A stretch of 64,000 bases of DNA from Streptacidiphilus anmyonensis (lineage in GTDB: Bacteria > Actinomycetota > Actinomycetes > Streptomycetales > Streptomycetaceae). This document shows, in pieces, positions 1 to 64,000 of the stretch. The stretch lies in NCBI RefSeq assembly GCF_000787855.1, contig NZ_BBPQ01000027.1, positions 9,049 through 73,048 on the forward strand, read 5' to 3'. The notes beneath the pieces were generated by a model. It made no database searches. It worked only from the letters and a program-made list of their open reading frames with translations, and was not told where the DNA came from. Each line of letters starts with the position of its first letter. The first letter of the stretch is position 1. A program made the position numbers and the translations under genes.

Positions 1-97
1 GGTCAGCCCTTCGAACGCGGCCCGAGCGATGACAGCCTGGAAGCGTCAGAGTCCGCGAGGCCTGGCAGCCCCGCCGACATCCGAGCAGGAGGCACTG

Positions 98-970
98 ATG
101 AACAGTTCGCCGACCGAGGCCGTCGTGGTGGGCCTCGACACCTCCGAGAACTCCCGTGTCGCCCTGGAGTGGGCGGCCGACGAGGCCCGGCTGCGCGGCG
201 CGGTGCTGCGGATCGGCCATGCCTGGAGCATGCAGGCCTACCGTCTGCCGGAGGCCTACAAGCACGACATGGCCGAGGACGCCCGCAAGGCTGCCTGGGC
301 CTTCCTCGAGAGCGCCGCCGATGACATGCGCAAGCGCCACCCCGGCCTGCGGGTGGAGCTCGAACTGATCGACGAGGCGGCGGTTGAGGGCCTGCTGCGG
401 ATGGCGTCGGCGGACGCGAGTCTCCTGGTCACGGGCCGCCGCGGACTGAACCCCTTCCTGACCTTCCTGCTCGGATCGATCAGTTCGGGCGTCGCCGCGC
501 ACACGCCCGTGCCGGCCGTTCTGGTCCCGATCGAAGGCGCTCCCGACGAACGAGGTCCCGTCGTCGTCGGTGTCGCCCCGGGCGAGCCTGAGCCCGTCGA
601 GTTCGCCTTCGCGGAGGCCGAGCGGCGCGGCGTCCCGCTGCGGGTGGTCCGCTCGTGGATGTATCCGCAGGCCTTCCCCGGGCACCTGGCGGTACCGCCG
701 AAAGAGGAGGCCGGGCGGGACGCCCAGGAGACCGCCGAACTGGAGAAGTTGCTGCTCGCTGCACGGACCGCGCACCCGGGCGTCCAGGTGACCCTCCAGG
801 TAGGCGCGGGACTGGCCGAGGAGGCCATCGTCAAGGCGTCTGCGGACGCCTGTCTCGTGGTCGTCGGCGCGCACCGAAGGCACACCCAGCACTTCAGCCT
901 TCCGATCGGCCGGGTGCCGCACCGCGTCCTGCACCTCGCCCATGCACCCGTCGTCGTGGTCCCCCACTGA
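98..970 (+). CDS. Tandem universal stress protein (two UspA domains)
   Basis: About 290 residues containing two UspA-type domains in tandem. The first begins VVVGLDTSENSRVALEWA and ends in the nucleotide-binding-like stretch TGRRGLNPFLTFLLGSIS followed by PVPAVLVP; the second begins GPVVVGVAPGEPEPVEFAF and ends VVVGAHRRHTQHFSLPIGRV with APVVVVP. Such proteins are cytoplasmic ATP-binding stress proteins and in actinobacteria are often DevR/DosR targets. The ATG at 98 is preferred over an upstream ATG at 29 because GCAGGAGG lies 6-12 nt before it and the upstream segment has no Usp similarity. Neighbours (CBS/BON protein, DevR-like regulator) fit a dormancy/hypoxia island. Confidence 0.9.
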   Translation: MNSSPTEAVVVGLDTSENSRVALEWAADEARLRGAVLRIGHAWSMQAYRLPEAYKHDMAEDARKAAWAFLESAADDMRKRHPGLRVELELIDEAAVEGLLRMASADASLLVTGRRGLNPFLTFLLGSISSGVAAHTPVPAVLVPIEGAPDERGPVVVGVAPGEPEPVEFAFAEAERRGVPLRVVRSWMYPQAFPGHLAVPPKEEAGRDAQETAELEKLLLAARTAHPGVQVTLQVGAGLAEEAIVKASADACLVVVGAHRRHTQHFSLPIGRVPHRVLHLAHAPVVVVPH

Positions 971-1004
971 CGGGACACGGATGGCCTTCAGATTCGGGTC
1001 AGCC

Positions 1005-1622
1005 TCAGGCCAAAGGCACCGGGTCCACCGCCACGTCGACGACGCCCGGGACGCCCTGCACCAGGCGGGTCAGCACGGAGGTACCCGGCACCTCGGGAAT
1101 ACGGCCGGAGAGGTGGACCCGCCCCTCGGCCACGGCGACGTCGATTCCGGCCGCGGTCTGCGGGTCGAGTGCGGCGAGCAGCTCGAAGCGGACGTGCCGG
1201 GCCACGTCGTCGTCGCCGCGCAGGAAGATCTTCAGCACGTCGGCGCGACTGACGATCCCGCGCAGGTGCCCGTCGGCGTCGACCACGGGTAGGCGCTTGA
1301 CCTCGCGCAGCAGCATCGCCCTCGCCGCGCCGGCGAGGGCCGCCTCGGGGTGGACGGTCACCGCCGGACTGCTCATCAACCGGCCCGCTGTCAGGGCCGT
1401 GGTGTCTCCGGGGCCGTCCGGCAGTTCGGCGGCGAGCACGTCCGCCTCCGACACCACACCGATCACCCGGCCGTCACCCGCCAGAACCGGCAGGGCGCTG
1501 ACGCGCCGGGCGTGCAGGGTCTCCACGACCTCGTCGACCGAGGCGTCGCGGCCCACGGCCGCGACCGCGTGGGTCATCACGTCGGCGACAGTGTCGCCGC
1601 TCCAGGGGGTCTGCCCGGCCAT
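1005..1622 (-). CDS. CBS-pair plus BON domain protein
   Basis: 205 residues. Two CBS motifs are visible: VADVMTHAVAAVGRDASVDEVVETLHARRVSALPV at the N-terminus and LMSSPAVTVHPEAALAGAARAMLLREVKRLPVVD in the middle, followed by a C-terminal BON-like domain (HVRFELLAALDP...VAVAEGRVHLSGRIPEVPG). CBS pairs sense adenylates and BON domains bind membranes or ligands; the combination is common in Streptomyces stress islands. It is convergent with the upstream usp gene (35-nt gap) and divergent from the DevR-like regulator. A second protein of the same architecture lies at 3224-3952. The ligand is not deducible. Confidence 0.88.
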   Translation of the reverse strand: MAGQTPWSGDTVADVMTHAVAAVGRDASVDEVVETLHARRVSALPVLAGDGRVIGVVSEADVLAAELPDGPGDTTALTAGRLMSSPAVTVHPEAALAGAARAMLLREVKRLPVVDADGHLRGIVSRADVLKIFLRGDDDVARHVRFELLAALDPQTAAGIDVAVAEGRVHLSGRIPEVPGTSVLTRLVQGVPGVVDVAVDPVPLA

Positions 1623-1783
1623 GACGACTACCTCCGGCCTCTTGCGCCAAGGTTCGTTCCCGCTGCCAGCTTCCTGGACCGCACGGCACCACTGTCACCC
1701 TCGATACACCTGCGGGCGTGAGCCAGGCGGGGCAGGGTCACCGGCCGGTCGGCCCTGCCTGGCTGCGCAGATCACGCGAGCGT

Positions 1784-1799
1784 GGGACCGTTCGGCCCT
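1784..1799. promoter_or_regulatory. Candidate DevR/DosR-type operator
   Basis: GGGACCGTTCGGCCCT is a near-perfect 16-bp palindrome 81-97 nt upstream of the DevR-like gene start. It resembles the GGGAC...GGCCCT/GTCCC half-sites of mycobacterial DosR boxes, with one base more between the half-sites than the form I remember. A related CGGCCGGTCGGCCCT lies about 38 nt further upstream. Autoregulation is an inference from position only. Confidence 0.3.
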
Positions 1800-1880
1800 A
1801 TCGGCAGTCCCGGCGCCGCGGGACAAGCCTGTCGATCTGCGTGCGCGGCCGCGCACTGCCTCAGGAACAGGGGAAGCGGG

Positions 1881-2624
1881 ATGACTGGCGAGATGTCCGG
1901 CGAGCCGGCAGCTCGGACGATGCGGATCTTCCTGCTGGACGACCACGAGATGGTCCGCCGGGGGGTGCAGGACCTGCTCGATGCCGAGCCGGGTCTGGAG
2001 GTCGTCGGAGAGGCCGCGACCTGCGCGCAGGCCCTGGCCCGGATCCCGGCGCTGCGCCCCGACGTCGCGGTGCTCGACGTGCGCCTGCCCGACGGCGACG
2101 GCATCACCGTCTGCCGCGAACTGCGCTCCCAACTGCCCGAACTCGCCTGCCTGATGCTGACCTCCTTCGACGACGAGGACGCCCTGCTCGACGCCATCAT
2201 GGCCGGGGCCTCCGGCTACGTCCTCAAGCAGATCAGCGGCACCGACCTCATCTCCGCCGTCCGCACCGTCGGGCGCGGCCAGTCCATGCTCGACCCCGGC
2301 GCGACGACCCGGCTCATGGCCCGCCTTCGCGGCCACTCGACGTCGCAGACGTCACAGCAGCCGGACGCGTTGGCCGAGCTGACGGACCGGGAACGCGACA
2401 TCCTCGCCCTCATCGGCGAGGGACTGACCAACCGGGAGATCGGCCAACGCCTCTACCTCGCCGAGAAGACGGTCAAGAACCACATCTCCCGCATGCTCGC
2501 CAAGCTCGGCGTCGAGCGCCGTGTCCAGGCTGCCGTCATCGCATCGCAAGCCGCCGAGCACACGCACGCGACACAACACTCCAGGAACGGCGAAGGCGGC
2601 TCCGGACGGTTCGGCAGGCCCTGA
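1881..2624 (+). CDS. DevR/DosR-like NarL-family response regulator
   Basis: 247 residues from ATG 1881 (AGGGGAAG 5-12 nt upstream). The receiver domain starts [20 protein letters not shown]; the phospho-acceptor lies in [14 protein letters not shown], with conserved LTSFDDEDA and the switch Lys in YVLKQI. The C-terminal LuxR/GerE helix-turn-helix is [48 protein letters not shown], cut here only by prose. The motif order and wording closely follow DevR/DosR, the hypoxia and NO-responsive dormancy regulator. No DevS-type sensor kinase is present nearby, so the kinase must be elsewhere. Surrounding Usp, CBS, flavodoxin and Rv1733c-like genes are the classes DevR typically controls. Confidence 0.9.
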
Positions 2625-2637
2625 ACGCGGGGGCGCT

Positions 2638-3186
2638 TCACGCAGCCGGGTGGCGTCTCGGGAGCATGGACAGCTCTCCGGCTATCTGGTCGGCGTAGGC
2701 GTCGATCCGCGCGCGATCGCGGAAGTCGCCGCCGTGGCCGCCCTCGACCATGGCGTGGGCGAGCCATCCGCGTGAGTCCGGTGCCAGCCGCCCGCCGAAG
2801 GTCACGTGATCCCGGGCAAGAAGCCGGCGCGAGGCACGGTCGGCGCTGTGGGTGATCAGAATCTCCTCCGTGCTCGCCGAGTCGTCCAGCGGGCCGCTGC
2901 TGAACGTCCAGACCGGACGGTCGGCGAGGTCGTGGCGGTGTCGGCGGGCGAAGCGCGAGGCGGAGCGGAGCCAGCGGCCCTCGTAGAGCGCGGAGCCGAC
3001 GACGACGGCGTCGTAGCCGGTCGGGTCGAGGTCGTCGGACACCTCGGCGACACTGACCTCGAAGGGCTCGGGCTGGTGGCGCAACCGCTCGGCAAGCCAC
3101 TCGGCGATCTCCGCGGTCGCGCCGCCGCGACTCGCGTAGCCGACGAGGATGCGCCGTTCGGGGTGCGGGATGTCGGGGGCGCTCAT
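2638..3186 (-). CDS. Flavodoxin-domain protein (HemG/MioC-like)
   Basis: 182 residues from ATG 3186 with GGAAGGGAG upstream. The FMN phosphate-binding loop is YASRGGATAEIAEWLAERL near residue 18, and a second flavodoxin element DAVVVGSALYEGRWL follows. The wording resembles the flavodoxin family that includes menaquinone-dependent protoporphyrinogen IX dehydrogenase HemG, though in Streptomyces such proteins usually sit in stress islands and the substrate is unproven. It is the last gene of a leftward operon (Rv1733c-like, MBL, CBS/BON, flavodoxin), 37 nt after the preceding CBS/BON gene, and converges on the DevR-like gene with a 13-nt gap. Confidence 0.8.
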   Translation of the reverse strand: MSAPDIPHPERRILVGYASRGGATAEIAEWLAERLRHQPEPFEVSVAEVSDDLDPTGYDAVVVGSALYEGRWLRSASRFARRHRHDLADRPVWTFSSGPLDDSASTEEILITHSADRASRRLLARDHVTFGGRLAPDSRGWLAHAMVEGGHGGDFRDRARIDAYADQIAGELSMLPRRHPAA

Positions 3187-3223
3187 GTGCGGGTTCTCCC
3201 TTCCAGGCTTGGGTGTTCGAGCT

Positions 3224-3952
3224 TCAGCAGGGGCGCGGCGAGTCGTCGATCTCCCAGCGCACGGTCTCTGCCAGGTCGACGAGACCCTCGACGGCGCGGA
3301 CGTCCGCAAGCAGGCGCTCGGCCTGGCTGCGCAAAGACGTCCGGGCGTCGAGTTGGACGCGTCCCCGCTCGCAGGCGACATGGAGGGTCGCTGCCCTGAC
3401 ACCGCACTGGGGACGCAGCGCCACCGTGCGGACTTCGTCAGCGATCTCGGCGTCGGGGCGGTGCAGGGCCTCCAGCAGGTTGCTCAGCGTCACCAGGCCG
3501 ACGATGCGGTGCTGCTCGTCCACGACCGGCAGCTGGTGGATGCGGTGGCGCAGCGCGAGCAGCGCCGCCTGGGCGGCCGTGTCGCAGGGTCGCACGGTGC
3601 AGACCGGATTGGTCATGAGCTCAGCCACGGTGACGGCCGCCGCCCGGCGGCGGATGTCACGGGTGAGATGGGTATCGAAGATCGAGGCTTCGGGCAGCAC
3701 CGTGGCGGCGAGCTTGGCGAGAAGGTCCGGGGCGCAGACCATGACCATGGGCCTGCCCTGGCGGTCGACCACCGGCAGGTCGTCGTGGCCGGTCTCGCGG
3801 AGAGCGGCGAGCGCCGCCGCGAAGTCGGCATCCGGCTCGACCGCGATCACCTGGCTGGTCATCACGTCCTGGACGAGGCGGTGTCGCGGCAGCGAGCAGG
3901 GGTGGCTCGGCCGGGCCTGATCATCCGCACCCCGACGCACGGTGTCGGTCAT
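3224..3952 (-). CDS. CBS-pair plus BON-like protein
   Basis: 242 residues from ATG 3952, with GGAAGGAG about 10 nt upstream. Two CBS motifs ([25 protein letters not shown] and [26 protein letters not shown]) are followed by a BON-like tail ([22 protein letters not shown]). Its ATG overlaps the TGA of the upstream MBL gene as ATGA (3949-3952), indicating translational coupling. It shares its architecture with the protein at 1005-1622, but the sequences have diverged enough that the copies are not recent. Role in adenylate sensing is inferred from the family. Confidence 0.85.
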
Positions 3953-5460
3953 CTCCGCTGCGCTCCTTCCATATTCTGTCGACTCACGGTGCGGCGGCAG
4001 GCCCTGCGCACCAGAACCCGCTCGCCGGAGCGCGGCACGACGGCGTTCCATCCGAGTTCGTGGTCGATCCGGTCCCGCAGCCGCGCGGATCCCTCGGGCT
4101 CGCCATGGACGAGGTACACCGTGTCGGGGGGTTCCGGGGCGCCCCGCAACCAGGCCAGGATCTCGTCGGTGTCCGCGTGGGCGGAGAATCCGGGGACGTT
4201 GACCACCTCACTGCGGACCGGGACGTAGGTGCCGAACATCTTCAGCGACTGGGTGCCCCCGATCAGTTCGCGGGCACGGGTGCCCTGCGCGGCGAAGCCG
4301 ACGATCAGCACGGTGTTGCGCGGGTCCGGAAGCAGCCGACGCAGGTGGTGCACGACGCGTCCGCCCGTGGCCATGCCGGACGCGGAGACGATGACGCAGG
4401 GGACCCGGCTGTGCTGGATGGCGGCGGACTCCTCGGGGCTGCGCGCGGCGGTGAACGGCTCGGCGTCGAGAGCGGCCTCGCCGTCGGCGGTGAGTTCGGG
4501 CCGCAGCTGTGGCGAGTGCCGGTCGAAGGCGTCCTGGTAGATCCGCAGTCCGCGCAGGGCCATGGGGCTGTCCACGAAAACCGGTACGCCACTGGTCAGC
4601 ACACCACTGCGGCGCAGCCGCGCCAGCTCGTACAGAACGACCTCGGTGCGGTCGACCGCGAAGGAGGGGATCAGCACGTTGCCGCCGCGTGCGAGGGTCC
4701 GGGTGACGGCTCCGGCGAAGATCTCACGCGACCGGGCGTCCTCGTGCTGCCGGTTGCCGTAGGTCGACTCCACCAGCAGGGCGTCGGCGCCGGAGAACGG
4801 CTCCGGAGGTAGCAGCAATGGGTGGACCGGGCGGCCGAGGTCGCCACTGAAGGCGACGGTGCCGCCGTCCTCCAGGGTCAGATGTGCCCAACTGGAGCCT
4901 AGGATGTGTCCTGCGTGGTGCAGACGCAGGACAGTGCCGGTCGTGACCTCGGTGTCCGCTCCGATCTCCACCGGGCGCAGGCGGGTGAGCACCTCCTCGG
5001 CGTCCTTCTCCGTGTAGAGGGGCTGGGCGGGGTGGTGCTTGGACCAGCCCCCGCGGTTGGCGTGGAGCGCCTCCTCCTCCATCAGATGGGCGCTGTCGCG
5101 CAGGATCAGCTCGGTGAGGCGTGCGGTGTCGGGAGTGCAGAACACCGGTCCCGAGAACCCCTCTCGCAGCAGGCGCGGCAGGTAGCCGGTGTGGTCCAGG
5201 TGGGCGTGTGTGATCACTACGGCCTGGACGTGGTGCGGATCGAGCGGCAACGGTCGCCAGTTGCGACGCCGCAGCTCCTTCTGGCCCTGGAAGAGACCGC
5301 AGTCGACGAGAACCCTGACGTGGTCGGTCTCGACCATGAACTTGCTGCCGGTGACGGTCCCGACCCCGCCGAGGAAAGTCAGCAGACCGGGTCGGGGGTT
5401 CGGTGACCGCTGCACGTCGCCGATGGACGCGGTGGAATTCGGGGAAAGGTCACTGCTCAA
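3949..5460 (-). CDS. MBL-fold beta-CASP hydrolase (RNA-processing exonuclease family)
   Basis: About 500 residues. It begins [19 protein letters not shown] and carries the metallo-beta-lactamase signature [19 protein letters not shown], downstream HAGHILGSS and FSGDLGR, and beta-CASP motifs [36 protein letters not shown] and VPGFSAHAD. These match the bacterial CPSF73-like/YSH1 family, zinc-dependent nucleases acting on RNA. The start is uncertain: TTG 5460 has AGGTGG with 5-nt spacing, while GTG 5469 and GTG 5415 are alternatives. The open frame continues upstream to 5889, but that part has no family similarity. It is translationally coupled to the CBS/BON gene. Confidence 0.85.
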
Positions 5461-5594
5461 GGAGACCACCTGCTTCCCGGGCCTTGCGGGCCACGTCAAG
5501 AACTCGTCCCTGCCCTGCTCCGCTGCTCGCCCGGCCGGCGTGGACCGGGCCGGCCCCTCCCCCGGGGCTGACCGGCCCTCGGTCAGGGCGTCGC

Positions 5595-6197
5595 TCAGCC
5601 GCGGGACCAGCGGGGCTCGTACTCCAGCCACTCCTTCGCCCATACCTCCTGATCGCGGCGGTTCAGTCGCGAGCGCGCGACCGCTCCGGTAACCAGCAGC
5701 ACCGCCTCCACCCCGACCATCACGAGCAGAGCCGAGAGGACGGCGGTTCCGACGAGGTTCGCCGTCGTGGCGGGCCCGGTGGACACGTTGCCCGTCGGGT
5801 CGAGCCAGATCCGCACCCGGTCCCCGACTCGCTCGGCGGGCGGCACTTCGACGCTGTCCTGGTGCGTCGAACCGTTCGCGGCAGTCCAACTCACGGGAGC
5901 CATATCAGCGCCCACACCGGCCGGGTACGGCTGGCCGATGACGCGGGCCTGCACGGGGCGCAGACCTCGCGCCACCTGCTGGGCGTGCGTGCGTCCCTGC
6001 TGGTAGAGCGACACTCCCAGCAGTGCGCACAGGACTGTGGCCGTGACCAGAGCAAGGACCTGGATCTCGAGCAGCGCGGAGCGCCACCGGTCGCTGGGCC
6101 GCCGCAGCACGCTGTGGTGGCGGGCACGTGCCATGGCCAGACGGGAACGTCTCGGGGCTCCGGCGGAGGAACGAGGATCGGCTGCAGGCGAGGCCAT
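5595..6197 (-). CDS. Rv1733c-like two-TM membrane protein
   Basis: 200 residues from ATG 6197 with GAAGGAGG upstream. Hydrophobic helices are [25 protein letters not shown] and [29 protein letters not shown], flanking an extracellular loop of about 90 residues containing [15 protein letters not shown]. The C-terminal [20 protein letters not shown] matches the ending of the Rv1733c family, a DosR-regulated membrane antigen in Mycobacterium tuberculosis with many Streptomyces relatives. Its biochemical role is unknown. It heads the leftward operon with the MBL, CBS/BON and flavodoxin genes. Confidence 0.82.
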
Positions 6198-6287
6198 CGG
6201 GCTGCCCTCCTTCGGTGCATGCGATGTCCTACGCGCGGCTGATTTCACCGCTATCACCAAGGCTCACTGCTCGGGCCCGACCCGGGC

Positions 6288-6303
6288 AGGACCAGCCGTC
6301 CCC
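6288..6303. promoter_or_regulatory. Weak DevR-box-like inverted repeat
   Basis: GGAC-N5-GTCC at 6289-6301, about 92-104 nt upstream of the Rv1733c-like start. The half-sites resemble DosR boxes but the spacing differs from the candidate at 1784-1799, so this is only a candidate. Confidence 0.18.
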
Positions 6304-6429
6304 TCCGGGTCGGCCGAACGGCCCCATCACACGCTCAGGGCCTGCTTCAACACCATCGCCACCTTCAACATCGTGATCCCGATCGGCGCATGGAGGTCTT
6401 CAGGGCCATACGCTCGAGCCTGTGCCTGC

Positions 6430-6606
6430 CGATCCGCCCTCGCGCTCATCATCGGCACCGTCGAACTCCTCGGTCTGCTCGCCCAGCAACTCGACTGGCA
6501 GGGCCCTACTGGGACTGGGTCCAGAGCATCGACATACTCGGCTTCGTCATCGCCACCTGGATCACCGCCCTCCTGGTCTGGAGGTTCGACCGCATCGAAG
6601 AGAGGG
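6430..6606 (+). pseudogene. Remnant of NiCoT nickel/cobalt permease (C-terminus)
   Basis: Two adjacent frames together read like the C-terminal end of a HoxN/NixA-type transporter. One frame gives SALALIIGTVELLGLLAQQ then LDWQGP; the +2 frame continues WDWVQSIDILGFVIATWIT then ALLVWRFDRIEER, which is the typical last transmembrane helix and tail. The shift lies near 6505-6510, and the upstream part of the gene is not recognisable. The gene is clearly dead. Whether a nickel importer once belonged to the stress island is speculation. Confidence 0.6.
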
Positions 6607-6865
6607 GAACTCCAGCCCAAAATCCTCGGCAATGGAAGGCGAGCGACTGCCCGCCGCATCTAGGGGAAGTACCACGGGCTCAGCGACGGCACGAGGCTGA
6701 AGGCACCGGTCCGGGGTGCCCCGTGGGAGGCCCTCACCGATGGCACGAATGGCGCGTTCATGACCATCTACGCCAGAGCGCAGCTGCGCGGATTCCCATC
6801 ACGTGGGAGGTGCCGTGCCGCCGCGAGGGTCAGCCGCTGATGCTGCGGACATCCCGAGAGGTGTT

Positions 6866-6913
6866 GGTCGGGATGTCGCCTGGCCACAAGCTGGGCCAGG
6901 CGACATCCCGACC
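6866..6913. repeat. Perfect 20-bp inverted repeat
   Basis: GGTCGGGATGTCGCCTGGCC (6866-6885) is followed after 8 nt (6886-6893) by its exact reverse complement (6894-6913). No U-rich tract follows. It lies about 100 bp beyond the point where the truncated serine recombinase loses family similarity, so it may be a recombination or transposon-end structure rather than a terminator. Confidence 0.85.
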
Positions 6914-7016
6914 GCTGCCGCCGTGAAACCAGGATGACGGAGCGGGGCTCGGCACCGAGCCTGCCACCACTCCACACGCAAATACGCCAGCCTCGCGAGT
7001 CGCTGATCAGCACGGC

Positions 7017-7620
7017 GACGAGCATCCCGGATGATCTCGGCGGCCACGGGGTCGATCTCGACGCGGTCCACCTTCCCGCCCGTGTAGAGCCGCACGTAGC
7101 GGTAGCCGTAGGACGTCTTGCCCCGCGGGCGACCATCGGCGCGGGACTTCAGCGCAGCGTCCCGGTTGCGCTTCTGGATGGCGCGCAGCTCCATCTGGGC
7201 GCCGAACGCCTCCATCGAGAAGCGCATCTCGTCGGTCGGGTCGTCCAGATCCCACGGACCGTCATGACCGTGGCTGACCATCAGCCGGCCGCTGTCCTTG
7301 ATCATGTACCCGGTGTTCAGGACGTCACGCTGGTTCCGGCCGATCCGGTCTACGGCAGCCCCCGCGATCCCCGCGTACGGCCCGAGCTCGCCGCGCAGCC
7401 ACGGCCCCAGCGCCGGGCGGGTCAGCGGGTCGGTCGCCCCGGATACCTCCCAGTCGTCCGCCCACGCGATGATGTGCCCGCCGATCGCCGCCACCGCGGC
7501 GACGACCTGATCGAGCTGCCGCTCGGGCGACGAGGTGGCGTCCGTCTTGCGGGACAGCCGCCGCACGCCCACCAGGCACTTCCCGCATCCGTCATACTCC
7601 GTGGTGATCACCGGCGTCAT
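7017..7620 (-). pseudogene. Truncated large serine recombinase (catalytic domain only)
   Basis: From ATG 7620 (AAGGA upstream) the product reads as a serine-recombinase catalytic domain: VGVRRLSRKTDATSSPERQ contains the nucleophilic Ser, with AVDRIGRNQRDVLNTGYMI and FGAQMELRAIQKRNRDAA as the later core and the start of the recombinase DNA-binding region (RGKTSYGYRYVRLYTGG, IDPVAAEIIRDA). Similarity stops near residue 200, whereas integrases of this type are about 450-600 residues; the open frame then continues to 6799 without family character. Probably an inactive remnant of an excised or decayed integrative element. Confidence 0.8.
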
Positions 7621-7736
7621 TGTGTCCTTCAAAGCCGTCCACGCCTCCCCGCACACGTGTGCGTATAAGGGAAGCTCCTCGGTGTCGGAGCCAAGTAGAG
7701 ATGTAAGCAGTCACTCGTTCGTCGCAAGGAGCGTCC

Positions 7737-8302
7737 GTGCCCACGGAGCACCCGCCAGCCCCACCCGTGCGAGACCCGTCCGGGTTCGCCGAGTTCTACC
7801 GGCAGAACTTCGACGCGGTCCTCGGCTTCATCACCCGCCGCACAGACAGCGTCCACCTGACCGCGGACATCTTCCTGACCGCGCTGGAACAGGCCGACAA
7901 CTACGACCCGCGGCGCGGCGCGCCCGCCGCCTGGCTGTACGGCATCGCCCGCAACACCCTGGCCTCGCACTTCCGCGGCAGCGCCCGGGAACGGCAAGCG
8001 TCTCCCGGATCGCCGGCCACCGCATGCTCGACGGCCAGGACGTCGCCGCGATCGAGGCACGCATCGACGCGGACCGCGCCGCCCGGCAGTTGGCCGGGCA
8101 CCACGCCGCCCTGTCCGAGCCGCTGCGCGCCGTCCTTGACCTGGTGGCCGTCGACGGACTGACCACCCGAGAGGCAGCCCGCGCCCTCGGTATCAGCACC
8201 GCCACCGCCCGAATGCGCCTGCACCGGGCCCGCAAGGCCCTCAAGAGCGCCACCCCGCCCGCCGACCCGACCCGCAACGCCGTCCTGGAGGCCGCCTCGT
8301 GA
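7737..8302 (+). pseudogene. ECF-type sigma factor, frameshifted
   Basis: GTG 7737 has AAGGAG upstream. The first frame gives the sigma region-2 segment FAEFYRQNFDAVLGFITRR and AAWLYGIARNTLASHFRGSARE. A second frame then continues with SRIAGHRMLDGQDVAAIEARIDADRAAR and the region-4 helix-turn-helix LTTREAARALGISTATARMRLHRARKAL to the stop at 8302. A single-base shift between about 7983 and 8003 separates the halves. The stop overlaps the ATG of the next gene by 4 nt, as in an intact sigma/partner operon. It is either a recent pseudogene or a sequencing error. Confidence 0.75.
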
Positions 8303-8951
8303 ACACCCCGACGGACACCCCCGTGAACTTCCGGCAGCGGCTCGGCGACGAACTCGCCGCCCGCGCCGCCACCCTGCCCAGCCTCACCCCGGCCCCGGCC
8401 CGGCCGCGTTACACCCGCCGCATCGCGGCCACCTCGCTCGGGCTGGCCGCCGCCGTCACCGCCGTCGTCCTGGGCACGCACGCCGACAGCCGGCCGACCG
8501 CACCCCAGGCGCTGCCGGCCACATCCCCGACCGCGGGCAGCCCCGCGCCCGCCTTCGGCGACGCCGGCTACGCGGTGACGGTCCGCCCCGACCACGTCGT
8601 CACCCTCAGGATCATCGGCACGAGGCTGACCGGCCTGCAGGCGGCCCTGCGGCGAGCGCCCTGCGGCGAGCGGGCCTGCCCGCCCTCGTGCTGACCCCCG
8701 CGGCCACCTGCCCCACCAAGGTCACCCCGGTCGACGGCAGCCACCTCGGCGCCGTGATGTCCCTGGACCCCAAGGACGGCCGCGTCGCGCTGCTCGACCC
8801 CGCAGCGATCCCGCACTGCGACATCCTCCTCGTCGTCGACGAGGCCCCACCGGGCGCGCGCCACAAGTCCGTCGGCAGCCTGGCCGTCATGCTCACCAAG
8901 CACACCCCGAACTGCTTCCCCACCTCACAGGTCGACATCGGCGAAGGCTGA
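8299..8951 (+). pseudogene. Membrane-anchored partner of the ECF sigma factor, frameshifted by a 14-bp duplication
   Basis: ATG 8299 overlaps the sigma gene stop. The first frame gives a cytoplasmic N-terminus, one membrane segment (IAATSLGLAAAVTAVVLGTHA) and an extracytoplasmic domain up to TGLQAALRRA. An exact tandem duplication at 8644-8671 then shifts the frame. Removing one copy restores a continuous reading ALRRAGLPALVLTPAATC through LLVVDEAPPGARHKSVGSL to the stop at 8951. By position it could be an anti-sigma factor or a sigma-associated secreted-type protein; no zinc-finger anti-sigma motif (HxxxCxxC) is visible. Confidence 0.6.
8644..8671 (+). repeat. Exact 14-bp tandem duplication disrupting a gene
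   Basis: GCCCTGCGGCGAGC occurs twice head to tail (8644-8657 and 8658-8671). Because 14 is not a multiple of three it breaks the frame; deleting one copy restores the downstream reading frame. Confidence 0.9.
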
Positions 8952-9215
8952 CCCCACGGTCCGGCGGGCGGCGCCCACCACCCGCCGGACGCCGCACCTC
9001 CGCGCCTCCGCCCGGCTCTGGGCCGACGCTCGCCGGTTCCGCACTCGCGTGATGCGCTCGGGGGGCTCGTGCGGGACGCCCACCCCGGCCTCGCGGCTGG
9101 GTTCGTTGCGCGACGCCGCCAGCGCCCTGTCGCGGTGGGCGCCCGGTGCGGGGCGCGAGGGCCTGAACGGGTGCCAGCGCCGCAGCCCCGCCGCGGCCTC
9201 CGCCGGTGGCGTGTC
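8952..9215. other. Intergenic, no recognisable gene
   Basis: GC-rich spacer between the disrupted sigma-partner gene and the convergent phosphatase gene. I see no convincing gene, RNA or terminator with a U-tract. Confidence 0.5.
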
Positions 9216-10016
9216 TCAGGGCAGGTAGTACATGGGGTTGGGGAGCTTGTACGTCTGCTCGGAGTAACCGCCGTTCAGGTCGCTGTACTGGTCGCCGAAG
9301 TTGGCGGTGATGACCCAGCCCTGGGATTCGAGGTGGGCGCGAGTGCCGGACTTGTACTGGGTCGTGGTGCAAGTCCAGGCCGGGGCGGCGCAGGTGCCCA
9401 GGTAGGACGGCGGGTTGGCGGTGTCCTTGAGGAAGAGGTGGCTGTCGTCCGCGTCGGGGAAGCCTTGGGATGCGAGCTGGCGGATGGTGTCGGCGCGCTG
9501 CGACTCGGGGCGACCGGTGATGTAGAAGACGGTGTAGCCCTTGGCCTGGGCCCAGTTGGCGAGGTTGTTCATTCCGAAGACGGCCGGGAAGTTCTTGGTC
9601 GCGATGTACTGGGCGTTGCTCGCCGGGCTGTAGACAAACGTGGTCTCGAGCTCGTAGTTGTACGTGGACAGGGCCGTGTCGTCGATGTCGAGGACGATGG
9701 CCCGCTTGCCGCTGCGGTCTCGTTGTATCTTCTGCGCCAGGTACTTCTCCGCCTTGGCCTCGATGCCCTGCACCTGGATGGCGTAGTTGCTGCTCGGCGA
9801 GGCCCAGTGCTCACCGTTGGCGTCCACGGTGTCGCCGTAGTACGCCTTGATCTCGCTGACCTCGTCGGTCATGTTGGTGATCTGCTTGTCGCTGGTGGGG
9901 ACCTTGCTGCTGGCGAGGGCGAGGCTTCCGCCTCCGACCAGGGCTCCGGCTGCCACGCCGACCGCGAGGGTAGCGAGGGTGCGGGAGTGGGTCTTCAGGG
10001 TTCGTGCGCGTGCCAA
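9216..10016 (-). CDS. Secreted HAD-superfamily acid phosphatase
   Basis: 266 residues starting at TTG 10016 with AAAGGAG about 8 nt upstream. An N-terminal Sec/Tat-like signal (TLKTHSRTLATLAVGVAAGA then LVGGGSLALA) precedes the mature domain. The HAD nucleophile motif is IVLDIDDTALSTYNYE, with FYITGRPESQ as motif II and a late Asp motif in ANFGDQYSDL. This matches the class B/III acid phosphatase family (PF03767-like) exported by Streptomyces to scavenge phosphate. No PhoP box was identified. It is followed on the left by about 260 bp with no recognisable gene. Confidence 0.85.
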   Translation of the reverse strand: MARARTLKTHSRTLATLAVGVAAGALVGGGSLALASSKVPTSDKQITNMTDEVSEIKAYYGDTVDANGEHWASPSSNYAIQVQGIEAKAEKYLAQKIQRDRSGKRAIVLDIDDTALSTYNYELETTFVYSPASNAQYIATKNFPAVFGMNNLANWAQAKGYTVFYITGRPESQRADTIRQLASQGFPDADDSHLFLKDTANPPSYLGTCAAPAWTCTTTQYKSGTRAHLESQGWVITANFGDQYSDLNGGYSEQTYKLPNPMYYLP

Positions 10017-10359
10017 GGTCGGCTCCTTTGCCGCAGACGTCGGTGATGGCGGATGCCCGGGTAGTTCTTACCGTCCGCACACCGCCGGTGTCTATGCGCG
10101 TTGATTCGTGCCGGGCCGGCGGTCCCACTGCAGAGGTCACACCACGGGCAGCGCACCGACCCGCACCGAAGGTCCGCTGCCGGCGGTGTCGGTGGCCCGG
10201 GGTAGCGTCCGACGCTGTGCGTGGCGCCCGCGGACGGACCACCACGCACAGCACCTCGAAACCCGGCGAGTTCATGGCTCGCGCCTGGTGGAGGCACCGG
10301 TTCGTCGAGCCATGAATCGCGCTCCAGCCGAGCACGGGACACGGCTTTGCAGCGATCGC
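10017..10359. other. Intergenic, no recognisable gene
   Basis: About 340 bp between two leftward genes. It should hold the phosphatase promoter at its left end; no other supported feature was found. Confidence 0.5.
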
Positions 10360-11232
10360 TCAGGCGGTGGCACGCCGGAAGGGCCAGGCCAACGCGGCAT
10401 GGAAGCGGCGCGGATCCGGGAAGGAGTCAGGGTTCTCCAAGCCGAATGCGCCCGGAATGCGGCGCGGCTCGTAGACGAAGGTGCCGAACATGATGTCCCA
10501 GATCGCGACCACCGAGCCGTAGTTGCCCCGCTCGTGCGCCGCGTGGTGATAGCGGTGAGTCTCGGTGCCGATGAGCACGTAGTTGAGCTTGCCGACGCGC
10601 AGGTCGCTGTTCACGTGGCTGACCGTCTGCTGCAGGCCGAGAACCGAGATCGCGATGAAGGCCGCATCAGGCGAGATCCCGCTGGATTTGAAGACGATCA
10701 GCGAGATCACGAAACGGGACACCAGCAGATCGAACGGGTGGAACACCTGGTGCATCATGACGTAGAGCTGGGACGGCGCGTGGTGCAGGCCGTGGACACG
10801 CCAGAGCCGGGAGATCGTGTGGGCGGCGCGATGGTAGCCGTACCAGAGCAGGTCCAGGGCGACCAGAGCGAACACCGCCTGGGCGGGCAGGGGCGTCCGG
10901 GCGAGGGGGCCGAAGCCGTTCTGGGGCATCGTCGACGCCGCGACCAAGGACACACCGGCAGTGGCCAACTGCTCGACGACGACGGCCAGTCCGATGAACG
11001 GCAGGTCGCGGCCGAGGAAGCTGGCCCGGGTCATGGACCAGCGGTCGTGAAGGGGGTTGACGCGCTCGACGGTGAACACGGTGACGATGGTCACCGCGGT
11101 CAGCACGCCGATGACGGCGTTGCGGTCCAGATTCCATCGCACGGCGGACCACAGGGCGGCGGCCGTGACGAACGCGAGCGCGGGATAGGTACCGTAGGTG
11201 AGCAGCGGCCTTGCCGGCCTGTCGAGTTCCAT
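10360..11232 (-). CDS. Sterol desaturase/fatty acid hydroxylase-family membrane protein
   Basis: 290 residues from ATG 11232 (CGAGGA about 9 nt upstream). Several hydrophobic helices precede the di-iron histidine motifs of the family: LWYGYHRAAHTISRLWRVHGLHHAP (HxxxH and HxxHH), HQVFHPFD, and ETHRYHHAAH (HxxHH) near the end. This defines integral-membrane C-H hydroxylases/desaturases acting on sterols, carotenoids or lipids; the substrate here is unknown. The adjacent AraC-type regulator is divergently transcribed, and the two possible 5' ends are close (11232 and 11273), suggesting a shared control region. Confidence 0.85.
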   Translation of the reverse strand: MELDRPARPLLTYGTYPALAFVTAAALWSAVRWNLDRNAVIGVLTAVTIVTVFTVERVNPLHDRWSMTRASFLGRDLPFIGLAVVVEQLATAGVSLVAASTMPQNGFGPLARTPLPAQAVFALVALDLLWYGYHRAAHTISRLWRVHGLHHAPSQLYVMMHQVFHPFDLLVSRFVISLIVFKSSGISPDAAFIAISVLGLQQTVSHVNSDLRVGKLNYVLIGTETHRYHHAAHERGNYGSVVAIWDIMFGTFVYEPRRIPGAFGLENPDSFPDPRRFHAALAWPFRRATA

Positions 11233-11272
11233 GCCGCAATCCTCGATTCCGGAGGAGGAGGGACACCGCTCC

Positions 11273-12217
11273 GTGGACGCAACCCACTTGTCTGCACCCG
11301 CAGATCCCGTCGCCGGCCACCTCGCCCGGTTCGCCGCGACCCACGGCGCGCCGGTGTCGCCCCCGGAGGCGACGTGGGAGGCGCTTCGCGCCGCCGGTCT
11401 GGATCGGCCCGGTCTGGCGTTCGCGGCGTGGGCCGAGATCACCGTTCTCGGCGGCCTGGTCGGTCCGATCGCCATCAACAGCCCCGACATCGGCTCGTTG
11501 CTCGACGACCTCGAACGCTTCCATCCGATGTTCGGCCGGGAACAGATCCTCCTGGCGCGGCGGCCACACGCAGTGTCACTCTCCTTGCGCGCGCCCAATG
11601 GCCTTCCTGCGGACCCCGACACGGTCGAGGCGTGCTTCGCGCTGTTGTGCCGGATCGTCCGCTCCATCGCCGGCGATGAGGCCGGGCCGTCCCGCGTGGC
11701 GCTGCGCCGAGCCCGGCCGGGCGACATCAGCGACTACGAGAGGGCCTTCGGCCGACAGATCGCGTTCGGCCAGCCCGCCGATGTTTGCGTCTTCCCGACC
11801 GAGTCGTTGCGCACCCCCCTCCCGGACGCCGACGCCGTTGTGCGCTCCATGCTTCGCCCCTACGCCGAACGCCGCATCGCCCACCAGCAGGTGCCTTGGG
11901 CGACGGCCGTCGCCGATCTGCTCCGAGATGCACCGCAGCCCAGCCTCGGGAAGGTTGCCCGCGCCCTGGCTGTCAGCCCCCGCACCCTCCAGGCCAGGCT
12001 CACGCAGGAAGGCACATCGTTCGCCGCCCTGGCCGACGGCCTCCGGCGGGAGCGCGCAGTGACGCTTCTGTCCCAGCCAGACCTGGCGGTCACCGCGATC
12101 GCGGCTCGGCTCGGCTTCTCGACGCCCTCAGCGCTCACCCGGGCGTTCCGGCGGTGGACGGGCATGGCGCCATCGGACTATCGGCGCGAGGCAGGGGTCG
12201 TCGATCCCCGAGGCTGA
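11273..12217 (+). CDS. AraC-family transcriptional regulator
   Basis: 314 residues from GTG 11273, chosen because GGAGGAGGAGGG ends about 9 nt upstream; an in-frame ATG at 11231 lacks an SD. The N-terminal about 200 residues resemble the arabinose-binding-like domain of the OruR/ArgR-type AraC proteins (AAWAEITVLGGLVGPIAINS, SDYERAFGRQIAFGQPAD). The C-terminal double helix-turn-helix is clear: SLGKVARALAVSPRTLQARL and ERAVTLLSQPDLAVTAIAARLGFSTPSALTRAFRRWTGMAPSDYR in consecutive segments. It likely controls the divergent sterol-desaturase-like gene. Confidence 0.88.
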   Translation: MDATHLSAPADPVAGHLARFAATHGAPVSPPEATWEALRAAGLDRPGLAFAAWAEITVLGGLVGPIAINSPDIGSLLDDLERFHPMFGREQILLARRPHAVSLSLRAPNGLPADPDTVEACFALLCRIVRSIAGDEAGPSRVALRRARPGDISDYERAFGRQIAFGQPADVCVFPTESLRTPLPDADAVVRSMLRPYAERRIAHQQVPWATAVADLLRDAPQPSLGKVARALAVSPRTLQARLTQEGTSFAALADGLRRERAVTLLSQPDLAVTAIAARLGFSTPSALTRAFRRWTGMAPSDYRREAGVVDPRG

Positions 12218-12298
12218 CGCCGGTCCTTGCGGTGTGCGGTGGCCGTGACGACGCTTGATCACCATGCCCCTCGCTCCCCGGTCGGGCCGCGCACTCTG

Positions 12299-12400
12299 CG
12301 CCTGCCGATACCTCATCCATGCGGTTCAGGCGGCATGTCGGTGCCTTCGTGGACGACTCCACCGAGGCGATCCCTCCGACGTATCGTGACACCTCTCCCG
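12299..12400 (+). repeat. Segment homologous to 60300-60400 (decayed gene piece)
   Basis: From CTCTGCGCCTGCCGATACCT onward this stretch aligns with ACACTGCGCCTGCCGACAACCTCATCC at 60297 for about 95 bp with scattered substitutions. One frame of each reads VDDSTEAIPPTY and VDDADKPVSPAY respectively, so both seem to be remains of the same unidentified coding sequence. Confidence 0.55.
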
Positions 12401-12513
12401 CTCCCCTCCTGGGACCTGTCTGACAAATGATCACCTGGCTGGTTCGCTGGCCACAGGTCTGGTGAAGCAAGGACCCGCCCGATCTGATCGGTGCAGCCCC
12501 GTAGCCTGGCCCG

Positions 12514-13179
12514 ATGGAACTGCTCGGGGACGATCTCGACCCTGTCCGTTGGGCGCAGCTCTGCTGCGGTCCCGACCACTGCCCCGGCGGCGGGGTCGAC
12601 ATACCGGACGTGCTGCGGGGGCTGGCCGCCGCGGAGGAGTACCCGGAGGCCCGCCAGTGGGGCGACCGCCTGTTCGACCTGGTCTTCCACGGCCACTCAG
12701 GCAGCTACCTGCTCCCGGCCGCGCCGGTCGTGCCGATCCTGGTGCGGCTCAGCTCCTCGGAACGGGCCGGGGTGCAGGCGGTGGCTCTGGGGCTCCTGGT
12801 GTACCTGGGCACCGGCGAGACGTCGTGGGCGGACGGCTGCCCGGCGAGCGAGGACCTCGAACAGCGTGTCTCAGCCGCAGTCCAGGCAGGCATGCCCACG
12901 TACTACACGCAACTGCAGGCGCACGATCCAAGGGTGCGCGCGGCGGCGTTCGTCCTGGTCACCGTCCTGGAGCACGCGGGCCTTCTAAGGCTCACCGGTA
13001 GCGCCCGAACGGCGGTGGCGACGGGGCCACCGATCGCCTCGGAGCGCTACCGACGCACAGTGGAGTGGCTCCACGAGCGTGACTGGGACCCGCTTGTCCG
13101 GCGGCATCTGGGACTGGCGCAGGTAGATCCGCTGTTCGGCCATGGTGATGCGTACTACGGGATCGAGTTCGAGTACTGA
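12514..13179 (+). CDS. Hypothetical protein, possibly alpha-helical repeat
   Basis: 221 residues from ATG 12514; no strong SD is visible. The sequence is compositionally normal with helical stretches (IPDVLRGLAAAEEYPEARQW, VRLSSSERAGVQAVALGLLV, DPRVRAAAFVLVTVLEHAGL) reminiscent of HEAT-like repeats, and ends YYGIEFEY. I do not recognise the family. A HEAT-like scaffold or an immunity-type protein is possible given the small standalone nature, but nothing proves it. It is flanked by decayed sequence on both sides. Confidence 0.6.
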   Translation: MELLGDDLDPVRWAQLCCGPDHCPGGGVDIPDVLRGLAAAEEYPEARQWGDRLFDLVFHGHSGSYLLPAAPVVPILVRLSSSERAGVQAVALGLLVYLGTGETSWADGCPASEDLEQRVSAAVQAGMPTYYTQLQAHDPRVRAAAFVLVTVLEHAGLLRLTGSARTAVATGPPIASERYRRTVEWLHERDWDPLVRRHLGLAQVDPLFGHGDAYYGIEFEY

Positions 13180-13205
13180 GGTCAGCCCAATCATTGATCT
13201 TGCGG

Positions 13206-13303
13206 TGGGTCGAGGTGAGCTGCCGGGCGCGGCGTGGGAGCGGACGGGGCCCCTGCTGCCCCGAGAGGATGGCCTCACCCGTGAACAGTTCGCGGGCCTC
13301 TGA
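13206..13303 (+). pseudogene. N-terminal remnant of an IS5-family transposase
   Basis: Reads GRGELPGAAWERTGPLLP and stops at a TGA (13301-13303). This resembles the GxGxLTDAxWxRxxPLLP opening of IS5-type transposases. Only this piece survives. Confidence 0.45.
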
Positions 13304-13652
13304 CGGGCCGTGCGGGGCCACGCGGGGCTGATGCTCCGAACGGCCCTGGATTCGATGCGCGCGGTGCGGCGCTCCCGTGTCCGTCGGCCCGGTCAGGACA
13401 GGTCCGCGGGCGAGGCCTGTGGCCATTCGGCGGTCGCACCTAGGGGTGGGGATGGGCCGGATCAGGGCAGGCCGGGCATTGGGCCTGGGAAGGGATCCAC
13501 CACGTCGGCACAGCAGCTGACGCCTTATCGGCTCTCGCCGTTCTCAAGCCGTGAATGGCCCGAATGTGTGCCTTCCCAGGTGTGCGCACCCTCGCAGGTT
13601 CCAACGCGTACACGGCGCCACTCGCTGCCCGAATCTGAAGGAGTCCTCAGGA
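13304..13652. other. No recognisable gene
   Basis: About 350 bp of GC-rich sequence upstream of the glycine-rich secreted protein gene. It presumably contains that gene's promoter; no operator or RNA could be supported. Confidence 0.45.
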
Positions 13653-14804
13653 ATGCCCAGCAGAACCACCCTCCGGGCCGCCTCGCTCTGTGCCGTGACG
13701 GTCGTCGCGGTCGCCCCGGCTGTCGCGCACGCCCGCTCCGTCGACGCGGTCCGCCTGCCCTCCGTGGTCAGGATCAGCCAGACGTTCAGCTACACGGGGC
13801 AACCGGCCTCCCTCGACGTCCCGCGCGGAGCCGTGGTGACCATCACCGCCGATGGCGCAGGCGGCGCCGACAACACCGGGACCGCGTGCCAGGGCGGGCT
13901 CATCGGCACGGCCGGCACCGGGGCCCAGGTGGTCGCCACGCTGCCGCCGATGGGGAGCGACACGACGCTCACCGTCGACGTCGGCGGCACTGGCGGCAAG
14001 GCCTGCAGCAGCTCCGGCGGCGGGGGCTTCAACGGAGGCGGGACAGGCGGGGCTGCGGCCCAAACGTTCTTCAACGGGTCCGGCGGAGGCGGAGGCTCCA
14101 GCGTCGCCACCCCGAGCCGGCTCCTCGTCGTGGCCGGCGGTGGCGGCGGCGCGGGGGGCAGCGGGAGCCGCCTCGTCCCCGGCGGGAACGGCGGGAACGG
14201 CGGCGCGGTGAACGCGTCCAACGGCACTGACGGAAAATCGGCGGGTGCGAATGCCGTGCCCGGCCAGGGCGGCGGTGGGGGCACCAGCACGGTCGGCGGG
14301 GCCGGCGGAACCTCAGGGGCCGTGGCGGGCTGCACCACCAGCAACGGGCTCAACGGCGCGACCCACGCGGGCCCGGCGGTGGGCGTCGGCGGCGCCGGAG
14401 GAGCGGCCACGACGGGGTGCGGGACGGCAGGCGGCGGCGGTGGCGGCGGTGGCGGTTTCACCGGCGGTGGGGGCGGCGGAGCCGGTGCCACCACGTCCGT
14501 CGCGCCGGTCATCGCCGCCGGTGGCGGTGGTGGCGGCGGTGCGAGCTTCGCCACCCTGGCGGCCACCCGGGCGACGTTCGCCAGCTCGGCGGTCGGCACC
14601 CCGAACAACAACGGGCAGGTCACCGTCTCGTACGTCCTAGAGGTCCCGGCGCCCCCCGCCGGCGAGCCGAAGCCCCCCTCGATCGCCGTCACCAACATCA
14701 ACACGAACATCAACAGCAACCGGAACAGCAACGGCGGCAAGCACACGCCCAAGAAGGGGAGGCACGAGAAGCCCCGACCTGGCAAGCCTCACGCATCCTC
14801 CTGA
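13653..14804 (+). CDS. Secreted glycine-rich protein
   Basis: 383 residues from ATG 13653 (GAAGGAG upstream). The signal peptide is TLRAASLCAVTVVAVAPAVAHA. The mature protein opens with a beta-rich part (SQTFSYTGQPASLDVPRGAVVTITADGAGG) followed by a long Gly-rich domain with blocks such as GGGGFNGGGTGGAA and many GGGGG runs, ending QVTVSYVLEVPAP and a basic Asn/Lys/Pro-rich tail. The layout resembles the bacterial relatives of the ALK/LTK glycine-rich domain (PF12810-like), predicted extracellular structural or adhesive proteins. The antisense frame is open by composition only and is not a gene. Confidence 0.78.
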   Translation: MPSRTTLRAASLCAVTVVAVAPAVAHARSVDAVRLPSVVRISQTFSYTGQPASLDVPRGAVVTITADGAGGADNTGTACQGGLIGTAGTGAQVVATLPPMGSDTTLTVDVGGTGGKACSSSGGGGFNGGGTGGAAAQTFFNGSGGGGGSSVATPSRLLVVAGGGGGAGGSGSRLVPGGNGGNGGAVNASNGTDGKSAGANAVPGQGGGGGTSTVGGAGGTSGAVAGCTTSNGLNGATHAGPAVGVGGAGGAATTGCGTAGGGGGGGGGFTGGGGGGAGATTSVAPVIAAGGGGGGGASFATLAATRATFASSAVGTPNNNGQVTVSYVLEVPAPPAGEPKPPSIAVTNINTNINSNRNSNGGKHTPKKGRHEKPRPGKPHASS

Positions 14805-14892
14805 CGGGTGTCGCCCGACTCCGGCGACTCCACCCCTGCGCGACCGGACACAGCCAACAGCGCGACGCCCCCCGACGCAGGGGGGCAGCTCG

Positions 14893-15060
14893 TTACGCGT
14901 GCGGTGACGCCTGCTGGCTGTCGTGGCGCTCCTGGGCGGCGAGGAGCTCGTCTCCGTACCGGCCGAACCACCGGATGAGCTCGGTCAGCGGCCCGGCCAG
15001 GCTGACACCGAGTTCCGCCAGGCTGTAGGCGACCTGGGGCGGGTTGGTCGGCCCGACATT
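14893..15060 (-). pseudogene. C-terminal fragment of an HxlR-type regulator
   Basis: The minus strand reads VAYSLAELGVSLAGPLTELI then RWFGRYGDELLAAQE to a TAA at 14893. This is the wing and last helix of HxlR-family winged-helix regulators (VxYxLTxLGxSLxPxLxxL). The DNA-binding helix and N-terminus are missing. Confidence 0.6.
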
Positions 15061-15079
15061 GCGGTCGACGAGCCCGGCC

Positions 15080-15490
15080 CGGGCACGAGCAGACCGTCGT
15101 CGTCCCTCTCACCGAGGCCGCGACGCAGATCGTCCCCAGCCTCGCCGCCTCCCCCACCGCGCGGCTGACCGAGCTCACCATCGAGACCTTCGGGCCGTTC
15201 CACGAGAGCTCCTTCCGCTCCCCGGTCGGAGAGGTCATCTTCACCCGGCAGCACGGCCAGTGGCGTGAGCACTACCGCAACCTCCTCGCCACGCTGCACG
15301 CCCCGGAGCGCAACAAGCACGTCGCCGTCGCGGACCTCGACGAAGTGATCGCGGGCTACACGGGCTGGGAGATCGACCCTGCCCGCGAAAAGGCGACTGG
15401 CAGCATTCTCGCCGTCGACGCACACCACCGTCGCGACCACCTGGGCGCCGAGCTGGGCGAGCACGCGTTCAGCCACATGCGGGCATTCGG
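15080..15490 (+). pseudogene. GNAT acetyltransferase fragment
   Basis: An open stretch without a start codon reads RLTELTIETFGPFHESSFRS, VGEVIFTRQHGQWREHYRNL and KATGSILAVDAHHRRDHLGA then ELGEHAFSHMRAFG. The last part is the acetyl-CoA-binding motif of GNAT enzymes (V..HRR..LG..L...A). The C-terminal strand/helix after motif A is lost, where sequence similar to an integrase C-terminus begins (15546). A 17-bp identity with 28080-28096, in the same codon phase, suggests it shares origin with the GNAT N-terminus there. Confidence 0.6.
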
Positions 15491-15545
15491 CACCCACAGG
15501 TCGCCACGGCGTATGTCCAGTTGGGTGATCTGCCCAGGATCGAGC

Positions 15546-15711
15546 AGTGGGGCACCGCGCGTAGCGGTGCCCCTTGGTTCATGGCTTGGTGGGTCCGGCG
15601 AGCATGGTGATGCTGCTCGAAGTCGCGTGGTGCGCGGCGCAGGTGGCTTTCGTTCCAGGTCAGAGTTCGGTCCAGGAGTTCCTGAATGTCGTAGGACGCG
15701 TCGGTGTTCAC
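15546..15711 (-). pseudogene. C-terminal fragment of integrase-type transposase
   Basis: Minus strand reads QELLDRTLTWNESHLRRAPR then DFEQHHHARRTHQAMNQGAP, the typical end of an integrase-core transposase (ELLDRTLxWNxxHLxxxLxxFxxxYNxxRPHQ). Closely related motifs occur in the longer remnant at 20298-21389. Sequence 15549-15573 forms a 10-bp hairpin inside it. Confidence 0.6.
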
Positions 15712-15787
15712 GTCGTAGCCCGCATCGGTGGTCGCGTTGATAGCGTGTTCCTGAAGATCACTGGGGATCGGCGGTACGGGGGCCGGC

Positions 15788-18700
15788 GTGGGTCAGATAG
15801 CCAGGGCAGTCAAGGATGCGGCGGAGAAGGCCGGGAAGGGCCTGGCGAAGGACTTCGCCGATGCCTACCACGGGATCCTGAAGGACACCGAAAAGGGTGC
15901 GACGAAGGTAGCGGAGAACGCCGCCGAGAACGAAGCAAAGACAGTCGAGGGCCTGGCGAAGTCCGCGGAGCACGACGCGCATGCGCCTCACGTCGAGGAT
16001 CCGCATGCCGGTGGGGGTGGCGGGCTCGGCCACCCCGGCGAGGGCGGGGAGGGCGGAGGCTCAGGACGCGAGCAGGTGGCCGATCCGCACGAGGCGGGGC
16101 GTGGGGATGATGCGGTCTGTGGCGGTGGTGAGCCGGTGGACATGGCCACGGGGCGGATGTTCATCGACCAGACCGACGTGCTGCTGCCGGGTTCGCTGCC
16201 GCTGAGGTTCACCCGCTGCTTCGAGTCGGGCTATGGTGCGGGTCGGTGGATGGGCCGGCGCTGGGTGTGCACGTTCGACGAGCGCCTGGAGATCGACGGC
16301 CTGGGCGTGGTGCATCTCGGTGCGGACCGAGTGAGCCAGGCCTATCCGCACCCTGAGCCGGGCACCGTGGTGCAGGCGAGCGCCGGACGCAGGCTCGATC
16401 TGGGGACCGACTCCCGGGGCCGCGTCTACACCCTGACCGACCGACAGCAGGGCCTGATTCGCGAGTTCACTGTCCAGCCGGACGGGCGCATCGCCCTGCT
16501 GACGCGTGTGTCCGACCGCTCCGGCCGCTCGTACGCGCTGGAGTACGACCGCGACGGCACCCCACTCGGCATCGACCACAGCGGCGGGTACAGCCTGCGG
16601 GTGGCGGTCGCCGACGGGCGGATCACCGAATTGTGGCTGGCAGGTGGTGCGCCGGACGGCGGAGACCAGTTGCTGCTGCGGTACGGCTACACCGGCGGCC
16701 ATCTGACGCAGGTGTGGAACTCGTCGGGGCTCCCGATGGTGTTCGCCAACGACGCCGCGGGCCGGATCACCTCCTGGACGGACCGCAACGGCAGCCACTA
16801 CCGCTACCTCTACGACGAGCGCGGCCGCGTCGTGGACGAGGGCGGCGCGGACGGCAGCCTGCGCTTCCAGTTCCGCTACGGCGAGCCCGACCCCGAGACC
16901 GGCCTGCGGGTGAACACCGAGACCAACGCCCTCGGTCACACCACGCAGTACCACGTCAACGCCCGCTCGCAGATCGTGGCCGAGGTAGATCCGCTGGGAA
17001 ACACCACCCACTACGAACGCGACGAGTTCCACCGGCTACTGACCGTCACCGACCCTCTGGGCCGGACCACCCGCTTTGCGTACGACGAGTCCGGCGACCT
17101 GATCACGGTGACCCGTCCGGACGGTGCCCAGGCCACCGCCGCGTACGACGACGCGCTGAGCCTGCCGCTGGTCGTCGGCGAGCCTGACGGCACCGTGTGG
17201 CACCAGAGCTACGACGCGGCCGGTCGGCGCATCTCGCTGACCGACCCGATGGGCGCGATCACCCGCTTCCACTACGACGAGCGCGGTCACCTGGCCTCGG
17301 TCACGGACGTGCTGGGCACGACCCTGCGGGTCGAGTGCGACGCCGCTGGACTCCCGATCCGCACCACCGACCCGAACGGTGCAACCGTCGGCGTCGAACG
17401 CGACGCGTTCGGACGCCCGGTCGCGGTCACCGACCAGCTCGGCGCAATCACGCGCATGTCCTGGACAGCGGAGGGCCTCCCGGCCGTCCGCACCTCCCCG
17501 GACGGATCCTGCGACTTCTGGAAATGGGACGGCGAAGGCAATCTGCTCTCCCATACCGACAAGTCGGGGCAGACCACCACGTTCGAGTACACCCACTTCG
17601 AAACCCTGGCCTCCCGGACCACCCCGGACGGCGCGAGTCTCACATTCAGGCACGACGCGCACATGCAACTGACCGCTGTCACCGACCCCCTGGGGCGCAC
17701 CTGGGGCTACGACTACGACCCGGCGGGACGAGTCGTCGGCGAACGCGACTTCCACGGGCGCGCCCGAAGCTACGAGTTGGACGCCGCCGGGCAGATGACC
17801 GCTCTGACCGACTCGCTCGGCATCCGCACCACCTTCGCTTACGATGCCCTCGGCCGCATGGTCTCCAAGGATGCTGACGGACGTCGGACCACCTACGCCT
17901 ACGACGCGGCCGGCCACCTCGTGCGGGCAGCCAATCCTGACGCCGAACTGATGCGCACCTACGATCCTTTGGGCCACCTGCTCGCCGAGACAGTCAACGG
18001 CCGCACGCTCACACACACACGCGACGCGCTCGGCCGCCGCACCCGGCGCACCACTCCGGCTGGACACGTCACCACCTGGGGCTACGACCCTTCCGGTCGC
18101 GCAGTCACCATGGCCACCACCGGGGGCACCCTCGAGTTCGTCCATGATGCGGCTGGGCGCGAACGCAGCCGCACCGTCACCGCTCGAACACCGTCAGCGT
18201 CGCCGGCTACGCCAGCCGCTTCGGCGGCGTCGGCCACGTCCCAGTCGCTGCCGCACCAGCCGCTGGCCATAACCCGCGACTGGGACTCACTGCACCGTCT
18301 GACCGGGGAGACCGTCCACGCCGGCGAGTCCGTCCTGCAGCGCCGCGCCTACCGCTACCAACCGGACGGCAACCTGGCCGGCCTGGACGACCTGCTCAGC
18401 GGCGCACGCAGCTTCGATCTCGACCCCGCCGGTCGGGTCACTGCCGTGAGCGCCGTCGACTGGACCGAGACCTACACCTACGACCCGGCCGGCAACCTGA
18501 CGGATGCACACTGGCCCGCGCTCACCGGCGCCTCGCAGCCGGCCCAAGGTGCACGCGGCTACAGCGGCACCGAACTGGTGACAGCGGGGAAGGCACGGTA
18601 CGAGTACGACGCCGCAGGTCGAATGACTCTGCGTCAGGTCACCCGACTCTCGCGCAAACCGGACACTTGGCGGTTCGCCTGGGATGCCGAGGACCGACTC

Positions 18701-19597
18701 ACCCATATCACCACCCCGGACGGTGCCCGCTGGCGCTACGCCTACGACCCGCTGGGGCGCCGCATTTCGAAGTCCCGGCTGGCGGAGGACAACCAGTCCG
18801 TCCTCGAGCGCACGGACTTCACTTGGGATGGTCCGCTGCTTGCCGAGCAGACGGCCACATCGCCCCACCTCCCCGGCCCGCACACGCTGAGCTGGGACCA
18901 CCAGGGACTGCATCCGCTCGCCCAGACCGAGACCATCACCGCTCAGGACCAGATCGACCGCCGTTTCTTCGCCATCGTCACCGACCTCGTCGGCACCCCG
19001 ACAGAACTGATCGATCCGCAGACCTCCACCATCGCCTGGCGCGCCGCCAGCACTCTGTGGGGCTCCACGACCTGGACCGCCGACTGCACGACTTACACCC
19101 CACTGCGTTTCCCAGGCCAGTACTTCGATCCGGAGACCCGGCTTCACTACAACCTCCACCGCTACTACGACCCCGAGACCGCCCGCTACGCGACCCCTGA
19201 CCCTCTCGGTCTTCTTCCCGGTCCCAACCCCGACGCCTACGTCACGAACCCACACACGTGGTCCGACCCCTACGGGCTCTCTCCCCACCCGAACATCACC
19301 GCCGGCAACAACTTCAAGGCGCACTACCTGAAACACCGGAGCCTGCTGGAGAAGGTGCTCGGCAAGAATTACCCGAAGTGGAAGGAGGACGAAGGAGCGA
19401 CCTTCAGGAAGGACCTGGAGGACATGATCAGTTCCGGTAGGCTCAACTCCGAGGGCCTGGGCACCTTCAAGGTAGGGCATCCGGCCGCACAGGTGTTCCG
19501 CGGTGAGGGGTTGACGCTGTTGCTCAGGCAGGATGGCGAGTTCTGGACACTCCTGGAGTCCGGGGCAGGCATGGACACAGGAATCCAGATGCTGTGA
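15788..19597 (+). CDS. Rhs/YD-repeat polymorphic toxin
   Basis: 1269 residues from GTG 15788, with only a weak SD. An Ala/Lys-rich helical start is followed by a Gly/His linker, the DUF6531-like opening of Rhs proteins (GEPVDMATGRMFIDQTDVLL), dozens of YD repeats (e.g. YEYDAAGRM, FAYDALGRM, TYDPAGNL) and the RHS core end RLHYNLHRYYDPETARYATP at about residue 1118. After YGLSPHPNITAGNNF comes a variable C-terminal domain of about 100 residues with KHRSLLEKVLGKNYPKWKED, GLGTFKVGHPAAQVF and LLLRQDGEFWTLLESGAG, faintly like colicin-D/BECR-fold RNases. The N-terminal export domain usual for such proteins seems missing; IS debris lies directly upstream. Confidence 0.88.
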   Translation: MGQIARAVKDAAEKAGKGLAKDFADAYHGILKDTEKGATKVAENAAENEAKTVEGLAKSAEHDAHAPHVEDPHAGGGGGLGHPGEGGEGGGSGREQVADPHEAGRGDDAVCGGGEPVDMATGRMFIDQTDVLLPGSLPLRFTRCFESGYGAGRWMGRRWVCTFDERLEIDGLGVVHLGADRVSQAYPHPEPGTVVQASAGRRLDLGTDSRGRVYTLTDRQQGLIREFTVQPDGRIALLTRVSDRSGRSYALEYDRDGTPLGIDHSGGYSLRVAVADGRITELWLAGGAPDGGDQLLLRYGYTGGHLTQVWNSSGLPMVFANDAAGRITSWTDRNGSHYRYLYDERGRVVDEGGADGSLRFQFRYGEPDPETGLRVNTETNALGHTTQYHVNARSQIVAEVDPLGNTTHYERDEFHRLLTVTDPLGRTTRFAYDESGDLITVTRPDGAQATAAYDDALSLPLVVGEPDGTVWHQSYDAAGRRISLTDPMGAITRFHYDERGHLASVTDVLGTTLRVECDAAGLPIRTTDPNGATVGVERDAFGRPVAVTDQLGAITRMSWTAEGLPAVRTSPDGSCDFWKWDGEGNLLSHTDKSGQTTTFEYTHFETLASRTTPDGASLTFRHDAHMQLTAVTDPLGRTWGYDYDPAGRVVGERDFHGRARSYELDAAGQMTALTDSLGIRTTFAYDALGRMVSKDADGRRTTYAYDAAGHLVRAANPDAELMRTYDPLGHLLAETVNGRTLTHTRDALGRRTRRTTPAGHVTTWGYDPSGRAVTMATTGGTLEFVHDAAGRERSRTVTARTPSASPATPAASAASATSQSLPHQPLAITRDWDSLHRLTGETVHAGESVLQRRAYRYQPDGNLAGLDDLLSGARSFDLDPAGRVTAVSAVDWTETYTYDPAGNLTDAHWPALTGASQPAQGARGYSGTELVTAGKARYEYDAAGRMTLRQVTRLSRKPDTWRFAWDAEDRLTHITTPDGARWRYAYDPLGRRISKSRLAEDNQSVLERTDFTWDGPLLAEQTATSPHLPGPHTLSWDHQGLHPLAQTETITAQDQIDRRFFAIVTDLVGTPTELIDPQTSTIAWRAASTLWGSTTWTADCTTYTPLRFPGQYFDPETRLHYNLHRYYDPETARYATPDPLGLLPGPNPDAYVTNPHTWSDPYGLSPHPNITAGNNFKAHYLKHRSLLEKVLGKNYPKWKEDEGATFRKDLEDMISSGRLNSEGLGTFKVGHPAAQVFRGEGLTLLLRQDGEFWTLLESGAGMDTGIQML

Positions 19598-19607
19598 GGA
19601 GAACCCG

Positions 19608-20123
19608 ATGACTTCGCTGGATCAACTGTTCGCGGCCCTGTCGTCCGTCCGAGTCTGGGATGTCCAGGTCCCTGGTTTCATCGACCGCGACCGCCCGCAT
19701 CCGCGATTCACGCCCCTGTCCGAATCGGTCTACCTCGCCCTCGAAGACGGCTACCTGCGGCTCGACTCGGTGGCCAACTACAGTCAGTTGGCCATGCGAT
19801 TGGTGTCGGACGTGGAGGTGCCTGAAGCCCTGGAGGGTGAAGACGAGGAATTCTCGGTCGGCTCGTTCAGTGAGCCCTTCCTCGCCGACGCATACGACTC
19901 GTTCCGGATCACTCGCATCCGGTGGGCGGTCGATGCCGACTCCGATCCCTCCGCGGGTGTCGTGCGCTGCGCAGAGTTCGAGTTCGAGAAGAACTGGCCC
20001 CTGTGTGTCGATCCGGCATGGCAGTTCGGGATCAGATTGCAGGGAGTCGGCGCATTCGATCGGTGTCTTGGCGAGATGCGGGAGAGTTCGCTCGGCATCC
20101 AGGTTTTCGCTTGGGCCCCGTAA
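19608..20123 (+). CDS. Probable immunity protein of the Rhs toxin
   Basis: 171 residues from ATG 19608, 10 nt after the toxin stop, with GTGAGGAG overlapping the toxin's last codons. It is acidic (VPEALEGEDEEFSVGSFSEPF), as is common for immunity proteins that cover a basic nuclease, and has no signal peptide. I do not recognise a named immunity family. The call rests on position immediately after the toxin module and on size. Note that its last codons run into the tRNA-like scar at 20131. Confidence 0.75.
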   Translation: MTSLDQLFAALSSVRVWDVQVPGFIDRDRPHPRFTPLSESVYLALEDGYLRLDSVANYSQLAMRLVSDVEVPEALEGEDEEFSVGSFSEPFLADAYDSFRITRIRWAVDADSDPSAGVVRCAEFEFEKNWPLCVDPAWQFGIRLQGVGAFDRCLGEMRESSLGIQVFAWAP

Positions 20124-20130
20124 CTGGGTC

Positions 20131-20167
20131 AAGGGGTCGCACGTTCGAATCCCGTCGCCCTCCCAAC
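20131..20167 (+). other. tRNA 3'-end-like sequence (possible attachment-site scar)
   Basis: AAGGGGTCGCACGTTCGAAT followed by CCCGTCGCCCTCCCA looks like the T-arm and acceptor strand of a tRNA, with loop TTCGAAT and conserved flanking G/C. The T-stem has two mismatches and no 5' half or anticodon arm exists upstream, so it is not a functional tRNA. Such 3' fragments are left where integrative elements recombine into tRNA genes. Confidence 0.55.
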
Positions 20168-20297
20168 ATGTGAAGACGAAACTCGGTCGGATCGGGAAGT
20201 GGGGAGGTGTCAACTCGGTCCCTCCCACCGTGATCTGGGCAGCCCGTCAGCGCAGGAGCCGCCAACGGTGCGGGTGCCGATCGTTCATCCGGCCTGG

Positions 20298-21389
20298 TCA
20301 GCTGGCACGATGGTACTCGCGCAGTGTCCCCCCGAGTCGGTCTCGTCGGCGAACCGGCAGACGTCGGATTCGGGCCGGCACGATGACCGGCCCGGGAAGC
20401 GGTCGCAGCGGAGCGGCTTGGCCCTGGCTCCGGTGCGGCCGGTGCTGGTTGTAGAACGTCTCGACTCCCGGAGCACGTGCCGGAGGTGGCACTGGTTCCA
20501 GATCAGCGTGCGGTCCAGCAGTTCGCGTCGGCAAGTCTGGATCCAGCGCGCCATGATCGAGTTCATGCGGGGCACTCGAATGCCCGTGATCACGACTTGC
20601 AGCCCGGCATCCGCCAGCAGTGCGTCGAACGCCGCGGTGAACTTCGAGTCGCGATCGCGGATCAGGAACCGCGCTTTGCTGCCCGCGTCCTCACGGTCCA
20701 TGACGAGGTTGCGTCCGAGCTGCACGATCCAGTCCGCGGTCGGATGCGCGGTCGCGCCCATGACCCGGACGCGCCGGCTCGCGTGCTCGATGACCGCAAA
20801 GACGTACAGGCGCGCCCCAGTCAGGGTGCGGACCTCGAAGAGGTCGCAGGCGAGCAGCGCCTCGGCCTGGCTTCGCAGGAAATCGGCCCAGGCGGTGCGG
20901 TTGCGTTCCTGGGCGGGCGGGATGCCGTGCTCCTTGGGGAACTCCCATACCGTGGACGCTGCAACCTTGATCCCCAGTGCCGCGAGTTCCCCGTGGATCT
21001 GCCGGGTAGCCCCACGACGGATTCTCCTGGGCCAGGCGCAGGACAAGAGCCCGGATCGAGCGGAAGGTCGATGGTCGCCCGCGCCGCTTCGGCACACACG
21101 TCGCCGCGTGACGGCGTCGAAGGAGATCTCGATGCCAGCGCAGGATCGTGTCCAGGCGGACCAGCAGCAGGAGTCGGCGGAGCCTCTCCCCCGGCAGGTG
21201 CTGGAGCAGCCCGGCCAGAACCGCACGGTCGACATCGGTGAACACGGGTAGACCGACCTGACGCTGAAGTACCAGCAACTCATGCCGCAGGACCAGTATC
21301 TCCACCTCCTGCTCCCGCTCACTGGCCGACAGCAACCGCAGCACAGCAAGGGCGTTCGTGGCAGCAAGGTAGGTCAGGCGCAGTAGCAC
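20298..21389 (-). pseudogene. Integrase-core transposase, frameshifted
   Basis: Starts near GTG 21389. Three frames are needed: an N-terminal part (LSASEREQEVEILVLRHELL, LDTILRWHRDLLRRRH, LVLRLAQENPSWGYP), then GELAALGIKVAASTVWEFPK to ELLDRTLIWNQCHLRH, then FYNQHRPHRSQGQAAPLRP to a stop at 20298. The catalytic DDE positions are LLACDLFEV (Asp), [12 protein letters not shown] (Asp) and MNSIMARWIQTCRRE, where the usual Glu (MERW) is Ala. Two frameshifts and the lost Glu mark it as dead. Fragments of relatives lie at 15546 and 54090. Confidence 0.8.
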
Positions 21390-21966
21390 AAGAGACCATC
21401 CTGCCGCCCTCCCCCGCCGCCGGGACAGCCAACCAGGAAACGACCGGAGCCCAGCGATCACGGCCTTGACCTGGCCGGATGATTTCTCGGCACCCGCACT
21501 GTCGCAGCTGCGCCATGTCGTGAGGGTCGCGATCGGCCGGTTCGTAACCTTGGTGGAAGTAGACCTGCTGATCGGCCGACAGGCAGGGGCCGGCAGTCCC
21601 CTGGATCTTTCCCATGACAAAGCACGAGGCGGGATAGGTAAACGGGTGCTCGGCGTCGGTCGACGCCTGAACTGCGGACCCGTCCGAAGCAGCGAAGACC
21701 AGCGGGTGCAGATCGATCTCTCGACCACCTGGATCGGTGACCACGAACCGCACCGGTCGCCAATCCAGGGTCTCGGCGAAGCCAGCCCGCGAGAGGGTCG
21801 CGACCACCTCCAGTTCCTGGTCGCTCGGGTGCACCAGGTCCAGGTCCCGGCGCTGACGGGTCTGCTCACAGACGAGGGCGTCGATGCCCCAGCCACCACC
21901 GATCCAGATGTCCACTTCCGCCCGCCGCAGCACGGCGAGGATGGCCAGTACGTCGTCTGCAGTCAT
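21319..21966 (-). CDS. Aminoglycoside/lincosamide-type nucleotidyltransferase, chimeric C-terminus
   Basis: From ATG 21966 (GTG 21969 also possible; weak SD) the product begins MTADDVLAILAVLRRAEVDI and shows the nucleotidyltransferase signature GGWGIDALVCEQTRQRRDLDLV (Gly-Gly-Trp-Gly plus the metal-binding DxD). It continues RPVRFVVTDPGGREIDLHPL and YPASCFVMGKIQG. These match the ANT(2'')/LinA-like family that adenylylates drugs or small molecules. After about residue 155 (HDMAQLRQCGCREI) the frame runs into sequence belonging to the neighbouring transposase, so the true C-terminus is probably truncated. Activity is doubtful. Confidence 0.65.
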   Translation of the reverse strand: MTADDVLAILAVLRRAEVDIWIGGGWGIDALVCEQTRQRRDLDLVHPSDQELEVVATLSRAGFAETLDWRPVRFVVTDPGGREIDLHPLVFAASDGSAVQASTDAEHPFTYPASCFVMGKIQGTAGPCLSADQQVYFHQGYEPADRDPHDMAQLRQCGCREIIRPGQGRDRWAPVVSWLAVPAAGEGGRMVSCATAPDLPCCHERPCCAAVAVGQ

Positions 21967-22300
21967 CACTCGCGGACGCTTACGCTGATCACGCGGGTGG
22001 GCGAGCGGATTTACTCCCGTGACAACGCCACTTCAACCCGCCCAGCACGTTCGAAGATGGCGAACCGCGCCGCCCAGGTGTACGGACTTGTACGGAAAAC
22101 GTGCCTTGCCTCGGCTGCCGCGGGCAGCCTGGTCGTGCTGCTTCGCACACGGCGGTCCCGAGCAGCGAAGCGTCAGGGGAACGTCTGCCCAACCTCGTTC
22201 CGCGCCTGGCCTTGCACAGGAGGACTGCTGCCTGGACCTACCACGGGGACGTCCAGGCGGCCGATGTCGACCGCCATCCAGATTCAGGGGGAGCACAACC

Positions 22301-24145
22301 ATGCGCAAACCCGGCAACACCCGGCGTGCAGTCGCCATGGCTGCCGCTGCCGTCCTGGCGGCCGTCGGGATCGCCACCAGCACCGGCAGGGCGTCGGCGT
22401 CCGCTCACGGCGCTGTCGCAGCAGATCCGACCAACACATTCAGCATCGCGTTCCAGGGCAACACCGCTGACCTGTGGGACTCGGGTGGAACTGCGCCCGG
22501 CTCCTTCGACACGGGCCTGGGCATGGCGCCCGGCACCAGCCCCAGCACCGCGCTCGGAGGGTGCGACAACGGCGCCGGAGAGACCGCGTTCCAGGCCAAC
22601 ACCACCAACTTGTGGATCACCGGCAACGGGCACAGCACCGACACACATCTGGGCATGATGCGCGGAACCAGCCCCAGCATCAGCAGCGTCTGCGAGGGGC
22701 GCGGCACGAACGCCTACTGGACCGCGTTCCAGGCCAACACCACCAACTTGTGGATCACCGGCAACGGGCACAGCACCGACACACATCTGGGCATGATGCG
22801 CGGAACCAGCCCCAGCATCGTCGCTCACCTCGACGCCTTCAACCAAGTCGAGTACGACGTCGCCTTCCAGGCCAACAACGGCGACCTGTGGCGCTACAAC
22901 TCGGAGACCGGGCAGGCCGCTGACCTGCACCTGGGCATGTTGGCCGGCACCAGCCCCAGCATCGCCTCGGCCGGCGGGTCCGACGTCGAGATCGCGTTCC
23001 AGGCCAACACCGGCGACCTGTGGATCACGCCTGGCACCACGGCGGGCACGGACCTGGGCCTGGGCATGATGCGCGGCACCAGCCCCAGCATCACCAGGAA
23101 CTTCAACAACAGCAGCCACTTCGGGATCGCGTTCCAGGCCAACACCGGGAACCTGTGGATCACCCCGGCTGCTCGGGGCGCCGGTACCAACCTGGGCCTG
23201 GGCATGATGCGCGGCACCAGCCCGAGCTACACCGTCAAGAACCTGGGGCTCGTCCCCGAGATCGCGTTCCAGGCCAACACGGGCCGCCTGTGGGTCACGC
23301 CGGACAAGCGGGGCGGCGGCGTTTCCACGGGCCTCAGCATGGCTCCTGGTACCAGCCCCAGCATCATGGCGTTGGGTTTCACTCCGTCCGACGGCGGGTC
23401 GACCTTCACCACCTCCGGTGAGCCGACCGTCGGCAAGCTCTACTACGACGTCCTGGGCTACAAGTGGAACTGCACCGGCACGGTGATCGGGCGAGACATC
23501 GTCGCAACCGCCGGCCACTGCATCTACAACGACTTCAGGGACGCCTCCGGGTTCAGCTGGGCACCGCCCGGGCTCTGGGTCGAAGCCCCGCCCCCGTACC
23601 AGTTCGTGCCGAACGACAACTCCGCCGGCCCCCACGCCGCCTGGCACGTGACCGGGCAGCCAGTCATCCCTTTGCACTGGGCCCGCCAGCACGCGCCTGA
23701 TGCCGACTTCGGGGTCTACACGATCGCGCCGCGCTCCGACGGCGCCCACATCGGGGACGTGGTCGGGATCCACCCGTGGAGGGTCTCGAAGGGCGTGAGC
23801 GCCGGCTCGACACCCACGTACACCATCGGCTACCCGCACGACTTCAAGGATCCGCAGGCGTGCAACGCGCCGGCGATCCGGTTCAACGGTGACAACAGCC
23901 AGCTGGAACTCAGCTGCACCTTCGCTGACGGAGCGTCCGGCGGCCCGCTCAGCGACAGGGCCGGCTTCGCCTACGCCAACATCGGCGGCTTCCAGCAGGG
24001 GGGCGTCAACTCCTTCCCGTCCTACGGGGTTGTGTGGAACCGCGAGTTCCTGATCATGGTCCTCACTGCGGAGCAGGGGGGCGGAACCGTCGTATCCGGC
24101 AGCCACGGCACCTCCATGCGGGTAGCCGGCACCTCCGCGCACTGA
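22301..24145 (+). CDS. Secreted trypsin-like serine protease with FQAN repeat domain
   Basis: 614 residues from ATG 22301 (AGGGGGAG upstream). The signal peptide is RRAVAMAAAAVLAAVGIATS. Residues about 45-360 hold seven or eight repeats of the form AFQANTxxLWIT...LGMMRGTSPSI, a beta-propeller/lectin-like array. The C-terminal S1-like protease has VIGRDIVATAGHCIYNDF (His), APDADFGVYTI (Asp) and FADGASGGPLSDRAGF (Ser), so the triad appears complete. Similar repeat-plus-protease layouts are known in Streptomyces exoenzymes; the repeats may bind glycans or peptides. A stem without U-tract follows at 24192-24222. Confidence 0.85.
   Translation: MRKPGNTRRAVAMAAAAVLAAVGIATSTGRASASAHGAVAADPTNTFSIAFQGNTADLWDSGGTAPGSFDTGLGMAPGTSPSTALGGCDNGAGETAFQANTTNLWITGNGHSTDTHLGMMRGTSPSISSVCEGRGTNAYWTAFQANTTNLWITGNGHSTDTHLGMMRGTSPSIVAHLDAFNQVEYDVAFQANNGDLWRYNSETGQAADLHLGMLAGTSPSIASAGGSDVEIAFQANTGDLWITPGTTAGTDLGLGMMRGTSPSITRNFNNSSHFGIAFQANTGNLWITPAARGAGTNLGLGMMRGTSPSYTVKNLGLVPEIAFQANTGRLWVTPDKRGGGVSTGLSMAPGTSPSIMALGFTPSDGGSTFTTSGEPTVGKLYYDVLGYKWNCTGTVIGRDIVATAGHCIYNDFRDASGFSWAPPGLWVEAPPPYQFVPNDNSAGPHAAWHVTGQPVIPLHWARQHAPDADFGVYTIAPRSDGAHIGDVVGIHPWRVSKGVSAGSTPTYTIGYPHDFKDPQACNAPAIRFNGDNSQLELSCTFADGASGGPLSDRAGFAYANIGGFQQGGVNSFPSYGVVWNREFLIMVLTAEQGGGTVVSGSHGTSMRVAGTSAH
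22583..22819 (+). repeat. Two identical 99-bp units in the protease gene
   Basis: Positions 22583-22681 and 22721-22819 are identical base for base (ACCGCGTTCCAGGCC... to AGCATC), spaced 138 bp (46 codons) start to start. Other units in the array have diverged, so this pair reflects recent duplication or gene conversion. Confidence 0.9.
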
Positions 24146-24191
24146 GCTGGGCGACGCCGACACGGACTCGCAGCGAGTGATCTGAGCAGTA

Positions 24192-24222
24192 CTGAGGCCC
24201 CAGCTACCTGCCGGGGCCTCAG
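24192..24222 (+). terminator. Stem-loop after the protease gene
   Basis: CTGAGGCCCC (24192-24201) pairs perfectly with GGGGCCTCAG (24213-24222) across an 11-nt loop, 46 bp after the stop codon. There is no U-tract, as is common for Streptomyces terminators. Confidence 0.65.
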
Positions 24223-24506
24223 CGCTGCCCGAACTTCCTGGGCGGCATCGCCCCTGGCGCCCGATCGCGGCACCAGGCCAATCAGAACGGTCCAGGATCG
24301 GATCAGCAGTCGTCGCCGAGGACCGACAGTGTGCTCCAGCAGGTCGGTTCCTGCCGCCTCGTCCGGGGCGGCAAGAGTGTGGGGCTCGAAATGTCATCAC
24401 CGCGGCTCAAGCTTACTGGTACTGGTTGACGACTCTGCCAGGGATGCGTGTGCGCAGAAGCCTGCATGGTGCCTCGTCGGGCAGGACTGGCGGCGCTTCC
24501 GTGGCT

Positions 24507-24962
24507 TCAGGCGGCCGATGGTGTCGTGATCTCTATGGCCGGGCGACAGCGGTCCCATTCGTCATCCGTGGGCAGGCCGGCGTGGATCGAGATGGCGGGG
24601 GTGCCGGGCCGTACACCGCTGTCGGGCGGTCTCCAACGGGACGTCGCACCAGATCTCCCCGTCGCGGGATCGTTTGGGCGGTTCAGGCCTTTCGGGACGA
24701 AGTCACGGAAATCGGCCGGCCAGCATGACTCCAGGACGGCACCACCGGGGGCATATGCCAGCAGAGCACACATCGTCTCGCTGGCGGCGGCGCCGATGGC
24801 CGCGTTCCAGCGCCTCCGCACCCACCCGGCCGGGGCGGTGCCCAACACGTCGGCGCGGGCCTCATTGATCACGTTCTTGCTGAGCAACGGCAGCTTCAAG
24901 TGGCGGGCCAGAGCCCTGGCCAAGGTCGTCTTGCCCGAGCCGGACAATCCGTTGACCAACAC
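24507..24962 (-). pseudogene. P-loop kinase-like protein, decayed
   Basis: From GTG 24962 the frame begins LVNGLSGSGKTTLARALARH, a Walker A motif near the N-terminus, as in AAA_33-type small-molecule kinases (chloramphenicol phosphotransferase-like). The middle is out of frame: another frame reads EIWCDVPLETARQRCTARHP, the expected continuation, before the first frame resumes with GLPTDDEWDRCRPAIEI. Two shifts around 24600-24680 and the fusion to an IS256 fragment at its 5' end mark it as a pseudogene. Confidence 0.6.
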
Positions 24963-25212
24963 GGCGGGAGACTAGGTCACGCTGCCACCCCCTCGCCTCG
25001 CTCGACCAGGCCGCCGCAGTGGCCACGATCCGGGGCCAGTCGTGGCCGTTGCGGACCACTTGGCGCCGCCCGTACTCGTCGGTCTCGCCCGTCAACTCGG
25101 CTATGTACTGGCTGACGTCCGCCTCCAAAGCGGCGGCCAGCATCCGGCGGGCGCCCCCACGGACGATCTTGTCGATCAGAGAGCCGGACTCGATACCGCC
25201 GTCGGCGTTCAC
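24963..25212 (-). pseudogene. N-terminal fragment of IS256-family transposase
   Basis: Reads GSLIDKIVRGGARRMLAAAL then EADVSQYIAELTGETDEYGRRQVVRNGH split here, the typical start of Mutator/IS256 transposases (EGARRMLAxALEAEVxxYI). It breaks off around 24980 where the P-loop gene fragment begins; the catalytic domain is absent. Confidence 0.7.
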
Positions 25213-25512
25213 TACGCTCAGCGCGGGCGTGCCTTCCCGACCCGCGCTGTGAACGCGGGCCTACTCGGAGACCATTACGGGATCATTGGAAGGTACGCCC
25301 TCCGCGTGCCCTGCTGATGATCCCAACTCGCTGGCGAGATACCAGTGCTCTGCGGCCTGCCCCCATGGATGACTGCCAGCAGGTCATGGTCTGGCTTAGT
25401 CGAGGCGCTCCACGGCCAGCTGGAGCGTCAGCTCGTAGTCCTGTCTCCTGCCCTTCCCGTGCACCCCACCCATAGGATGGGCCTGTCAGGGACACACGAC
25501 GCGGGGGGCATC

Positions 25513-27855
25513 GTGGCTGAACAGCCGGGCGCACTGCCAGATCCCGGCCAGGCGGTTGGCCTGCCCGAGTTCATCGGTCTGCTGGGAGAACTACGTGCGT
25601 GGGCAGGGATGCCCTCGTACCGGGTGTTGGCGAAGCGTGCCGGGGCGCTCATGCGGCCGCCGCGCTCCTTGTCGACCATGACCGTTGCTGATGCGTTCAA
25701 GACGGGACGGCGCCGCCTGGACCTAGACCTCGTGGTCGCGATCGTCCGCGCGCTCGGCGCGGACGAGCCAGCGGTCGACCGCTGGCGCCAGGCCTGCATC
25801 AAAGCCCATGCACGAGCCAAGGCCGGCGGTCCAGTCGGCGTGTTCGGTCAGTTGCCCACGGATCTCGCCACCTTCACGGGCCGCCGTGAGGAACTGGCCC
25901 GCTTGGTTGCCGCCGCGACGAACGCGCGCGACGGCGACAGCGCCACCTCGAACGCTGTTGTGATCTCCTCGATCGAAGGCATGGCCGGGGTCGGCAAGAC
26001 CCAGCTCGCGATCCACGCCGCCCACCAGCTCGTCCGCGACGGACACTTCACCGAAACCCAGCTGCATGTGAACCTGCGCGGCTTCGACCCCGAACACCCG
26101 CCCGCGGACCCGTCCGCGGTCCTGGAAGCCTTCCTGCGGCAGTTGGGCGTGGCCGCGCAGCAGATCCCCGCCAGCCGAGATGAGCGGGCGGCGATGTACC
26201 GCGACCGGCTACGCGAACGCGGTGGGCTGGTCCTGCTCGACAACGCCGCCGACGAGGAGCAGGTCCGCGACCTCATCCCCGCCGGACCCAACTGCCTCGT
26301 GCTGATCACCAGCCGCCGCAGCCTGGCCGGCCTTGACGGCACCACCCCGCACCTGATCGCAGCGTTCTCGGAAACCGAGTCGCTGGACCTACTCGACAGG
26401 ATCGCCGGCCACGAGCGCGTTACCGCAGAACCCGAAGCGGCCGCCCGGCTTGTTGACCTCTGCGATCGTTTGCCACTCGCGGTGGCACTGACGGCTGCGC
26501 GGCTGCGCTCCCGCCCCACCTGGTCTCTCGCCGCGCTGGCCGACCAACTAGAGGAAGGCAGGCTGGACGCGATCCGCGCGGGCGGACGCGCGATCCGCCC
26601 CGTCCTCGACCTCTCCTACCAAGCGCTCCCGGCCTCGGCGCAGCAGATGTTCCGGCTTCTTGGGCTACACCCTGGCCCTGATCTGAGCACTGACGCAGCC
26701 GCCGCGCTCACCGGCCGCACGCGCGCCGGAGCGACGCAGACTCTGGAACTGCTCCTGGACGAGAACATGCTGCAACAGCGGCAACCAGGGCGCTACGAAC
26801 TCCACGACCTGCTCCGCGCCCACGCCATCGAACTCGCCTCGGAGGACGACGCGGCCGTCGCGGCCGCCCTCGGGCGGGTCACGTCCTGGTACGCGCACAG
26901 CGTCTACAACGCGTTAACGCGACTACGGAAGACCGTAGACACGCCCACGGTTCCGTGCGAGGTGGTCCCGGCACGGTTCGGCTCCGACGAGGCGGCCCTG
27001 GCATGGGTTGCCGCCGAGGACACGAACCTGGAACACGCCCTGCGTACCGCCGCCGCATCCGGACTGCACGAGACCGCCTGGCATTTGAGCCGCTCCCTCG
27101 ACTACTGCTACTTCGAGAGCGGCAGAATCACCGACTCCCTCCGGGTAAGCCTGCTGGGCGCCGAATGCGCCCGTAAGGCCGGCAACCGTTCCGGGGAGGG
27201 AAGGTCCCTGCGCGCGGCAGGCTGGGACCACATGGAACTGGGGTCACTTCCCGAGGCCGAGTCCTGCCTGAGCAAGGCGCTGGAGCTGTGCGGGGCAGCT
27301 GACGACCTGCACGGTAAGGCCCTGGCCCTGAACGGCCTCGGCAAGGTGAGCAGTGACCGGCGCCGGTTCGCCGAGGCGCTCGACTTCTACCAGGCGTCGT
27401 TGGCGATTTACACGCAGCGGGGCAGCCGCCGCCACGTGGGCTACGTGCACTCCAACATCGGCGTCGTCTACTTCGAGATGAAGCGCTACGACCTGGCGCT
27501 GACCAGTTACCTCCACGCCCTGGAAATCCTCGACTCCCTCGAGAGCGACAGCTTCACCCAGTCCGTGCTACTCGGGAACATCGCCGAGGTCCACTTCCTA
27601 ACTGGCGAGTACGGCAAGGCTCTCAACTGGCAGACCCGTTGCCTCGCGCTCACGCGTGAGTACGGACATCACCTGCACGAAGCCGACACCCTGCTCGCAC
27701 TCGGCGACAGCCACGCCGCCCTCGGCCACACCGACCAGGCCGGTACAGCGTGGGCTGAGTCAGCCACCCTCTACGAGCGACTCGGCGACCCCCGGGCCAC
27801 CGAAGCCAGACAGCGCCTCAGCAACGACGCCCACACCAAGTCGACCGGCACATGA
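25513..27855 (+). CDS. NB-ARC/TPR regulator with N-terminal HTH-like region
   Basis: 780 residues from GTG 25513 (GGGGGG 5-10 nt upstream; ATG 25477 is an alternative). The N-terminal about 100 residues (EFIGLLGELRAWAGMPSYRV, TVADAFKTGRRRLDLDLVV) resemble an XRE-like helix-turn-helix. An NB-ARC ATPase follows: TFTGRREELARLV, Walker A EGMAGVGKTQLAIHAA, Walker B LVLLDNAADEEQVR, then CDRLPLAVALTAARLR. The last 300 residues are TPR repeats (HVGYVHSNIGVVYFEMKRYD, SVLLGNIAEVHFLTGEYGKA). This is an STAND-type signalling/regulatory ATPase like AfsR without the SARP domain. The target is unknown; no operon partner is evident. Confidence 0.85.
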   Translation: MAEQPGALPDPGQAVGLPEFIGLLGELRAWAGMPSYRVLAKRAGALMRPPRSLSTMTVADAFKTGRRRLDLDLVVAIVRALGADEPAVDRWRQACIKAHARAKAGGPVGVFGQLPTDLATFTGRREELARLVAAATNARDGDSATSNAVVISSIEGMAGVGKTQLAIHAAHQLVRDGHFTETQLHVNLRGFDPEHPPADPSAVLEAFLRQLGVAAQQIPASRDERAAMYRDRLRERGGLVLLDNAADEEQVRDLIPAGPNCLVLITSRRSLAGLDGTTPHLIAAFSETESLDLLDRIAGHERVTAEPEAAARLVDLCDRLPLAVALTAARLRSRPTWSLAALADQLEEGRLDAIRAGGRAIRPVLDLSYQALPASAQQMFRLLGLHPGPDLSTDAAAALTGRTRAGATQTLELLLDENMLQQRQPGRYELHDLLRAHAIELASEDDAAVAAALGRVTSWYAHSVYNALTRLRKTVDTPTVPCEVVPARFGSDEAALAWVAAEDTNLEHALRTAAASGLHETAWHLSRSLDYCYFESGRITDSLRVSLLGAECARKAGNRSGEGRSLRAAGWDHMELGSLPEAESCLSKALELCGAADDLHGKALALNGLGKVSSDRRRFAEALDFYQASLAIYTQRGSRRHVGYVHSNIGVVYFEMKRYDLALTSYLHALEILDSLESDSFTQSVLLGNIAEVHFLTGEYGKALNWQTRCLALTREYGHHLHEADTLLALGDSHAALGHTDQAGTAWAESATLYERLGDPRATEARQRLSNDAHTKSTGT

Positions 27856-28046
27856 CGGGCCCTCCTACTCGACGCCGCCGCGGCTCGGAGCGCGGAGAAA
27901 CAGGCCTCGCCGCGCGTCGCAGGGAGGCACGGTGCCGGGTTGGCGGAACCGCCGCTGAGGGCTCACTCGCCGCCCTCCGTCGCCGCGAGCGAGCCCGTCG
28001 ATGCCTGTTTTTCCGGTTGTCGACTCCTCAGCGAGAGGCGCATTCC

Positions 28047-28108
28047 GTGATCATTCGCAGCTTCGAGCCGCGTGACCTTCCGCGGCTGACCGAGCTCTGC
28101 GGGTGCGG
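28047..28108 (+). pseudogene. GNAT N-terminus interrupted by IS
   Basis: GTG 28047 opens VIIRSFEPRDLPRLTEL, the canonical beta-1/alpha-1 start of GNAT acetyltransferases, and is cut 62 bp later by the left end of the IS at 28109. The expected continuation is not found on the other side of the IS; see the GNAT fragment at 15080-15490. Confidence 0.6.
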
Positions 28109-29054
28109 CTTAGAGGGCAACTGATCTACGTATTGGGCGGTTTGGGTAACTGCAGCGAGGATGGCTCGTTGCTCGTCTCGTGAGTTCTCGACGCCCGTAC
28201 CGCAGCGATGTGTCCGACGCCCGCTGGGCCTTGATGGAGCCGGTCTTCACGGCATGGCGGGCGGCCCGCACGGGTCCCGGTGTGGGTGCCCGCGTTCACG
28301 ACCTGCGGGAGATCGTGAACGCGATTCTCTATGTCAACCGCACCGGCATCCCGTGGGAGTACCTGCCGCACGACTTACCGCCCTACAAGACCGTCTACGA
28401 CTACTACGCGAAGTGGGACGCCGACGGCACCACCCAGCAGGTCCACGACCTCTTACGCGAGCGAACCCGTCGATCCCAGGGACGCCGGCCCGACCCATCA
28501 GCCGCGGTCCTCGACGCCCAGAGCGTCAAGACCTCCAGCAACGTCGCCGAAGCCGACCAGGGCATCGACGCGGCCAAGAAGATCAAGGGCCGCAAGCGCC
28601 ACCTGGTGACCGACACCCTGGGTCTCCTGCTCGCGGTCATCGTGAGCGCCGCCTCCATCCAGGACTCAGAGGGCGGACGGCAGGCCCTCGACCAGGTCGC
28701 CGCTCAGCACCCAGGCGTGGTCAAGGTCTGGGTGGACGGCGGCTACAACGCCACGACGATCAACCACGGCGCCCGCCTCGGCATCGATGTCGAGGTGACC
28801 AAGCGCACCGCCCCGTCGGGGTTCCAGCCGCTGCCGAAGCGCTGGGTGATCGAGAGAACCTTCGGCTGGCTGATGCAGCACCGCCGGCTGGCACGCGACT
28901 ACGAAGCCCTGCCCCAGCGCTCGAGGACCATGATCCTCTGGGCCATGACTAACAAAATGAGCCGAGCGCTCACCGGAGAATCCACCCAGTCCTGGCGCAC
29001 GCCGCCAGCAGAATCGGGCAGATTGACCTAAAAGGTCATCAGATGCCCTCTAAG
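28109..29054 (+). mobile_element. Complete IS5-family insertion sequence
   Basis: About 946 bp. The left end CTTAGAGGGCAACTGAT (28109-28125) and the right end, read on the other strand as CTTAGAGGGCATCTGAT (29054-29038), match at 16 of 17 positions as terminal inverted repeats. A full transposase gene (28180-29031) fills the interior. No clear direct target duplication is seen. It interrupts a GNAT gene on the left. Confidence 0.85.
28180..29031 (+). CDS. IS5-family transposase
   Basis: 283 residues from GTG 28180. It opens YRSDVSDARWALMEPVFTAW and has the DDE motifs of the family: AVLDAQSVKTSSN (first Asp), VKVWVDGGYNATTINH (second Asp) and RWVIERTFGWLMQHRRLARDYE (Glu), with KIKGRKRHLVTDTLGLLLAV between. 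Length and motif set are complete, so this is the one transposase of the window that looks functional. It lies between clear inverted repeats. Confidence 0.92.
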   Translation: MSSRRPYRSDVSDARWALMEPVFTAWRAARTGPGVGARVHDLREIVNAILYVNRTGIPWEYLPHDLPPYKTVYDYYAKWDADGTTQQVHDLLRERTRRSQGRRPDPSAAVLDAQSVKTSSNVAEADQGIDAAKKIKGRKRHLVTDTLGLLLAVIVSAASIQDSEGGRQALDQVAAQHPGVVKVWVDGGYNATTINHGARLGIDVEVTKRTAPSGFQPLPKRWVIERTFGWLMQHRRLARDYEALPQRSRTMILWAMTNKMSRALTGESTQSWRTPPAESGRLT

Positions 29055-29105
29055 GCACACTTTTGGTCCCTCATTCTCCGCCCCCGACAATCAACAGGCA
29101 ACGCT

Positions 29106-29381
29106 GCGCCCCACAACGCCCTGGAACTCGTCGGCGGGGAGACCACCGTCCACCCCCACCTGATCGCGCGGATCCTCAAGCGGACAGCCCTCTACAACCC
29201 GCGCTGGAGCTACCACACCAGCCCCGACAGCACGCACTTCTTCGACCAGGCCACCGAAGTCTGTGACGCGACCGTCCCGTACGTCGAAGAGCACCTCGAC
29301 GAGGTCGGCAGCGCCTTCCTGCCTGGCCTCATCTGGTGCGACTGGTCCTCCCGCCTGGTCCGCGAAATCCCTGCGCCGTAG
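29106..29381 (+). pseudogene. Unidentified gene fragment right of the IS
   Basis: Open frame without a plausible start, reading HNALELVGGETTVHPHLIAR, ILKRTALYNPRWSYHTSPDS and FLPGLIWCDWSSRLVREIPA to a TAG at 29379. The composition is protein-like, but I do not recognise it. It enters from the IS right end, so the 5' part has been lost. Confidence 0.4.
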
Positions 29382-29541
29382 TCGACCGACCGCCGCCCGT
29401 TTGCCACCCCCCGCTCCCCGCGTACGTCCGCCGGGCGGAGGCGTCCTACGTAGGGGGCTCTGCCTGCCCGGCGGGCTTTCGTGCCGCTGCACGCCCCGGG
29501 CGGGCCTGCTTTCCATCAACCTGGAGAGCGTGGACAGCAGA

Positions 29542-29578
29542 AGGCCCCCAACGCTTCGGACTCAAGCGTCGGGGGCCT
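29542..29578 (-). terminator. Stem-loop downstream of small acidic gene
   Basis: AGGCCCCCAACGCTT and AAGCGTCGGGGGCCT (29542-29578) form a strong, nearly perfect stem, 18 bp past the stop of the leftward small gene at 29596. Confidence 0.7.
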
Positions 29579-29595
29579 GGCCTATCCGCGCGGGT

Positions 29596-29769
29596 CTACG
29601 GCCATTCGTCGGTCAGCACGTCGTGCAGGTCGTCGAGGAAGTCCTCATGTGACGGTTCCTCCAGGTCGGGATCCGCCACCGCTTCGAGTTCCTCTGTGGG
29701 CTCGTCGTCCACGACATCGAGTTCGTCCTCGATGTCGCGGGTCTTACCGGTGGTGCCGTTGTTCGGCAT
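29596..29769 (-). CDS. Small acidic protein (57 aa)
   Basis: ATG 29769 has AAGGAAG about 7 nt upstream and a stem-loop follows the stop, both signs of a genuine gene. The peptide starts MPNNGTTGKTRDIEDELDVV and consists mostly of Asp/Glu with Leu/Val, ending HEDFLDDLHDVLTDEWP. There are no Cys and few Ser. I do not recognise a family. It could be a small regulatory or antitoxin-like protein, or a RiPP precursor lacking its enzymes nearby; no modification enzyme is adjacent. Confidence 0.5.
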   Translation of the reverse strand: MPNNGTTGKTRDIEDELDVVDDEPTEELEAVADPDLEEPSHEDFLDDLHDVLTDEWP

Positions 29770-29921
29770 GGCGCACTTCCTTGCCTCGGGAATCGGGGGC
29801 GCGCCCAGCACAGCAGCGACGGAAGGCGACCGCGCTTCGTCGCGTCCAATCGAGTGGGTCACCCACCGTCGCCGGGCTCATCCCGGATGCCAGTCGTATC
29901 GGGGTGGGGCAGCTTGGAGGG

Positions 29922-30161
29922 ATGAGCGATGAGCCGTCCCAAGCTGAGCAGCATCACGCGCACGTCGTCGTCCACGCGGTACAGACCGACGCCGTGACGG
30001 GCCCGTACCGGCGCGTGGACATCCTCGGCAAGTACGTCGGCAAGGCCTACGAGCTCGCGGACGTGTCCGAGTTCTGCCGCCGCGCCGGCCTGGACGAGCT
30101 CAACCTCGACGCCGAGCCTGTGGTCGACTGGCAAGGCGGCGGCCCGCAGGTGTGGGAGTAG
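29922..30161 (+). CDS. Small hypothetical protein (79 aa)
   Basis: ATG 29922 lies directly behind GGAGGG (spacing very short); GTG 29904 is an alternative. The product reads HAHVVVHAVQTDAVTGPYRR, VDILGKYVGKAYELADVSEF and GLDELNLDAEPVVDWQGGGP, an even amino-acid composition typical of a real folded protein of mixed alpha/beta type. I do not recognise it. It is divergent from the small acidic gene. Confidence 0.5.
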   Translation: MSDEPSQAEQHHAHVVVHAVQTDAVTGPYRRVDILGKYVGKAYELADVSEFCRRAGLDELNLDAEPVVDWQGGGPQVWE

Positions 30162-30227
30162 CTTCCGCGCGCTCGCCCGTCCGGTTGATCCTGAGTCACT
30201 CGGACTGTGCTGCATCGTTTCCCAGGC

Positions 30228-30434
30228 GTGACCACTTCGGATCCGGCGCCACACTCGTCACCCGGCACCGACTGCCCAGACGGCACGCCGCTGTTCAGTG
30301 ACCTTGCCGCGGCGTGGGCGGCGTCCGGCCGGACGGTGCCGGGGCGCCCGGATCCGGAGTGGGACCGACTGGTCGCCGGAGGATCAGGGCGTCGACGTCG
30401 CAGGTGTCGGTTTCCGCGACAGCAGGCAGCTTAG
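30228..30434 (+). pseudogene. Hypothetical gene start, probably truncated
   Basis: From GTG 30228 the frame reads CPDGTPLFSDLAAAWAASGR then TVPGRPDPEWDRLVAG, protein-like, and then turns into an Arg-rich run typical of a wrong frame (GSGRRRRRCRF). Likely an N-terminal fragment of an unknown gene. The following 400 bp (30435-30870) holds no recognisable gene. Confidence 0.3.
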
Positions 30435-30873
30435 AAGGTGGTGGCCCTGCCGACGGGGGATGCGGCAGAGCCACCGGGCGATGATCTTGGCGGAGTGCCG
30501 GGCATCGGTCAAGACTTACTTGTGCCGCCTTCCGAGGGCCCCATTCACCGCCTAGCCCTTGCGGCCGATCACGCCAGCGCCGAACGTACCTCGCGGATGC
30601 TACTGGCCAGCCGCCGGTCACTCCGACAGTCCACCGCGTTTGCTCCCGCCATCGCGTGCTGGGCTTGATGGGTACGGCGCAGGTTCGAGCCTCCCGCCCG
30701 TCAATCGCGCCCTGCCGTGCGGCTTTCGCACAACCGCCCGGCAGCGGGAGCCTTGGTACCTCGACCGGGGCTCCCGCCCAAACTGCACGAAGAGGGGCCC
30801 CCGCTCGTCGCCCAGGACCCCTCTCGTCTACAGCGTACGTACGTTCTACTGGTAACCCCACGGGCAAAGGAAC

Positions 30874-30903
30874 GCCCCCGACACTTCGCCGAGCGTCGGG
30901 GGC
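30874..30903 (-). terminator. Stem-loop beyond the lectin remnant
   Basis: GCCCCCGACAC and its near complement at 30893-30903 form a GC-rich stem just past the stop of the leftward lectin fragment, very similar in sequence to the stem at 29542-29578. Confidence 0.6.
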
Positions 30904-30921
30904 CTCTTCGTCACCGAATGA

Positions 30922-31165
30922 TCAGTACCAGACCAGGCACTGGCCGCCGTTGCAAGGCAGCGTGTAGACCTGCCCATTCGCGTTGCTGTCCAAGCACTCG
31001 CCGGCCTGGCGGTTCACCAGGTTGAAGCCGTTGCCGACCCCACTGCCACCGCTCCCAGTAATTCGCGGTGCCGCAGTTCTCCAGGTAGACCATGTCCCGG
31101 TTCGGGCGCATGCCCCAATACGCAGGCCGCGCACCAGCCCTGGGACGCACGTCCCCGAATGGGAG
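30922..31165 (-). pseudogene. Ricin-type beta-trefoil lectin remnant
   Basis: The minus strand reads ENCGTANYWERWQW in one frame and, after a shift near 31065, GVGNGFNLVNRQAGECLDSN followed by ANGQVYTLPCNGGQCLVWY to a TGA at 30922. This is the typical last unit of an actinobacterial ricin-B domain (CLDSNxNGxVYTLPCNGGxxQxW). The catalytic part it would have been attached to is gone. Confidence 0.7.
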
Positions 31166-31224
31166 CGCCTCCCTTTCTGCCCAGCCTTGATCACTATCGG
31201 TAATCACGAGAAGGAGTCGCCGGA

Positions 31225-31783
31225 GTGTTCGGGGCGGTCGGGGTTCCGGCGGGGCGGCGCTGGCGGATCGCGGCGCTGTTCACCGTGTTCGAGGGTGGTT
31301 TGCCGCCGGCAGGCCTGAGCCTCGGCTATCCGCTGGCCCGCGTGATCGGCGGGAAGGCGGGCTACCTGGCTGCCGCGGCCACGGTCGGCCTGGGGCATTC
31401 GCCTGTTGTTCTCCGGCCAGGACAAGGAAGGCGAGGCCGCCGGACGCCTGGTGTCCCTGAGGGGTTGGACGGCGCTCGGGGCCGGCCTGGGCGTCAGTCT
31501 GGACATATTCGGGATCGGATTCAGCCTGGGCCTGACCGGGCTGCCCACCTTCGGGTGGGCCGTCGCAATCGCCGCGCAGGCGTTCCTCGTGGCTCAGCTC
31601 GGCCTGCTTCTGGGTGCCCGGATGAGCGAAGGGCTGCGCGAGGGTACCGAGCTGCTTGCTGCGGTCGGACGCAATCTCACGCGCGCGGCTCCCCTGCGCG
31701 TCCGTAGGGGAGGCGACAAGGGCGCGCATGGGTTGCGTCAAATGCACGGTTTCTGCGTGCACGACATGACTCCCACGGCGTAG
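31225..31783 (+). pseudogene. MntP-like manganese exporter, frameshifted
   Basis: One frame gives RIAALFTVFEGGLPPAGLSL, GYPLARVIGGKAGYLAAAAT then VGLG; the next frame continues GIRLLFSGQDKEGEAAGRLV and LGAGLGVSLDIFGIGFSLGL, FGWAVAIAAQAFLVAQLGLL. The pattern of hydrophobic helices with SLDIFGIGFSLG matches the MntP family (SLDNxxVGxSLG). A one-base change in the G-run at about 31392-31397 breaks the frame, and the C-terminus past residue about 165 is degraded. Confidence 0.65.
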
Positions 31784-31855
31784 CGTCCGACTGTTGGCAT
31801 GTTTCGGGCAAGTTAACTGCTTGTCCGCTGTGGGGCGTTGACCTGGGGGTTCATC

Positions 31856-33022
31856 ATGATGCCCGCATCTCTGTGCACATCACCGTCCGCGCTTGCCGGT
31901 CCGCCGAACGAACCGATGGCCGCCGAGGCCGAGGAACTGGTCCGGCAGCTCGCGTCCGAGGGCCATCTGCCGCCCGGTGCCGTGGAGCAGCGCCTCCAGG
32001 AGATCAGGGACGCGTTGGAGTCCATGGGTACCTACCGGCAGAGCACGGAAGAGTTACTGGCGGGCGCGCGGATCGCGTGGCGGAACAATCCGCAGTGCGT
32101 CGGCAAGTTCTACTGGAAGGCTCTGGAGACCAGGGACTGCCGAGATGTCGGCGCCGGTAGTGCGGACGAAGCCGCGTTGTTCGAGGCTCTCGTGGAGCAT
32201 CTGCGTCTGGCCTGGAACGGTGGCAAGGTCCGGCTGCTGCTGAGCGTCTTCGCCCCCAGCGGCCCCGATCGACCTGGGCCCCGTGTGTGGAACGGACAGC
32301 TCATCCGCTACGCCGGCTACCGGCAGCACGACGGCACGGTGGTGGGAGACCCCGAGACGGCCGACCTCACCGAGGCGGTCCAGCGGCTGGGGTGGCGCGG
32401 GAAGGGCACCGAGTACGACGCGCTGCCGCTGGTCATCCAGAGGCCAGGTCGCGAGCCGCGGTGGTTCGACCTGCCCGCGAGCGCGGTCCCCGAGGTACGC
32501 ATCACGCACCCCGACTACCCCTGGTTCGAAAGGCTGGGCCTGCGCTGGCACGCCTTCCCGACGATCTCCAACCAGATCCTGGAACTCGGGGGCCTGCACT
32601 ACACGCTCGCGCCGTTCAGCGCCTGGTACACCTGCACCGAGATCGGCGCCCGGAACCTGTCCGACACCAACCGCTACGACAAACTGCCCGTGGTCGCCCA
32701 GGGGATGGGCCTGGACACCGGCCGCGACCGCACCCTGTGGCGCGACCGAGCACTGCTGGAACTGACCGCAGCCGTGCTGCACTCCTACGACCGGGCCGGG
32801 GTGTCGATCATCGACCACCACTTCGCCACCAAGCAGTTCGTCCGGCACGAGGAACGCGAGCACAAGAGCGGCCGCACGTGCCCCGCCGACTGGTCCGCGA
32901 TCGTGCCGACCACCAGCGGCTCGACCACGCCGGTGTGGCAGCGCCGCTACGAACCGACCCGCGTCCGCCCCAACTTCTCGCCTCACCCGACTCCCTGGCC
33001 CGACGGTGGCGCCGGGAGCTGA
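31856..33022 (+). CDS. nos: Bacterial nitric oxide synthase oxygenase
   Basis: 388 residues from ATG 31856 (GGGGG 6-10 nt upstream). Family landmarks: heme-ligand segment ARIAWRNNPQCVGKFYWKAL with the proximal Cys at about residue 81; IRYAGYRQHDGTVVGDPE; GRGK-like GWRGKGTEYDALPLVI; and the arginine-binding PFSAWYTCTEIGARNLSDTN with the catalytic Glu near residue 262; then HHFATKQFVRHEEREHKSGR. The length fits stand-alone bacterial NOS lacking a reductase. The heme motif has Gln-Cys-Val-Gly-Lys where RCIGR is usual. No thaxtomin genes are adjacent. It is followed 8 nt later by a frameshifted membrane-protein gene. Confidence 0.92.
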   Translation: MMPASLCTSPSALAGPPNEPMAAEAEELVRQLASEGHLPPGAVEQRLQEIRDALESMGTYRQSTEELLAGARIAWRNNPQCVGKFYWKALETRDCRDVGAGSADEAALFEALVEHLRLAWNGGKVRLLLSVFAPSGPDRPGPRVWNGQLIRYAGYRQHDGTVVGDPETADLTEAVQRLGWRGKGTEYDALPLVIQRPGREPRWFDLPASAVPEVRITHPDYPWFERLGLRWHAFPTISNQILELGGLHYTLAPFSAWYTCTEIGARNLSDTNRYDKLPVVAQGMGLDTGRDRTLWRDRALLELTAAVLHSYDRAGVSIIDHHFATKQFVRHEEREHKSGRTCPADWSAIVPTTSGSTTPVWQRRYEPTRVRPNFSPHPTPWPDGGAGS

Positions 33023-33030
33023 GCGCGCTG

Positions 33031-33638
33031 ATGCCGCTCTGCTGGTTCGCGGTGCCACTGGGAGCTGCGCTCAACCTCGGCGGGACCGGCGTCTACGCGC
33101 TGCGGACGCTCCGCGGATCGGTCCAGCCCAACGCCGTGACCTGGCTGCTGTGGGCCGTGGCACGGGCGTGGCGTTCGCGGCCCAGATCGCCCGTCACGCC
33201 GGCCTCACCGCCGTCACCACACTCAGCGTTGGGCTCGGCCCGTTGATCGTCTTCCTGTGCGCGCTCAGCCGTCCGGGCTTCCGCGCCGCACGCCCCAGAC
33301 GCGCTGAACTGTGCTGCGCCGCCCTATCCCTGGCCGCGCTGGTCGGCTGGGGGATCAGCGCGGACCCGACGATCGCGCTCGCGCTGAGCATCCTGGCCGA
33401 CGGCTGCGCGGCCGTCCCCACGGTCGTGAAGTGCCACCGGCAACCGGGCAGCGAGGACCGGACCGTCTACGCACTCATGGGACTCAGTGCCGTGCTCACC
33501 CTGGCCACGCTGCCCGCCTGGACGTTCCCCGCCGCGGGCTTCTCCTGCTATCTCCTGGCACTCTGCGCCGTTCTTCTGGTCCTGCTTAGCCACCAGGACC
33601 GGCGCGTACCGGGCCGCGAGGCAGCGCTGCCACCCTGA
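33031..33638 (+). pseudogene. Multi-TM membrane protein, frameshifted
   Basis: ATG 33031 follows the nos stop by 8 nt. The first frame gives MPLCWFAVPLGAALNLGGTG and VYALRTLRGSVQPNAVTWLL then WAVA; a second frame continues GTGVAFAAQIARHAGLTAVT, LSVGLGPLIVFLCALSRPGF and further hydrophobic helices to the stop at 33638. The join lies at about 33155-33165. The sequence resembles uncharacterised small membrane proteins with PQ-loop-like topology. Coupling to nos is inferred from spacing only. Confidence 0.6.
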
Positions 33639-34483
33639 CTGTCAGTCACCACGGCGCCAGGCGTCCGGTTTCGCGCGCGCGCGTCGCCGGCGGTCAGTGC
33701 CCGAACCGGGCCCTCGGCTTGGACCGGTTGCCAGTCGCGTGGATGTGGCCGCCCATCGCGGTCCGCGTCGCGGATCCGGAGCTTGTCGCCGGTGCGGTTC
33801 CACTCGGGGGCCAGGTCGGTCCCGACGCGGTGCGGCAAGGTGGAGCGGACGATCTCCCACCGGCCCGCGCGCACCCGTCCCACGGAGACCTCGCAGTCCA
33901 GAAGCGCCGCGCCCTGCGCGCGGCGATCGCAGCCGCCCACCTGCTCGACGAGGGAGACCAGCGGCATCGGGAGCGGCGCGTACCGGTCCCTGGCGTAGCA
34001 GAACCAGGAGCCGGCACGGACAAGCAGCCCTGTGCAACCGTCCTGCGGATCCTCCAGCAGCGCTGCCGCCGGGGCGGCGGGTGGACCTCCGATGCGTTCC
34101 CAGTGCTCCAGGTAGGCCTCGTGCAGTCCCTCCTCCACCAGAACGCCTTCCTCCCAGCGCAGGGTGCCGGTGTCGGGAAGTGGCGCCGTCGGGTGGAGGT
34201 CGATCCGGCGCACCCAACTGAACGCCTCGCCGTCCTGTTGCAACGTGCCGGCGAAGGCCCTCTGGCCGCACAGCGCGAGCAACTGATGGTGGTCCAGGTC
34301 CCGCAACGGCGACGCTCCGACGGCCGCGTCGAGCCCGGCGGGCTGGCGCAGATCGCCGAAGAGCGTGGGGCCCTGGACCCAGGTGACGCTGCTGGTGCGG
34401 TCTGTCGAGCCATCGGCTTCGGGCACGAGCGTGCGCCGCCAGACGCCGCCCAGATCAGCGAGCGCGACATCGACCCCGACCAT
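33548..34483 (-). CDS. HRI1-like protein
   Basis: 311 residues from ATG 34483 (GAGGAGG upstream). It reads [60 protein letters not shown] and [20 protein letters not shown], followed by [20 protein letters not shown]. The pattern (GxWRRxxxxxxDG, WxQGxxxxxDLRxP, DCExSxGxxxxxxWxIxRSTLP) matches bacterial homologues of the yeast HRI1 protein family, lipocalin-like beta-barrels of unknown function. The last 50 or so residues are low-complexity and overlap the 3' end of the convergent membrane gene. Confidence 0.65.
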
Positions 34484-34855
34484 CTGTCCTCCTCATCCGA
34501 CGCAAGGCCGATCCGAACCCGTCCGCACCGGGCAACCTCGCCCGACTATCCTGCCGCGCGACGACCACACCGACTGCCCACGGCCGGCGATCGGGCGCAC
34601 ACCGACCCCCGCCTGCGGCAGCACACAAGCGCCAACGGGCTGATCCTGAGTGCCGGACGGAGCGCGGCGAAACCACGACGGCGCCGTTGCCACGGCGTTA
34701 AGCCCTCTGGCCAGGGGCCCCGACTTCGTCGTAGCGTGCTGCTCGAACGCGCGGTTCCGAAGTCGCTTCACCCGGCAGATCCGAGGACACCAGGGCGATC
34801 AGACCCAGGGGTCCTCACCAGCGAGGACTCTGCTATCCAGGACAGGGGAACAGGC
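34484..34855. other. Intergenic leader region of the cold-shock gene
   Basis: About 370 bp between the divergent HRI1-like and csp genes. A long 5' leader would be normal for a cold-shock mRNA, but no conserved cold-box could be identified by eye. Confidence 0.4.
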
Positions 34856-35059
34856 ATGGCCACCGGAATCGTGAAGTGGTTCAACGCCGAGAAGGGCTTT
34901 GGCTTCATCGCCCAGGACAGCGGCGGCCCAGACGTGTTCGTCCACTACAGCGCGATCAACTCCGACGGCTTCCGGTCGCTGGACGAGGGCGCGCAGGTCG
35001 AGTTCGACGTCGAGCAGGGCCCGAAGGGGCCGCAGGCAGGCAACGTCCGGACCATCTGA
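34856..35059 (+). CDS. csp: Cold-shock protein
   Basis: 67 residues from ATG 34856 with AGGGGAA upstream. The sequence [20 protein letters not shown] with RNP1 KGFGFI, and [20 protein letters not shown] with RNP2 VFVHY, is a standard single cold-shock domain that binds single-stranded RNA/DNA. Length is typical. A perfect 13-bp stem-loop terminator follows 13 nt after the stop. Confidence 0.96.
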
Positions 35060-35071
35060 GGCACGCAGCGA

Positions 35072-35100
35072 AAGCCCGCCGCGGTCACCGCGGCGGGCTT
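35072..35100 (+). terminator. Terminator of csp
   Basis: AAGCCCGCCGCGG, loop TCA, CCGCGGCGGGCTT: a perfect 13-bp stem directly downstream of the cold-shock gene. Confidence 0.88.
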
Positions 35101-35253
35101 GGTGGCATGAACTGGATCGAGGTGGTCCCGGCAGGGGCGGGCCCCGTGGCGTTGACGCAGTGCGGGCTCACGTTCGTGCTTCACATGGTCGCAGGACCGC
35201 GCCGGGGCACGCGCGGCCAGGACTGATCCCTCCGGCCGGGCGACGACCTGGCG

Positions 35254-35412
35254 GTGATTCCCGGCTTGGAGCGCCTGGAATCCCTCAACGACGTCGTCAT
35301 GAAGATCACCGGCGTACCGCAGCGCGCGACCGTGCCCGCCGAGATCGTCCGCCGCGCCGACCAGATCGAAGTGGTCGACATGCCCCCCGATGGCCTACGC
35401 CGACGCAGCCCT
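35254..35412 (+). pseudogene. KdpD-like fragment
   Basis: Reads LERLESLNDVVMKITGVPQR then ATVPAEIVRRADQIEVVDMP PDGLRRR, matching the end of the N-terminal nucleotide-binding domain of KdpD (HLESLNDVVExITGVxQRETVPDxVVRRADQVExVDMxPEALRRR). No kinase domain follows, and the start is lost. It is a relic of an osmosensing two-component system. Confidence 0.7.
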
Positions 35413-35654
35413 GAGCTCTGGCCAGCAAAGGATCCATCAGTTTCCGTCTACCTTCGGGTGTGGGCCGCGCGGCATTGGAGTGTGGCAGGGCCGACGCACC
35501 TCAAGCTGCCTGGCGGGGCCGGTTCGGCGAACCACCGGTTGCGTAGCGCGTCCGTAGGTCGGGGATCGCCGAGAGCGTCGAGCCCTCGAGCTGCAGGCCC
35601 GCGCCAAGCCCGGGCCGGCCCACCGAATGAGGATCGCGCGACGGTTCAGCGTGG

Positions 35655-36461
35655 TCAGACGATTGCGGAGTCGCCGCTGCGGGGCGTGGGAACCTCGGCA
35701 GCCCGGTCGGCGCTTGGGGTTGCGGCATCGAAGAAGCGGAGCAACTCCACCGGGAAGGGCATGACCAAGGTGGAGTTCTTCTCCGCCGCGACCTCCACGA
35801 CGGTCTGAAGCAGCCGCAGTTGCATGGCCGCAGGGGTGTCCGCCATCTCAGCCGCGGCCTGGGCGAGTTTCTGCGACGCCTCCAGTTCGCCCTCGGCGGT
35901 GATGACGCGGGCGCGTCGCTCACGGTCCGCCTCCGCCTGGCGCGCCATCGAGCGCTTCATCGACTCGGGAAGCGCGACGTCCTTGATTTCCACGCGGTCG
36001 ATGTGGATGCCCCATTCACTCGCCGGACTCTCGAGCATCAGCTCAAGGCCCTGGTGGAGTGCCTCCCGACCGGACAACAGCTCGTCGAGCTCGCTCTTGC
36101 CGATCACCGAGCGCAGCGAGGTCTGGGCGACCTGGGACATCGCGAAGGTGTAGTCCTGGACCTTGACCGCGGCCGTGATCGGATCAACGACCCTGAAGTA
36201 CAGCACCGCGTCCACCCTCACGGAGACGTTGTCGCGAGTGATGCCCTCCTGCGAGGGAACGGGCATGGTGATGGTCTGCACGTTGACCTTGCGCATCCGC
36301 TCAACCACCGGGACGAGCAGGGTCAGGCCCGGCTGACGCGCCGCCTCCCGCACCCGCCCAAGGCGGAACACCACTCCGCGCTCGTACTGCTGGACCACAC
36401 GCACACTCTTGGCCAGCACGATCAGTGCCAGCACGAGCGGCACCGCAAGTACTGCGATCAT
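35655..36461 (-). CDS. SPFH/slipin-family membrane protein
   Basis: 268 residues from ATG 36461 with GAAGGAGAG upstream. One N-terminal transmembrane helix (MIAVLAVPLVLALIVLAKSV) is followed by the SPFH (band 7) domain: VRVVQQYERGVVFRLGRVRE, QEGITRDNVSVRVDAVLYFR and TSLRSVIGKSELDELLSGRE, then a coiled coil (ADRERRARVITAEGELEASQ) and a MPFPVELLRFF tail. These match slipin/stomatin proteins of membrane microdomains. No adjacent NfeD gene is seen. Confidence 0.9.
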   Translation of the reverse strand: MIAVLAVPLVLALIVLAKSVRVVQQYERGVVFRLGRVREAARQPGLTLLVPVVERMRKVNVQTITMPVPSQEGITRDNVSVRVDAVLYFRVVDPITAAVKVQDYTFAMSQVAQTSLRSVIGKSELDELLSGREALHQGLELMLESPASEWGIHIDRVEIKDVALPESMKRSMARQAEADRERRARVITAEGELEASQKLAQAAAEMADTPAAMQLRLLQTVVEVAAEKNSTLVMPFPVELLRFFDAATPSADRAAEVPTPRSGDSAIV

Positions 36462-37508
36462 CGACTTGTCTCTCCTTCGTTCCGCAGCCGGTCGGCTGCC
36501 GCCGCGCACCGGGCGCGGGACCGATCGCAGAACCTACTCCTCAGGACGGGAACGTGGGGCCAGTGCGCGTCAGGGCCGCGTACGGAGATCGTCAATTCTC
36601 GCCGCACTGTGGCGAGCTCGTCACCAGGCGCCTCTGGAGACCGCGACCTTGACCCGAGGTGCCGCATGACCACCTTGCGCGAAGCGGCCAGCCGCGAAGC
36701 CGTCCTGAAGACCATCCTCGCTGCGGTGAAGGGTGAGTACGACGCGGCCCGCCCGGAACCTGTGCACCCACCACTTCATGCTGGCGCGGGTGCGTTGCGA
36801 GGTCCCGACCGAGAAACGCCCTCGACGCCGACCGCGCGCAGGAATCCGCCGAGGACACCGACCTGCCCGACATCGCTGAGGCGATGCGCGCACTGATGTC
36901 GCGCCAGGCCGAGGCTCTGTTCCTCCAGTACTGACAAGGCTGGTGGACGAGCGGATCGCCGCCCGGTTCGACTGCCAGATCGGCGCGGTGCGGTCCCTCA
37001 AGTCCCGTGCCCGCCACTTCCTCCCCCGGTACCTCGCCTGCGCCGCGCGACCTGCCGGGGCCGCCCCAGTCGCGGCCCGGTCCCCACCCCATCCCTCACC
37101 CGACTCTGCACAGGGAGAGCTTGATGTTCGGGTGCACAGCAAGGACGGAACAGCGCGGGTGGCGGCGGAGGATGCCGACAGTGCTCCACTCCCCGGGTGC
37201 GGCCTCGAAGACCCACCTCTGGGCGGACTTCTCGCAGAGGCCGTCGTACACACCGGGTGCGTCGACCGGCTGGGGCCAGCCCGCCGGTTTCACACTCCAT
37301 AGTCGCTCGCATGTTTGATTTTCCACGGGTGGGTGCCGACTGCCAAAGATCCAAAAGCACCGATTCCAGCAACCCGCACCGGTGCCTGACGGGCTGTGAC
37401 CGGCTTTCCGCCCCCGGGCCTGGCCGACGTCCAGCCGGAGGCGGCCGCCGTGCCCTACGGTCCGCACTTGGCCAGCGCCAGCACGATCCCAAGGTAAGAG
37501 GCTGGCGC
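36462..37508. other. Decayed region, no intact gene
   Basis: ATG 36666 opens MTTLREAASREAVLKTILAA then VKGEYDAAR, protein-like for about 30 residues, before the frame dissolves into Pro/Arg-rich noise. A short stretch near 36945-37020 reads DERIAARFDCQIGAVRSLKS on the plus strand. Neither could be assigned. The rest shows nothing supportable. Confidence 0.35.
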
Positions 37509-37730
37509 ATGACGAGGATGGATGAGCTCGAGTTCGCCCGTACCTTCCCGACTGCGACGCTCGACGAGGCGTTTGACGGTCTGGAGCGGCTCACCGGGAC
37601 GCCCCGCGCCGCCCTTGAGCACATCACACGGTCAGGCGCGACGATGAGCACCGACACCGAGCTCAACGTAGCCAACGCCCTGGCGCAGGCCCACCAGCCC
37701 GCGCCCGACGTCAGACCAGCCGGAGAGTAG
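37509..37730 (+). CDS. Small hypothetical helical protein (73 aa)
   Basis: ATG 37509 has AAGAGG about 8 nt upstream; ATG 37518 is an alternative. The product reads MDELEFARTFPTATLDEAFD and GLERLTGTPRAALEHITRSG, then TELNVANALAQAHQPAPD; helical and evenly composed. I do not recognise it. A small regulator or a leftover of a mobile element are both possible. Confidence 0.4.
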   Translation: MTRMDELEFARTFPTATLDEAFDGLERLTGTPRAALEHITRSGATMSTDTELNVANALAQAHQPAPDVRPAGE

Positions 37731-38380
37731 ACGCGCAGATGAGTCGGGCCGGGCTGCCCCGCCGTGGGCGCACCCGGCCCGTCGCGCTGTACCTGCTGCC
37801 CTCACGACGCCCACTACGAGCCCTCGGTGAATCGGGCGACAGAATCCCGCGGGGCCGGTTGCCGCTCGACGAGGTGGGGGCGCTGCTGGACGCGCTGGGC
37901 CGACGCCCTCGCCGAGCCCGGCACAGGGTCCGCACCCGTGCGCCGCGATGGTGCGTCAGGTGGCGGCTGGCCTGGTGTACCGAGCGACGGGCCACCTCGG
38001 CCGCTGGAGCGCGAAGCCACGCTCTCCGATGACCTGGATGCGGCCCGGCCGGACCGCATCCCCTTCCTGCACACCCTCGCCGCGCGAGCAACGAGTGTCC
38101 AAGATCACGGGGGTGCTTCAGGGGGCGCCGCCGGTCGGCGGGTTACGGTCCAACGGAACCACGGCCGACGCGGCCCAGCCTGAACCATCGCGGTGAAGGA
38201 CTCTCCAGGGCGGCGCCGTTCCCCACGGTGGGCATAGGCGGCCAGAGCGTGCATCTTCACAGGTCAAGACCCCCGTATAGCAGTGATCTGGCATGCGGCC
38301 AACACTTCTTCGCCCTGCCCGATCCACGACGAGCGAGATCATGGGGCGGTCCGGTTCATGTGCACGGAATGTGAGTTGAC
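37731..38380. other. Intergenic region upstream of the SARP gene
   Basis: About 650 bp without a supportable gene. The frames here are Arg/Pro-rich and look like shadows of noncoding GC-rich DNA. The regulator's promoter should lie near the right end. Confidence 0.4.
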
Positions 38381-41317
38381 TTGAAGTTTGCGATTCTCGG
38401 TCCGTTGGAGGTTCGTTCTGACGGCATGGTGGTGGATGTGGTTCGCCCGCGCCGACGCGCGGTGCTGGTGTTTCTGCTCCTGCACGCCAACCGCAGCGTG
38501 AGCACCGAGCTCCTGGTCGACGCGCTCTGGGGTGAGGCCCCGCCCCGTACCGCTCGGGCGCAGGTCCACACAGCGGTCTCCACGTTGCGGGGTGCGCTGC
38601 CGGCAGCCCTCGGTGGGCAGTTGTCCTCCGAGGGCACCGGGTACCGGCTGACGGTGGCCGAAGGGGAGTTGGACACGACGGAGTTCGGTCGCCGGATCGC
38701 GGCCGCCCGACATTGTGTGGGCCGTGGCGCGCCGGACGATGCTGCACGCCTGTTGCGGTCGGGCCTGGGCCTGTGGCGCGGGAAGGCCCTCGCCGGGGTG
38801 GACGCCCCGTTCGCGGAGTCGGCCCGAGCCCGGCTGGAGGAGGAACGCTTCGTCGCCCATGAGCTTCTGGCGGACCTTGAGATGACGGCAGGGAGGCACG
38901 TCGAGCTGGTGCCAGTGCTGACCGATCTGCTGAACGAGCACCCGGCGCGTGAGTCGATCGCGGAACGGCTGACGTTGGCCCTGTACCGCTGTGGCCGACA
39001 GGCCGATGCGCTGGCGGTGGTGCGTAGTTTGCGCGGGCTGCTGGCCGACGAGTACGGGCTCGACCCGGGACCCGGAGTGACCGAGCTGGAGGCGGCCATG
39101 CTGCGTGGGGACCCGTGTCTCAGCTACGACACGAAGCAGCCGAGTGCAGTCAAACAGTCCACCGCGACATCCTCCGTACCCACCGTGCCCGGCGCCTCGA
39201 AACCTACTGCCCCGGCGTCGGCTGCTGTGACGACGGGCGCGGGGCTCGGGCCTGCCCAGCTTCCTCGGATGCCGGCGGGGTTCGTGGGTCGGCGGGATGA
39301 ACTGGCGGAGCTGGCCACTCTGCTGGACTCCGGCGTCGACGCGGCCCGGATCGCCGTGGTGAGCGGTCCGGCGGGCGTGGGCAAGACCTCACTCGCGCTG
39401 CGGTGGGCCCATAGCGCGGTCGACGCTTTCCCCGATGGCCAGTTGTTCGCCGATCTGCACGGCTACGACACGGCGGACTTCGAGGCCCCCGGGCGGGTGC
39501 TGGAACGATTCCTCCTGGCGCTGGGGGTCCCCGGCCACCGGATTCCCGCGGACCTGGCGCAGCGCGAGGATCTGTACCGCTCGCGGATGGCTGACCGCAG
39601 CATGTTGGTGGTGCTCGACAACGCGCACGACTACCAGCAGGTCCGACCGCTGCTGCCCGGCACGGGACACTGCCTCACCCTGGTGACGAGCCGGGGCAGG
39701 ATGAGCGGACTCGTGGCTGAGACCGGTGCGTCGTGCCTGCCACTCGGGATGCTCCCCCTGGAGGACTCGGTCGAGGTGCTGAGTCGGATCGCCGGAGCCG
39801 ACAGGGTCGAGGCCGCACCCGACTCGGCCCGTGAACTGGCCCGGCTCTGCGGTGGACTGCCACTGGCGCTGCGGATTTCGGCAGTCCGGCTGCTGGAGGA
39901 ACCGGCCACCCCGCTGGCCGGATTGGCTGCGGAGCTGACGCCGGAGGAGGACCGGTTGGCCGGGCTCGGCCTGGCGGCCGACGACCACACCGTGTCCCGG
40001 GCGCTGGACCACACCCGACAGCGGCTGACAGTCGATCAGTCCCGGGTCTTCCACCTGATCAGCCTGCACCCCGGCGCGGACATCGGTTCTGCGGCCGTCG
40101 AGGCGGTCGCCGGGAGTGGCGGGTTGCTGCGGGATTCCGCCTCGCTCCCGGTACGACAGTCGCTGCGGGCGCTGGAGGCGGTGCACCTCGTGGACCGGAC
40201 CGGCACGGACCGGTACGCGATGCACGATCTGGTCCGGCTCTACGGCAGGCAGACGTCTCCAGTGCCTCCTGCCGAACAGGACTCCGCACTCGATCGCATG
40301 TTCGACTGGTATATCCATGTCGCCTCCGCGGGGCAGCGGCTGCTCAAGCCTTCCGGCCTGCATCTTCCGTCAGATCTGATCCATCGTCTGTCCGGCAACG
40401 CTCCGGTCGAGGACGAGGAGCAGGCCGTCCAGTGGTTCGACCAGGAGATCGACAACCTGACCTCGCTGATCCAGTTGGCCGCTGTGAGGGCGAACCACCG
40501 GGTGGTGTGGCAGTTGTCGTCCGCCGTCTCCGGCTATCTGCTGCGCTGCCATCGGCTGGACGCCCTGATCGAAACCCAGAAGCTGGGCGAGTACGCGGCG
40601 AAGCAGCAGAAGAACGAGCTGGCGGCTGCGGACCTCGCCGCCAATCTGGGTATCGCCTATTCGATGCGGCGTGATCCACAGGCGAGGGGTCCGTTCGAGC
40701 GAGCCGTCTCGATCTTTCTGCGACACGGTGACCTGCGTCGGACCGCCGTCACCCGGCTCAATCTCGGCAGCCTGCACTACGAACTCGGACTGCTCGACGA
40801 CGCGGCAGTGTTCCAGTCCGCGGCCGTGGACGCCGCCCGCGAACTGGGCATGAGCCAGGTTCTGGCGGTCGCGCTCGGGAACCTGGGCCTCACCCGGAGC
40901 GATCTGGGCGACCACCAGAGCGCTCGGGAACTGTTCGTCGAAGCACAGGCGGCCGCCGAGGACTGCGGCTGGCATGCCCAGGCCACTACCACCCGCGGAA
41001 TGCTGGCCTGGGTGCTGATGCGGCTCGGCGACTTCGACCAGGGGCTGACACTGAGCAGGTTGACCTTGGACGAGGCTCTGCGCACCGGAAACTCCCTGGT
41101 CGCGGGCCGGATGCTGGACCAGGTCGGTCTCGCACTTGCGGCGCTCGGCAACTGGACCGAGGCGCGCCGGTCCTGGGGTGAGGCGCTGCGGACCTTCTCC
41201 GAGATCGACTGCCCCGAGGCGGACGCGGTCTCCGCCCGACTGCGCGGAGACCGGGACGCACTTCCCGGTCTCGACGCGGAGGGAAACCCCACGATCGCGG
41301 ATCTCCGCGCGCGGTAG
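38381..41317 (+). CDS. AfsR/SARP-type regulator (OmpR-HTH, BTAD, NB-ARC, TPR)
   Basis: 978 residues from TTG 38381; no in-frame ATG precedes it. Domain order: winged helix (MKFAILGPLEVRSDG, RAVLVFLLLHANRSVSTELL, residues 1-90), BTAD (residues about 95-245, RFVAHELLADLEMTAGRHVE), Ala/Pro linker, NB-ARC ATPase with Walker A VSGPAGVGKTSLALRW near residue 330 and Walker B MLVVLDNAHDYQQVRPL, then C-terminal TPRs (LNLGSLHYELGLLDDAAVFQ, NLGLTRSDLGDHQSARELFV). SARPs activate antibiotic clusters by binding heptameric repeats at promoters. It converges on the azol(in)e-peptide operon and is the obvious candidate activator. Confidence 0.93.
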   Translation: MKFAILGPLEVRSDGMVVDVVRPRRRAVLVFLLLHANRSVSTELLVDALWGEAPPRTARAQVHTAVSTLRGALPAALGGQLSSEGTGYRLTVAEGELDTTEFGRRIAAARHCVGRGAPDDAARLLRSGLGLWRGKALAGVDAPFAESARARLEEERFVAHELLADLEMTAGRHVELVPVLTDLLNEHPARESIAERLTLALYRCGRQADALAVVRSLRGLLADEYGLDPGPGVTELEAAMLRGDPCLSYDTKQPSAVKQSTATSSVPTVPGASKPTAPASAAVTTGAGLGPAQLPRMPAGFVGRRDELAELATLLDSGVDAARIAVVSGPAGVGKTSLALRWAHSAVDAFPDGQLFADLHGYDTADFEAPGRVLERFLLALGVPGHRIPADLAQREDLYRSRMADRSMLVVLDNAHDYQQVRPLLPGTGHCLTLVTSRGRMSGLVAETGASCLPLGMLPLEDSVEVLSRIAGADRVEAAPDSARELARLCGGLPLALRISAVRLLEEPATPLAGLAAELTPEEDRLAGLGLAADDHTVSRALDHTRQRLTVDQSRVFHLISLHPGADIGSAAVEAVAGSGGLLRDSASLPVRQSLRALEAVHLVDRTGTDRYAMHDLVRLYGRQTSPVPPAEQDSALDRMFDWYIHVASAGQRLLKPSGLHLPSDLIHRLSGNAPVEDEEQAVQWFDQEIDNLTSLIQLAAVRANHRVVWQLSSAVSGYLLRCHRLDALIETQKLGEYAAKQQKNELAAADLAANLGIAYSMRRDPQARGPFERAVSIFLRHGDLRRTAVTRLNLGSLHYELGLLDDAAVFQSAAVDAARELGMSQVLAVALGNLGLTRSDLGDHQSARELFVEAQAAAEDCGWHAQATTTRGMLAWVLMRLGDFDQGLTLSRLTLDEALRTGNSLVAGRMLDQVGLALAALGNWTEARRSWGEALRTFSEIDCPEADAVSARLRGDRDALPGLDAEGNPTIADLRAR

Positions 41318-41345
41318 AACGGCCCGGACACCGCCGTAGACGGAC

Positions 41346-41393
41346 GAGTGCCCTGCGGGGGCCGGGTGCTGACCCAGTCCCCGCAGGGCACTC
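41346..41393. terminator. Bidirectional terminator between regulator and RiPP operon
   Basis: GAGTGCCCTGCGGGG (41346-41360) and CCCCGCAGGGCACTC (41379-41393) are perfect 15-bp complements between the convergent regulator and dehydrogenase genes. Confidence 0.88.
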
Positions 41394-42072
41394 ATGCCGG
41401 GCTGAGCTGGTTCGCGTAGCCCAGCGCGATGGTGAAGAGGTGACGGGTGCCGGGGGCGTCCTGACGGGCGGCGCGGGTGACTTCGGAGGAGGAGCGCCCG
41501 AACACACTGGCCTCCAGGCCGTGCGTCCGGGCCGCAAGCCACACGGCATAACCGAGGGAGCCGACTCGGACCAGCAGCCCGCCGTAGGCGGAATCGTCGG
41601 TGTCGGACACCGATCCGAAGATCAGTACCAGTGCGGGAGCGGCGGTGTAGGCGTTGTGCAGGGTCGGGAGGTGGAGCGGGCCACCGTGCCGCCGCCAGGT
41701 CCCCGATTCCAACTCCGGCTCGTGCAGGCCCTGATCCAGCCCGGCGACCCGGCAGCTGGCGACCAGGATGCCCAGCTCCGGGTCGCCGTGTGGAGTCACG
41801 GGCCATTGCTGTTGCTGGGACCTGCGGGCCGATGCCAGCACATCCAGCAGCAGGGACGCCGTGGGCGTGCGTTCGTCGAAGTCCCGGACGGAGCGGCGAC
41901 CGGTGAGCACTTCCTCCAGTGTGGCCCGGTCACCGACCCGGAAGCCCTCACCGGCCGGCGGGGTGACACTGGGCGGGCGCATCCGCGCACGGCTGGGTGG
42001 AGGCGGCTGGGTACGGCGGCGTACAGCGAAACCGATCGTGTCGCGAGGCTCCTCCCAGGCGATCAACGGCAT
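41392..42072 (-). CDS. Nitroreductase-like azoline dehydrogenase (SagB-related)
   Basis: 226 residues from ATG 42072, overlapping the upstream fused gene by 10 nt. It reads LEEVLTGRRSVRDFDERTPT (family RRSxRxF start), LHLPTLHNAYTAAPALVLIF and GLLVRVGSLGYAVWLAARTH then GLEASVFGRSS, features of FMN-dependent nitroreductase-fold dehydrogenases that oxidise azolines to azoles in TOMM/RiPP pathways. As the last gene of the leftward operon it ends in the bidirectional terminator. Which of the two nitroreductase-type domains in this cluster is catalytic cannot be decided by eye; this one has the more canonical N-terminus. Confidence 0.8.
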   Translation of the reverse strand: MPLIAWEEPRDTIGFAVRRRTQPPPPSRARMRPPSVTPPAGEGFRVGDRATLEEVLTGRRSVRDFDERTPTASLLLDVLASARRSQQQQWPVTPHGDPELGILVASCRVAGLDQGLHEPELESGTWRRHGGPLHLPTLHNAYTAAPALVLIFGSVSDTDDSAYGGLLVRVGSLGYAVWLAARTHGLEASVFGRSSSEVTRAARQDAPGTRHLFTIALGYANQLSPA

Positions 42073-43790
42073 GGCATGTCTCCTTCGGACCGTGGTGCGC
42101 TGCGAAGACCGGCAACGGCGGTGACGTACTGTTCCTCCCTGGCCAGGCCCAGGGTGTCCGCGAGGCGTTCGTCCCAGCGTGCCGCGAAGGCCAGGTCCAA
42201 CCCGTAGCCGCCTGCGACCGCAGCAAGCTGGGTGCTGGCGCAGCCGGCGTCCAAGTGGGCCAGGCGGTAGGAGAATTCGGCGTACTTCGAGGCGAGCCGC
42301 GTGTCCGCGGCGACCATCACCAGCGCCGCAGTGAAGGATTCGTCCTCCAGCCCGGTCCCGGCCAGGACGTGGGACAGCGGAATCGCCTCGGGACGGACGG
42401 CGATCGCCTCATGAGTCAGGTCGCTGTACCGGAAGATCGTGCCGGGGAGGCCGAGCAGCCCGGTCTCCACGATCAGATAGAGCTCGACCGAGGCCAGCGA
42501 GCCGCCGCTGGGGACCCAGCGCTGGAGATTGCCGGAGGCCGGTTCGGACCGTAGACCGGCTACTCTCCGCATCACCTCCCCGAGCAGTTCCTCATCGAGG
42601 CAGCCACTGGGAGCGGTCGGGTCAGCTACCGGTGCCTCCCCGAACAGCCCCCGGGGCACCCGCAGTGACGGGGACAGGGGACGGCGCGGATGGGTGGGGA
42701 AGTCCGGGCGCTGTGTCATCAGCCGCCCCAGCTTCTCGTTCTCCGCACGCGGGACGTCGAGCCTGGGCGCAAGCGTGGCGGGCAGGGAGGCGACGGTCGA
42801 CTCGAAGAAGTCGCCCGAACGAGGTCGCGCAGCCTGGGCGGTCTCGTCAGCGGGTTGGAGGGAGACCCCGCAAGCAGGGCAGTCGTCGTAGGGGGCGACC
42901 CAATACCGTTGGGTGGTCATGGAGTCGATGGCGAACCGGCTGACGACTCGGCTGTCGGACATGGTGGGAAGCCGTCCGACGATCGATACGACCTGATGGG
43001 CGGCCAGCCCGGCCGCCAGCATCGTTGGCGGTTCACCGCTACCCGGTCCGGTCTGTTCCCATCCGGCTTCCGTTCGGCTGCGACGCAGACAAGCGGGGCA
43101 GGCGGTCATGCCGGCGAAGAAGGTGGGTCCGATCTCCACGTGCTGCGGGGAGGCTGCGACCCGAAGCACGGGCGCCCCGCTCAGTGCGGACCAGGCGATC
43201 GCGTCGTCGAGCGCCGTCTCCGACCGAGCGAAGTCCGGTTCGTCCGTCGATTCCACGACGACCACTACGGTACGAGCGACCGAGCGCGTCGGCGAGCCAG
43301 CCGACGGGCCGGCGAGCGTGGGCAGCGCGGTCAGCACGCTGCCGACACCGGAATCCACGAGGTCTACTACGAGCGCCTCGGCGATCGCCTGCGGGCCAAG
43401 AACGACGACAGCGCCGTCGGCGAGGGTGTCCAGCAGTTCAGCCGTGCTTCGGTAGCCCCCGGACGCGCCCAGGGTGCGGGAGAGGTACAAGACCGTCTGT
43501 TCCGACGGTGCTGCATGGGTGCTGCGAGGCTCGGCCGTCTCCAGCAGCCCCCGGCCGTCGAGCAGGTCGAGGGCCTGGTCGAGCTGACCTCTGGTCAGTC
43601 CCGTCTCCGCGCAGAGCGTGGAGGCTTCCCGGCTGCCGTCCAGCAGCGCGAACAGACGGGGGAGCACCTGGGAGGCGGCTCTGCCGCGGAAGACATGGCG
43701 GTGCGCGGCCCCCTCGACGATCAGTCCCTCCTCGAAGGGAACAACCGCGAGACCCCTGCAGAGCCGCACCTTTTCCTCGGTCGTGGGCAT
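42063..43790 (-). CDS. Fused E1-like (ocin-ThiF) and SagB-like protein of RiPP cluster
   Basis: 575 residues from ATG 43790, 13 nt after the preceding gene. Residues 1-90 look like a RiPP precursor recognition element with PqqD-like helices (VLPRLFALLDGSREASTLCA, GLTRGQLDQALDLLDGRGLL). A Rossmann/E1-like part follows (VLYLSRTLGASGGYRSTAEL, DGAVVVLGPQAIAEALVVDL), with zinc-type Cys pairs CPACLRR and CPACGVS. From about residue 365 a SagB-like nitroreductase domain appears (PSGGSLASVELYLIVETGLL, LPGTIFRYSD, KYAEFSYRLAHLDAGCASTQ). It should bind the precursor leader and present it to YcaO, with a fused dehydrogenase. A rare fusion order. Confidence 0.78.
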   Translation of the reverse strand: MPTTEEKVRLCRGLAVVPFEEGLIVEGAAHRHVFRGRAASQVLPRLFALLDGSREASTLCAETGLTRGQLDQALDLLDGRGLLETAEPRSTHAAPSEQTVLYLSRTLGASGGYRSTAELLDTLADGAVVVLGPQAIAEALVVDLVDSGVGSVLTALPTLAGPSAGSPTRSVARTVVVVVESTDEPDFARSETALDDAIAWSALSGAPVLRVAASPQHVEIGPTFFAGMTACPACLRRSRTEAGWEQTGPGSGEPPTMLAAGLAAHQVVSIVGRLPTMSDSRVVSRFAIDSMTTQRYWVAPYDDCPACGVSLQPADETAQAARPRSGDFFESTVASLPATLAPRLDVPRAENEKLGRLMTQRPDFPTHPRRPLSPSLRVPRGLFGEAPVADPTAPSGCLDEELLGEVMRRVAGLRSEPASGNLQRWVPSGGSLASVELYLIVETGLLGLPGTIFRYSDLTHEAIAVRPEAIPLSHVLAGTGLEDESFTAALVMVAADTRLASKYAEFSYRLAHLDAGCASTQLAAVAGGYGLDLAFAARWDERLADTLGLAREEQYVTAVAGLRSAPRSEGDMPCR

Positions 43791-43803
43791 TGCCGTACTG
43801 CGG

Positions 43804-44469
43804 TCAGCGGGCACCGACGGACACCGCCTCGCTGAGCCCGAGTCGCGAGCGCAGGTCAGCGAACGGCAGGGCCGGGTCGCAGCGGTCGCACCCATGACAG
43901 CCCACCACCTGATCGCTGCTGACTGTGTTTCCCCGAAGGGAGATCGTCACCACCCTCCCTCCTGGTCCACCCGCCGACCGTTGCCCATGGTCGATGAGGG
44001 CGCCCGCCACGGCAGCGGCCGTCCTGGCGTGGCCCGGCAGGAATCCGGCCGGGCCGACCTTGGGGTCGTCTGTGTAGGCGTTGAGCACGGCGCCGGATAT
44101 CTGCCATTGGCTGTCGTGCTGCACCAAGCGCCGTCGGTAGCAGCGATGGCACGGGCTCGACCCGGGTGTCACCCATGGCCCCACGCTGATCGCCTGGCGT
44201 TCCATCACCATCGGCAGCCACGGCAGGCCATGTGCGTGGGCGAAGGCGTCCGCCCGCTCGCAGAGGCCGGGCGACGGACGCCACATGGCCACGACCAGGA
44301 CGTCGGCGGGACCATCGGCGGTGCGATCCAGTTCGTCGAGGGGGAGGGTTCGGGCGGCTGGATAGCGCGTGGTCAGCAGGGCTGCCACGTGTTCTCCGAA
44401 TGGACCTGTGCCGACGAGCACCGGATTCGGCCTGGGGCTCCCGGTCGTTAGGCGAACGGTTGCGGCCAT
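43804..44469 (-). CDS. E1-like/ocin-ThiF partner protein of RiPP cluster
   Basis: 221 residues from ATG 44469; the first 22 nt overlap the end of the YcaO gene. A Rossmann start (PVLVGTGPFGEHVAALLTTR) is followed by DVLVVAMWRPSPGLCERADA, AHGLPWLPMVMERQAISVGP and two Cys pairs, SPCHRCYRRRL and GCHGCDRCD, that probably form a structural zinc site as in cyclodehydratase C/E1-like proteins. It is shorter than a full E1-like protein and lacks a leader-binding domain, which the adjacent fused gene has. The pair may act together. Exact role is inferred from cluster context. Confidence 0.72.
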   Translation of the reverse strand: MAATVRLTTGSPRPNPVLVGTGPFGEHVAALLTTRYPAARTLPLDELDRTADGPADVLVVAMWRPSPGLCERADAFAHAHGLPWLPMVMERQAISVGPWVTPGSSPCHRCYRRRLVQHDSQWQISGAVLNAYTDDPKVGPAGFLPGHARTAAAVAGALIDHGQRSAGGPGGRVVTISLRGNTVSSDQVVGCHGCDRCDPALPFADLRSRLGLSEAVSVGAR

Positions 44470-45758
44470 GGATTGAGCTCCTTTTCTCCGCGAACGGGGT
44501 AGCCCATCCGTTCCGGGACGTTGTACAAGCGGGGGTGCGCAGTGAACTGCGCAAGCGGATGAGGGCTGAAGGGCTGAAGGTCGGGGATCACGACGCAGAC
44601 CGCTGTCAGGCCCACGGACGCAAGCTCGCGTGTGGTCCGGTCGACGACCACCACACGCATGCCGGCACCGTCCAGCCGTTGGGTAAGCTGGTCCAGCGCT
44701 TGCACTGGGTCCTCCGGCAGAGGCACCGGCGTCCTCGAGTTCCTCGACTGTGCTCCCTCGATCAGGAAGTCGAACGCGGCGGACCGTTCGGCGCAGCCCA
44801 TATAGCGCGCACCGTCCTCCAGGGCGTTGATCTTCTCCAGCGCATCGGGGATCACGATGTGTTCGTCGTGGAACAGACCGCGGAGGCGCATCGCGTCGGC
44901 CAGTGCACTTTCCGCCGCCTGCTCAAGGGTCCGCCCGGTCGCAGCAGCGACCAGTCGTGAGGCACGGCGGTCATGGTCGGCCGCAAGCACGACGTAGGCG
45001 GTCGGAACGCCGAGGTCAAGGGTTGCATCGAAAACGAAACTGCGAATGAAACAGCGACGGTTCCACTCGACGAGTTCTGCTGTCCGTTCCGAGCACACAG
45101 CAGGATCGACGAGCGGCAGGGACAGTTGCTGCAACCAGGTCACGGACAAGGCGTCGCGTTCGATGACCTCGCAGATCCCACCCAGGACTGCCCGAACCGG
45201 ATCGGTATGAACGGCATAGCCGGTCGAGATAGGCATGCAGAACTCGTCCTGCGGATCCTGGCCGCGCAACCCATAGCAGGCCATGATCGCGGGGACCCAG
45301 GTCGGCTCGCCTGTGGCGAGGTCGAGGCCGCGGGTCCATCGGATCGGTGCTGTCATGGAGAACGGCCTGACCGGACAACCGGGTCGGGAGTACTCGGCCT
45401 CGGAACAGCGGGGGTAGCGGTCGGGCTCCAGGCACTCGCCGGCGAGATCCCGAGCCGAGGCCACGATCCGCTCCTCACCGAGATTGTCCATCCCGGCGTA
45501 GCGTTCGGCGCCCTCCGCGATGGAGATGAACCGCGCTGTCTCCGGCGAGTCCCAGGAGCGGCCGCCGGAGCAGACCTGGTCGGCCACCTGTCGGCTGCCG
45601 ACCCCGGGTCGGCCGCTGCCGATCGACGCGGTTCCGGACACAAACGGATACCGGGCACCGGGCCCGCCGGACCCGGTCCAGGTTCCGGAGACGACACCGT
45701 AAGGGGACACCAGTGCGTCGAGCGAGTCGGTGACCGGTGCCGCAGTCGAATGACTCAT
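44448..45758 (-). CDS. YcaO cyclodehydratase
   Basis: 436 residues from ATG 45758 (AGGAAAAG upstream). YcaO ATP-binding motifs are present: ARFISIAEGAERYAGMDN, the SxxExxER-like block GGICEVIERDALSVTWLQQL, GRTLEQAAESALADAMRLRG, and the C-terminal Pro-rich tail KELNPWPQPFA, which is critical in azoline-forming YcaO enzymes. It phosphorylates the amide and cyclises Cys/Ser/Thr of the precursor. The gene lies 109 nt downstream of the precursor gene, beyond a hairpin. This is the best-supported member of the cluster. Confidence 0.93.
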   Translation of the reverse strand: MSHSTAAPVTDSLDALVSPYGVVSGTWTGSGGPGARYPFVSGTASIGSGRPGVGSRQVADQVCSGGRSWDSPETARFISIAEGAERYAGMDNLGEERIVASARDLAGECLEPDRYPRCSEAEYSRPGCPVRPFSMTAPIRWTRGLDLATGEPTWVPAIMACYGLRGQDPQDEFCMPISTGYAVHTDPVRAVLGGICEVIERDALSVTWLQQLSLPLVDPAVCSERTAELVEWNRRCFIRSFVFDATLDLGVPTAYVVLAADHDRRASRLVAAATGRTLEQAAESALADAMRLRGLFHDEHIVIPDALEKINALEDGARYMGCAERSAAFDFLIEGAQSRNSRTPVPLPEDPVQALDQLTQRLDGAGMRVVVVDRTTRELASVGLTAVCVVIPDLQPFSPHPLAQFTAHPRLYNVPERMGYPVRGEKELNPWPQPFA

Positions 45759-45813
45759 CTTTTCCTCATCCTCATCGTGCGACCGGCCGCACACATCATT
45801 GACGCGTAGGGGC

Positions 45814-45849
45814 GGTGGCCACCGACCACGACAAGATCCGGTGGCCACC
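45814..45849 (-). terminator. Attenuator-like hairpin between precursor and YcaO gene
   Basis: GGTGGCCACCG (45814-45824) and CGGTGGCCACC (45839-45849) form a perfect 11-bp stem with a 14-nt loop, 19 nt past the precursor stop and 55 nt before the YcaO start. This arrangement commonly raises precursor over enzyme expression. Confidence 0.7.
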
Positions 45850-45867
45850 ACACCTGCTAACGGAACA

Positions 45868-46005
45868 TCAGAAGCAGGAGATGACCACGCATGCCAGGCA
45901 CCCGGCGGGGCCGCAGGCGCTGCAGTCGTTCTCGTTCAGGCCCGCGACGATCGCCTTGTCCTCGATGGAGTCGGCGATCAGATCCAGCGGCTCGAACTCA
46001 TTCAT
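45868..46005 (-). CDS. RiPP precursor peptide, Cys/Ser-rich core
   Basis: 45 residues from ATG 46005, with AGGAG 10-14 nt upstream. The leader is acidic (MNEFEPLDLIADSIEDKAIV, then AGLNEN) and the C-terminal DCSACGPAGCLACVVISCF holds five Cys and two Ser as candidate azol(in)e positions, with Gly/Ala spacers and a hydrophobic VVI. It starts the leftward operon that encodes YcaO, E1-like and dehydrogenase proteins. No cleavage motif is certain; a cut near Asn-Asp or Gly-Leu would release a short peptide of about 20 residues. I do not recognise a described product with this sequence. Confidence 0.88.
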   Translation of the reverse strand: MNEFEPLDLIADSIEDKAIVAGLNENDCSACGPAGCLACVVISCF

Positions 46006-46737
46006 GATTGTTCTTCTCCTCATATCTCCGAACGGTCGGCCAAAGCATTTCGGGCCGATCCGGCGCCCTCAGGTGCGGGCACGCTTGAATATTTCCAGCC
46101 GCCGCTACCCAGGCCCTATCCATGTCCTTCTCGTCTCCGAAACAGCCCCGTGCGACCGCCCCGCGACGACCGAGTTCGCGCGGACTGGGCAGGGAAGGCA
46201 TCGGTCCGACGCCCTTGGGCAGGAGTTGGCCAGCTCACCGGGACCGTCCGTACTGGAGGAGCTGGGCGGGATGGCCTGCCGGAGAGCACTGGTTTGCGAT
46301 CACAGCTGACGCGTCCTAACCCACCTCGGCGGCCTCGAAGACAAGGCCCCCGAGGGCGCGCTCGTGCTGGTGCCGCTGGTAGGGCTGACTGGCGCCGGCG
46401 CCTCCCCACTGCCGAGTAGCACATCGAGGAACTCCTGCCGTCGGCGTCCGCGATGCTCCAGCAAGGCGGGGAGTCCGGGCTGCGGGTGCGCGGCGACTGC
46501 CCGCCACCAAGCCGTTCTTCGCACTGAAAGCGGCAACTCCATGACCGGTGCGCGGATCTTCGACGGCGACGCTTTGTCGTCCGTGCTGTCAAAGCCGGCG
46601 ACCACGGTGACACCATGAGCCTTTTCCAACCTGCCCATGAGCTGCGCGGGTTGGACGTGCTTGGCTGTGCAAGCAGTGAAGCTCCTGGTAGACGGGTTCA
46701 CGACTAAGATCACCCGCTGTTTACCAGGAGCTTCGTC
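46006..46737. other. Promoter region of the RiPP operon and decayed sequence
   Basis: The 5' side of the precursor gene. No heptameric SARP repeats could be read with confidence. A plus-strand stretch near 46318-46390 reads LEDKAPEGALVLVPLVGLTG and may be a gene relic. At 46681-46731 an imperfect inverted repeat GCTCCTGGTAGAC/GTTTACCAGGAGC begins the next IS remnant. Confidence 0.4.
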
Positions 46738-47475
46738 GTGCTTGTCTACCCGTCCGCGATAGACGTATCCGGTTCAGCCCGGCGCCTGCTCTGACACCAC
46801 CTGGCCGAGCGCCGGAACCGGCTGAGGACGCGCTGGCGTCGGCTGTCCACGGGGCAGCAGGCCCTGCTCGCTCTCACTCATCTGCGCTGCGGCGAGACCT
46901 ACCAGCGCTTGGCCGCGGCCTTCGACATCGGTGTTGCCACCGCGTATCGGTACGTCCGTGAGGCCATCGAGGTGCTCGCCGCCTTGGCCCCGACCCTGGA
47001 CCAGGTCGTGCAGGTCGCCGCGACGAAGGCGTTCGTCATCCTGGACGGCACCCTGCTGCCCATCGACCGCGTCGCCGCCGACCGCCCCTACTACTCGGGC
47101 AAGCACAAGAGGCACGGCGTGAACGTGCAGGTCATCACCGATCCATTCGGGCGTCTGCTGTGGGCATCGCCGGCCCTGCCCGGCGCGGTCCACGACATCA
47201 AGGCCGCCCGCACTCACGGGATCATCGACGCCCTGACCACGGCCGGCATCCGCTGCTGGGCCGGTCCGCGCCGACTACCGCGGCCGCTGGACCAACCTAT
47301 CCGCCGGCCAGAAGGCCGTGAACCTCTCCCACGCGAAGATCCGCGCCGTCGGAGAACAGGCCATGGCCACCCTCAAGGGCTGGCGACTCCTGCGCAAGCT
47401 CCGCTGCAGCCCGAGCCGCATCACCAGCACCGTCAAGGCAGTCCTCGTCCTGCACCTCGCACCGGCATCATGAGG
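46738..47475 (+). pseudogene. IS5-type (DDE_Tnp_4-like) transposase, inactivated
   Basis: GTG 46738 opens VLVYPSAIDVSGSARRLL and hits an in-frame TGA at 46792, directly before HLAERRNRLRTRWRRLSTGQ. It then reads on with ALTHLRCGETYQRLAAAFDI, TKAFVILDGTLLPIDRVAAD and RPYYSGKHKRHGVNVQVITD. Around 47255 a frameshift occurs, and the last part (GEQAMATLKGWRLLRKLRCS) is in another frame. The motifs are those of HARBI1-like IS5 transposases. One nonsense codon, one frameshift and probably an internal deletion make it inactive. Confidence 0.8.
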
Positions 47476-47477
47476 CC

Positions 47478-47936
47478 ATGCACTGCACCGAATGGCACTA
47501 CGTCTGCCGCTCCTGCGATCATCGGTTCACCCTGCCAGGGGCCGACCTGTCATTCAGCTACGGCGCCTTCCTCGGCGTCTCCTCGACCCCGGAGGCGGTC
47601 CTTCTCGATGCCTTCGCTGACCCGGCATACGCGGAGATCCAGGCCTTGGTCAGCGAAGACGAGCGAACCACCGGCCTGACGGCAGTGGCTACAGGCCAAC
47701 TCGCCCGCACCGTGGCCGGGAGCGTTTTCGACCCAGACAGCAACCGCTCGCCGTTCACCTTCGCCGGGACTCCTCCATGTCCCCGGTGCACATCGAGTGA
47801 GATCGCACTCCTCCGCGCCACAGAGACGCGCTGGCCGGGCGATATCAGCCCGGCCACCCATAAGCAGTGGGACGCCCTGACCTCCGCCGAGAAGGCAGCA
47901 GCCGTGAGCCACATCCTGAGTGCCCTGCATCGCTGA
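47478..47936 (+). CDS. Zinc-ribbon-like hypothetical protein
   Basis: 152 residues from ATG 47478 (ATGAGGCC just upstream). Two Cys pairs, YVCRSCDHRFTLPG near the N-terminus and PPCPRCTSSEIALLR near residue 103, are spaced like a zinc-binding fold. The middle is acidic (DAFADPAYAEIQALVSEDER). I do not recognise it; a plasmid- or island-type accessory gene is likely. Confidence 0.55.
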   Translation: MHCTEWHYVCRSCDHRFTLPGADLSFSYGAFLGVSSTPEAVLLDAFADPAYAEIQALVSEDERTTGLTAVATGQLARTVAGSVFDPDSNRSPFTFAGTPPCPRCTSSEIALLRATETRWPGDISPATHKQWDALTSAEKAAAVSHILSALHR

Positions 47937-48102
47937 GCTGGCTGTGTCACTGGTTGTGGGCTCTGGTCCACTTCGTGTGGAGCGGTGACTCTCTGTTGTT
48001 CACGGCCGTCGTGCATAGCCATTGACCAGACTCTGGCTCTGGTGTCGGTGGGACGGCCGACAATGCCGGGCATGGCAGATCGCAGTCTGGTCACACGGAT
48101 CA

Positions 48103-48785
48103 TCACTTCAGCAGCGCGGGAGTCCCTGAAGCCGCTTGGCCTGGTCCTCGGGCCCGGACCGCCTTGCGGATCCGCGCGTTCACGCTCTCGATCGCGTTCG
48201 TCGAGCAGATCACCTTGCGGATCTCCACGTCGAAGTGGAGAAAGGGCGTGAACTCGGACCAGGCGTCGGACCACAGCTTGATCACGGCCTGATACTTCTT
48301 GCCCCCGGCCTCGGAGAACTCCAGGAACCGCTCGGTCGCGGCGGCCTCGTTGGGGGCGGTGTAGACGGGCTTGAGCGCGCAGGCCATCTTGTCCCGGTCC
48401 ACCTGCGATGCGTAGCGGAAGCTGTTCCGAAGCAGATGAACGACGCAGGTCTGAACGATTGTTCGAGGCCAGACAGCCACCGCGTCCGGCAGCCCCTTCA
48501 AGCCGTCGCAGACCAGCATGAGGACGTCGTTCACCCTGTGGTTCTTCAGCTCGGTGAAGACCTGCAGCCAGTGCTTGGCCCCTTCACCGCCGTCGCCGGC
48601 CCAGATGCCGAGGATGTCGCGGGTGCCCTCGACCGTGACCGCCAAAGCCAGGTAGATCGGCCGGTAGGCGACCTGGTCCCCGCGGACCTTCACGTTGATC
48701 GCGTCCACGAACACGACCGGATAGACCGGGTCGAGGGGACGTGACTGCCATTCAGCCATCCCCTCCATGACCTGGTCGGTGCAGG
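48103..48785 (-). pseudogene. IS256-family transposase remnant (catalytic core)
   Basis: Reads EGMAEWQSRPLDPVYPVVFV, DAINVKVRGDQVAYRPIYLA, DILGIWAGDGGEGAKHWLQV, LMLVCDGLKGLPDAVAVW and EIRKVICSTNAIESVNARIR. The catalytic DDE core of Mutator transposases is thus present, but the N-terminal third is missing and the C-terminal RARGHFP segment is replaced. It truncates a SnoaL-like gene at its upstream end (48786). Confidence 0.85.
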
Positions 48786-48878
48786 TTCACACATGTGCGG
48801 CTGATGCGCGTCCACGGCAGCTTTCCACCTGTTCAGCCCGTCGCGCAGAACGGACTCGGTGTCTGCGGTGTCATTCAT
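48786..48878 (-). pseudogene. SnoaL/SgcJ-like gene N-terminus
   Basis: ATG 48878 (GAAAGGAT upstream) opens MNDTADTESVLRDGLNRWKA then AVDAHQPHM, the usual first helix of SnoaL-like/NTF2-fold proteins (LxxxxxRWxxAVDAHDP). It is cut by the IS256 remnant after about 31 residues. Confidence 0.55.
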
Positions 48879-48888
48879 CTCGATCCTT

Positions 48889-49620
48889 TCAGTGGCCGGC
48901 GCTCTGGCCGCCGTCCACGTGCAGGATCTCGCCGGTGACGAAGGACGCCTGCTCGAGGTACACGATGGCCTGGACGACGTCGTCGACCTCTTCCATCCGC
49001 CCGAGTGGATGTCGAGCCGCGAGCTCGGGCGTCGTCTCCGGGTTCATCGGGGTACGGACGACGCCGAGCGAGACGGCGTTCACGCGGATGCCATGCCCCG
49101 CGAATTCGATCGCCAACTCCTTGGTGACAGCGTTCAGTCCGCCCTTGGTCAGCGACGCGAGCGCGCAGGGGACCTGTGAATCCGGCTGGTCGACCAGGGA
49201 TGTGGAGATGTTCACCAGGTGACCGCCGCCTTCACCGCGGGAGAGCATCGCACCGATGGCGCTGCGCGAGACGTTGAAGAATCCGCGCAGGTTCACGCCG
49301 ACCATAAGGTCGAAGTCCTTGTCCGTGTAGTCGGTGAACGGCTTGCCGATGTAGACGCCAGCGCTGTTGACCACGGTATCGATCCGACCGAACCGATCCA
49401 TCGCCGCCCCTACGATCCGCTCGCCCGCGCCGGACTCAAGCAGATCGCCGCTGAATGCGAACACCTGCGGGTCCCCGGATTCGGGCATCGAACGGCTGGT
49501 GGCCACGACCGCGTACCCAAGGCTGCGGTAGGCGGTGACGATGGCAGAACCGATGCCTCCATTGGCACCGGTGATGAGCGCGACCTTCTGGTCAATGCCC
49601 GCACCCGTGGCGTCGTTCAT
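48889..49620 (-). CDS. SDR-family protein lacking the catalytic Tyr
   Basis: 243 residues from ATG 49620 (GAGGGGG upstream; GTG 49626 possible). Rossmann signature KVALITGANGGIGSAIVTAY, then DTVVNSAGVYIGKPFTD, and LVNISTSLVDQPDSQVPCAL ASLTKGGLN. In typical SDR enzymes the active site reads S...YxxxK; here the Tyr position before TKGGLN is Ala, while Ser and Lys persist. A subfamily with SALASLTKGGL exists, so this is probably natural rather than damage. Ending FVTGEILHVDGGQSAGH is normal. Function unknown. Confidence 0.85.
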   Translation of the reverse strand: MNDATGAGIDQKVALITGANGGIGSAIVTAYRSLGYAVVATSRSMPESGDPQVFAFSGDLLESGAGERIVGAAMDRFGRIDTVVNSAGVYIGKPFTDYTDKDFDLMVGVNLRGFFNVSRSAIGAMLSRGEGGGHLVNISTSLVDQPDSQVPCALASLTKGGLNAVTKELAIEFAGHGIRVNAVSLGVVRTPMNPETTPELAARHPLGRMEEVDDVVQAIVYLEQASFVTGEILHVDGGQSAGH

Positions 49621-49868
49621 GCTCACCCCCTCGCTTCCTTCGCCTCATCGGCATGGCTCAGGCGGGTGACCCGTCACGGCACTCCCGCCCGGACTCGGGC
49701 GGCCACGGCCATGGCCCGGTCAGCAGGAGACCGCTCCCGCACCCGCTGGGCGGATTGCACCTGGGGCCCCGGCGGTGCGGGATCAACCGATTCGAAGTGG
49801 GCGCCGAGCCCAAGGACCCGGCCTGCGCGCGCGGGCGGGCGCCTGGGCTGGATCGCTGCGAGACGGTG

Positions 49869-50564
49869 TCATTTGAGGATCTCCAGCATCCGGTCGCCCA
49901 GGACCGCAGCCGATGCCGGGTTCTGCCCGGTGACGAGGTTGCGATCCTCGACCATGTACGGCTTCCAGATCGGGCCGCGGCTGAAGTTGACCCCGACCTT
50001 CTCCTTGACATCGGTCTCCAGCAGCCACGGCGCCCTGGAGGCAAGTCCGACGCCCTCCTCCTCCTCGTTGGTGAAGCAGGTGACGTTGAAGCCCTTGAAC
50101 GGCGACTCGCCGTGGATCCTGGTGGCCAGCATGGCGGCGGGGGCGTGGCAGACAATGAACAGCGGGTTGCCCGAGGTCAGCTGCTGCGTCAGCAGCCGTC
50201 CGGCATCGGCGTCCCACGCCAGGTCGGACATCGGACCGTGACCGCCCGGCAGGTAGACCGCGTCATAGTCCTCTAGGCGGACGTCCGACAGTTGCAGCGG
50301 CCGACGCATCACCTCCGCGGAACGGATGATGGCCTCCAACTCAAGGGCGGCGTCGTTTCCGCCGACCATCTCCGGGCGCAGGCTCATCATGTCGACATTC
50401 GGGGTCACGCCGTTCGGCGTCGCGACCACGACCTCGTGGCCGGCGTCCGTCAAGATCTTGTACGGGTTCGCGAACTCCTCGGCCCAGTAGCCCGTCGCGT
50501 ACCTCGTGCCGTCCTTCAACACCCAGTATGTGGCTCCGCTCACGATGAAAAGCACCTTGGCCAT
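49869..50564 (-). CDS. DJ-1/PfpI-family protein (Hsp31/glyoxalase III-like)
   Basis: 231 residues from ATG 50564 (GAGAGGAAAT upstream). Reads AKVLFIVSGATYWVLKDGTR, TGYWAEEFANPYKILTDAGH, DYDAVYLPGGHGPMSDLAWD and the nucleophile elbow NPLFIVCHAPAAMLATRI, followed by EEEEGVGLASRAPWLLE and a C-terminal GQNPASAAVLGDRMLEILK. The Cys-His pair and E of the elbow match Hsp31-type glyoxalases and PfpI chaperone/glyoxalase proteins. It runs in the same direction as the SDR gene, with a 248-nt gap between them. Confidence 0.9.
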   Translation of the reverse strand: MAKVLFIVSGATYWVLKDGTRYATGYWAEEFANPYKILTDAGHEVVVATPNGVTPNVDMMSLRPEMVGGNDAALELEAIIRSAEVMRRPLQLSDVRLEDYDAVYLPGGHGPMSDLAWDADAGRLLTQQLTSGNPLFIVCHAPAAMLATRIHGESPFKGFNVTCFTNEEEEGVGLASRAPWLLETDVKEKVGVNFSRGPIWKPYMVEDRNLVTGQNPASAAVLGDRMLEILK

Positions 50565-51213
50565 GACAATGATTTCCTCTCGGACGTGCCTGGGGTCGGC
50601 GGGGATGACGCAGGAAACCGATTCGCCGCCGCCGGGTGTCCCCCTTTGGCCCACCCTAGGCACCTCTGCGACCATCTGCACCCGGATGCTCTCTCCACCG
50701 CGGCTGCCCACCAGGGGTGCTCATCGGGGCGGAGACCAGTACGACCGGCCAAGCCTTGCGGTAGCCGAGGAGTGCACCCCACAGGACGGTCCAGGAGAGC
50801 GCCACACCGATCAACCAGGCCAGTACCACGCGCGCCGTGCTGGGTAAGCGCCGCTCCCGGCGGAGACGAGGCTGTAGACGGCGGGGAGCCACACCACCAA
50901 CAACCCGCAAGGGCGGCCGGAGCCTGTGGGCTGTCACGGCGGGCGAGGTCATCCAGGCGTGACCCGCCTTCTCGGGGGAACTGCGTCGCCCGTCTGAAGG
51001 CGCCGCACAACGCGATCCTCTCCGAGCGACTCCTGGCCAGTGCCGGCGTTCGGTGACTTGCGCGGCGGCGCGCGATTCTGCCAGGAGGGTGATGCCGTGA
51101 ATTATTGGCTGCTTCGAGGGGCACGCTACTCCAACGCTGCATCCCGATCATGGCAACGCCGCCTGCAGGCCTCGTCGTAAACGGGGGATGCGACCGACGT
51201 GTGGAGGTACCAG
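50565..51213. other. Spacer with a possible small membrane ORF
   Basis: About 650 bp. A leftward frame at 50656-50952 contains one hydrophobic segment (ARVVLAWLIGVALSWTVLWG) with an Arg-rich start; this could be a small membrane protein but has no SD. Otherwise nothing is supportable. Confidence 0.3.
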
Positions 51214-51684
51214 ATGGCCGAGCTCCCACCACCGCCAGAAGGAATTGTGCTGGCCCACTTCATCGTCTCGGACGATGTCGAGCGCTCTCGACGCTTCTAC
51301 ACCGAAGTACTCGGCGGCCGGGTGGTCTACTCTGGCCCCGGAGGGCTGACCTATGTCGCACTAGCCAACAGCTGGATCATCATTAATGTCGGCGGAGGCC
51401 CGACCGATGACAAGCCGACGGTCAGCCTGGAGACGCCGCGCGATCCCGACCGGATCAACAGCTTCCTCAATATCCGGGTCAAAGACATCCACGCCTTGTA
51501 CGCGGAGTGGAGCGCCCGTGGTGCTCAGTTCCTGACGCCGCCGAAACAGCACCAGTATGAGATCCGCTGCTACATCCGCGACCCTGACGGCCATCTGATC
51601 GAAGTAGGTCAAACTACCGACCCAGAGGGAGACTGGTCACCCGCTCACTGGCCGTCAAGTACGCGCGCCGGCGATTCGGAGTGA
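51214..51684 (+). CDS. VOC-family protein (glyoxalase/bleomycin-resistance fold)
   Basis: 156 residues from ATG 51214 (GGAGG upstream). Reads GIVLAHFIVSDDVERSRRFY then TEVLGG, TYVALANSWIIINVGGGPTD and IRDPDGHLIEVGQTTDPEGD; the final E of EVGQ and the first H in LAHFIVSDD are the usual metal-ligand positions of VOC dimers. A paralogue lies at 52119. Substrate unknown. Confidence 0.88.
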   Translation: MAELPPPPEGIVLAHFIVSDDVERSRRFYTEVLGGRVVYSGPGGLTYVALANSWIIINVGGGPTDDKPTVSLETPRDPDRINSFLNIRVKDIHALYAEWSARGAQFLTPPKQHQYEIRCYIRDPDGHLIEVGQTTDPEGDWSPAHWPSSTRAGDSE

Positions 51685-52118
51685 ATTACTGAGGTCCCGG
51701 CCACGCTCGGCAGTCCACCTGCCCGGCATGCGCGAGACATGGAAGTCCGATCCGGGCCTCTGATATACGAGACGTGACCTGAACGTGAACTAGCGTACTC
51801 GCGCTGAAAAGGGAGGCCAGTGCAATTCACCCACCAGGACGGCGCTCCGCGTGGACCGCCAGCGCCAGCATAGCTGGTGATTGCAGGCACGAATTCCCAG
51901 CATCGCACAAGACACGGTGATGAAAAACCCGCGAGAAACCGATCTGACGAGAACCTCCATCTATCCGACTTACGAGCCCTCACCCAGCCACGCCCTCACA
52001 TCTCCGTTCCACCTTGAGCCCCAGAGAGCAGGGTGTCGTACGGTGATGGCGTGAATGCAGGCGGTAATATCCATCTCAATCCCGGTCGTTAGCGGGTCAC
52101 ACAAGCCGGAGGTGTCAG
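51685..52118. other. Spacer between VOC paralogues
   Basis: About 430 bp, visibly less GC-rich than the surrounding genes, with stretches such as TGAATTACTGAGG. No gene or terminator identified. It separates the two VOC genes, which share very similar starts. Confidence 0.4.
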
Positions 52119-52562
52119 ATGGTCGAGCTCCCGCCGCCCCTCGAGGGGATTCTGCTGGGACACTTCATCGTCTCGGACGATGTCGAGCGCTCTCAGCGCT
52201 TCTACACCGAGGTGCTCGGCGGTACCACGATCTTCGACGGAGTGCCGACCGTCGTCGCCCTGTCCAACACCTGGATTGTCATCAACGCAGGTGGCGGTCC
52301 GACCGATGACAAGCCGACGGTCACCCTGGAGACGCCGCGCGATCCTGACCGAGTCAACAGCTTCCTCAATTTCCGGGTCAAGGACATCGAGGCCGTATAC
52401 GCCGAGTGGAGCGCCCGTGGTGCTCAGTTCCTGACGCCGCCGAAGCAGCACCCGTACGAGACCCGCTGCTACCTCCGCGATCCCGACGGCCACCTGATCG
52501 AGGTGGGGCAGACCACCGACCCGAGGGGGGATTGGGCACCTGCTTTCCCCTCGCCGGCCTAA
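52119..52562 (+). CDS. VOC-family paralogue
   Basis: 147 residues from ATG 52119 (GGAGGTG upstream). Same architecture as 51214-51684, with HFIVSDDVERSQRFYTEVLG and RDPDGHLIEVGQTTDPRGD, and long identical nucleotide blocks such as CACTTCATCGTCTCGGACGA (52160). The C-termini differ (WSPAHWPSSTRAGDSE against WAPAFPSPA). A tandem duplication with later divergence is the simplest explanation; the intervening spacer is not duplicated. Confidence 0.88.
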   Translation: MVELPPPLEGILLGHFIVSDDVERSQRFYTEVLGGTTIFDGVPTVVALSNTWIVINAGGGPTDDKPTVTLETPRDPDRVNSFLNFRVKDIEAVYAEWSARGAQFLTPPKQHPYETRCYLRDPDGHLIEVGQTTDPRGDWAPAFPSPA

Positions 52563-52837
52563 CTAGCCGTTGCTCTGTCGAGCTTGGTGATCGTGAGTTC
52601 GAGCCTGCTGACTCGGTTGGGTGATCTTCTGGCTGGCTGAGCATGAAAGTGGGGTCTCCCGCACAGCTCGTGGGTGTCGAATCCAACCGAGCAACAGGAG
52701 GCCCCTGGTGCTGCAGTCTTCCGTGTCCGCGCCGGTGGCGTCCAACTCGGCCGCCCTGTCGTGTGATTGCCTCGCTCACCGGTTCGGGAACGCCGAAGAC
52801 CGGTCGGCCGCACAGGCGTCCGAGGTATACCTCCGAC

Positions 52838-53440
52838 ATGAACGACACGGAGCGTGCCGTCGCGCGTGACGCGATGCCCGTCCCCGCCTGGCTGGAAGGA
52901 AAGGGCGGGCAGCCGGAGGGCTACTGCCATCGGCAGATGGTCGACGCCGTGCGCTACCTGGTCGCGGGCGGTATCGCGTGGAGGGCGGTGCATGCGGACT
53001 TCCCCGCATGGGACCGCGTCTCCGCCTTCTTCCGAGCTGGCGCGACAGAGGCCTGGTCGCCGAGTTCCACGACCGGCCTCGCGACCGGTCCGCCGGGGCG
53101 CGGGCCGCGATCCGGAGCCGACCGCCGGGATCATCGACTCCCAGTCCGTGAAGGAGGGCCGCATCCGTGAAGGCCGCGAGCAGGGGCTTCGATGCCGGGA
53201 AGCGAGTGAACGGCCGCAAGAGGCACAACGTGGTGGACACCCTCGGTCTGCTGCTGGTCGCGATCGTCACCGCGACATCCGCCACCGACCGCGAGATCGG
53301 CCAGAGGCTGCTGGCACGACTGCGCGAACGGCACGGGCCAGCGGAAACGCGCCCGTCACCATCGGAAATACAACGGCTTCTGACCACGGTCGGTGGCGTT
53401 GCGCCCGCGCAGCATCACGGGGCCCGGAGCGGATGACGGT
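52838..53440 (+). pseudogene. IS5-family transposase, heavily frameshifted
   Basis: Frames in succession: GYCHRQMVDAVRYLVAGGIA then WRAVHADFPAWDRVSAFF; AGIIDSQSVKEGRIREG; and SRGFDAGKRVNGRKRHNVVD then TLGLLLVAIVTATSATDREI. The motif order matches IS5 (IS1647-type) transposases, with at least two frameshifts and no C-terminal catalytic Glu region. Dead. Confidence 0.75.
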
Positions 53441-53579
53441 TCCTGACCCGCGATGCTGCGCGGGTTCTCGTCGTTCGGCTAACGGCGCCCGGGTCACGGG
53501 CTCGCCGCGTCGCGGTTACAGAGGGCAGCGCCTCGCTGGATCGTACGTCCCAGTTTGGAGGCCGAGGATGTTGTGGTGA

Positions 53580-54062
53580 TCAGCCGCCGATGTCCAGTTG
53601 CAGCAGTTGCTCGGCGTTGGTGTGGGCGAGTTCTCCTTGTCAGTGGGGTTGATTTCCAGGGTGTCGAGGAAAGTGCGGCCTTGTTCGTTGGGGCTGAAGG
53701 GGTAGTCGACGGAGAACAGCAGCCAGTCGGGGCCCAGCACCTGGTGCAGGAGCAGGTACTGGGGTGTCGAGAACATGCCGCTGGTGGTCACCCAGGACTG
53801 TTCGCGGAAGGTCTGTGCGACGGAGCGGCGCAGACCGTTCCCCTCCCTTGCGGCCGGGGTGAGTCATTCGTCGGCGCGGTCGATCATGAAGGGGATCATC
53901 TCGCCCATCTGCCCAGGGATGATGTGCAGGTCGGCGAGCTGGTCGAAGATGCCGGCGGCGATCATCCGCAGGGCGTGCAGGCCGGTTTCGGCGTGCCAGC
54001 CTCAGGCGGCTGTGCCCAGGGCGTAGCTGATCGAGGGGCCGAATCCGTCGTAGTGCTCAGTG
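53580..54062 (-). pseudogene. Amidohydrolase (metal-dependent TIM-barrel) pseudogene
   Basis: Minus strand reads ALGTAA, TGA (54002-54004), GWHAETGLHALRMIAAGIFD, QLADLHIIPGQMGEMIPFMI then DRADE, TGA (53864-53866), LTPAAREGNGLRRSVAQTFR, VTTSGMFSTPQYLLLHQVLG and DWLLFSVDYPFSPNEQGRTF, then shifts into ELAHTNAEQLLQLDIGG and stops at 53580. This is the C-terminal half of an amidohydrolase_2 protein; two nonsense codons, one frameshift and a lost 5' half are present. Confidence 0.75.
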
Positions 54063-54089
54063 CGGAGTGTGGCGGTGTGGCTTGGTGAG

Positions 54090-54600
54090 GGCGATGGGCG
54101 TTCATGCGCGGCATCCGAACGCCGGTGAGCACGACCTGGATGCCAGCCTCGGCCAGGATCTGGTCGAAGTGCGTGGGAACTTCGAGTCCCGGTCCCGGAT
54201 CAGGTATCTGACGGTGGCCCTGGCGTCCTCCAGATCCGTGACCAAATTCCGGGCAGCCTGGGTGACCCAGTTCGCGGTTGGTGCCCCGTAATCCCAATGA
54301 CGCGGACGCGGCGGGTGCCATGCTCAATGACGGCCAGATTTACTGGCGTTGGCCGGTCAAGGTGACGGTCTCGATGAGATTGCAGGCGAGCAGCACGTCG
54401 GCCTGGGTACGGAGGAAGTCGGCCCAGCTGGTGGCGCCGCGGTCCGGTGCGGGGTCGATGCCCTCGGCCTTGAGGATCTCCCAAAGGGTCGACGTGGCCA
54501 CCTTTATGCCGAGGGCGGCCAGTTCGCCTTGGACTCTGCGATAGCCCCAGGAAGGGTTCTCGCGCACCATGCGCAGGATCAGAGAGCCCAGCACGCAGGC
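54090..54600 (-). pseudogene. Integrase-type transposase remnant
   Basis: Pieces in several frames: LRMVRENPSWGYRRVQGELA then [60 protein letters not shown] and [20 protein letters not shown]. It clearly belongs to the family of the remnant at 20298-21389. In LLACNLIETVTL the first catalytic Asp (ACD in the relative) is Asn. Confidence 0.75.
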
Positions 54601-54698
54601 TCCCACCTGCACCGATGACTTTACGAGCCCCACACGATCTGCTGGCGTGTGTCGCGGGCCAGCCCGTGAGGCCAACCCCGACTGGCAGGATGGCCTGC

Positions 54699-54922
54699 GT
54701 GAGCCGTCATGACGACCTTGCCCGCAGCATCCGCGCTCTCGGCGGTGTCTGGGATACCCGGCGTGCCGTTGCGGCGCTCCGGGACGCGGGCCACGAGTTC
54801 ACGGATCAGCGCGCCGCTGAGAAGCAGGCACGGGCTGTCTGCGTGCGCTCGCCGGGGAGGGTGCGGTGGTTCGGGTGGAGGAGCCGCAGGCGGTTTACAG
54901 GGCGCGGACTGTGGCGGATTGA
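54699..54922 (+). pseudogene. Small DNA-binding-like protein, frameshifted
   Basis: GTG 54699 opens SRHDDLARSIRALGGVWDTR then RAVAALRDAGHEFTDQRAAE KQARAV, and after a one-base shift near 54838 continues LAGEGAVVRVEEPQAVYRAR to a TGA at 54922. The short helical part suggests a winged-helix-like protein of about 75 residues. Family not recognised. Confidence 0.45.
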
Positions 54923-54985
54923 TTCAGGCCGGACTCTCCGCCGTGTGTCGCGGTGGGCCCGGCCTGTCGCGCTACTGCTTCTCGG

Positions 54986-55126
54986 TCAGCTGATCTCCGA
55001 CGGGCCCGTGACGCCGCGGTCCTGCGTTGGCTCCTCGGCAGCCGGCTGCTCCTCGGGCTGCTCGATGTCCGGGCCCGGGTTGTTGTTGTCGGTGTTCATC
55101 GTGCCGCCGCCTGTCACCTCTGGCAT
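54986..55126 (-). CDS. Small Pro/Glu-rich protein (46 aa)
   Basis: ATG 55126 has GGGGGAG about 6 nt upstream. It reads MPEVTGGGTMNTDNNNPGPD and IEQPEEQPAAEEPTQDRGV, low complexity, no Cys, no hydrophobic core. It may be a real but disordered small protein; family not recognised. Confidence 0.4.
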   Translation of the reverse strand: MPEVTGGGTMNTDNNNPGPDIEQPEEQPAAEEPTQDRGVTGPSEIS

Positions 55127-55328
55127 GAGTTCTCCCCCGTATCGCTTCTGGTCCCACCATCGTGGCAGTCGGCCCCGCGGTCGGGAAACGGAACGGGATG
55201 AAGTCAGGCCGACCGCTCCGCTTACATTCGGAACAGCCGGCCTATCGCGCTCAGCTTGCCGCCCTACCCAGCGGGGTGCGCGGCTTCGACGGTAAGGCGC
55301 GGGACTGACTGCGAAGCCTTCGGCCGGG

Positions 55329-56316
55329 GTGAGGGAGCGGCGAAGGAACGCCGCGGCATTCGGCGGTGCCCCGGACAACATCACGCTGTTCGACGAGTCG
55401 TCCGGAGCCGCGAGCATCGGTTGCCTGATGGCATCCCCACTGGCCGCAGGACTGTTCCAGCGCGCGATCCTCAGCGGCGGCCACCCCGAGATGGTGCGCC
55501 CGCCGGCCCAGGCACAGGCTCTGGCCGACGGAGTGGCCGCAGCGCTGGGCGTGCCCGCGACCGCCGAAGCCTTCCGGGACAAGACCAGCGAGGAGCTGAT
55601 CGCCGTTCAAGGCGCCGGCTACGGAATCGATCTGCGGGACGAGCAGGGCGTCGAGCCGTTCGGCGGCATCCTGCCGTACACACCGGTCACCGGCGACGAC
55701 GTGCTGCCCGAACATCCCCTTGCCGCGATCAGGAACGGTGCCGGATCCGAGATCGCCCTGATCGTGGGCACCAACCGGGAAGAGTTCAACCTGACCACCG
55801 TACCCAACGACGCCATCGACGCCCTCGACAACAACAAGGCCGTCGCGACCTTGTCGGCGATCCGCCCGAACGCAGCCGAGATCCTCGCACTCTACGGAGT
55901 GAACCAGCCCGGGACCACGGCCGGACAAGCCTTGACCCAGGCTCAGACGGACCTGACGTTCCGCTTGCCCGCACGGCGCGTGGGCGCCGCCCACCAGGGC
56001 CGCACCCACTTCTACGAGTTCGGCTGGCGATCGCCCGTCCTCGGCGGAAGGCTCGGCGCCTGCCACGGCCTCATCCTGCCGTTCATGTTCAACACCTTGT
56101 CCCTCGATACCGGACCGGACCGTAAGGGGGCTCGAACCCGCCACAAGAGCTTGGCGTGTTCACCGGGCCTGGATCGACTTCGCCACCACAGGGGCTCCGG
56201 GCTGGCCCGAATACGGCCCCGACCGCCAGTTGATGTGGCTGGACACCCCCAGCACCATTCGCCCCGACGACGTGCCGTGGGCCAACGTCGAGCTCTTCGA
56301 TCCCACCCGGGCATAG
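55329..56316 (+). pseudogene. Type-B carboxylesterase pseudogene
   Basis: N-terminal about 170 residues are missing. The frame gives AFGGAPDNITLFDESSGAAS then IGCLMASPLAAGLFQRAILS GG, where the usual nucleophile motif GESAGG reads DESSGA. It goes on EEFNLTTVPNDAIDALDNNK and TRTHFYEFGWRSPVLGG-like sequence, and shifts near 56130-56160 into VHRAWIDFATTGAPGWPEYG, RPDDVPWANVELFDPTRA and a stop at 56316. Clearly decayed. Confidence 0.75.
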
Positions 56317-56595
56317 AGTCCCGTCTGGACGTCGGGCTCAACTACCGCTGCCCGTTCACGAATCGCCAATAGGCAAGTGTCGTCTCGAAGGGCCCCCAAA
56401 ACCCGGAATACGGGGAGGATGCCCAGCCAGATCCGATGGTACGTGGGGCGTCCGGGCAACCCGGTCGGTCAACGCCGTCACGGCCGACGGGCCGAACGCA
56501 CCACACCGCAGAGATCAATCTCCCAGAAGACCTCACTCGCGTGAACACGGTGGGTGAACGCCACGCGCCGGCCTCTTCTGGCAGTCCGCCCTGCC
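56317..56595. other. No recognisable gene
   Basis: Spacer between the carboxylesterase pseudogene stop and the convergent membrane protein gene. Nothing supportable was found. Confidence 0.45.
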
Positions 56596-57159
56596 TCAGA
56601 ACCCGGGCATCTGGAAGTCGTTGAAGAACCACAGTGCGCTCGTGTACCAGATGACGACGACTGCGACCACCAGGAGACCGCCTGCGAGCGGCAGAAGCCA
56701 TCCGACCCGCAGCCGGGAGCGAACGAATACCACCTTGGCCGCGAACGCGCCGTAGAAGAAGCAGGCGGAGAGGGAATGGACGACCGCTCGCACGGGAGTG
56801 AGTTCGACACCATAGGTCTGAATGCAGTGGACGGTGATGGGGATCGTGCCGAGGAACACGAGGGCACCGATGAGCCGGTGTGCGCGCGGAACGGCCTTCG
56901 GTACCGTCCTGACGCGCGGGAGCCGCCGGTACATCCACAGCGCCAGCAGGAGCTGGACCATTGCCAGCCCGAGGATGGCCGTGGCCAGTCTGGCCTTGAG
57001 CCGCACCGCATCGGTCAGATGTTGCCCGAAGAGGCCGCTGGCGTAGTCGGGTGTGATGGCGCGGCCGACCAGGAAAGGCGCCAGCGCCACAGCAAGGGCC
57101 AGTGCCGAAGCCGAGCCCACCACGACGCCCGTCCTGCGTCGGTGCGCATCCGCGTCCAC
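56596..57159 (-). CDS. Multi-TM membrane protein (DUF6529-like)
   Basis: 187 residues from GTG 57159 (GGAGG 7 nt upstream; the frame is open to TTG 57177). Four or five hydrophobic helices: VGSASALALAVALAPFLVGR, LATAILGLAMVQLLLALWMY, RLIGALVFLGTIPITVHCIQ, SLSACFFYGAFAAKVVFVRS and LPLAGGLLVVAVVVIWYTSA. His residues in transmembrane positions recall cytochrome-b561-like folds, but no heme motif can be proved. The family resembles DUF6529 proteins of actinobacteria. Function unknown. Confidence 0.7.
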   Translation of the reverse strand: MDADAHRRRTGVVVGSASALALAVALAPFLVGRAITPDYASGLFGQHLTDAVRLKARLATAILGLAMVQLLLALWMYRRLPRVRTVPKAVPRAHRLIGALVFLGTIPITVHCIQTYGVELTPVRAVVHSLSACFFYGAFAAKVVFVRSRLRVGWLLPLAGGLLVVAVVVIWYTSALWFFNDFQMPGF

Positions 57160-57332
57160 GGCCCATCCTCCGTCCAAAGAGCTGGTGCGAGGTGCGGACC
57201 ACTCGACCGGGCAACCCCCTTACGGATGTCTGCCCGGGTCAGCGGTCCGCACCGAGTGCCGCGCGCGTCGCGGCGGTAATGGCGGTCCGGTTAGTGGAGC
57301 TTGTCGAGCTGGTTGGTGGCGTCGTCCACGAA

Positions 57333-58421
57333 TTAGACGGCGTTCTGGTTCAGGCTCACGGCCAGGCCGAAGAGGGCGCCCGCGCCGGGCGGGGTGCCGC
57401 TGGCGTCCAGTTGACGCCAGGCGATCTGGTCACCGTGCGGCGTGGTCTCGACGATGTTGCCATCGCCGGCGTTCACGGTGAGCACGTCCTCGCGGGGCGA
57501 GATGGCCAGCCCCAGGGGGCCGTTGAGGTGGCCGCCCTTGCTGATGACCCGTCCGATACCGGCGCTTCGGTCACGGTGGAGGGCGTCGGGGATGGCGGTG
57601 ATCCGGTTGGCGGCGGTGTCCGCGACGTAGAGCGTGCCGTGTCGGCCCAGTCCGACGCCGGTGGGCCCCACGACCAGCGCGGCCGGATCGGTCCGTTCCG
57701 GGAAGCCTGATCCGATGACGCGGGTGTCGACCCAGGCCGGCGGATCGTCGCCGCACCGGTTCAGGGTGATCCGCAGGACGGTGCCGCGGTGAACCGTCCT
57801 GCCGCCCGCGGCCACGGTGCCGTTCAGGACGTTGGTGACGAACAGGTCCGTGGTGTCCCCGAAGCTGGCCGCGGTCATGTCCCAGGGCCCGTTGATGCCG
57901 TGGCCGGCCAGCGTCTCACGGACGTGTCCGCGGCTGTCAAGGACCAGCAGGCATCCGGCCTTCGCCGTGGCGGCGGTGCCGTCGGTCGTGGGCAGGCTGC
58001 CCACGACGACCCAGCCACCCGGCAGGACCGCCAGCGCGGTGGTGAGCCCGATTCCACCGGGACAGCTCCCAGGCGGATGGTTGGCGTCGATGCGGGCGAA
58101 CTGTCGGACCCGGCCGCCAGGGGCGACCTCGACGATCGTGGTGCCGGTGCCCTGGAGGTTCTTGACGTTGTTGAAGTTGCTCACCAGCACGTCGCCACGG
58201 TGCAGACGGCCCACGGACGATTCGACCACTGCGGTGCCGTAGGGGTTCACGTCCCCGTTGCCCGGAACGGTGGACGCCACCGTGGAGATGCGGTGGAGCC
58301 CTCCCAGGAACGATCCCGCAGCTCCGGCCGGGGACGCTCCAGCCACCGTCAGAGCTCCCACGGCCAGTCCGGCGGCCAGCATCGGCGCCACCAGCGACCT
58401 GCAGCGGATTCCGAGTGTCAC
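57333..58421 (-). CDS. Secreted beta-propeller (NHL/SMP-30-like) protein with late nonsense codon
   Basis: 362 residues from GTG 58421 (GGAGGTGGG upstream). The signal peptide is APMLAAGLAVGALTVAGASP. Repeated blades: GDVLVSNFNNVKNLQGTGTT, TDLFVTNVLNGTVAAGGRTV, GRHGTLYVADTAANRITAIP and PREDVLTVNAGDGNIVETTP. Such proteins bind sugars or act as lactonases; the target here is unknown. The frame ends with TAA at 57333, but the same frame continues with 13 more codons (FVDDATNQLDKLH) to a TAA at 57291, the normal family ending. So one nonsense codon has removed about 14 residues. Confidence 0.75.
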   Translation of the reverse strand: MTLGIRCRSLVAPMLAAGLAVGALTVAGASPAGAAGSFLGGLHRISTVASTVPGNGDVNPYGTAVVESSVGRLHRGDVLVSNFNNVKNLQGTGTTIVEVAPGGRVRQFARIDANHPPGSCPGGIGLTTALAVLPGGWVVVGSLPTTDGTAATAKAGCLLVLDSRGHVRETLAGHGINGPWDMTAASFGDTTDLFVTNVLNGTVAAGGRTVHRGTVLRITLNRCGDDPPAWVDTRVIGSGFPERTDPAALVVGPTGVGLGRHGTLYVADTAANRITAIPDALHRDRSAGIGRVISKGGHLNGPLGLAISPREDVLTVNAGDGNIVETTPHGDQIAWRQLDASGTPPGAGALFGLAVSLNQNAV

Positions 58422-58953
58422 GCCCACCTCCATCAGGGGACCGCCACCCTCACCGTCTCGTCACACACGGTCGCGATCCATCACAGCACGCGCACGGTCG
58501 GGCCGGCACACGACACGCACACCGGTCCGGCCTCGGCCTCGCCCGCCCCCGACAAAGGACGTTCGCCGGCCGAGCAGCGGCACCCGACAGCAGTGGCTTC
58601 GCGGTCGCGAACGCGTGGCGCCACAGCCGCTACACCACTCCCGGCTGCCTGCGGCCAGCTCCTGACACACCCCCAGCGGGAGAGCACACGCTCAAGCGTC
58701 GTGACCACCGCCGGGTGGAACCGCGCCGAGGCCGTCGAGCGGCTCCGCTCGGCCGATACCCGACGGGTCCATCCCCGCTTACGGCAGTCGGACGCCACTG
58801 CGGACTCTTGGTCACCCGTACGCGTGAAGGTCGGGCGTGGGGCTGATCGCCCCGGGCAGCGGGGCGGGCATTCGTGCGTAGCGTGGTTCCGCGACTCGCC
58901 GTCGGCGGGTCGGTGGCTGGCGCCACCGCTTCCCCAGGGCCAAGAGGTCTGTC
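58422..58953. other. Spacer, no recognisable gene
   Basis: About 530 bp of GC-rich DNA between the divergent secreted propeller and lipoprotein genes. It should contain both promoters; nothing else is supportable. Confidence 0.4.
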
Positions 58954-59541
58954 ATGAATCGTGCCATCACACTTGCGGTCGGGATGGCCGCCGTCGCGGC
59001 CTGTTCTTCCGGATGCAGCAGTTCCGGTACCACGGCTTCCTCGACCTCGCCCGCCGGCACCAGTGCCTCGACGACCACCGCCGGCTCGGCCATGCCCAGC
59101 AGCAGTGCCACCACCCCGACCGGCGGCGCCGCCACGGTGAAGGCGGCGAGTTCGCCGCTCGGCCAGATCCTGGTCGACGGCTCGGGCAGGACGTTGTACC
59201 TGTTCAAGGCCGATACCGGGACGACCTCGACCTGCAACGGATCCTGTGCACAGGCATGGCCGCCGCAGACCACGACGGGGAAGCCCAGCAGCAGCGGAGT
59301 GACCGCATCCCAGGTCGGAACGACCACCCGAACCGACCACTCCACCCAGGTGACCTACCACGGCCACCCGCTCTACTACTTCGCCGAGGACACCAAGCCC
59401 GGCCAAACCAACGGCCAGGGCGTCAACGCCTTCGGCGCCTCCTGGTACGTGGTCAGCCCCAGCGGCACCCCGATCACCAGCGCCGCCTCAGCAACCGCGT
59501 CGGCATCTGCCGGCTCCACGAGCGGCGGGGGCGGGTACTGA
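58954..59541 (+). CDS. COG4315-type lipoprotein
   Basis: 195 residues from ATG 58954 with AAGAGGTC upstream. The signal ends in the lipobox AAVAACSSGC. A Ser/Thr-rich linker precedes two repeats typical of the Secreted_repeat family: LGQILVDGSGRTLYLFKADT with CNGSCAQAWPP, and STQVTYHGHPLYYFAEDTKP then GQTNGQGVNAFGASWYVVS. Such lipoproteins are predicted to bind substrates or metals at the membrane surface. Function unproven. Confidence 0.88.
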   Translation: MNRAITLAVGMAAVAACSSGCSSSGTTASSTSPAGTSASTTTAGSAMPSSSATTPTGGAATVKAASSPLGQILVDGSGRTLYLFKADTGTTSTCNGSCAQAWPPQTTTGKPSSSGVTASQVGTTTRTDHSTQVTYHGHPLYYFAEDTKPGQTNGQGVNAFGASWYVVSPSGTPITSAASATASASAGSTSGGGGY

Positions 59542-59647
59542 GACCCCTACCTCACTTCCGTCCCCTCGACGAGCAACGGCGGAGTGTCGCCCGGCGGGGT
59601 GCCACTCCGCCTCGGGCGATCGTCAGATCTGATACTTCGGAGGAGAG

Positions 59648-60292
59648 TTGGCCAGGGCGACGGGCGCTGACTTCGTCCGGACCAGGCGGAGCCTGCACGG
59701 ACTCGCCGAGTTGCTGATGGCTGGGCCCCAGTTCCGCCGCAGCGGGACGATCCGGCTTCGGGTGATCCCAGGCGGATTCGCCACCACCAAGGAACCGGAC
59801 ATCAGGGTGCAGGACCTGCGCCTGATCGCGGGCGGACACACACTCTCCCTGGCAGGCAGCTACGCGGACCTGGCCCGCACCGCCGGGATTACCCCCGGAG
59901 CCCCGGTGGACCTCTACCCCCAAGGAAGCGACATCGCCACCGAGGACATCATCGAGGTCGATCCGCAGTCCGCTGGGCGGATCTCCGACGTCCTCGCACT
60001 CGGCCTTCAGGCGCTGGGCCAGTTCGCCCCGCACGAGACCGCCGTGCTGTGGCCCGAACACTTCGACCTCAGCATTACCTGGGACGAGGTCAACTTAGGC
60101 ATCTCCCTCGGCGACGCATTCGCGGACGAGCCCTACGCGTACGTCGGGCCGTGGACCCCGCCGCAGTCGGGCGCGTTCTGGAACGCGCCCTTCGGCGCCG
60201 CACGTCCCCTGAGCGAACTCTCCGACGCCCCCGCACTCGAAGCCTTCTACGCAGAAGGCCGTCGCCTGGCCCACCAAGCCCGTTCGGCCTGA
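59648..60292 (+). CDS. Hypothetical protein (214 aa)
   Basis: TTG 59648 follows GGAGGAGAG directly. The product reads LAELLMAGPQFRRSGTIRLR, VIPGGFATTKEPDIRVQDLR, QGSDIATEDIIEVDPQSAGR and PEHFDLSITWDEVNLGISLG, ending PALEAFYAEGRRLAHQARSA. The composition is that of a folded cytosolic protein. I do not recognise the family. Its stop (60290-60292) is immediately followed by the repeat-like segment homologous to 12299-12400. Confidence 0.55.
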   Translation: MARATGADFVRTRRSLHGLAELLMAGPQFRRSGTIRLRVIPGGFATTKEPDIRVQDLRLIAGGHTLSLAGSYADLARTAGITPGAPVDLYPQGSDIATEDIIEVDPQSAGRISDVLALGLQALGQFAPHETAVLWPEHFDLSITWDEVNLGISLGDAFADEPYAYVGPWTPPQSGAFWNAPFGAARPLSELSDAPALEAFYAEGRRLAHQARSA

Positions 60293-60440
60293 TGACACTG
60301 CGCCTGCCGACAACCTCATCCGTGCCAGTTCAGTCGTCATGTTGGTACGCGTGGATGACGCCGACAAGCCGGTCTCTCCGGCGTATGTCGAGGTGGGCAA
60401 GCTGCCCGAGTTCGAGCGGTTCAGGCACCCGACGTAGTGG
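60293..60440 (+). repeat. Segment homologous to 12299-12400
   Basis: From ACACTGCGCCTGCCGACAAC it aligns with 12296 onward for about 95 bp; one frame reads MLVRVDDADKPVSPAYVEVG then KLPEFERFRHPT to a TAG at 60436. Probable decayed copy of an unidentified gene also present at 12.3 kb. Confidence 0.5.
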
Positions 60441-60599
60441 CGCCGCCGGGTCCGCCCTCAACTACGCCGGATGATCCGGCACTTGTTCGAACGCCCCGGG
60501 CAGTATCAGGCCCGACCGAATCAGCCGTACAGTCTGTGGTGGAATACCTGCTCCTTGGTTGGTGTGAGCGTGCGAATCCGTGTGCGTGGGTGACTGCTC

Positions 60600-60720
60600 G
60601 GCCTGACCGATCGACAGGGTCCGCTTCGGCGGCGATTGTTCCAGCTGCCCCAGCCCCCGGCGGCGTCCCACAGGAGACGGCCGAGGAGACCTGGATGGGC
60701 GCGCGCGACATCAATGCCCG
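60600..60720 (-). repeat. Repeat unit A (also at 62640-62760)
   Basis: Shares with 62640-62760 a 24-bp identical core (60640-60663 and 62677-62700) and weaker similarity around it. On the minus strand both encode WDxAGGWGSWxxRR-like peptide. Confidence 0.6.
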
Positions 60721-60769
60721 ATCGACGGCAGACCGCCAACACCCGCGCCGGTGCGGGATCGGGAGCTCG

Positions 60770-61080
60770 GCCGCACTCGCGGTTGAGCGTCACGACGGAC
60801 AGGGCAGGACGACGATCAGGTTGACCGGCGAGCTGGGCCGGGACTCGGGCCGCTCCTGCGCCGGGGGCCGGCCGGTTTGTCTGGCCGGTGGCGTGCACGC
60901 CATCCCGGTGGCTCGTCATGGTCGCCCTCGACGACTGCAGCGGCCTGATCGCACTCCTGCAGGCCCACCGGCGCGAGGCCGTGGTCGGGGCGGCGTTGCG
61001 ACTGCACGACCCCAGGCCCGTCGCGAGCATACGCAGATCGCGGCGCGAGGCGTTGCGGCTTCGAGAGGATCTGCCCCCGT
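60770..61080 (+). pseudogene. STAS-domain anti-sigma antagonist, decayed
   Basis: Frame 1 gives LAVERHDGQGRTTIRLTGEL then GRDSGRS, and another frame VMVALDDCSGLIALLQAHRR then EAVVGAALRLHDPRPVASIR. The order TGEL...(V)DCSGL.ALL.AHRR..A.GA.LRL is that of STAS anti-anti-sigma factors. At least one frameshift separates the two parts. Confidence 0.55.
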
Positions 61081-61210
61081 GCCCTTCATCGACCGGCTCT
61101 CCCCGAGTAACCAGCGGAAACACGGGCGGTCGGGCAGCAGCAGCACCGTCCGTCACGGCGGTGGCGACCGGGACGAGCTGGGGCTGTCTGAGGTGAAGTC
61201 GGAGACCGAC

Positions 61211-61402
61211 ATGACAAGGCTGACTGTCTCCCAGGTGATCGCCTGCCTGGTGCGGGCCGTCCGGTGCGGCGACGCGCGGATGGCCCAGGAACTTCTGTCC
61301 CGGTTCAGCACGCTGGCCGAGTTGGAGGACCTGATGGAATTGCGGGCTGCACTGGAGGCGGACCTGCGCAGCGGACCGGACGACCCCTTGTTCAGGGCGT
61401 GA
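61211..61402 (+). CDS. Small hypothetical protein (63 aa)
   Basis: ATG 61211 with GGAG 7-10 nt upstream. Reads MTRLTVSQVIACLVRAVRCG then DARMAQELLSRFSTLAELED, an all-helical pattern. I do not recognise it; a small regulator is possible. Confidence 0.45.
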   Translation: MTRLTVSQVIACLVRAVRCGDARMAQELLSRFSTLAELEDLMELRAALEADLRSGPDDPLFRA

Positions 61403-61673
61403 GTAGTTTCGATGCAGGACAAGGGCGAGAAGGCCCCCGGCTGGAGGCCGAGGCAGACGGGGCGCGGCCGGGCGGTTCCCGTATTCACCGCGATTCGTTC
61501 GTCGAAGGAGGAGCCCGGCTATGTCCCAGCGGCATCGCCACGAGTACGCCACAGCGCTTTGTCGGCTGCGGCTGAACCGTGACCCACTTTGGTCGGTCGG
61601 GATCTGCCCCTTTCGCGTCGTCAGCGCTCGTGTTCAGTTGGCGGATTCGCATGATCGTGCAACGTTGCTGGTC

Positions 61674-62120
61674 TCATGCTGTCAGAGCGGCGGCGAAGGC
61701 GTGGGCAGGACTTCGCCATCCCAGGTTCTTCCGGGGCCGGTCGTTGAGCCGTTCCTCGATTGCGCGTATTTCGTCGGCGGTGCGGACGGACAGGGCGGTG
61801 CCCTTGGGGAGGTATCGCCGCAGCGGGCCGTTGATGTTCTCGTTCATGCCGCGCTGCCAGGGGCTAGCTGGGCAGGCGAAGAAGACACCATCCTGGAAGA
61901 GCGGCGCCAGTTCGTCGCGGCGGGCCGTGTCGATGCCCTGGTCCTACGTCAGCGTCATCCTCGCGGTGTCGGGAGGGCGGCCGTCGCGGCCGTGATGGCG
62001 TCGCGAACGTTCGCGGAGTCGTGCCCGTCGGGCAGCGGGATGAGTCGCAGCAGAGCGGGTGCGGCGGTCGACGCGTGGCGGCCAATCCGACAGGTCGCCC
62101 TCTCCTGGTGCCGAGTCCAG
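61674..62120 (-). pseudogene. IS30-type transposase remnant
   Basis: Minus strand reads LAPLFQDGVFFACPASPWQR then GMNENINGPLRRYLPKGTAL, ADEIRAIEERLNDRPRKNLG and WRSPAHAFAAALTA to a TGA at 61674, the C-terminus of an IS30-family transposase (SPWQRGxNENxNGLLRxYxPKGTDL). Upstream parts are out of frame (SANVRDAITAATAALPTPRG) and a stop follows MTLT. Inactive. Confidence 0.75.
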
Positions 62121-62187
62121 CGCTGGGCTTGGGCCCGAGTCAACGCACGGAGAGGCGGCCGGGACGACCCCGGCCTACGGTGGACGT

Positions 62188-62470
62188 GTGGACGGCGAGA
62201 TCACTGCGCAGGACCTCAAGAACGTGCTGCGGGCGCTGGCCGAGCTGTTCGAGGAACTGCGGCGCTTCCCCACCGACCGGGACATCGTGCAGCGCACCGG
62301 CATGCCGGTGGACGACGTGGGCGAAAACTGAGGACCCTGGCCGAGAACGAGATGATCACCGAGCGGAGCGAGGGCGGCCACCGCGTGGTGACCCGGGTGA
62401 CCCGAGTCGGCGTGGCGTTCGCGAGTGAGACCGAACGGCATGCAGCCGGCCGCCAGGGGCGGCGTGGCGG
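62188..62470 (+). pseudogene. Small helical, HTH-like protein, frameshifted
   Basis: GTG 62188 reads DGEITAQDLKNVLRALAELF then EELRRFPTDRDIVQRTGMPV DDVGEN and a TGA; after a one-base shift at about 62328 a second frame continues LRTLAENEMITERSEGGHRV then VTRVTRVGVAFASETERH. The whole looks like a helix-turn-helix protein of about 90 residues of the MarR/replication-initiator-like kind. Family uncertain. Confidence 0.45.
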
Positions 62471-62639
62471 ACGAGATCTTCGGGCCCATCCGGCCCAGGG
62501 CGCGGACTTCGGCTCCCCGTCGACCTGGCTAGAGCCGCTCCGTGCGCTACCAGGCTGCTGCGGCACGGCGTAGAGTCGATGGCGGAAATGCGTTGTCGGC
62601 GGGTTCGAACGCCCGAAGCCCTCTGCTCCGGCGTCTCGG

Positions 62640-62760
62640 ACAGACCGATTGAGCCGGCCGCCTCAACGGCGAGCGCTCCAGCTGCCCCAGCCCCCGGCGG
62701 TGTCCCAGACAAGGCAGCCGGAGAGTCCGGGTGTCCGCGAACAGCGTTGCCGCCCGATCA
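62640..62760 (-). repeat. Repeat unit B (also at 60600-60720)
   Basis: Contains the second copy of the 24-bp identical core (62677-62700). On the minus strand reads SGCLVWDTAGGWGSWSARR, comparable to GRLLWDAAGGWGSWNNRRR at 60.6 kb. Confidence 0.6.
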
Positions 62761-62991
62761 GGGATGCATGCGGGCCGCCCACGCACCAGACGGGCGTTGT
62801 CGGCGAAGGGCGGGCGTGGTCGGGTGGTGTCGAGCTCTGCGGGGACCCGCAGATCGCGCAGGCGACGACACTGCCCGAGCACACCCGATTGCGGCTGATC
62901 CCAGCAATCTCGGCCGGGCTGGTTCGATTTCCTGCCGACGTGTTGTCCGTGCCTGAGTCGCAGAACAAGCGGAACGCGGGAGGCGCACACG

Positions 62992-63318
62992 ATGCTTTCC
63001 CAGCACGAGCGACGCGCACTGTCCGACATCGAGGAGCACCTAAGCGCGAGCGAACCCGACCTGGTGCATCTGCTGGAATGCTTCCATGCCTGGGCTCCGC
63101 CGCGACACCGCCGCCGCGGTGTCCGCCGCGTGGTCGGGCCGGCTGGGCTGGCGCTCGCCGCCGTCCTGCTCGCCGTCGCGTTCACTGTGCGCAGCACAGA
63201 CGCGCTTCTGCTGGCGCTCACGGTCCTGCTGGCGGACGCGGCCTGGTGGATGCTGCTCATCGCGATGGCAGTGGCCAGACAGCGAAGCCTGAACGGCCGG
63301 GCGTCTCGGGGTCGGTGA
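62992..63318 (+). CDS. DUF3040 membrane protein
   Basis: 108 residues from ATG 62992 (GGGAGG upstream). Starts MLSQHERRALSDIEEHLSAS, the DUF3040 signature (LSxHExRxLxxIExxL), followed by two hydrophobic segments (GLALAAVLLAVAFTVRST and ALLLALTVLLADAAWWMLLI) and a basic tail. These small membrane proteins are common in actinobacteria; function unknown. Lies 33 nt before the universal stress gene, likely an operon. Confidence 0.85.
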   Translation: MLSQHERRALSDIEEHLSASEPDLVHLLECFHAWAPPRHRRRGVRRVVGPAGLALAAVLLAVAFTVRSTDALLLALTVLLADAAWWMLLIAMAVARQRSLNGRASRGR

Positions 63319-63351
63319 GATCGGGTCACGAAGCGAGGGCGGTGATCGACC

Positions 63352-63918
63352 GTGCGGGAGCGGGACATCGGGCGTGTCGTCGTCGGTGTGGACGACTCGC
63401 TCGCCGGGCTGCGGGCACTGCGCGAGGCGGTGGAGATGGCACGTCTCCGCGGCATGGAGGTTCGAGCGGTCCGCACGTACCGTCCCCCACCCGAACCTGG
63501 AGGCGGAGGGTGGAACACCGGGATGGACCCTCAGTCCTTCGCCGCGGAGGATCCCCGGTCGGCGCTCAGGAGAAACGCACTGGTAGCTGCTCGGCATGCC
63601 TTCGAGCAGGCGATGGGCGGTGTGCCACGTGACGTGGTGGTGTCCATCGAGACCGAGAGCATTCCGCTCCACCAGGCGCTGGCGGCGGTCGCGTGCCGGG
63701 ACCGGGACGTGCTCGTCGTCGCCGCAGCGCAGCGACGTCACGCGTGGTGGCCGCCCAGACGGTCAGTCGCCCGGCGCTGTACCACCCGGGCAGTGTGCCC
63801 GGTCCTGATCGTCCCGGCACCCCGGGGAGCACGCGAACTCGGCAGCCACTGGCACCCCTGGCACCGGCGGCAACGTCGGCGGGAGCTGGACGCCCTCCTC
63901 GATAAACTCACCGCATAG
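63352..63918 (+). CDS. Universal stress protein (single UspA domain)
   Basis: 188 residues from GTG 63352. Begins RDIGRVVVGVDDSLAGLRAL then REAVEMARLRGMEVRAVRTY, and has the late core RDRDVLVVAAAQRRHAWWPP then RRSVARRCTTRAVCPVLIVP. The ATP-binding GxxGxxG loop is degenerate (AAAQRRHAWWP), so ATP binding is uncertain. With the DUF3040 gene it resembles the stress-island genes at the left end of the window. Confidence 0.8.
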   Translation: MRERDIGRVVVGVDDSLAGLRALREAVEMARLRGMEVRAVRTYRPPPEPGGGGWNTGMDPQSFAAEDPRSALRRNALVAARHAFEQAMGGVPRDVVVSIETESIPLHQALAAVACRDRDVLVVAAAQRRHAWWPPRRSVARRCTTRAVCPVLIVPAPRGARELGSHWHPWHRRQRRRELDALLDKLTA

Positions 63919-64000
63919 CGCCCGGTCAGGGGCGTACCTGCCTCGCCCGTTCGGGCGCCGGCGAACGCGAGGACCGAACGTCCGTGCCGTGCGGCTCAGG

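What the first reader, a model, noticed from the sequence alone, without database searches (positions are those of the whole stretch)
38381..46005. Compact YcaO-dependent RiPP cluster, probably a linear azol(in)e peptide
Seen: a 45-codon Cys/Ser-rich precursor gene, YcaO, an E1-like partner, a fused E1-like/SagB-like protein and a standalone nitroreductase-like dehydrogenase, overlapping or within 13-110 nt of each other on one strand, opposed by a SARP/NB-ARC/TPR regulator. Known: YcaO plus leader-binding E1-like proteins install azolines in TOMM peptides, and nitroreductase-like enzymes oxidise them. Inferred: a linear thiazole/oxazole peptide, since I see no lanthipeptide-type dehydratase or [4+2] cyclase. 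I do not recognise this combination and precursor as a described product.
Basis: partly seen in the sequence, partly recalled or inferred. Interest (0 to 1): 0.9.

Follow-up and report, generated by a model that had tools for sequence, protein, structure and literature searches.

The report
Thiopeptide ring enzymes, different peptide
A bacterial operon sets a 45-residue cysteine-rich peptide gene beside relatives of the four ring-making genes of berninamycin-type antibiotics, with none of the other thiopeptide genes found nearby, so it likely makes a different thiazole peptide, probably oxidised by an enzyme shared between two proteins that each keep only part of the usual flavin-site motifs.

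Summary
In detail: a 45-aa precursor gene, a YcaO, a small E1-like protein, an RRE/E1-like/SagB-like fusion and a nitroreductase-like protein form one operon, closed by a strong hairpin and faced by a SARP regulator. The enzyme set is not new. It is the split azole cassette of 35-membered thiopeptides (GenG2/G1/E2/E1 of geninthiocin, SulD/E/F/G of sulfomycin); one relative found here ends in a berninamycin-type core, SCTTTSVSTSSSSSSS. Of 51 distinct loci with the fusion, 30 form a clade holding the berninamycin-type loci; the window lies outside it and has no detected dehydratase, pyridine synthase, exporter or tailoring gene. A thiazole peptide that is not a thiopeptide is the best reading; 'linear' is untested. 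The new point is the dehydrogenase. The fusion keeps the PSGG loop and Lys-Tyr but lacks RRSxR; the nitroreductase-like partner keeps RRSxR but lacks the other two. Complete ThcOx-type chains carry all three. In 46 loci both halves are kept (looser motif rule; 31 by the strict rule), and in the 5 where the fusion lost Lys-Tyr the partner's motif or the partner is gone too. This predicts one composite FMN site per heterodimer. No chemistry was tested, and the sulfomycin paper was not available.

The parts
45868..46005 (-). Precursor peptide gene, 45 aa, acidic leader and Cys-rich C-terminus
   Evidence: ribosome site, GC3 0.93; leader LDLIADSIED resembles LDLLVDDIEEDL of sister locus L083; no database relative
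44448..45758 (-). YcaO cyclodehydratase (SulD/GenG2-like), C-terminus NPWPQPFA
   Evidence: TIGR03604 and PF02624 above cutoff; about 55% identical to the YcaO of L083
43804..44469 (-). Small E1-like partner protein (SulE/GenG1-like)
   Evidence: TIGR03882 above cutoff; conserved next to the YcaO or the fusion in relatives
42063..43790 (-). Fusion of RRE-like, E1-like and SagB-like domains (SulF/GenE2-like); keeps PSGG and KY, lacks RRSxR
41392..42072 (-). Nitroreductase-like protein (SulG/GenE1-like); keeps RRSxR, lacks PSGG and KY
41346..41393 (.). 22-nt inverted repeat ending at the last stop codon, probable end of the operon and of the facing gene
   Evidence: folds at -56.9 kcal/mol, z -6.7; has no T run, so the terminator scan did not list it
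38381..41317 (+). SARP/BTAD-NB-ARC-TPR regulator, convergent; predicted activator of the operon
   Evidence: a relative of it lies near the cassette in 8 of 19 near loci (L011, L012, L051, L052; L082, L083, L086, L089; the L051 match covers only the first 243 residues)

Best explanation
This operon is likely a small cluster for a thiazole-bearing ribosomal peptide that is not a thiopeptide, made by relatives of the berninamycin/sulfomycin azole enzymes and predicted to be oxidised at one flavin site shared by two proteins that each keep only part of the usual site motifs. Inferred steps: (1) the RRE-like start of the fusion binds the acidic leader; (2) the YcaO, helped by the small E1-like protein, uses ATP to turn core Cys residues (5 present) into thiazolines; (3) the fusion's SagB-like domain pairs with the nitroreductase-like protein, which gives the FMN-phosphate motif RRSxR while the fusion gives the PSGG loop and Lys-Tyr, so that the mixed pair has one complete site and thiazolines become thiazoles; (4) leader removal and export use genes elsewhere; (5) the facing SARP protein switches the operon on. 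Shown by sequence: gene order, domain make-up, kinship, the division of the motifs, their joint loss in relatives. Not shown: any chemistry, the core boundary, which Cys react, linearity, the heterodimer.
For: Same four-gene set as geninthiocin and sulfomycin (PMC6306032 passages; PMC10634744 passages, which report SulEFG and SulDEFG complexes). Berninamycin-type precursors in relatives L069 and L010. Window outside the 30-locus clade that holds them (SH-aLRT 99), sister to L083 (92). No hit of 13 dehydratase, pyridine-synthase, transporter and tailoring queries in the window. Motif division: R.[ST].R.[FYW] in 0 of 51 fusions; complete ThcOx-type chains in L008, L064, L087, L091 have all three motifs. 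Joint loss: 46 of 46 kept, 0 of 5 kept where Lys-Tyr is lost. Overlapping reading frames of fusion and partner. FMN touches both chains in nitroreductase-fold dimers: Arg 15 of one and Ser 41 of the other in NfsA (PMC8286842 passages).
Against: No exporter or protease seen near the cassette, while 9 of 19 near relatives have an ABC transporter; the cluster could be a remnant. tblastn at 1e-3 is blunt: the ThcOx query did not even find the window's own SagB-like domain, so distant tailoring genes may be missed. The motif rule R.[STA] was set after seeing the table; by R.[ST].R it is 31 of 46 against 0 of 5, and nine berninamycin-type partners read RRSxL. On the tree there are only 4 changes and 2 well-supported independent pairs, too few for a test. 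L008 keeps both halves and has a ThcOx-type gene as well. The precursor's profile score is weak. Only single chains were modelled, and where Lys-Tyr sits relative to the two sites was not examined.
Confidence: 0.62

Rival explanations
1. The nitroreductase-like protein and the SagB-like domain are two separate dehydrogenases, each active by itself.
For: Both have the nitroreductase fold; GenE1 and GenE2 are each annotated as a thiazoline dehydrogenase in the geninthiocin table (PMC6306032 passages).
Against: Each lacks motifs that complete relatives hold in one chain, and the two are kept or lost together.
Confidence: 0.14
2. The cluster is a remnant or an incomplete copy that no longer makes a finished product.
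For: No exporter, protease or tailoring gene detected; transposase pieces lie just upstream at 46.9-48.8 kb; 0 of 13 other genomes of the genus have the fusion.
Against: All five frames are open, the catalytic motifs are intact, ribosome sites precede the precursor and NTR genes, and a strong hairpin closes the operon.
Confidence: 0.13
3. It is a thiopeptide cluster whose dehydratase and pyridine-synthase genes lie elsewhere in the genome.
For: Same azole cassette as berninamycin-type thiopeptides; the genome has Lant_dehydr_N genes on contigs C141 and C107.
Against: Those genes are unlinked; the core is Cys-rich and lacks the SC...SSSS pattern of L069 and L010; the window lies outside the 30-locus clade.
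Confidence: 0.06
4. The 45-aa ORF is not the precursor and the enzymes act on another peptide.
For: No database relative and a weak profile score, below two unrelated ORFs.
Against: It lies 109 nt before the YcaO, as precursors do in most near relatives, with a ribosome site, coding-like base use and a leader like those of L083, L050 and L082.
Confidence: 0.05

Closest known systems
Geninthiocin/berninamycin/TP-1161 azole genes (GenG2, GenG1, GenE2, GenE1)
   Same: YcaO, small E1-like protein, E1-like/dehydrogenase fusion and second dehydrogenase side by side (PMC6306032 passages)
   Different: Those clusters also have LanB-type dehydratase genes, a pyridine-forming enzyme and a Ser-rich core; here none was found and the core is Cys-rich
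Sulfomycin SulD/E/F/G
   Same: Same protein kinds, reported to act as SulEFG and SulDEFG complexes (PMC10634744 passages; original paper not seen)
   Different: Sulfomycin also uses SulB/SulC; the window has a single YcaO, the genome's other YcaO is on another contig and 26% identical
ThcOx, McbC and other one-chain azoline dehydrogenases
   Different: One chain carries all motifs there; here they are divided between two proteins
AlbAB cyclodipeptide oxidase
   Different: AlbB is not nitroreductase-like and AlbA forms its own dimer; here both halves are nitroreductase-like
Dehydrazoles (YcaO plus DUF4135)
   Same: YcaO and dehydrogenase on a Cys-rich core (PMC10676384 passages)
   Different: No DUF4135 hit in the window; near relative L008 does have one

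Membership tests
Thiazole/oxazole-modified RiPP (TOMM) | YcaO cyclodehydratase | tested here: met
   TIGR03604 266 bits, cutoff 219; C-terminal PWPQP fits the PxPxP end of azoline-forming YcaOs (motif recalled; sequence)
Thiazole/oxazole-modified RiPP (TOMM) | E1-like/RRE leader-binding partner | tested here: met
Thiazole/oxazole-modified RiPP (TOMM) | Linked precursor rich in Cys/Ser/Thr | tested here: met
   45868-46005, 5 Cys and 3 Ser, 109 nt before the YcaO; profile support weak
Thiazole/oxazole-modified RiPP (TOMM) | Azol(in)e rings in the product | not testable with these tools
   Needs mass spectrometry
Linear azol(in)e-containing peptide | Product linear, no cyclising enzyme | tested here: inconclusive
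   No hit to 13 tailoring queries in the window, but the search is blunt and genes elsewhere are possible
Thiopeptide (berninamycin type) | Split azole cassette | tested here: met
   All four genes
Thiopeptide (berninamycin type) | LanB-type dehydratase and pyridine synthase in the cluster | tested here: not met
   No hit to LanB and Lant_dehydr_C queries in the window or in 28.9 kb fetched of the 33.1 kb left on the contig; Lant_dehydr_N only on other contigs
Thiopeptide (berninamycin type) | Core starting with Ser and rich in Ser/Thr | tested here: not met
   Core region NDCSACGPAGCLACVVISCF against SCTTTSVSTSSSSSSS of L069
Dehydrazole | DUF4135 dehydratase next to the YcaO | tested here: not met
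   No hit of the L008 DUF4135 protein in the window
YcaO-TfuA thioamide RiPP | TfuA partner gene | not tested
   No TfuA search was run
Composite two-chain azoline dehydrogenase (proposed here) | FMN-site motifs divided between two encoded proteins and kept or lost together | tested here: met
   46 of 46 against 0 of 5 by R.[STA], 31 of 46 against 0 of 5 by R.[ST].R, in all 51 loci found; rule set after the fact, 4 changes on the tree
Composite two-chain azoline dehydrogenase (proposed here) | The two proteins bind one FMN together | not testable with these tools
   Pairs could not be modelled; needs biochemistry

The most novel reading that the evidence does not exclude
Actinobacteria carry a widespread azoline dehydrogenase built from two half-complete nitroreductases: one fused to the leader-binding scaffold and holding the Lys-Tyr and PSGG parts, the other free and holding the FMN-phosphate arginines, so that only the mixed pair has a complete flavin site. 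The module serves berninamycin-type thiopeptides and, as in this window, a second set of lineages with Cys-rich peptides, where it is combined with MNIO, sulfotransferase, LanB or LanM-type enzymes, or with none.
Probability: 0.6. Interest if true: 0.62.

Novelty: new variant of a known kind. Interest (0 to 1): 0.55.

Why it matters
The geninthiocin authors wrote that it is unclear how the split azole-forming proteins of this cassette work with each other (PMC6306032). The division of motifs gives a direct, testable answer for the dehydrogenase: two incomplete subunits, one flavin site. It also shows that an enzyme set described from thiopeptides is a more general azole module, found with several other kinds of RiPP enzyme, and it offers a very small system (one precursor, four enzymes) for reconstitution. 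For annotation, the small nitroreductase-like gene, which falls below Pfam's cutoff here, should be read as part of the dehydrogenase.

Tried and rejected
Considered and rejected: thiopeptide membership (no dehydratase or pyridine synthase found, no Ser-rich core); dehydrazole membership; the precursor as a chance ORF (position, ribosome site, base use and leader likeness speak against it, but two unrelated ORFs at 16107 and 35064 score higher in the profile search); a role for the genome's second YcaO (contig C77, 26% identical, none of the other cassette queries hit there).

Led nowhere: the protein search with the precursor; the PDB sequence search with the nitroreductase-like protein; a search of 121 genomes of another family with a Micromonospora fusion (family guessed, 0 hits, shows nothing); a sigma-70-type promoter scan (none found); the plasmid collection (one distant hit). 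The closest fusions by sequence (Nonomuraea P0008, 49-52%; Micromonospora P0009 and P0010, 46-47%) could not be fetched with their surroundings.

38 of the 51 were read with long flanks at first (L091 added later for L081); the other 12 only with about 1.5 kb on each side. Gene calls in relatives come from a simple finder of my own, so absences there are not proof. No convincing precursor in 4 of 20 near relatives (L007, L084, L086, L088; L088 is cut by its contig end and lacks the YcaO); in L051 and L052 the candidate lies behind, not before, the enzyme genes. In one search a [KR][YF] pair occurs in 1 of 50 partners (L083, away from the aligned place) and a PSGG-like string in 2 of 50 (L034, L067; not looked into). 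The tree is a quick one with long branches (L083 among them).
Full report
What is there. On the minus strand, in order of reading: a 45-aa precursor (45868-46005), a YcaO (44448-45758), a small E1-like protein (43804-44469), an E1-like/SagB-like fusion (42063-43790, 575 aa) and a nitroreductase-like protein (41392-42072). The spaces run from a 22-nt overlap to a 109-nt gap. A 22-nt inverted repeat ends at the last stop codon and folds at -56.9 kcal/mol, z -6.7; it has no T run. Beyond it lies a convergent SARP/NB-ARC/TPR gene (38381-41317). The operon therefore probably ends with the nitroreductase-like gene.

Where the cassette comes from. The four genes recur together. Searches gave 51 distinct loci with the fusion: 6 of 100 relatives, 25 of 391 genomes of the order, 10 of 394 of the class, 13 of 297 of the family that holds Streptosporangium (overlapping sets; the first three count the window's own genome), plus named records. 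In the window's own genus 0 of 13 other genomes had it. The set matches GenG2, GenG1, GenE2 and GenE1 of geninthiocin, whose authors call the split non-traditional and say it is unclear how the proteins function with each other (PMC6306032, passages), and SulD, E, F and G of sulfomycin, reported to form SulEFG and SulDEFG complexes (PMC10634744, passages; the original paper by Du and colleagues is not held and was not seen). PMC4603692 (passages and its thiopeptide section) notes thiopeptide clusters with discrete C and D proteins, TP-1161 and berninamycin among them. The link shows in the fetched sequences too: L069 has a precursor ending SCTTTSVSTSSSSSSS and L010 one ending SCTTSGCACSSSSSSSS; L010 has Lant_dehydr_N and Lant_dehydr_C genes, and L069 has members of the same two protein groups. 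PMC8448680 gives SCTTTGCTTSSSSSSSS as the sulfomycin core (passages).

Why the window is not filed as a thiopeptide. In a quick tree of the RRE/E1 part of the fusion, 30 loci form one clade (SH-aLRT 99) that holds the berninamycin-type loci; not every member of that clade is shown to be a thiopeptide cluster (13 of the 18 read with long flanks hit a Lant_dehydr_C query). The window lies outside it, sister to L083 (92), both on long branches. None of 13 queries (two ABC transporters, MNIO and its partner, sulfotransferase, JmjC, LanB, DUF4135, ThcOx, two unnamed families, M50/PqqD, Lant_dehydr_C) hits the 64 kb at 1e-3 or the 28.9 kb fetched of the 33.1 kb left on the contig. The test is blunt: the ThcOx query does not find the window's own SagB-like domain. 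The genome has Lant_dehydr_N genes only on other contigs and no MNIO gene. The core region, about NDCSACGPAGCLACVVISCF, is Cys-rich and poor in Ser.

The near relatives. Twenty loci besides the window lie outside the 30-locus clade. Sixteen have a convincing precursor, with leaders such as DFDLEVEETEEFDL (L082), DIDLEVEETEELDM (L050) and LDLLVDDIEEDL (L083), here LDLIADSIED; others share W[ED]EL or the like. One search tested 19 of the 20 (L091 was looked at apart): MNIO with a partner in 3 (L050, L082, L083), sulfotransferase in 9, ABC transporter in 9, JmjC in 5, full LanB in 2 (L012, L087), DUF4135 in 1 (L008); families named by Pfam. The window has none. It may be a minimal form or a remnant; open frames, intact motifs and the closing hairpin favour a working unit, the missing exporter speaks against it.

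The divided dehydrogenase. Complete ThcOx-type chains in L008, L064 and L087 carry RxSxR, a PS[GA] loop and WKY in one domain, as does the one in L091 (printed). In the cassette these are divided. R.[ST].R.[FYW] occurs in 0 of 51 fusions in the 110 residues before the PSGG loop; the partner lacks Lys-Tyr at the aligned place and the PSGG loop (alignments; text hits 1 and 2 of 50). All 30 rows of the partner's database alignment (the window's own among them) keep R.[ST]V and none has K[YF] in the stretch searched. Of 51 fusions, 46 keep [KR]Y and all 46 partners keep R.[STA]; 5 fusions lost it (L052, L064, L081, L086, L087). Of those five, three partners have changed the motif, L064 has a shrunken partner without it, and L081 has none behind the fusion. 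The plain one-sided p is 4e-7, but the rule was written after seeing the table; by R.[ST].R it is 31 of 46 against 0 of 5, p 0.007, nine of the misses being berninamycin-type partners with RRSxL and six having Ala for Ser. Outside the 30-locus clade the strict rule gives 15 of 16 against 0 of 5. Neither p allows for kinship: the tree needs 4 changes for each trait, and only 2 independent pairs lie on well-supported branches, both going the same way, too few for a test. Three of the five with loss carry a complete ThcOx-type gene, as if replaced (L064, L087; L091); L008 has one although both halves are kept.

Why this suggests one shared site. [quoted passage not shown] in NfsB it is bound to residues of both monomers (PMC10051150, passages); in AlbA R24, R28 and R175 hold the phosphate (PMC11055893, passages). 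If RRSxR comes from the partner and the PSGG loop from the fusion, a mixed dimer has one complete and one empty site, and neither homodimer has any. That PSGG corresponds to the Ser loop reaching over from the other chain is my reading of the fold, partly recalled. Only single chains could be modelled.

Literature. Searches of the held library listed no paper that describes this cassette with a non-thiopeptide precursor or the divided motifs; most subscription papers are not held, so this is weak evidence. PMC10676384 (dehydrazoles), PMC12452194 (MNIO landscape) and PMC13174530 (a YcaO-TfuA/MNIO cluster) were seen in passages and describe other combinations.

Verdict. It is a new variant of a known kind: a thiopeptide-type azole module on a non-thiopeptide peptide, with a testable proposal for how its odd dehydrogenase works.

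Noticed in passing
L050 13026-14641, L082 13337-14955, L083 7707-8663: MNIO enzymes (PF05114) follow the azole cassette in the three loci, among them the window's sister locus: a possible azole/MNIO hybrid peptide family.
   Followed up: partly
L012 1711-5301, L087 5698-8847, L008 7651-9276: Full-length LanB (L012, L087) and a DUF4135 dehydratase (L008) in near-relative clusters with the same cassette.
   Followed up: partly
L013 5528-6715 and kin: A protein with PqqD and peptidase M50 domains has relatives in 14 of the 18 long-flank loci of the 30-locus clade; several of these have repeated precursors of the type ..SASCPxSSA...
   Followed up: no
window 31838-33022: A nitric oxide synthase oxygenase gene (PF02898, 457 bits), about 5 kb beyond the SARP gene.
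   Followed up: no
window 46909-48768 and 28180-29031: Transposase genes or pieces on both sides of the cluster, which fits recent movement.
   Followed up: no
window 51199-51684 and 52119-52562: Two neighbouring glyoxalase-fold genes that look like a duplication.
   Followed up: no
window 15788-19597: A long RHS-repeat protein.
   Followed up: no
L097 / L099 (contig C77 of the window's genome): A second YcaO gene of the genome (346 bits, long open frame), 26% identical to the window's and without the other cassette genes nearby.
   Followed up: partly
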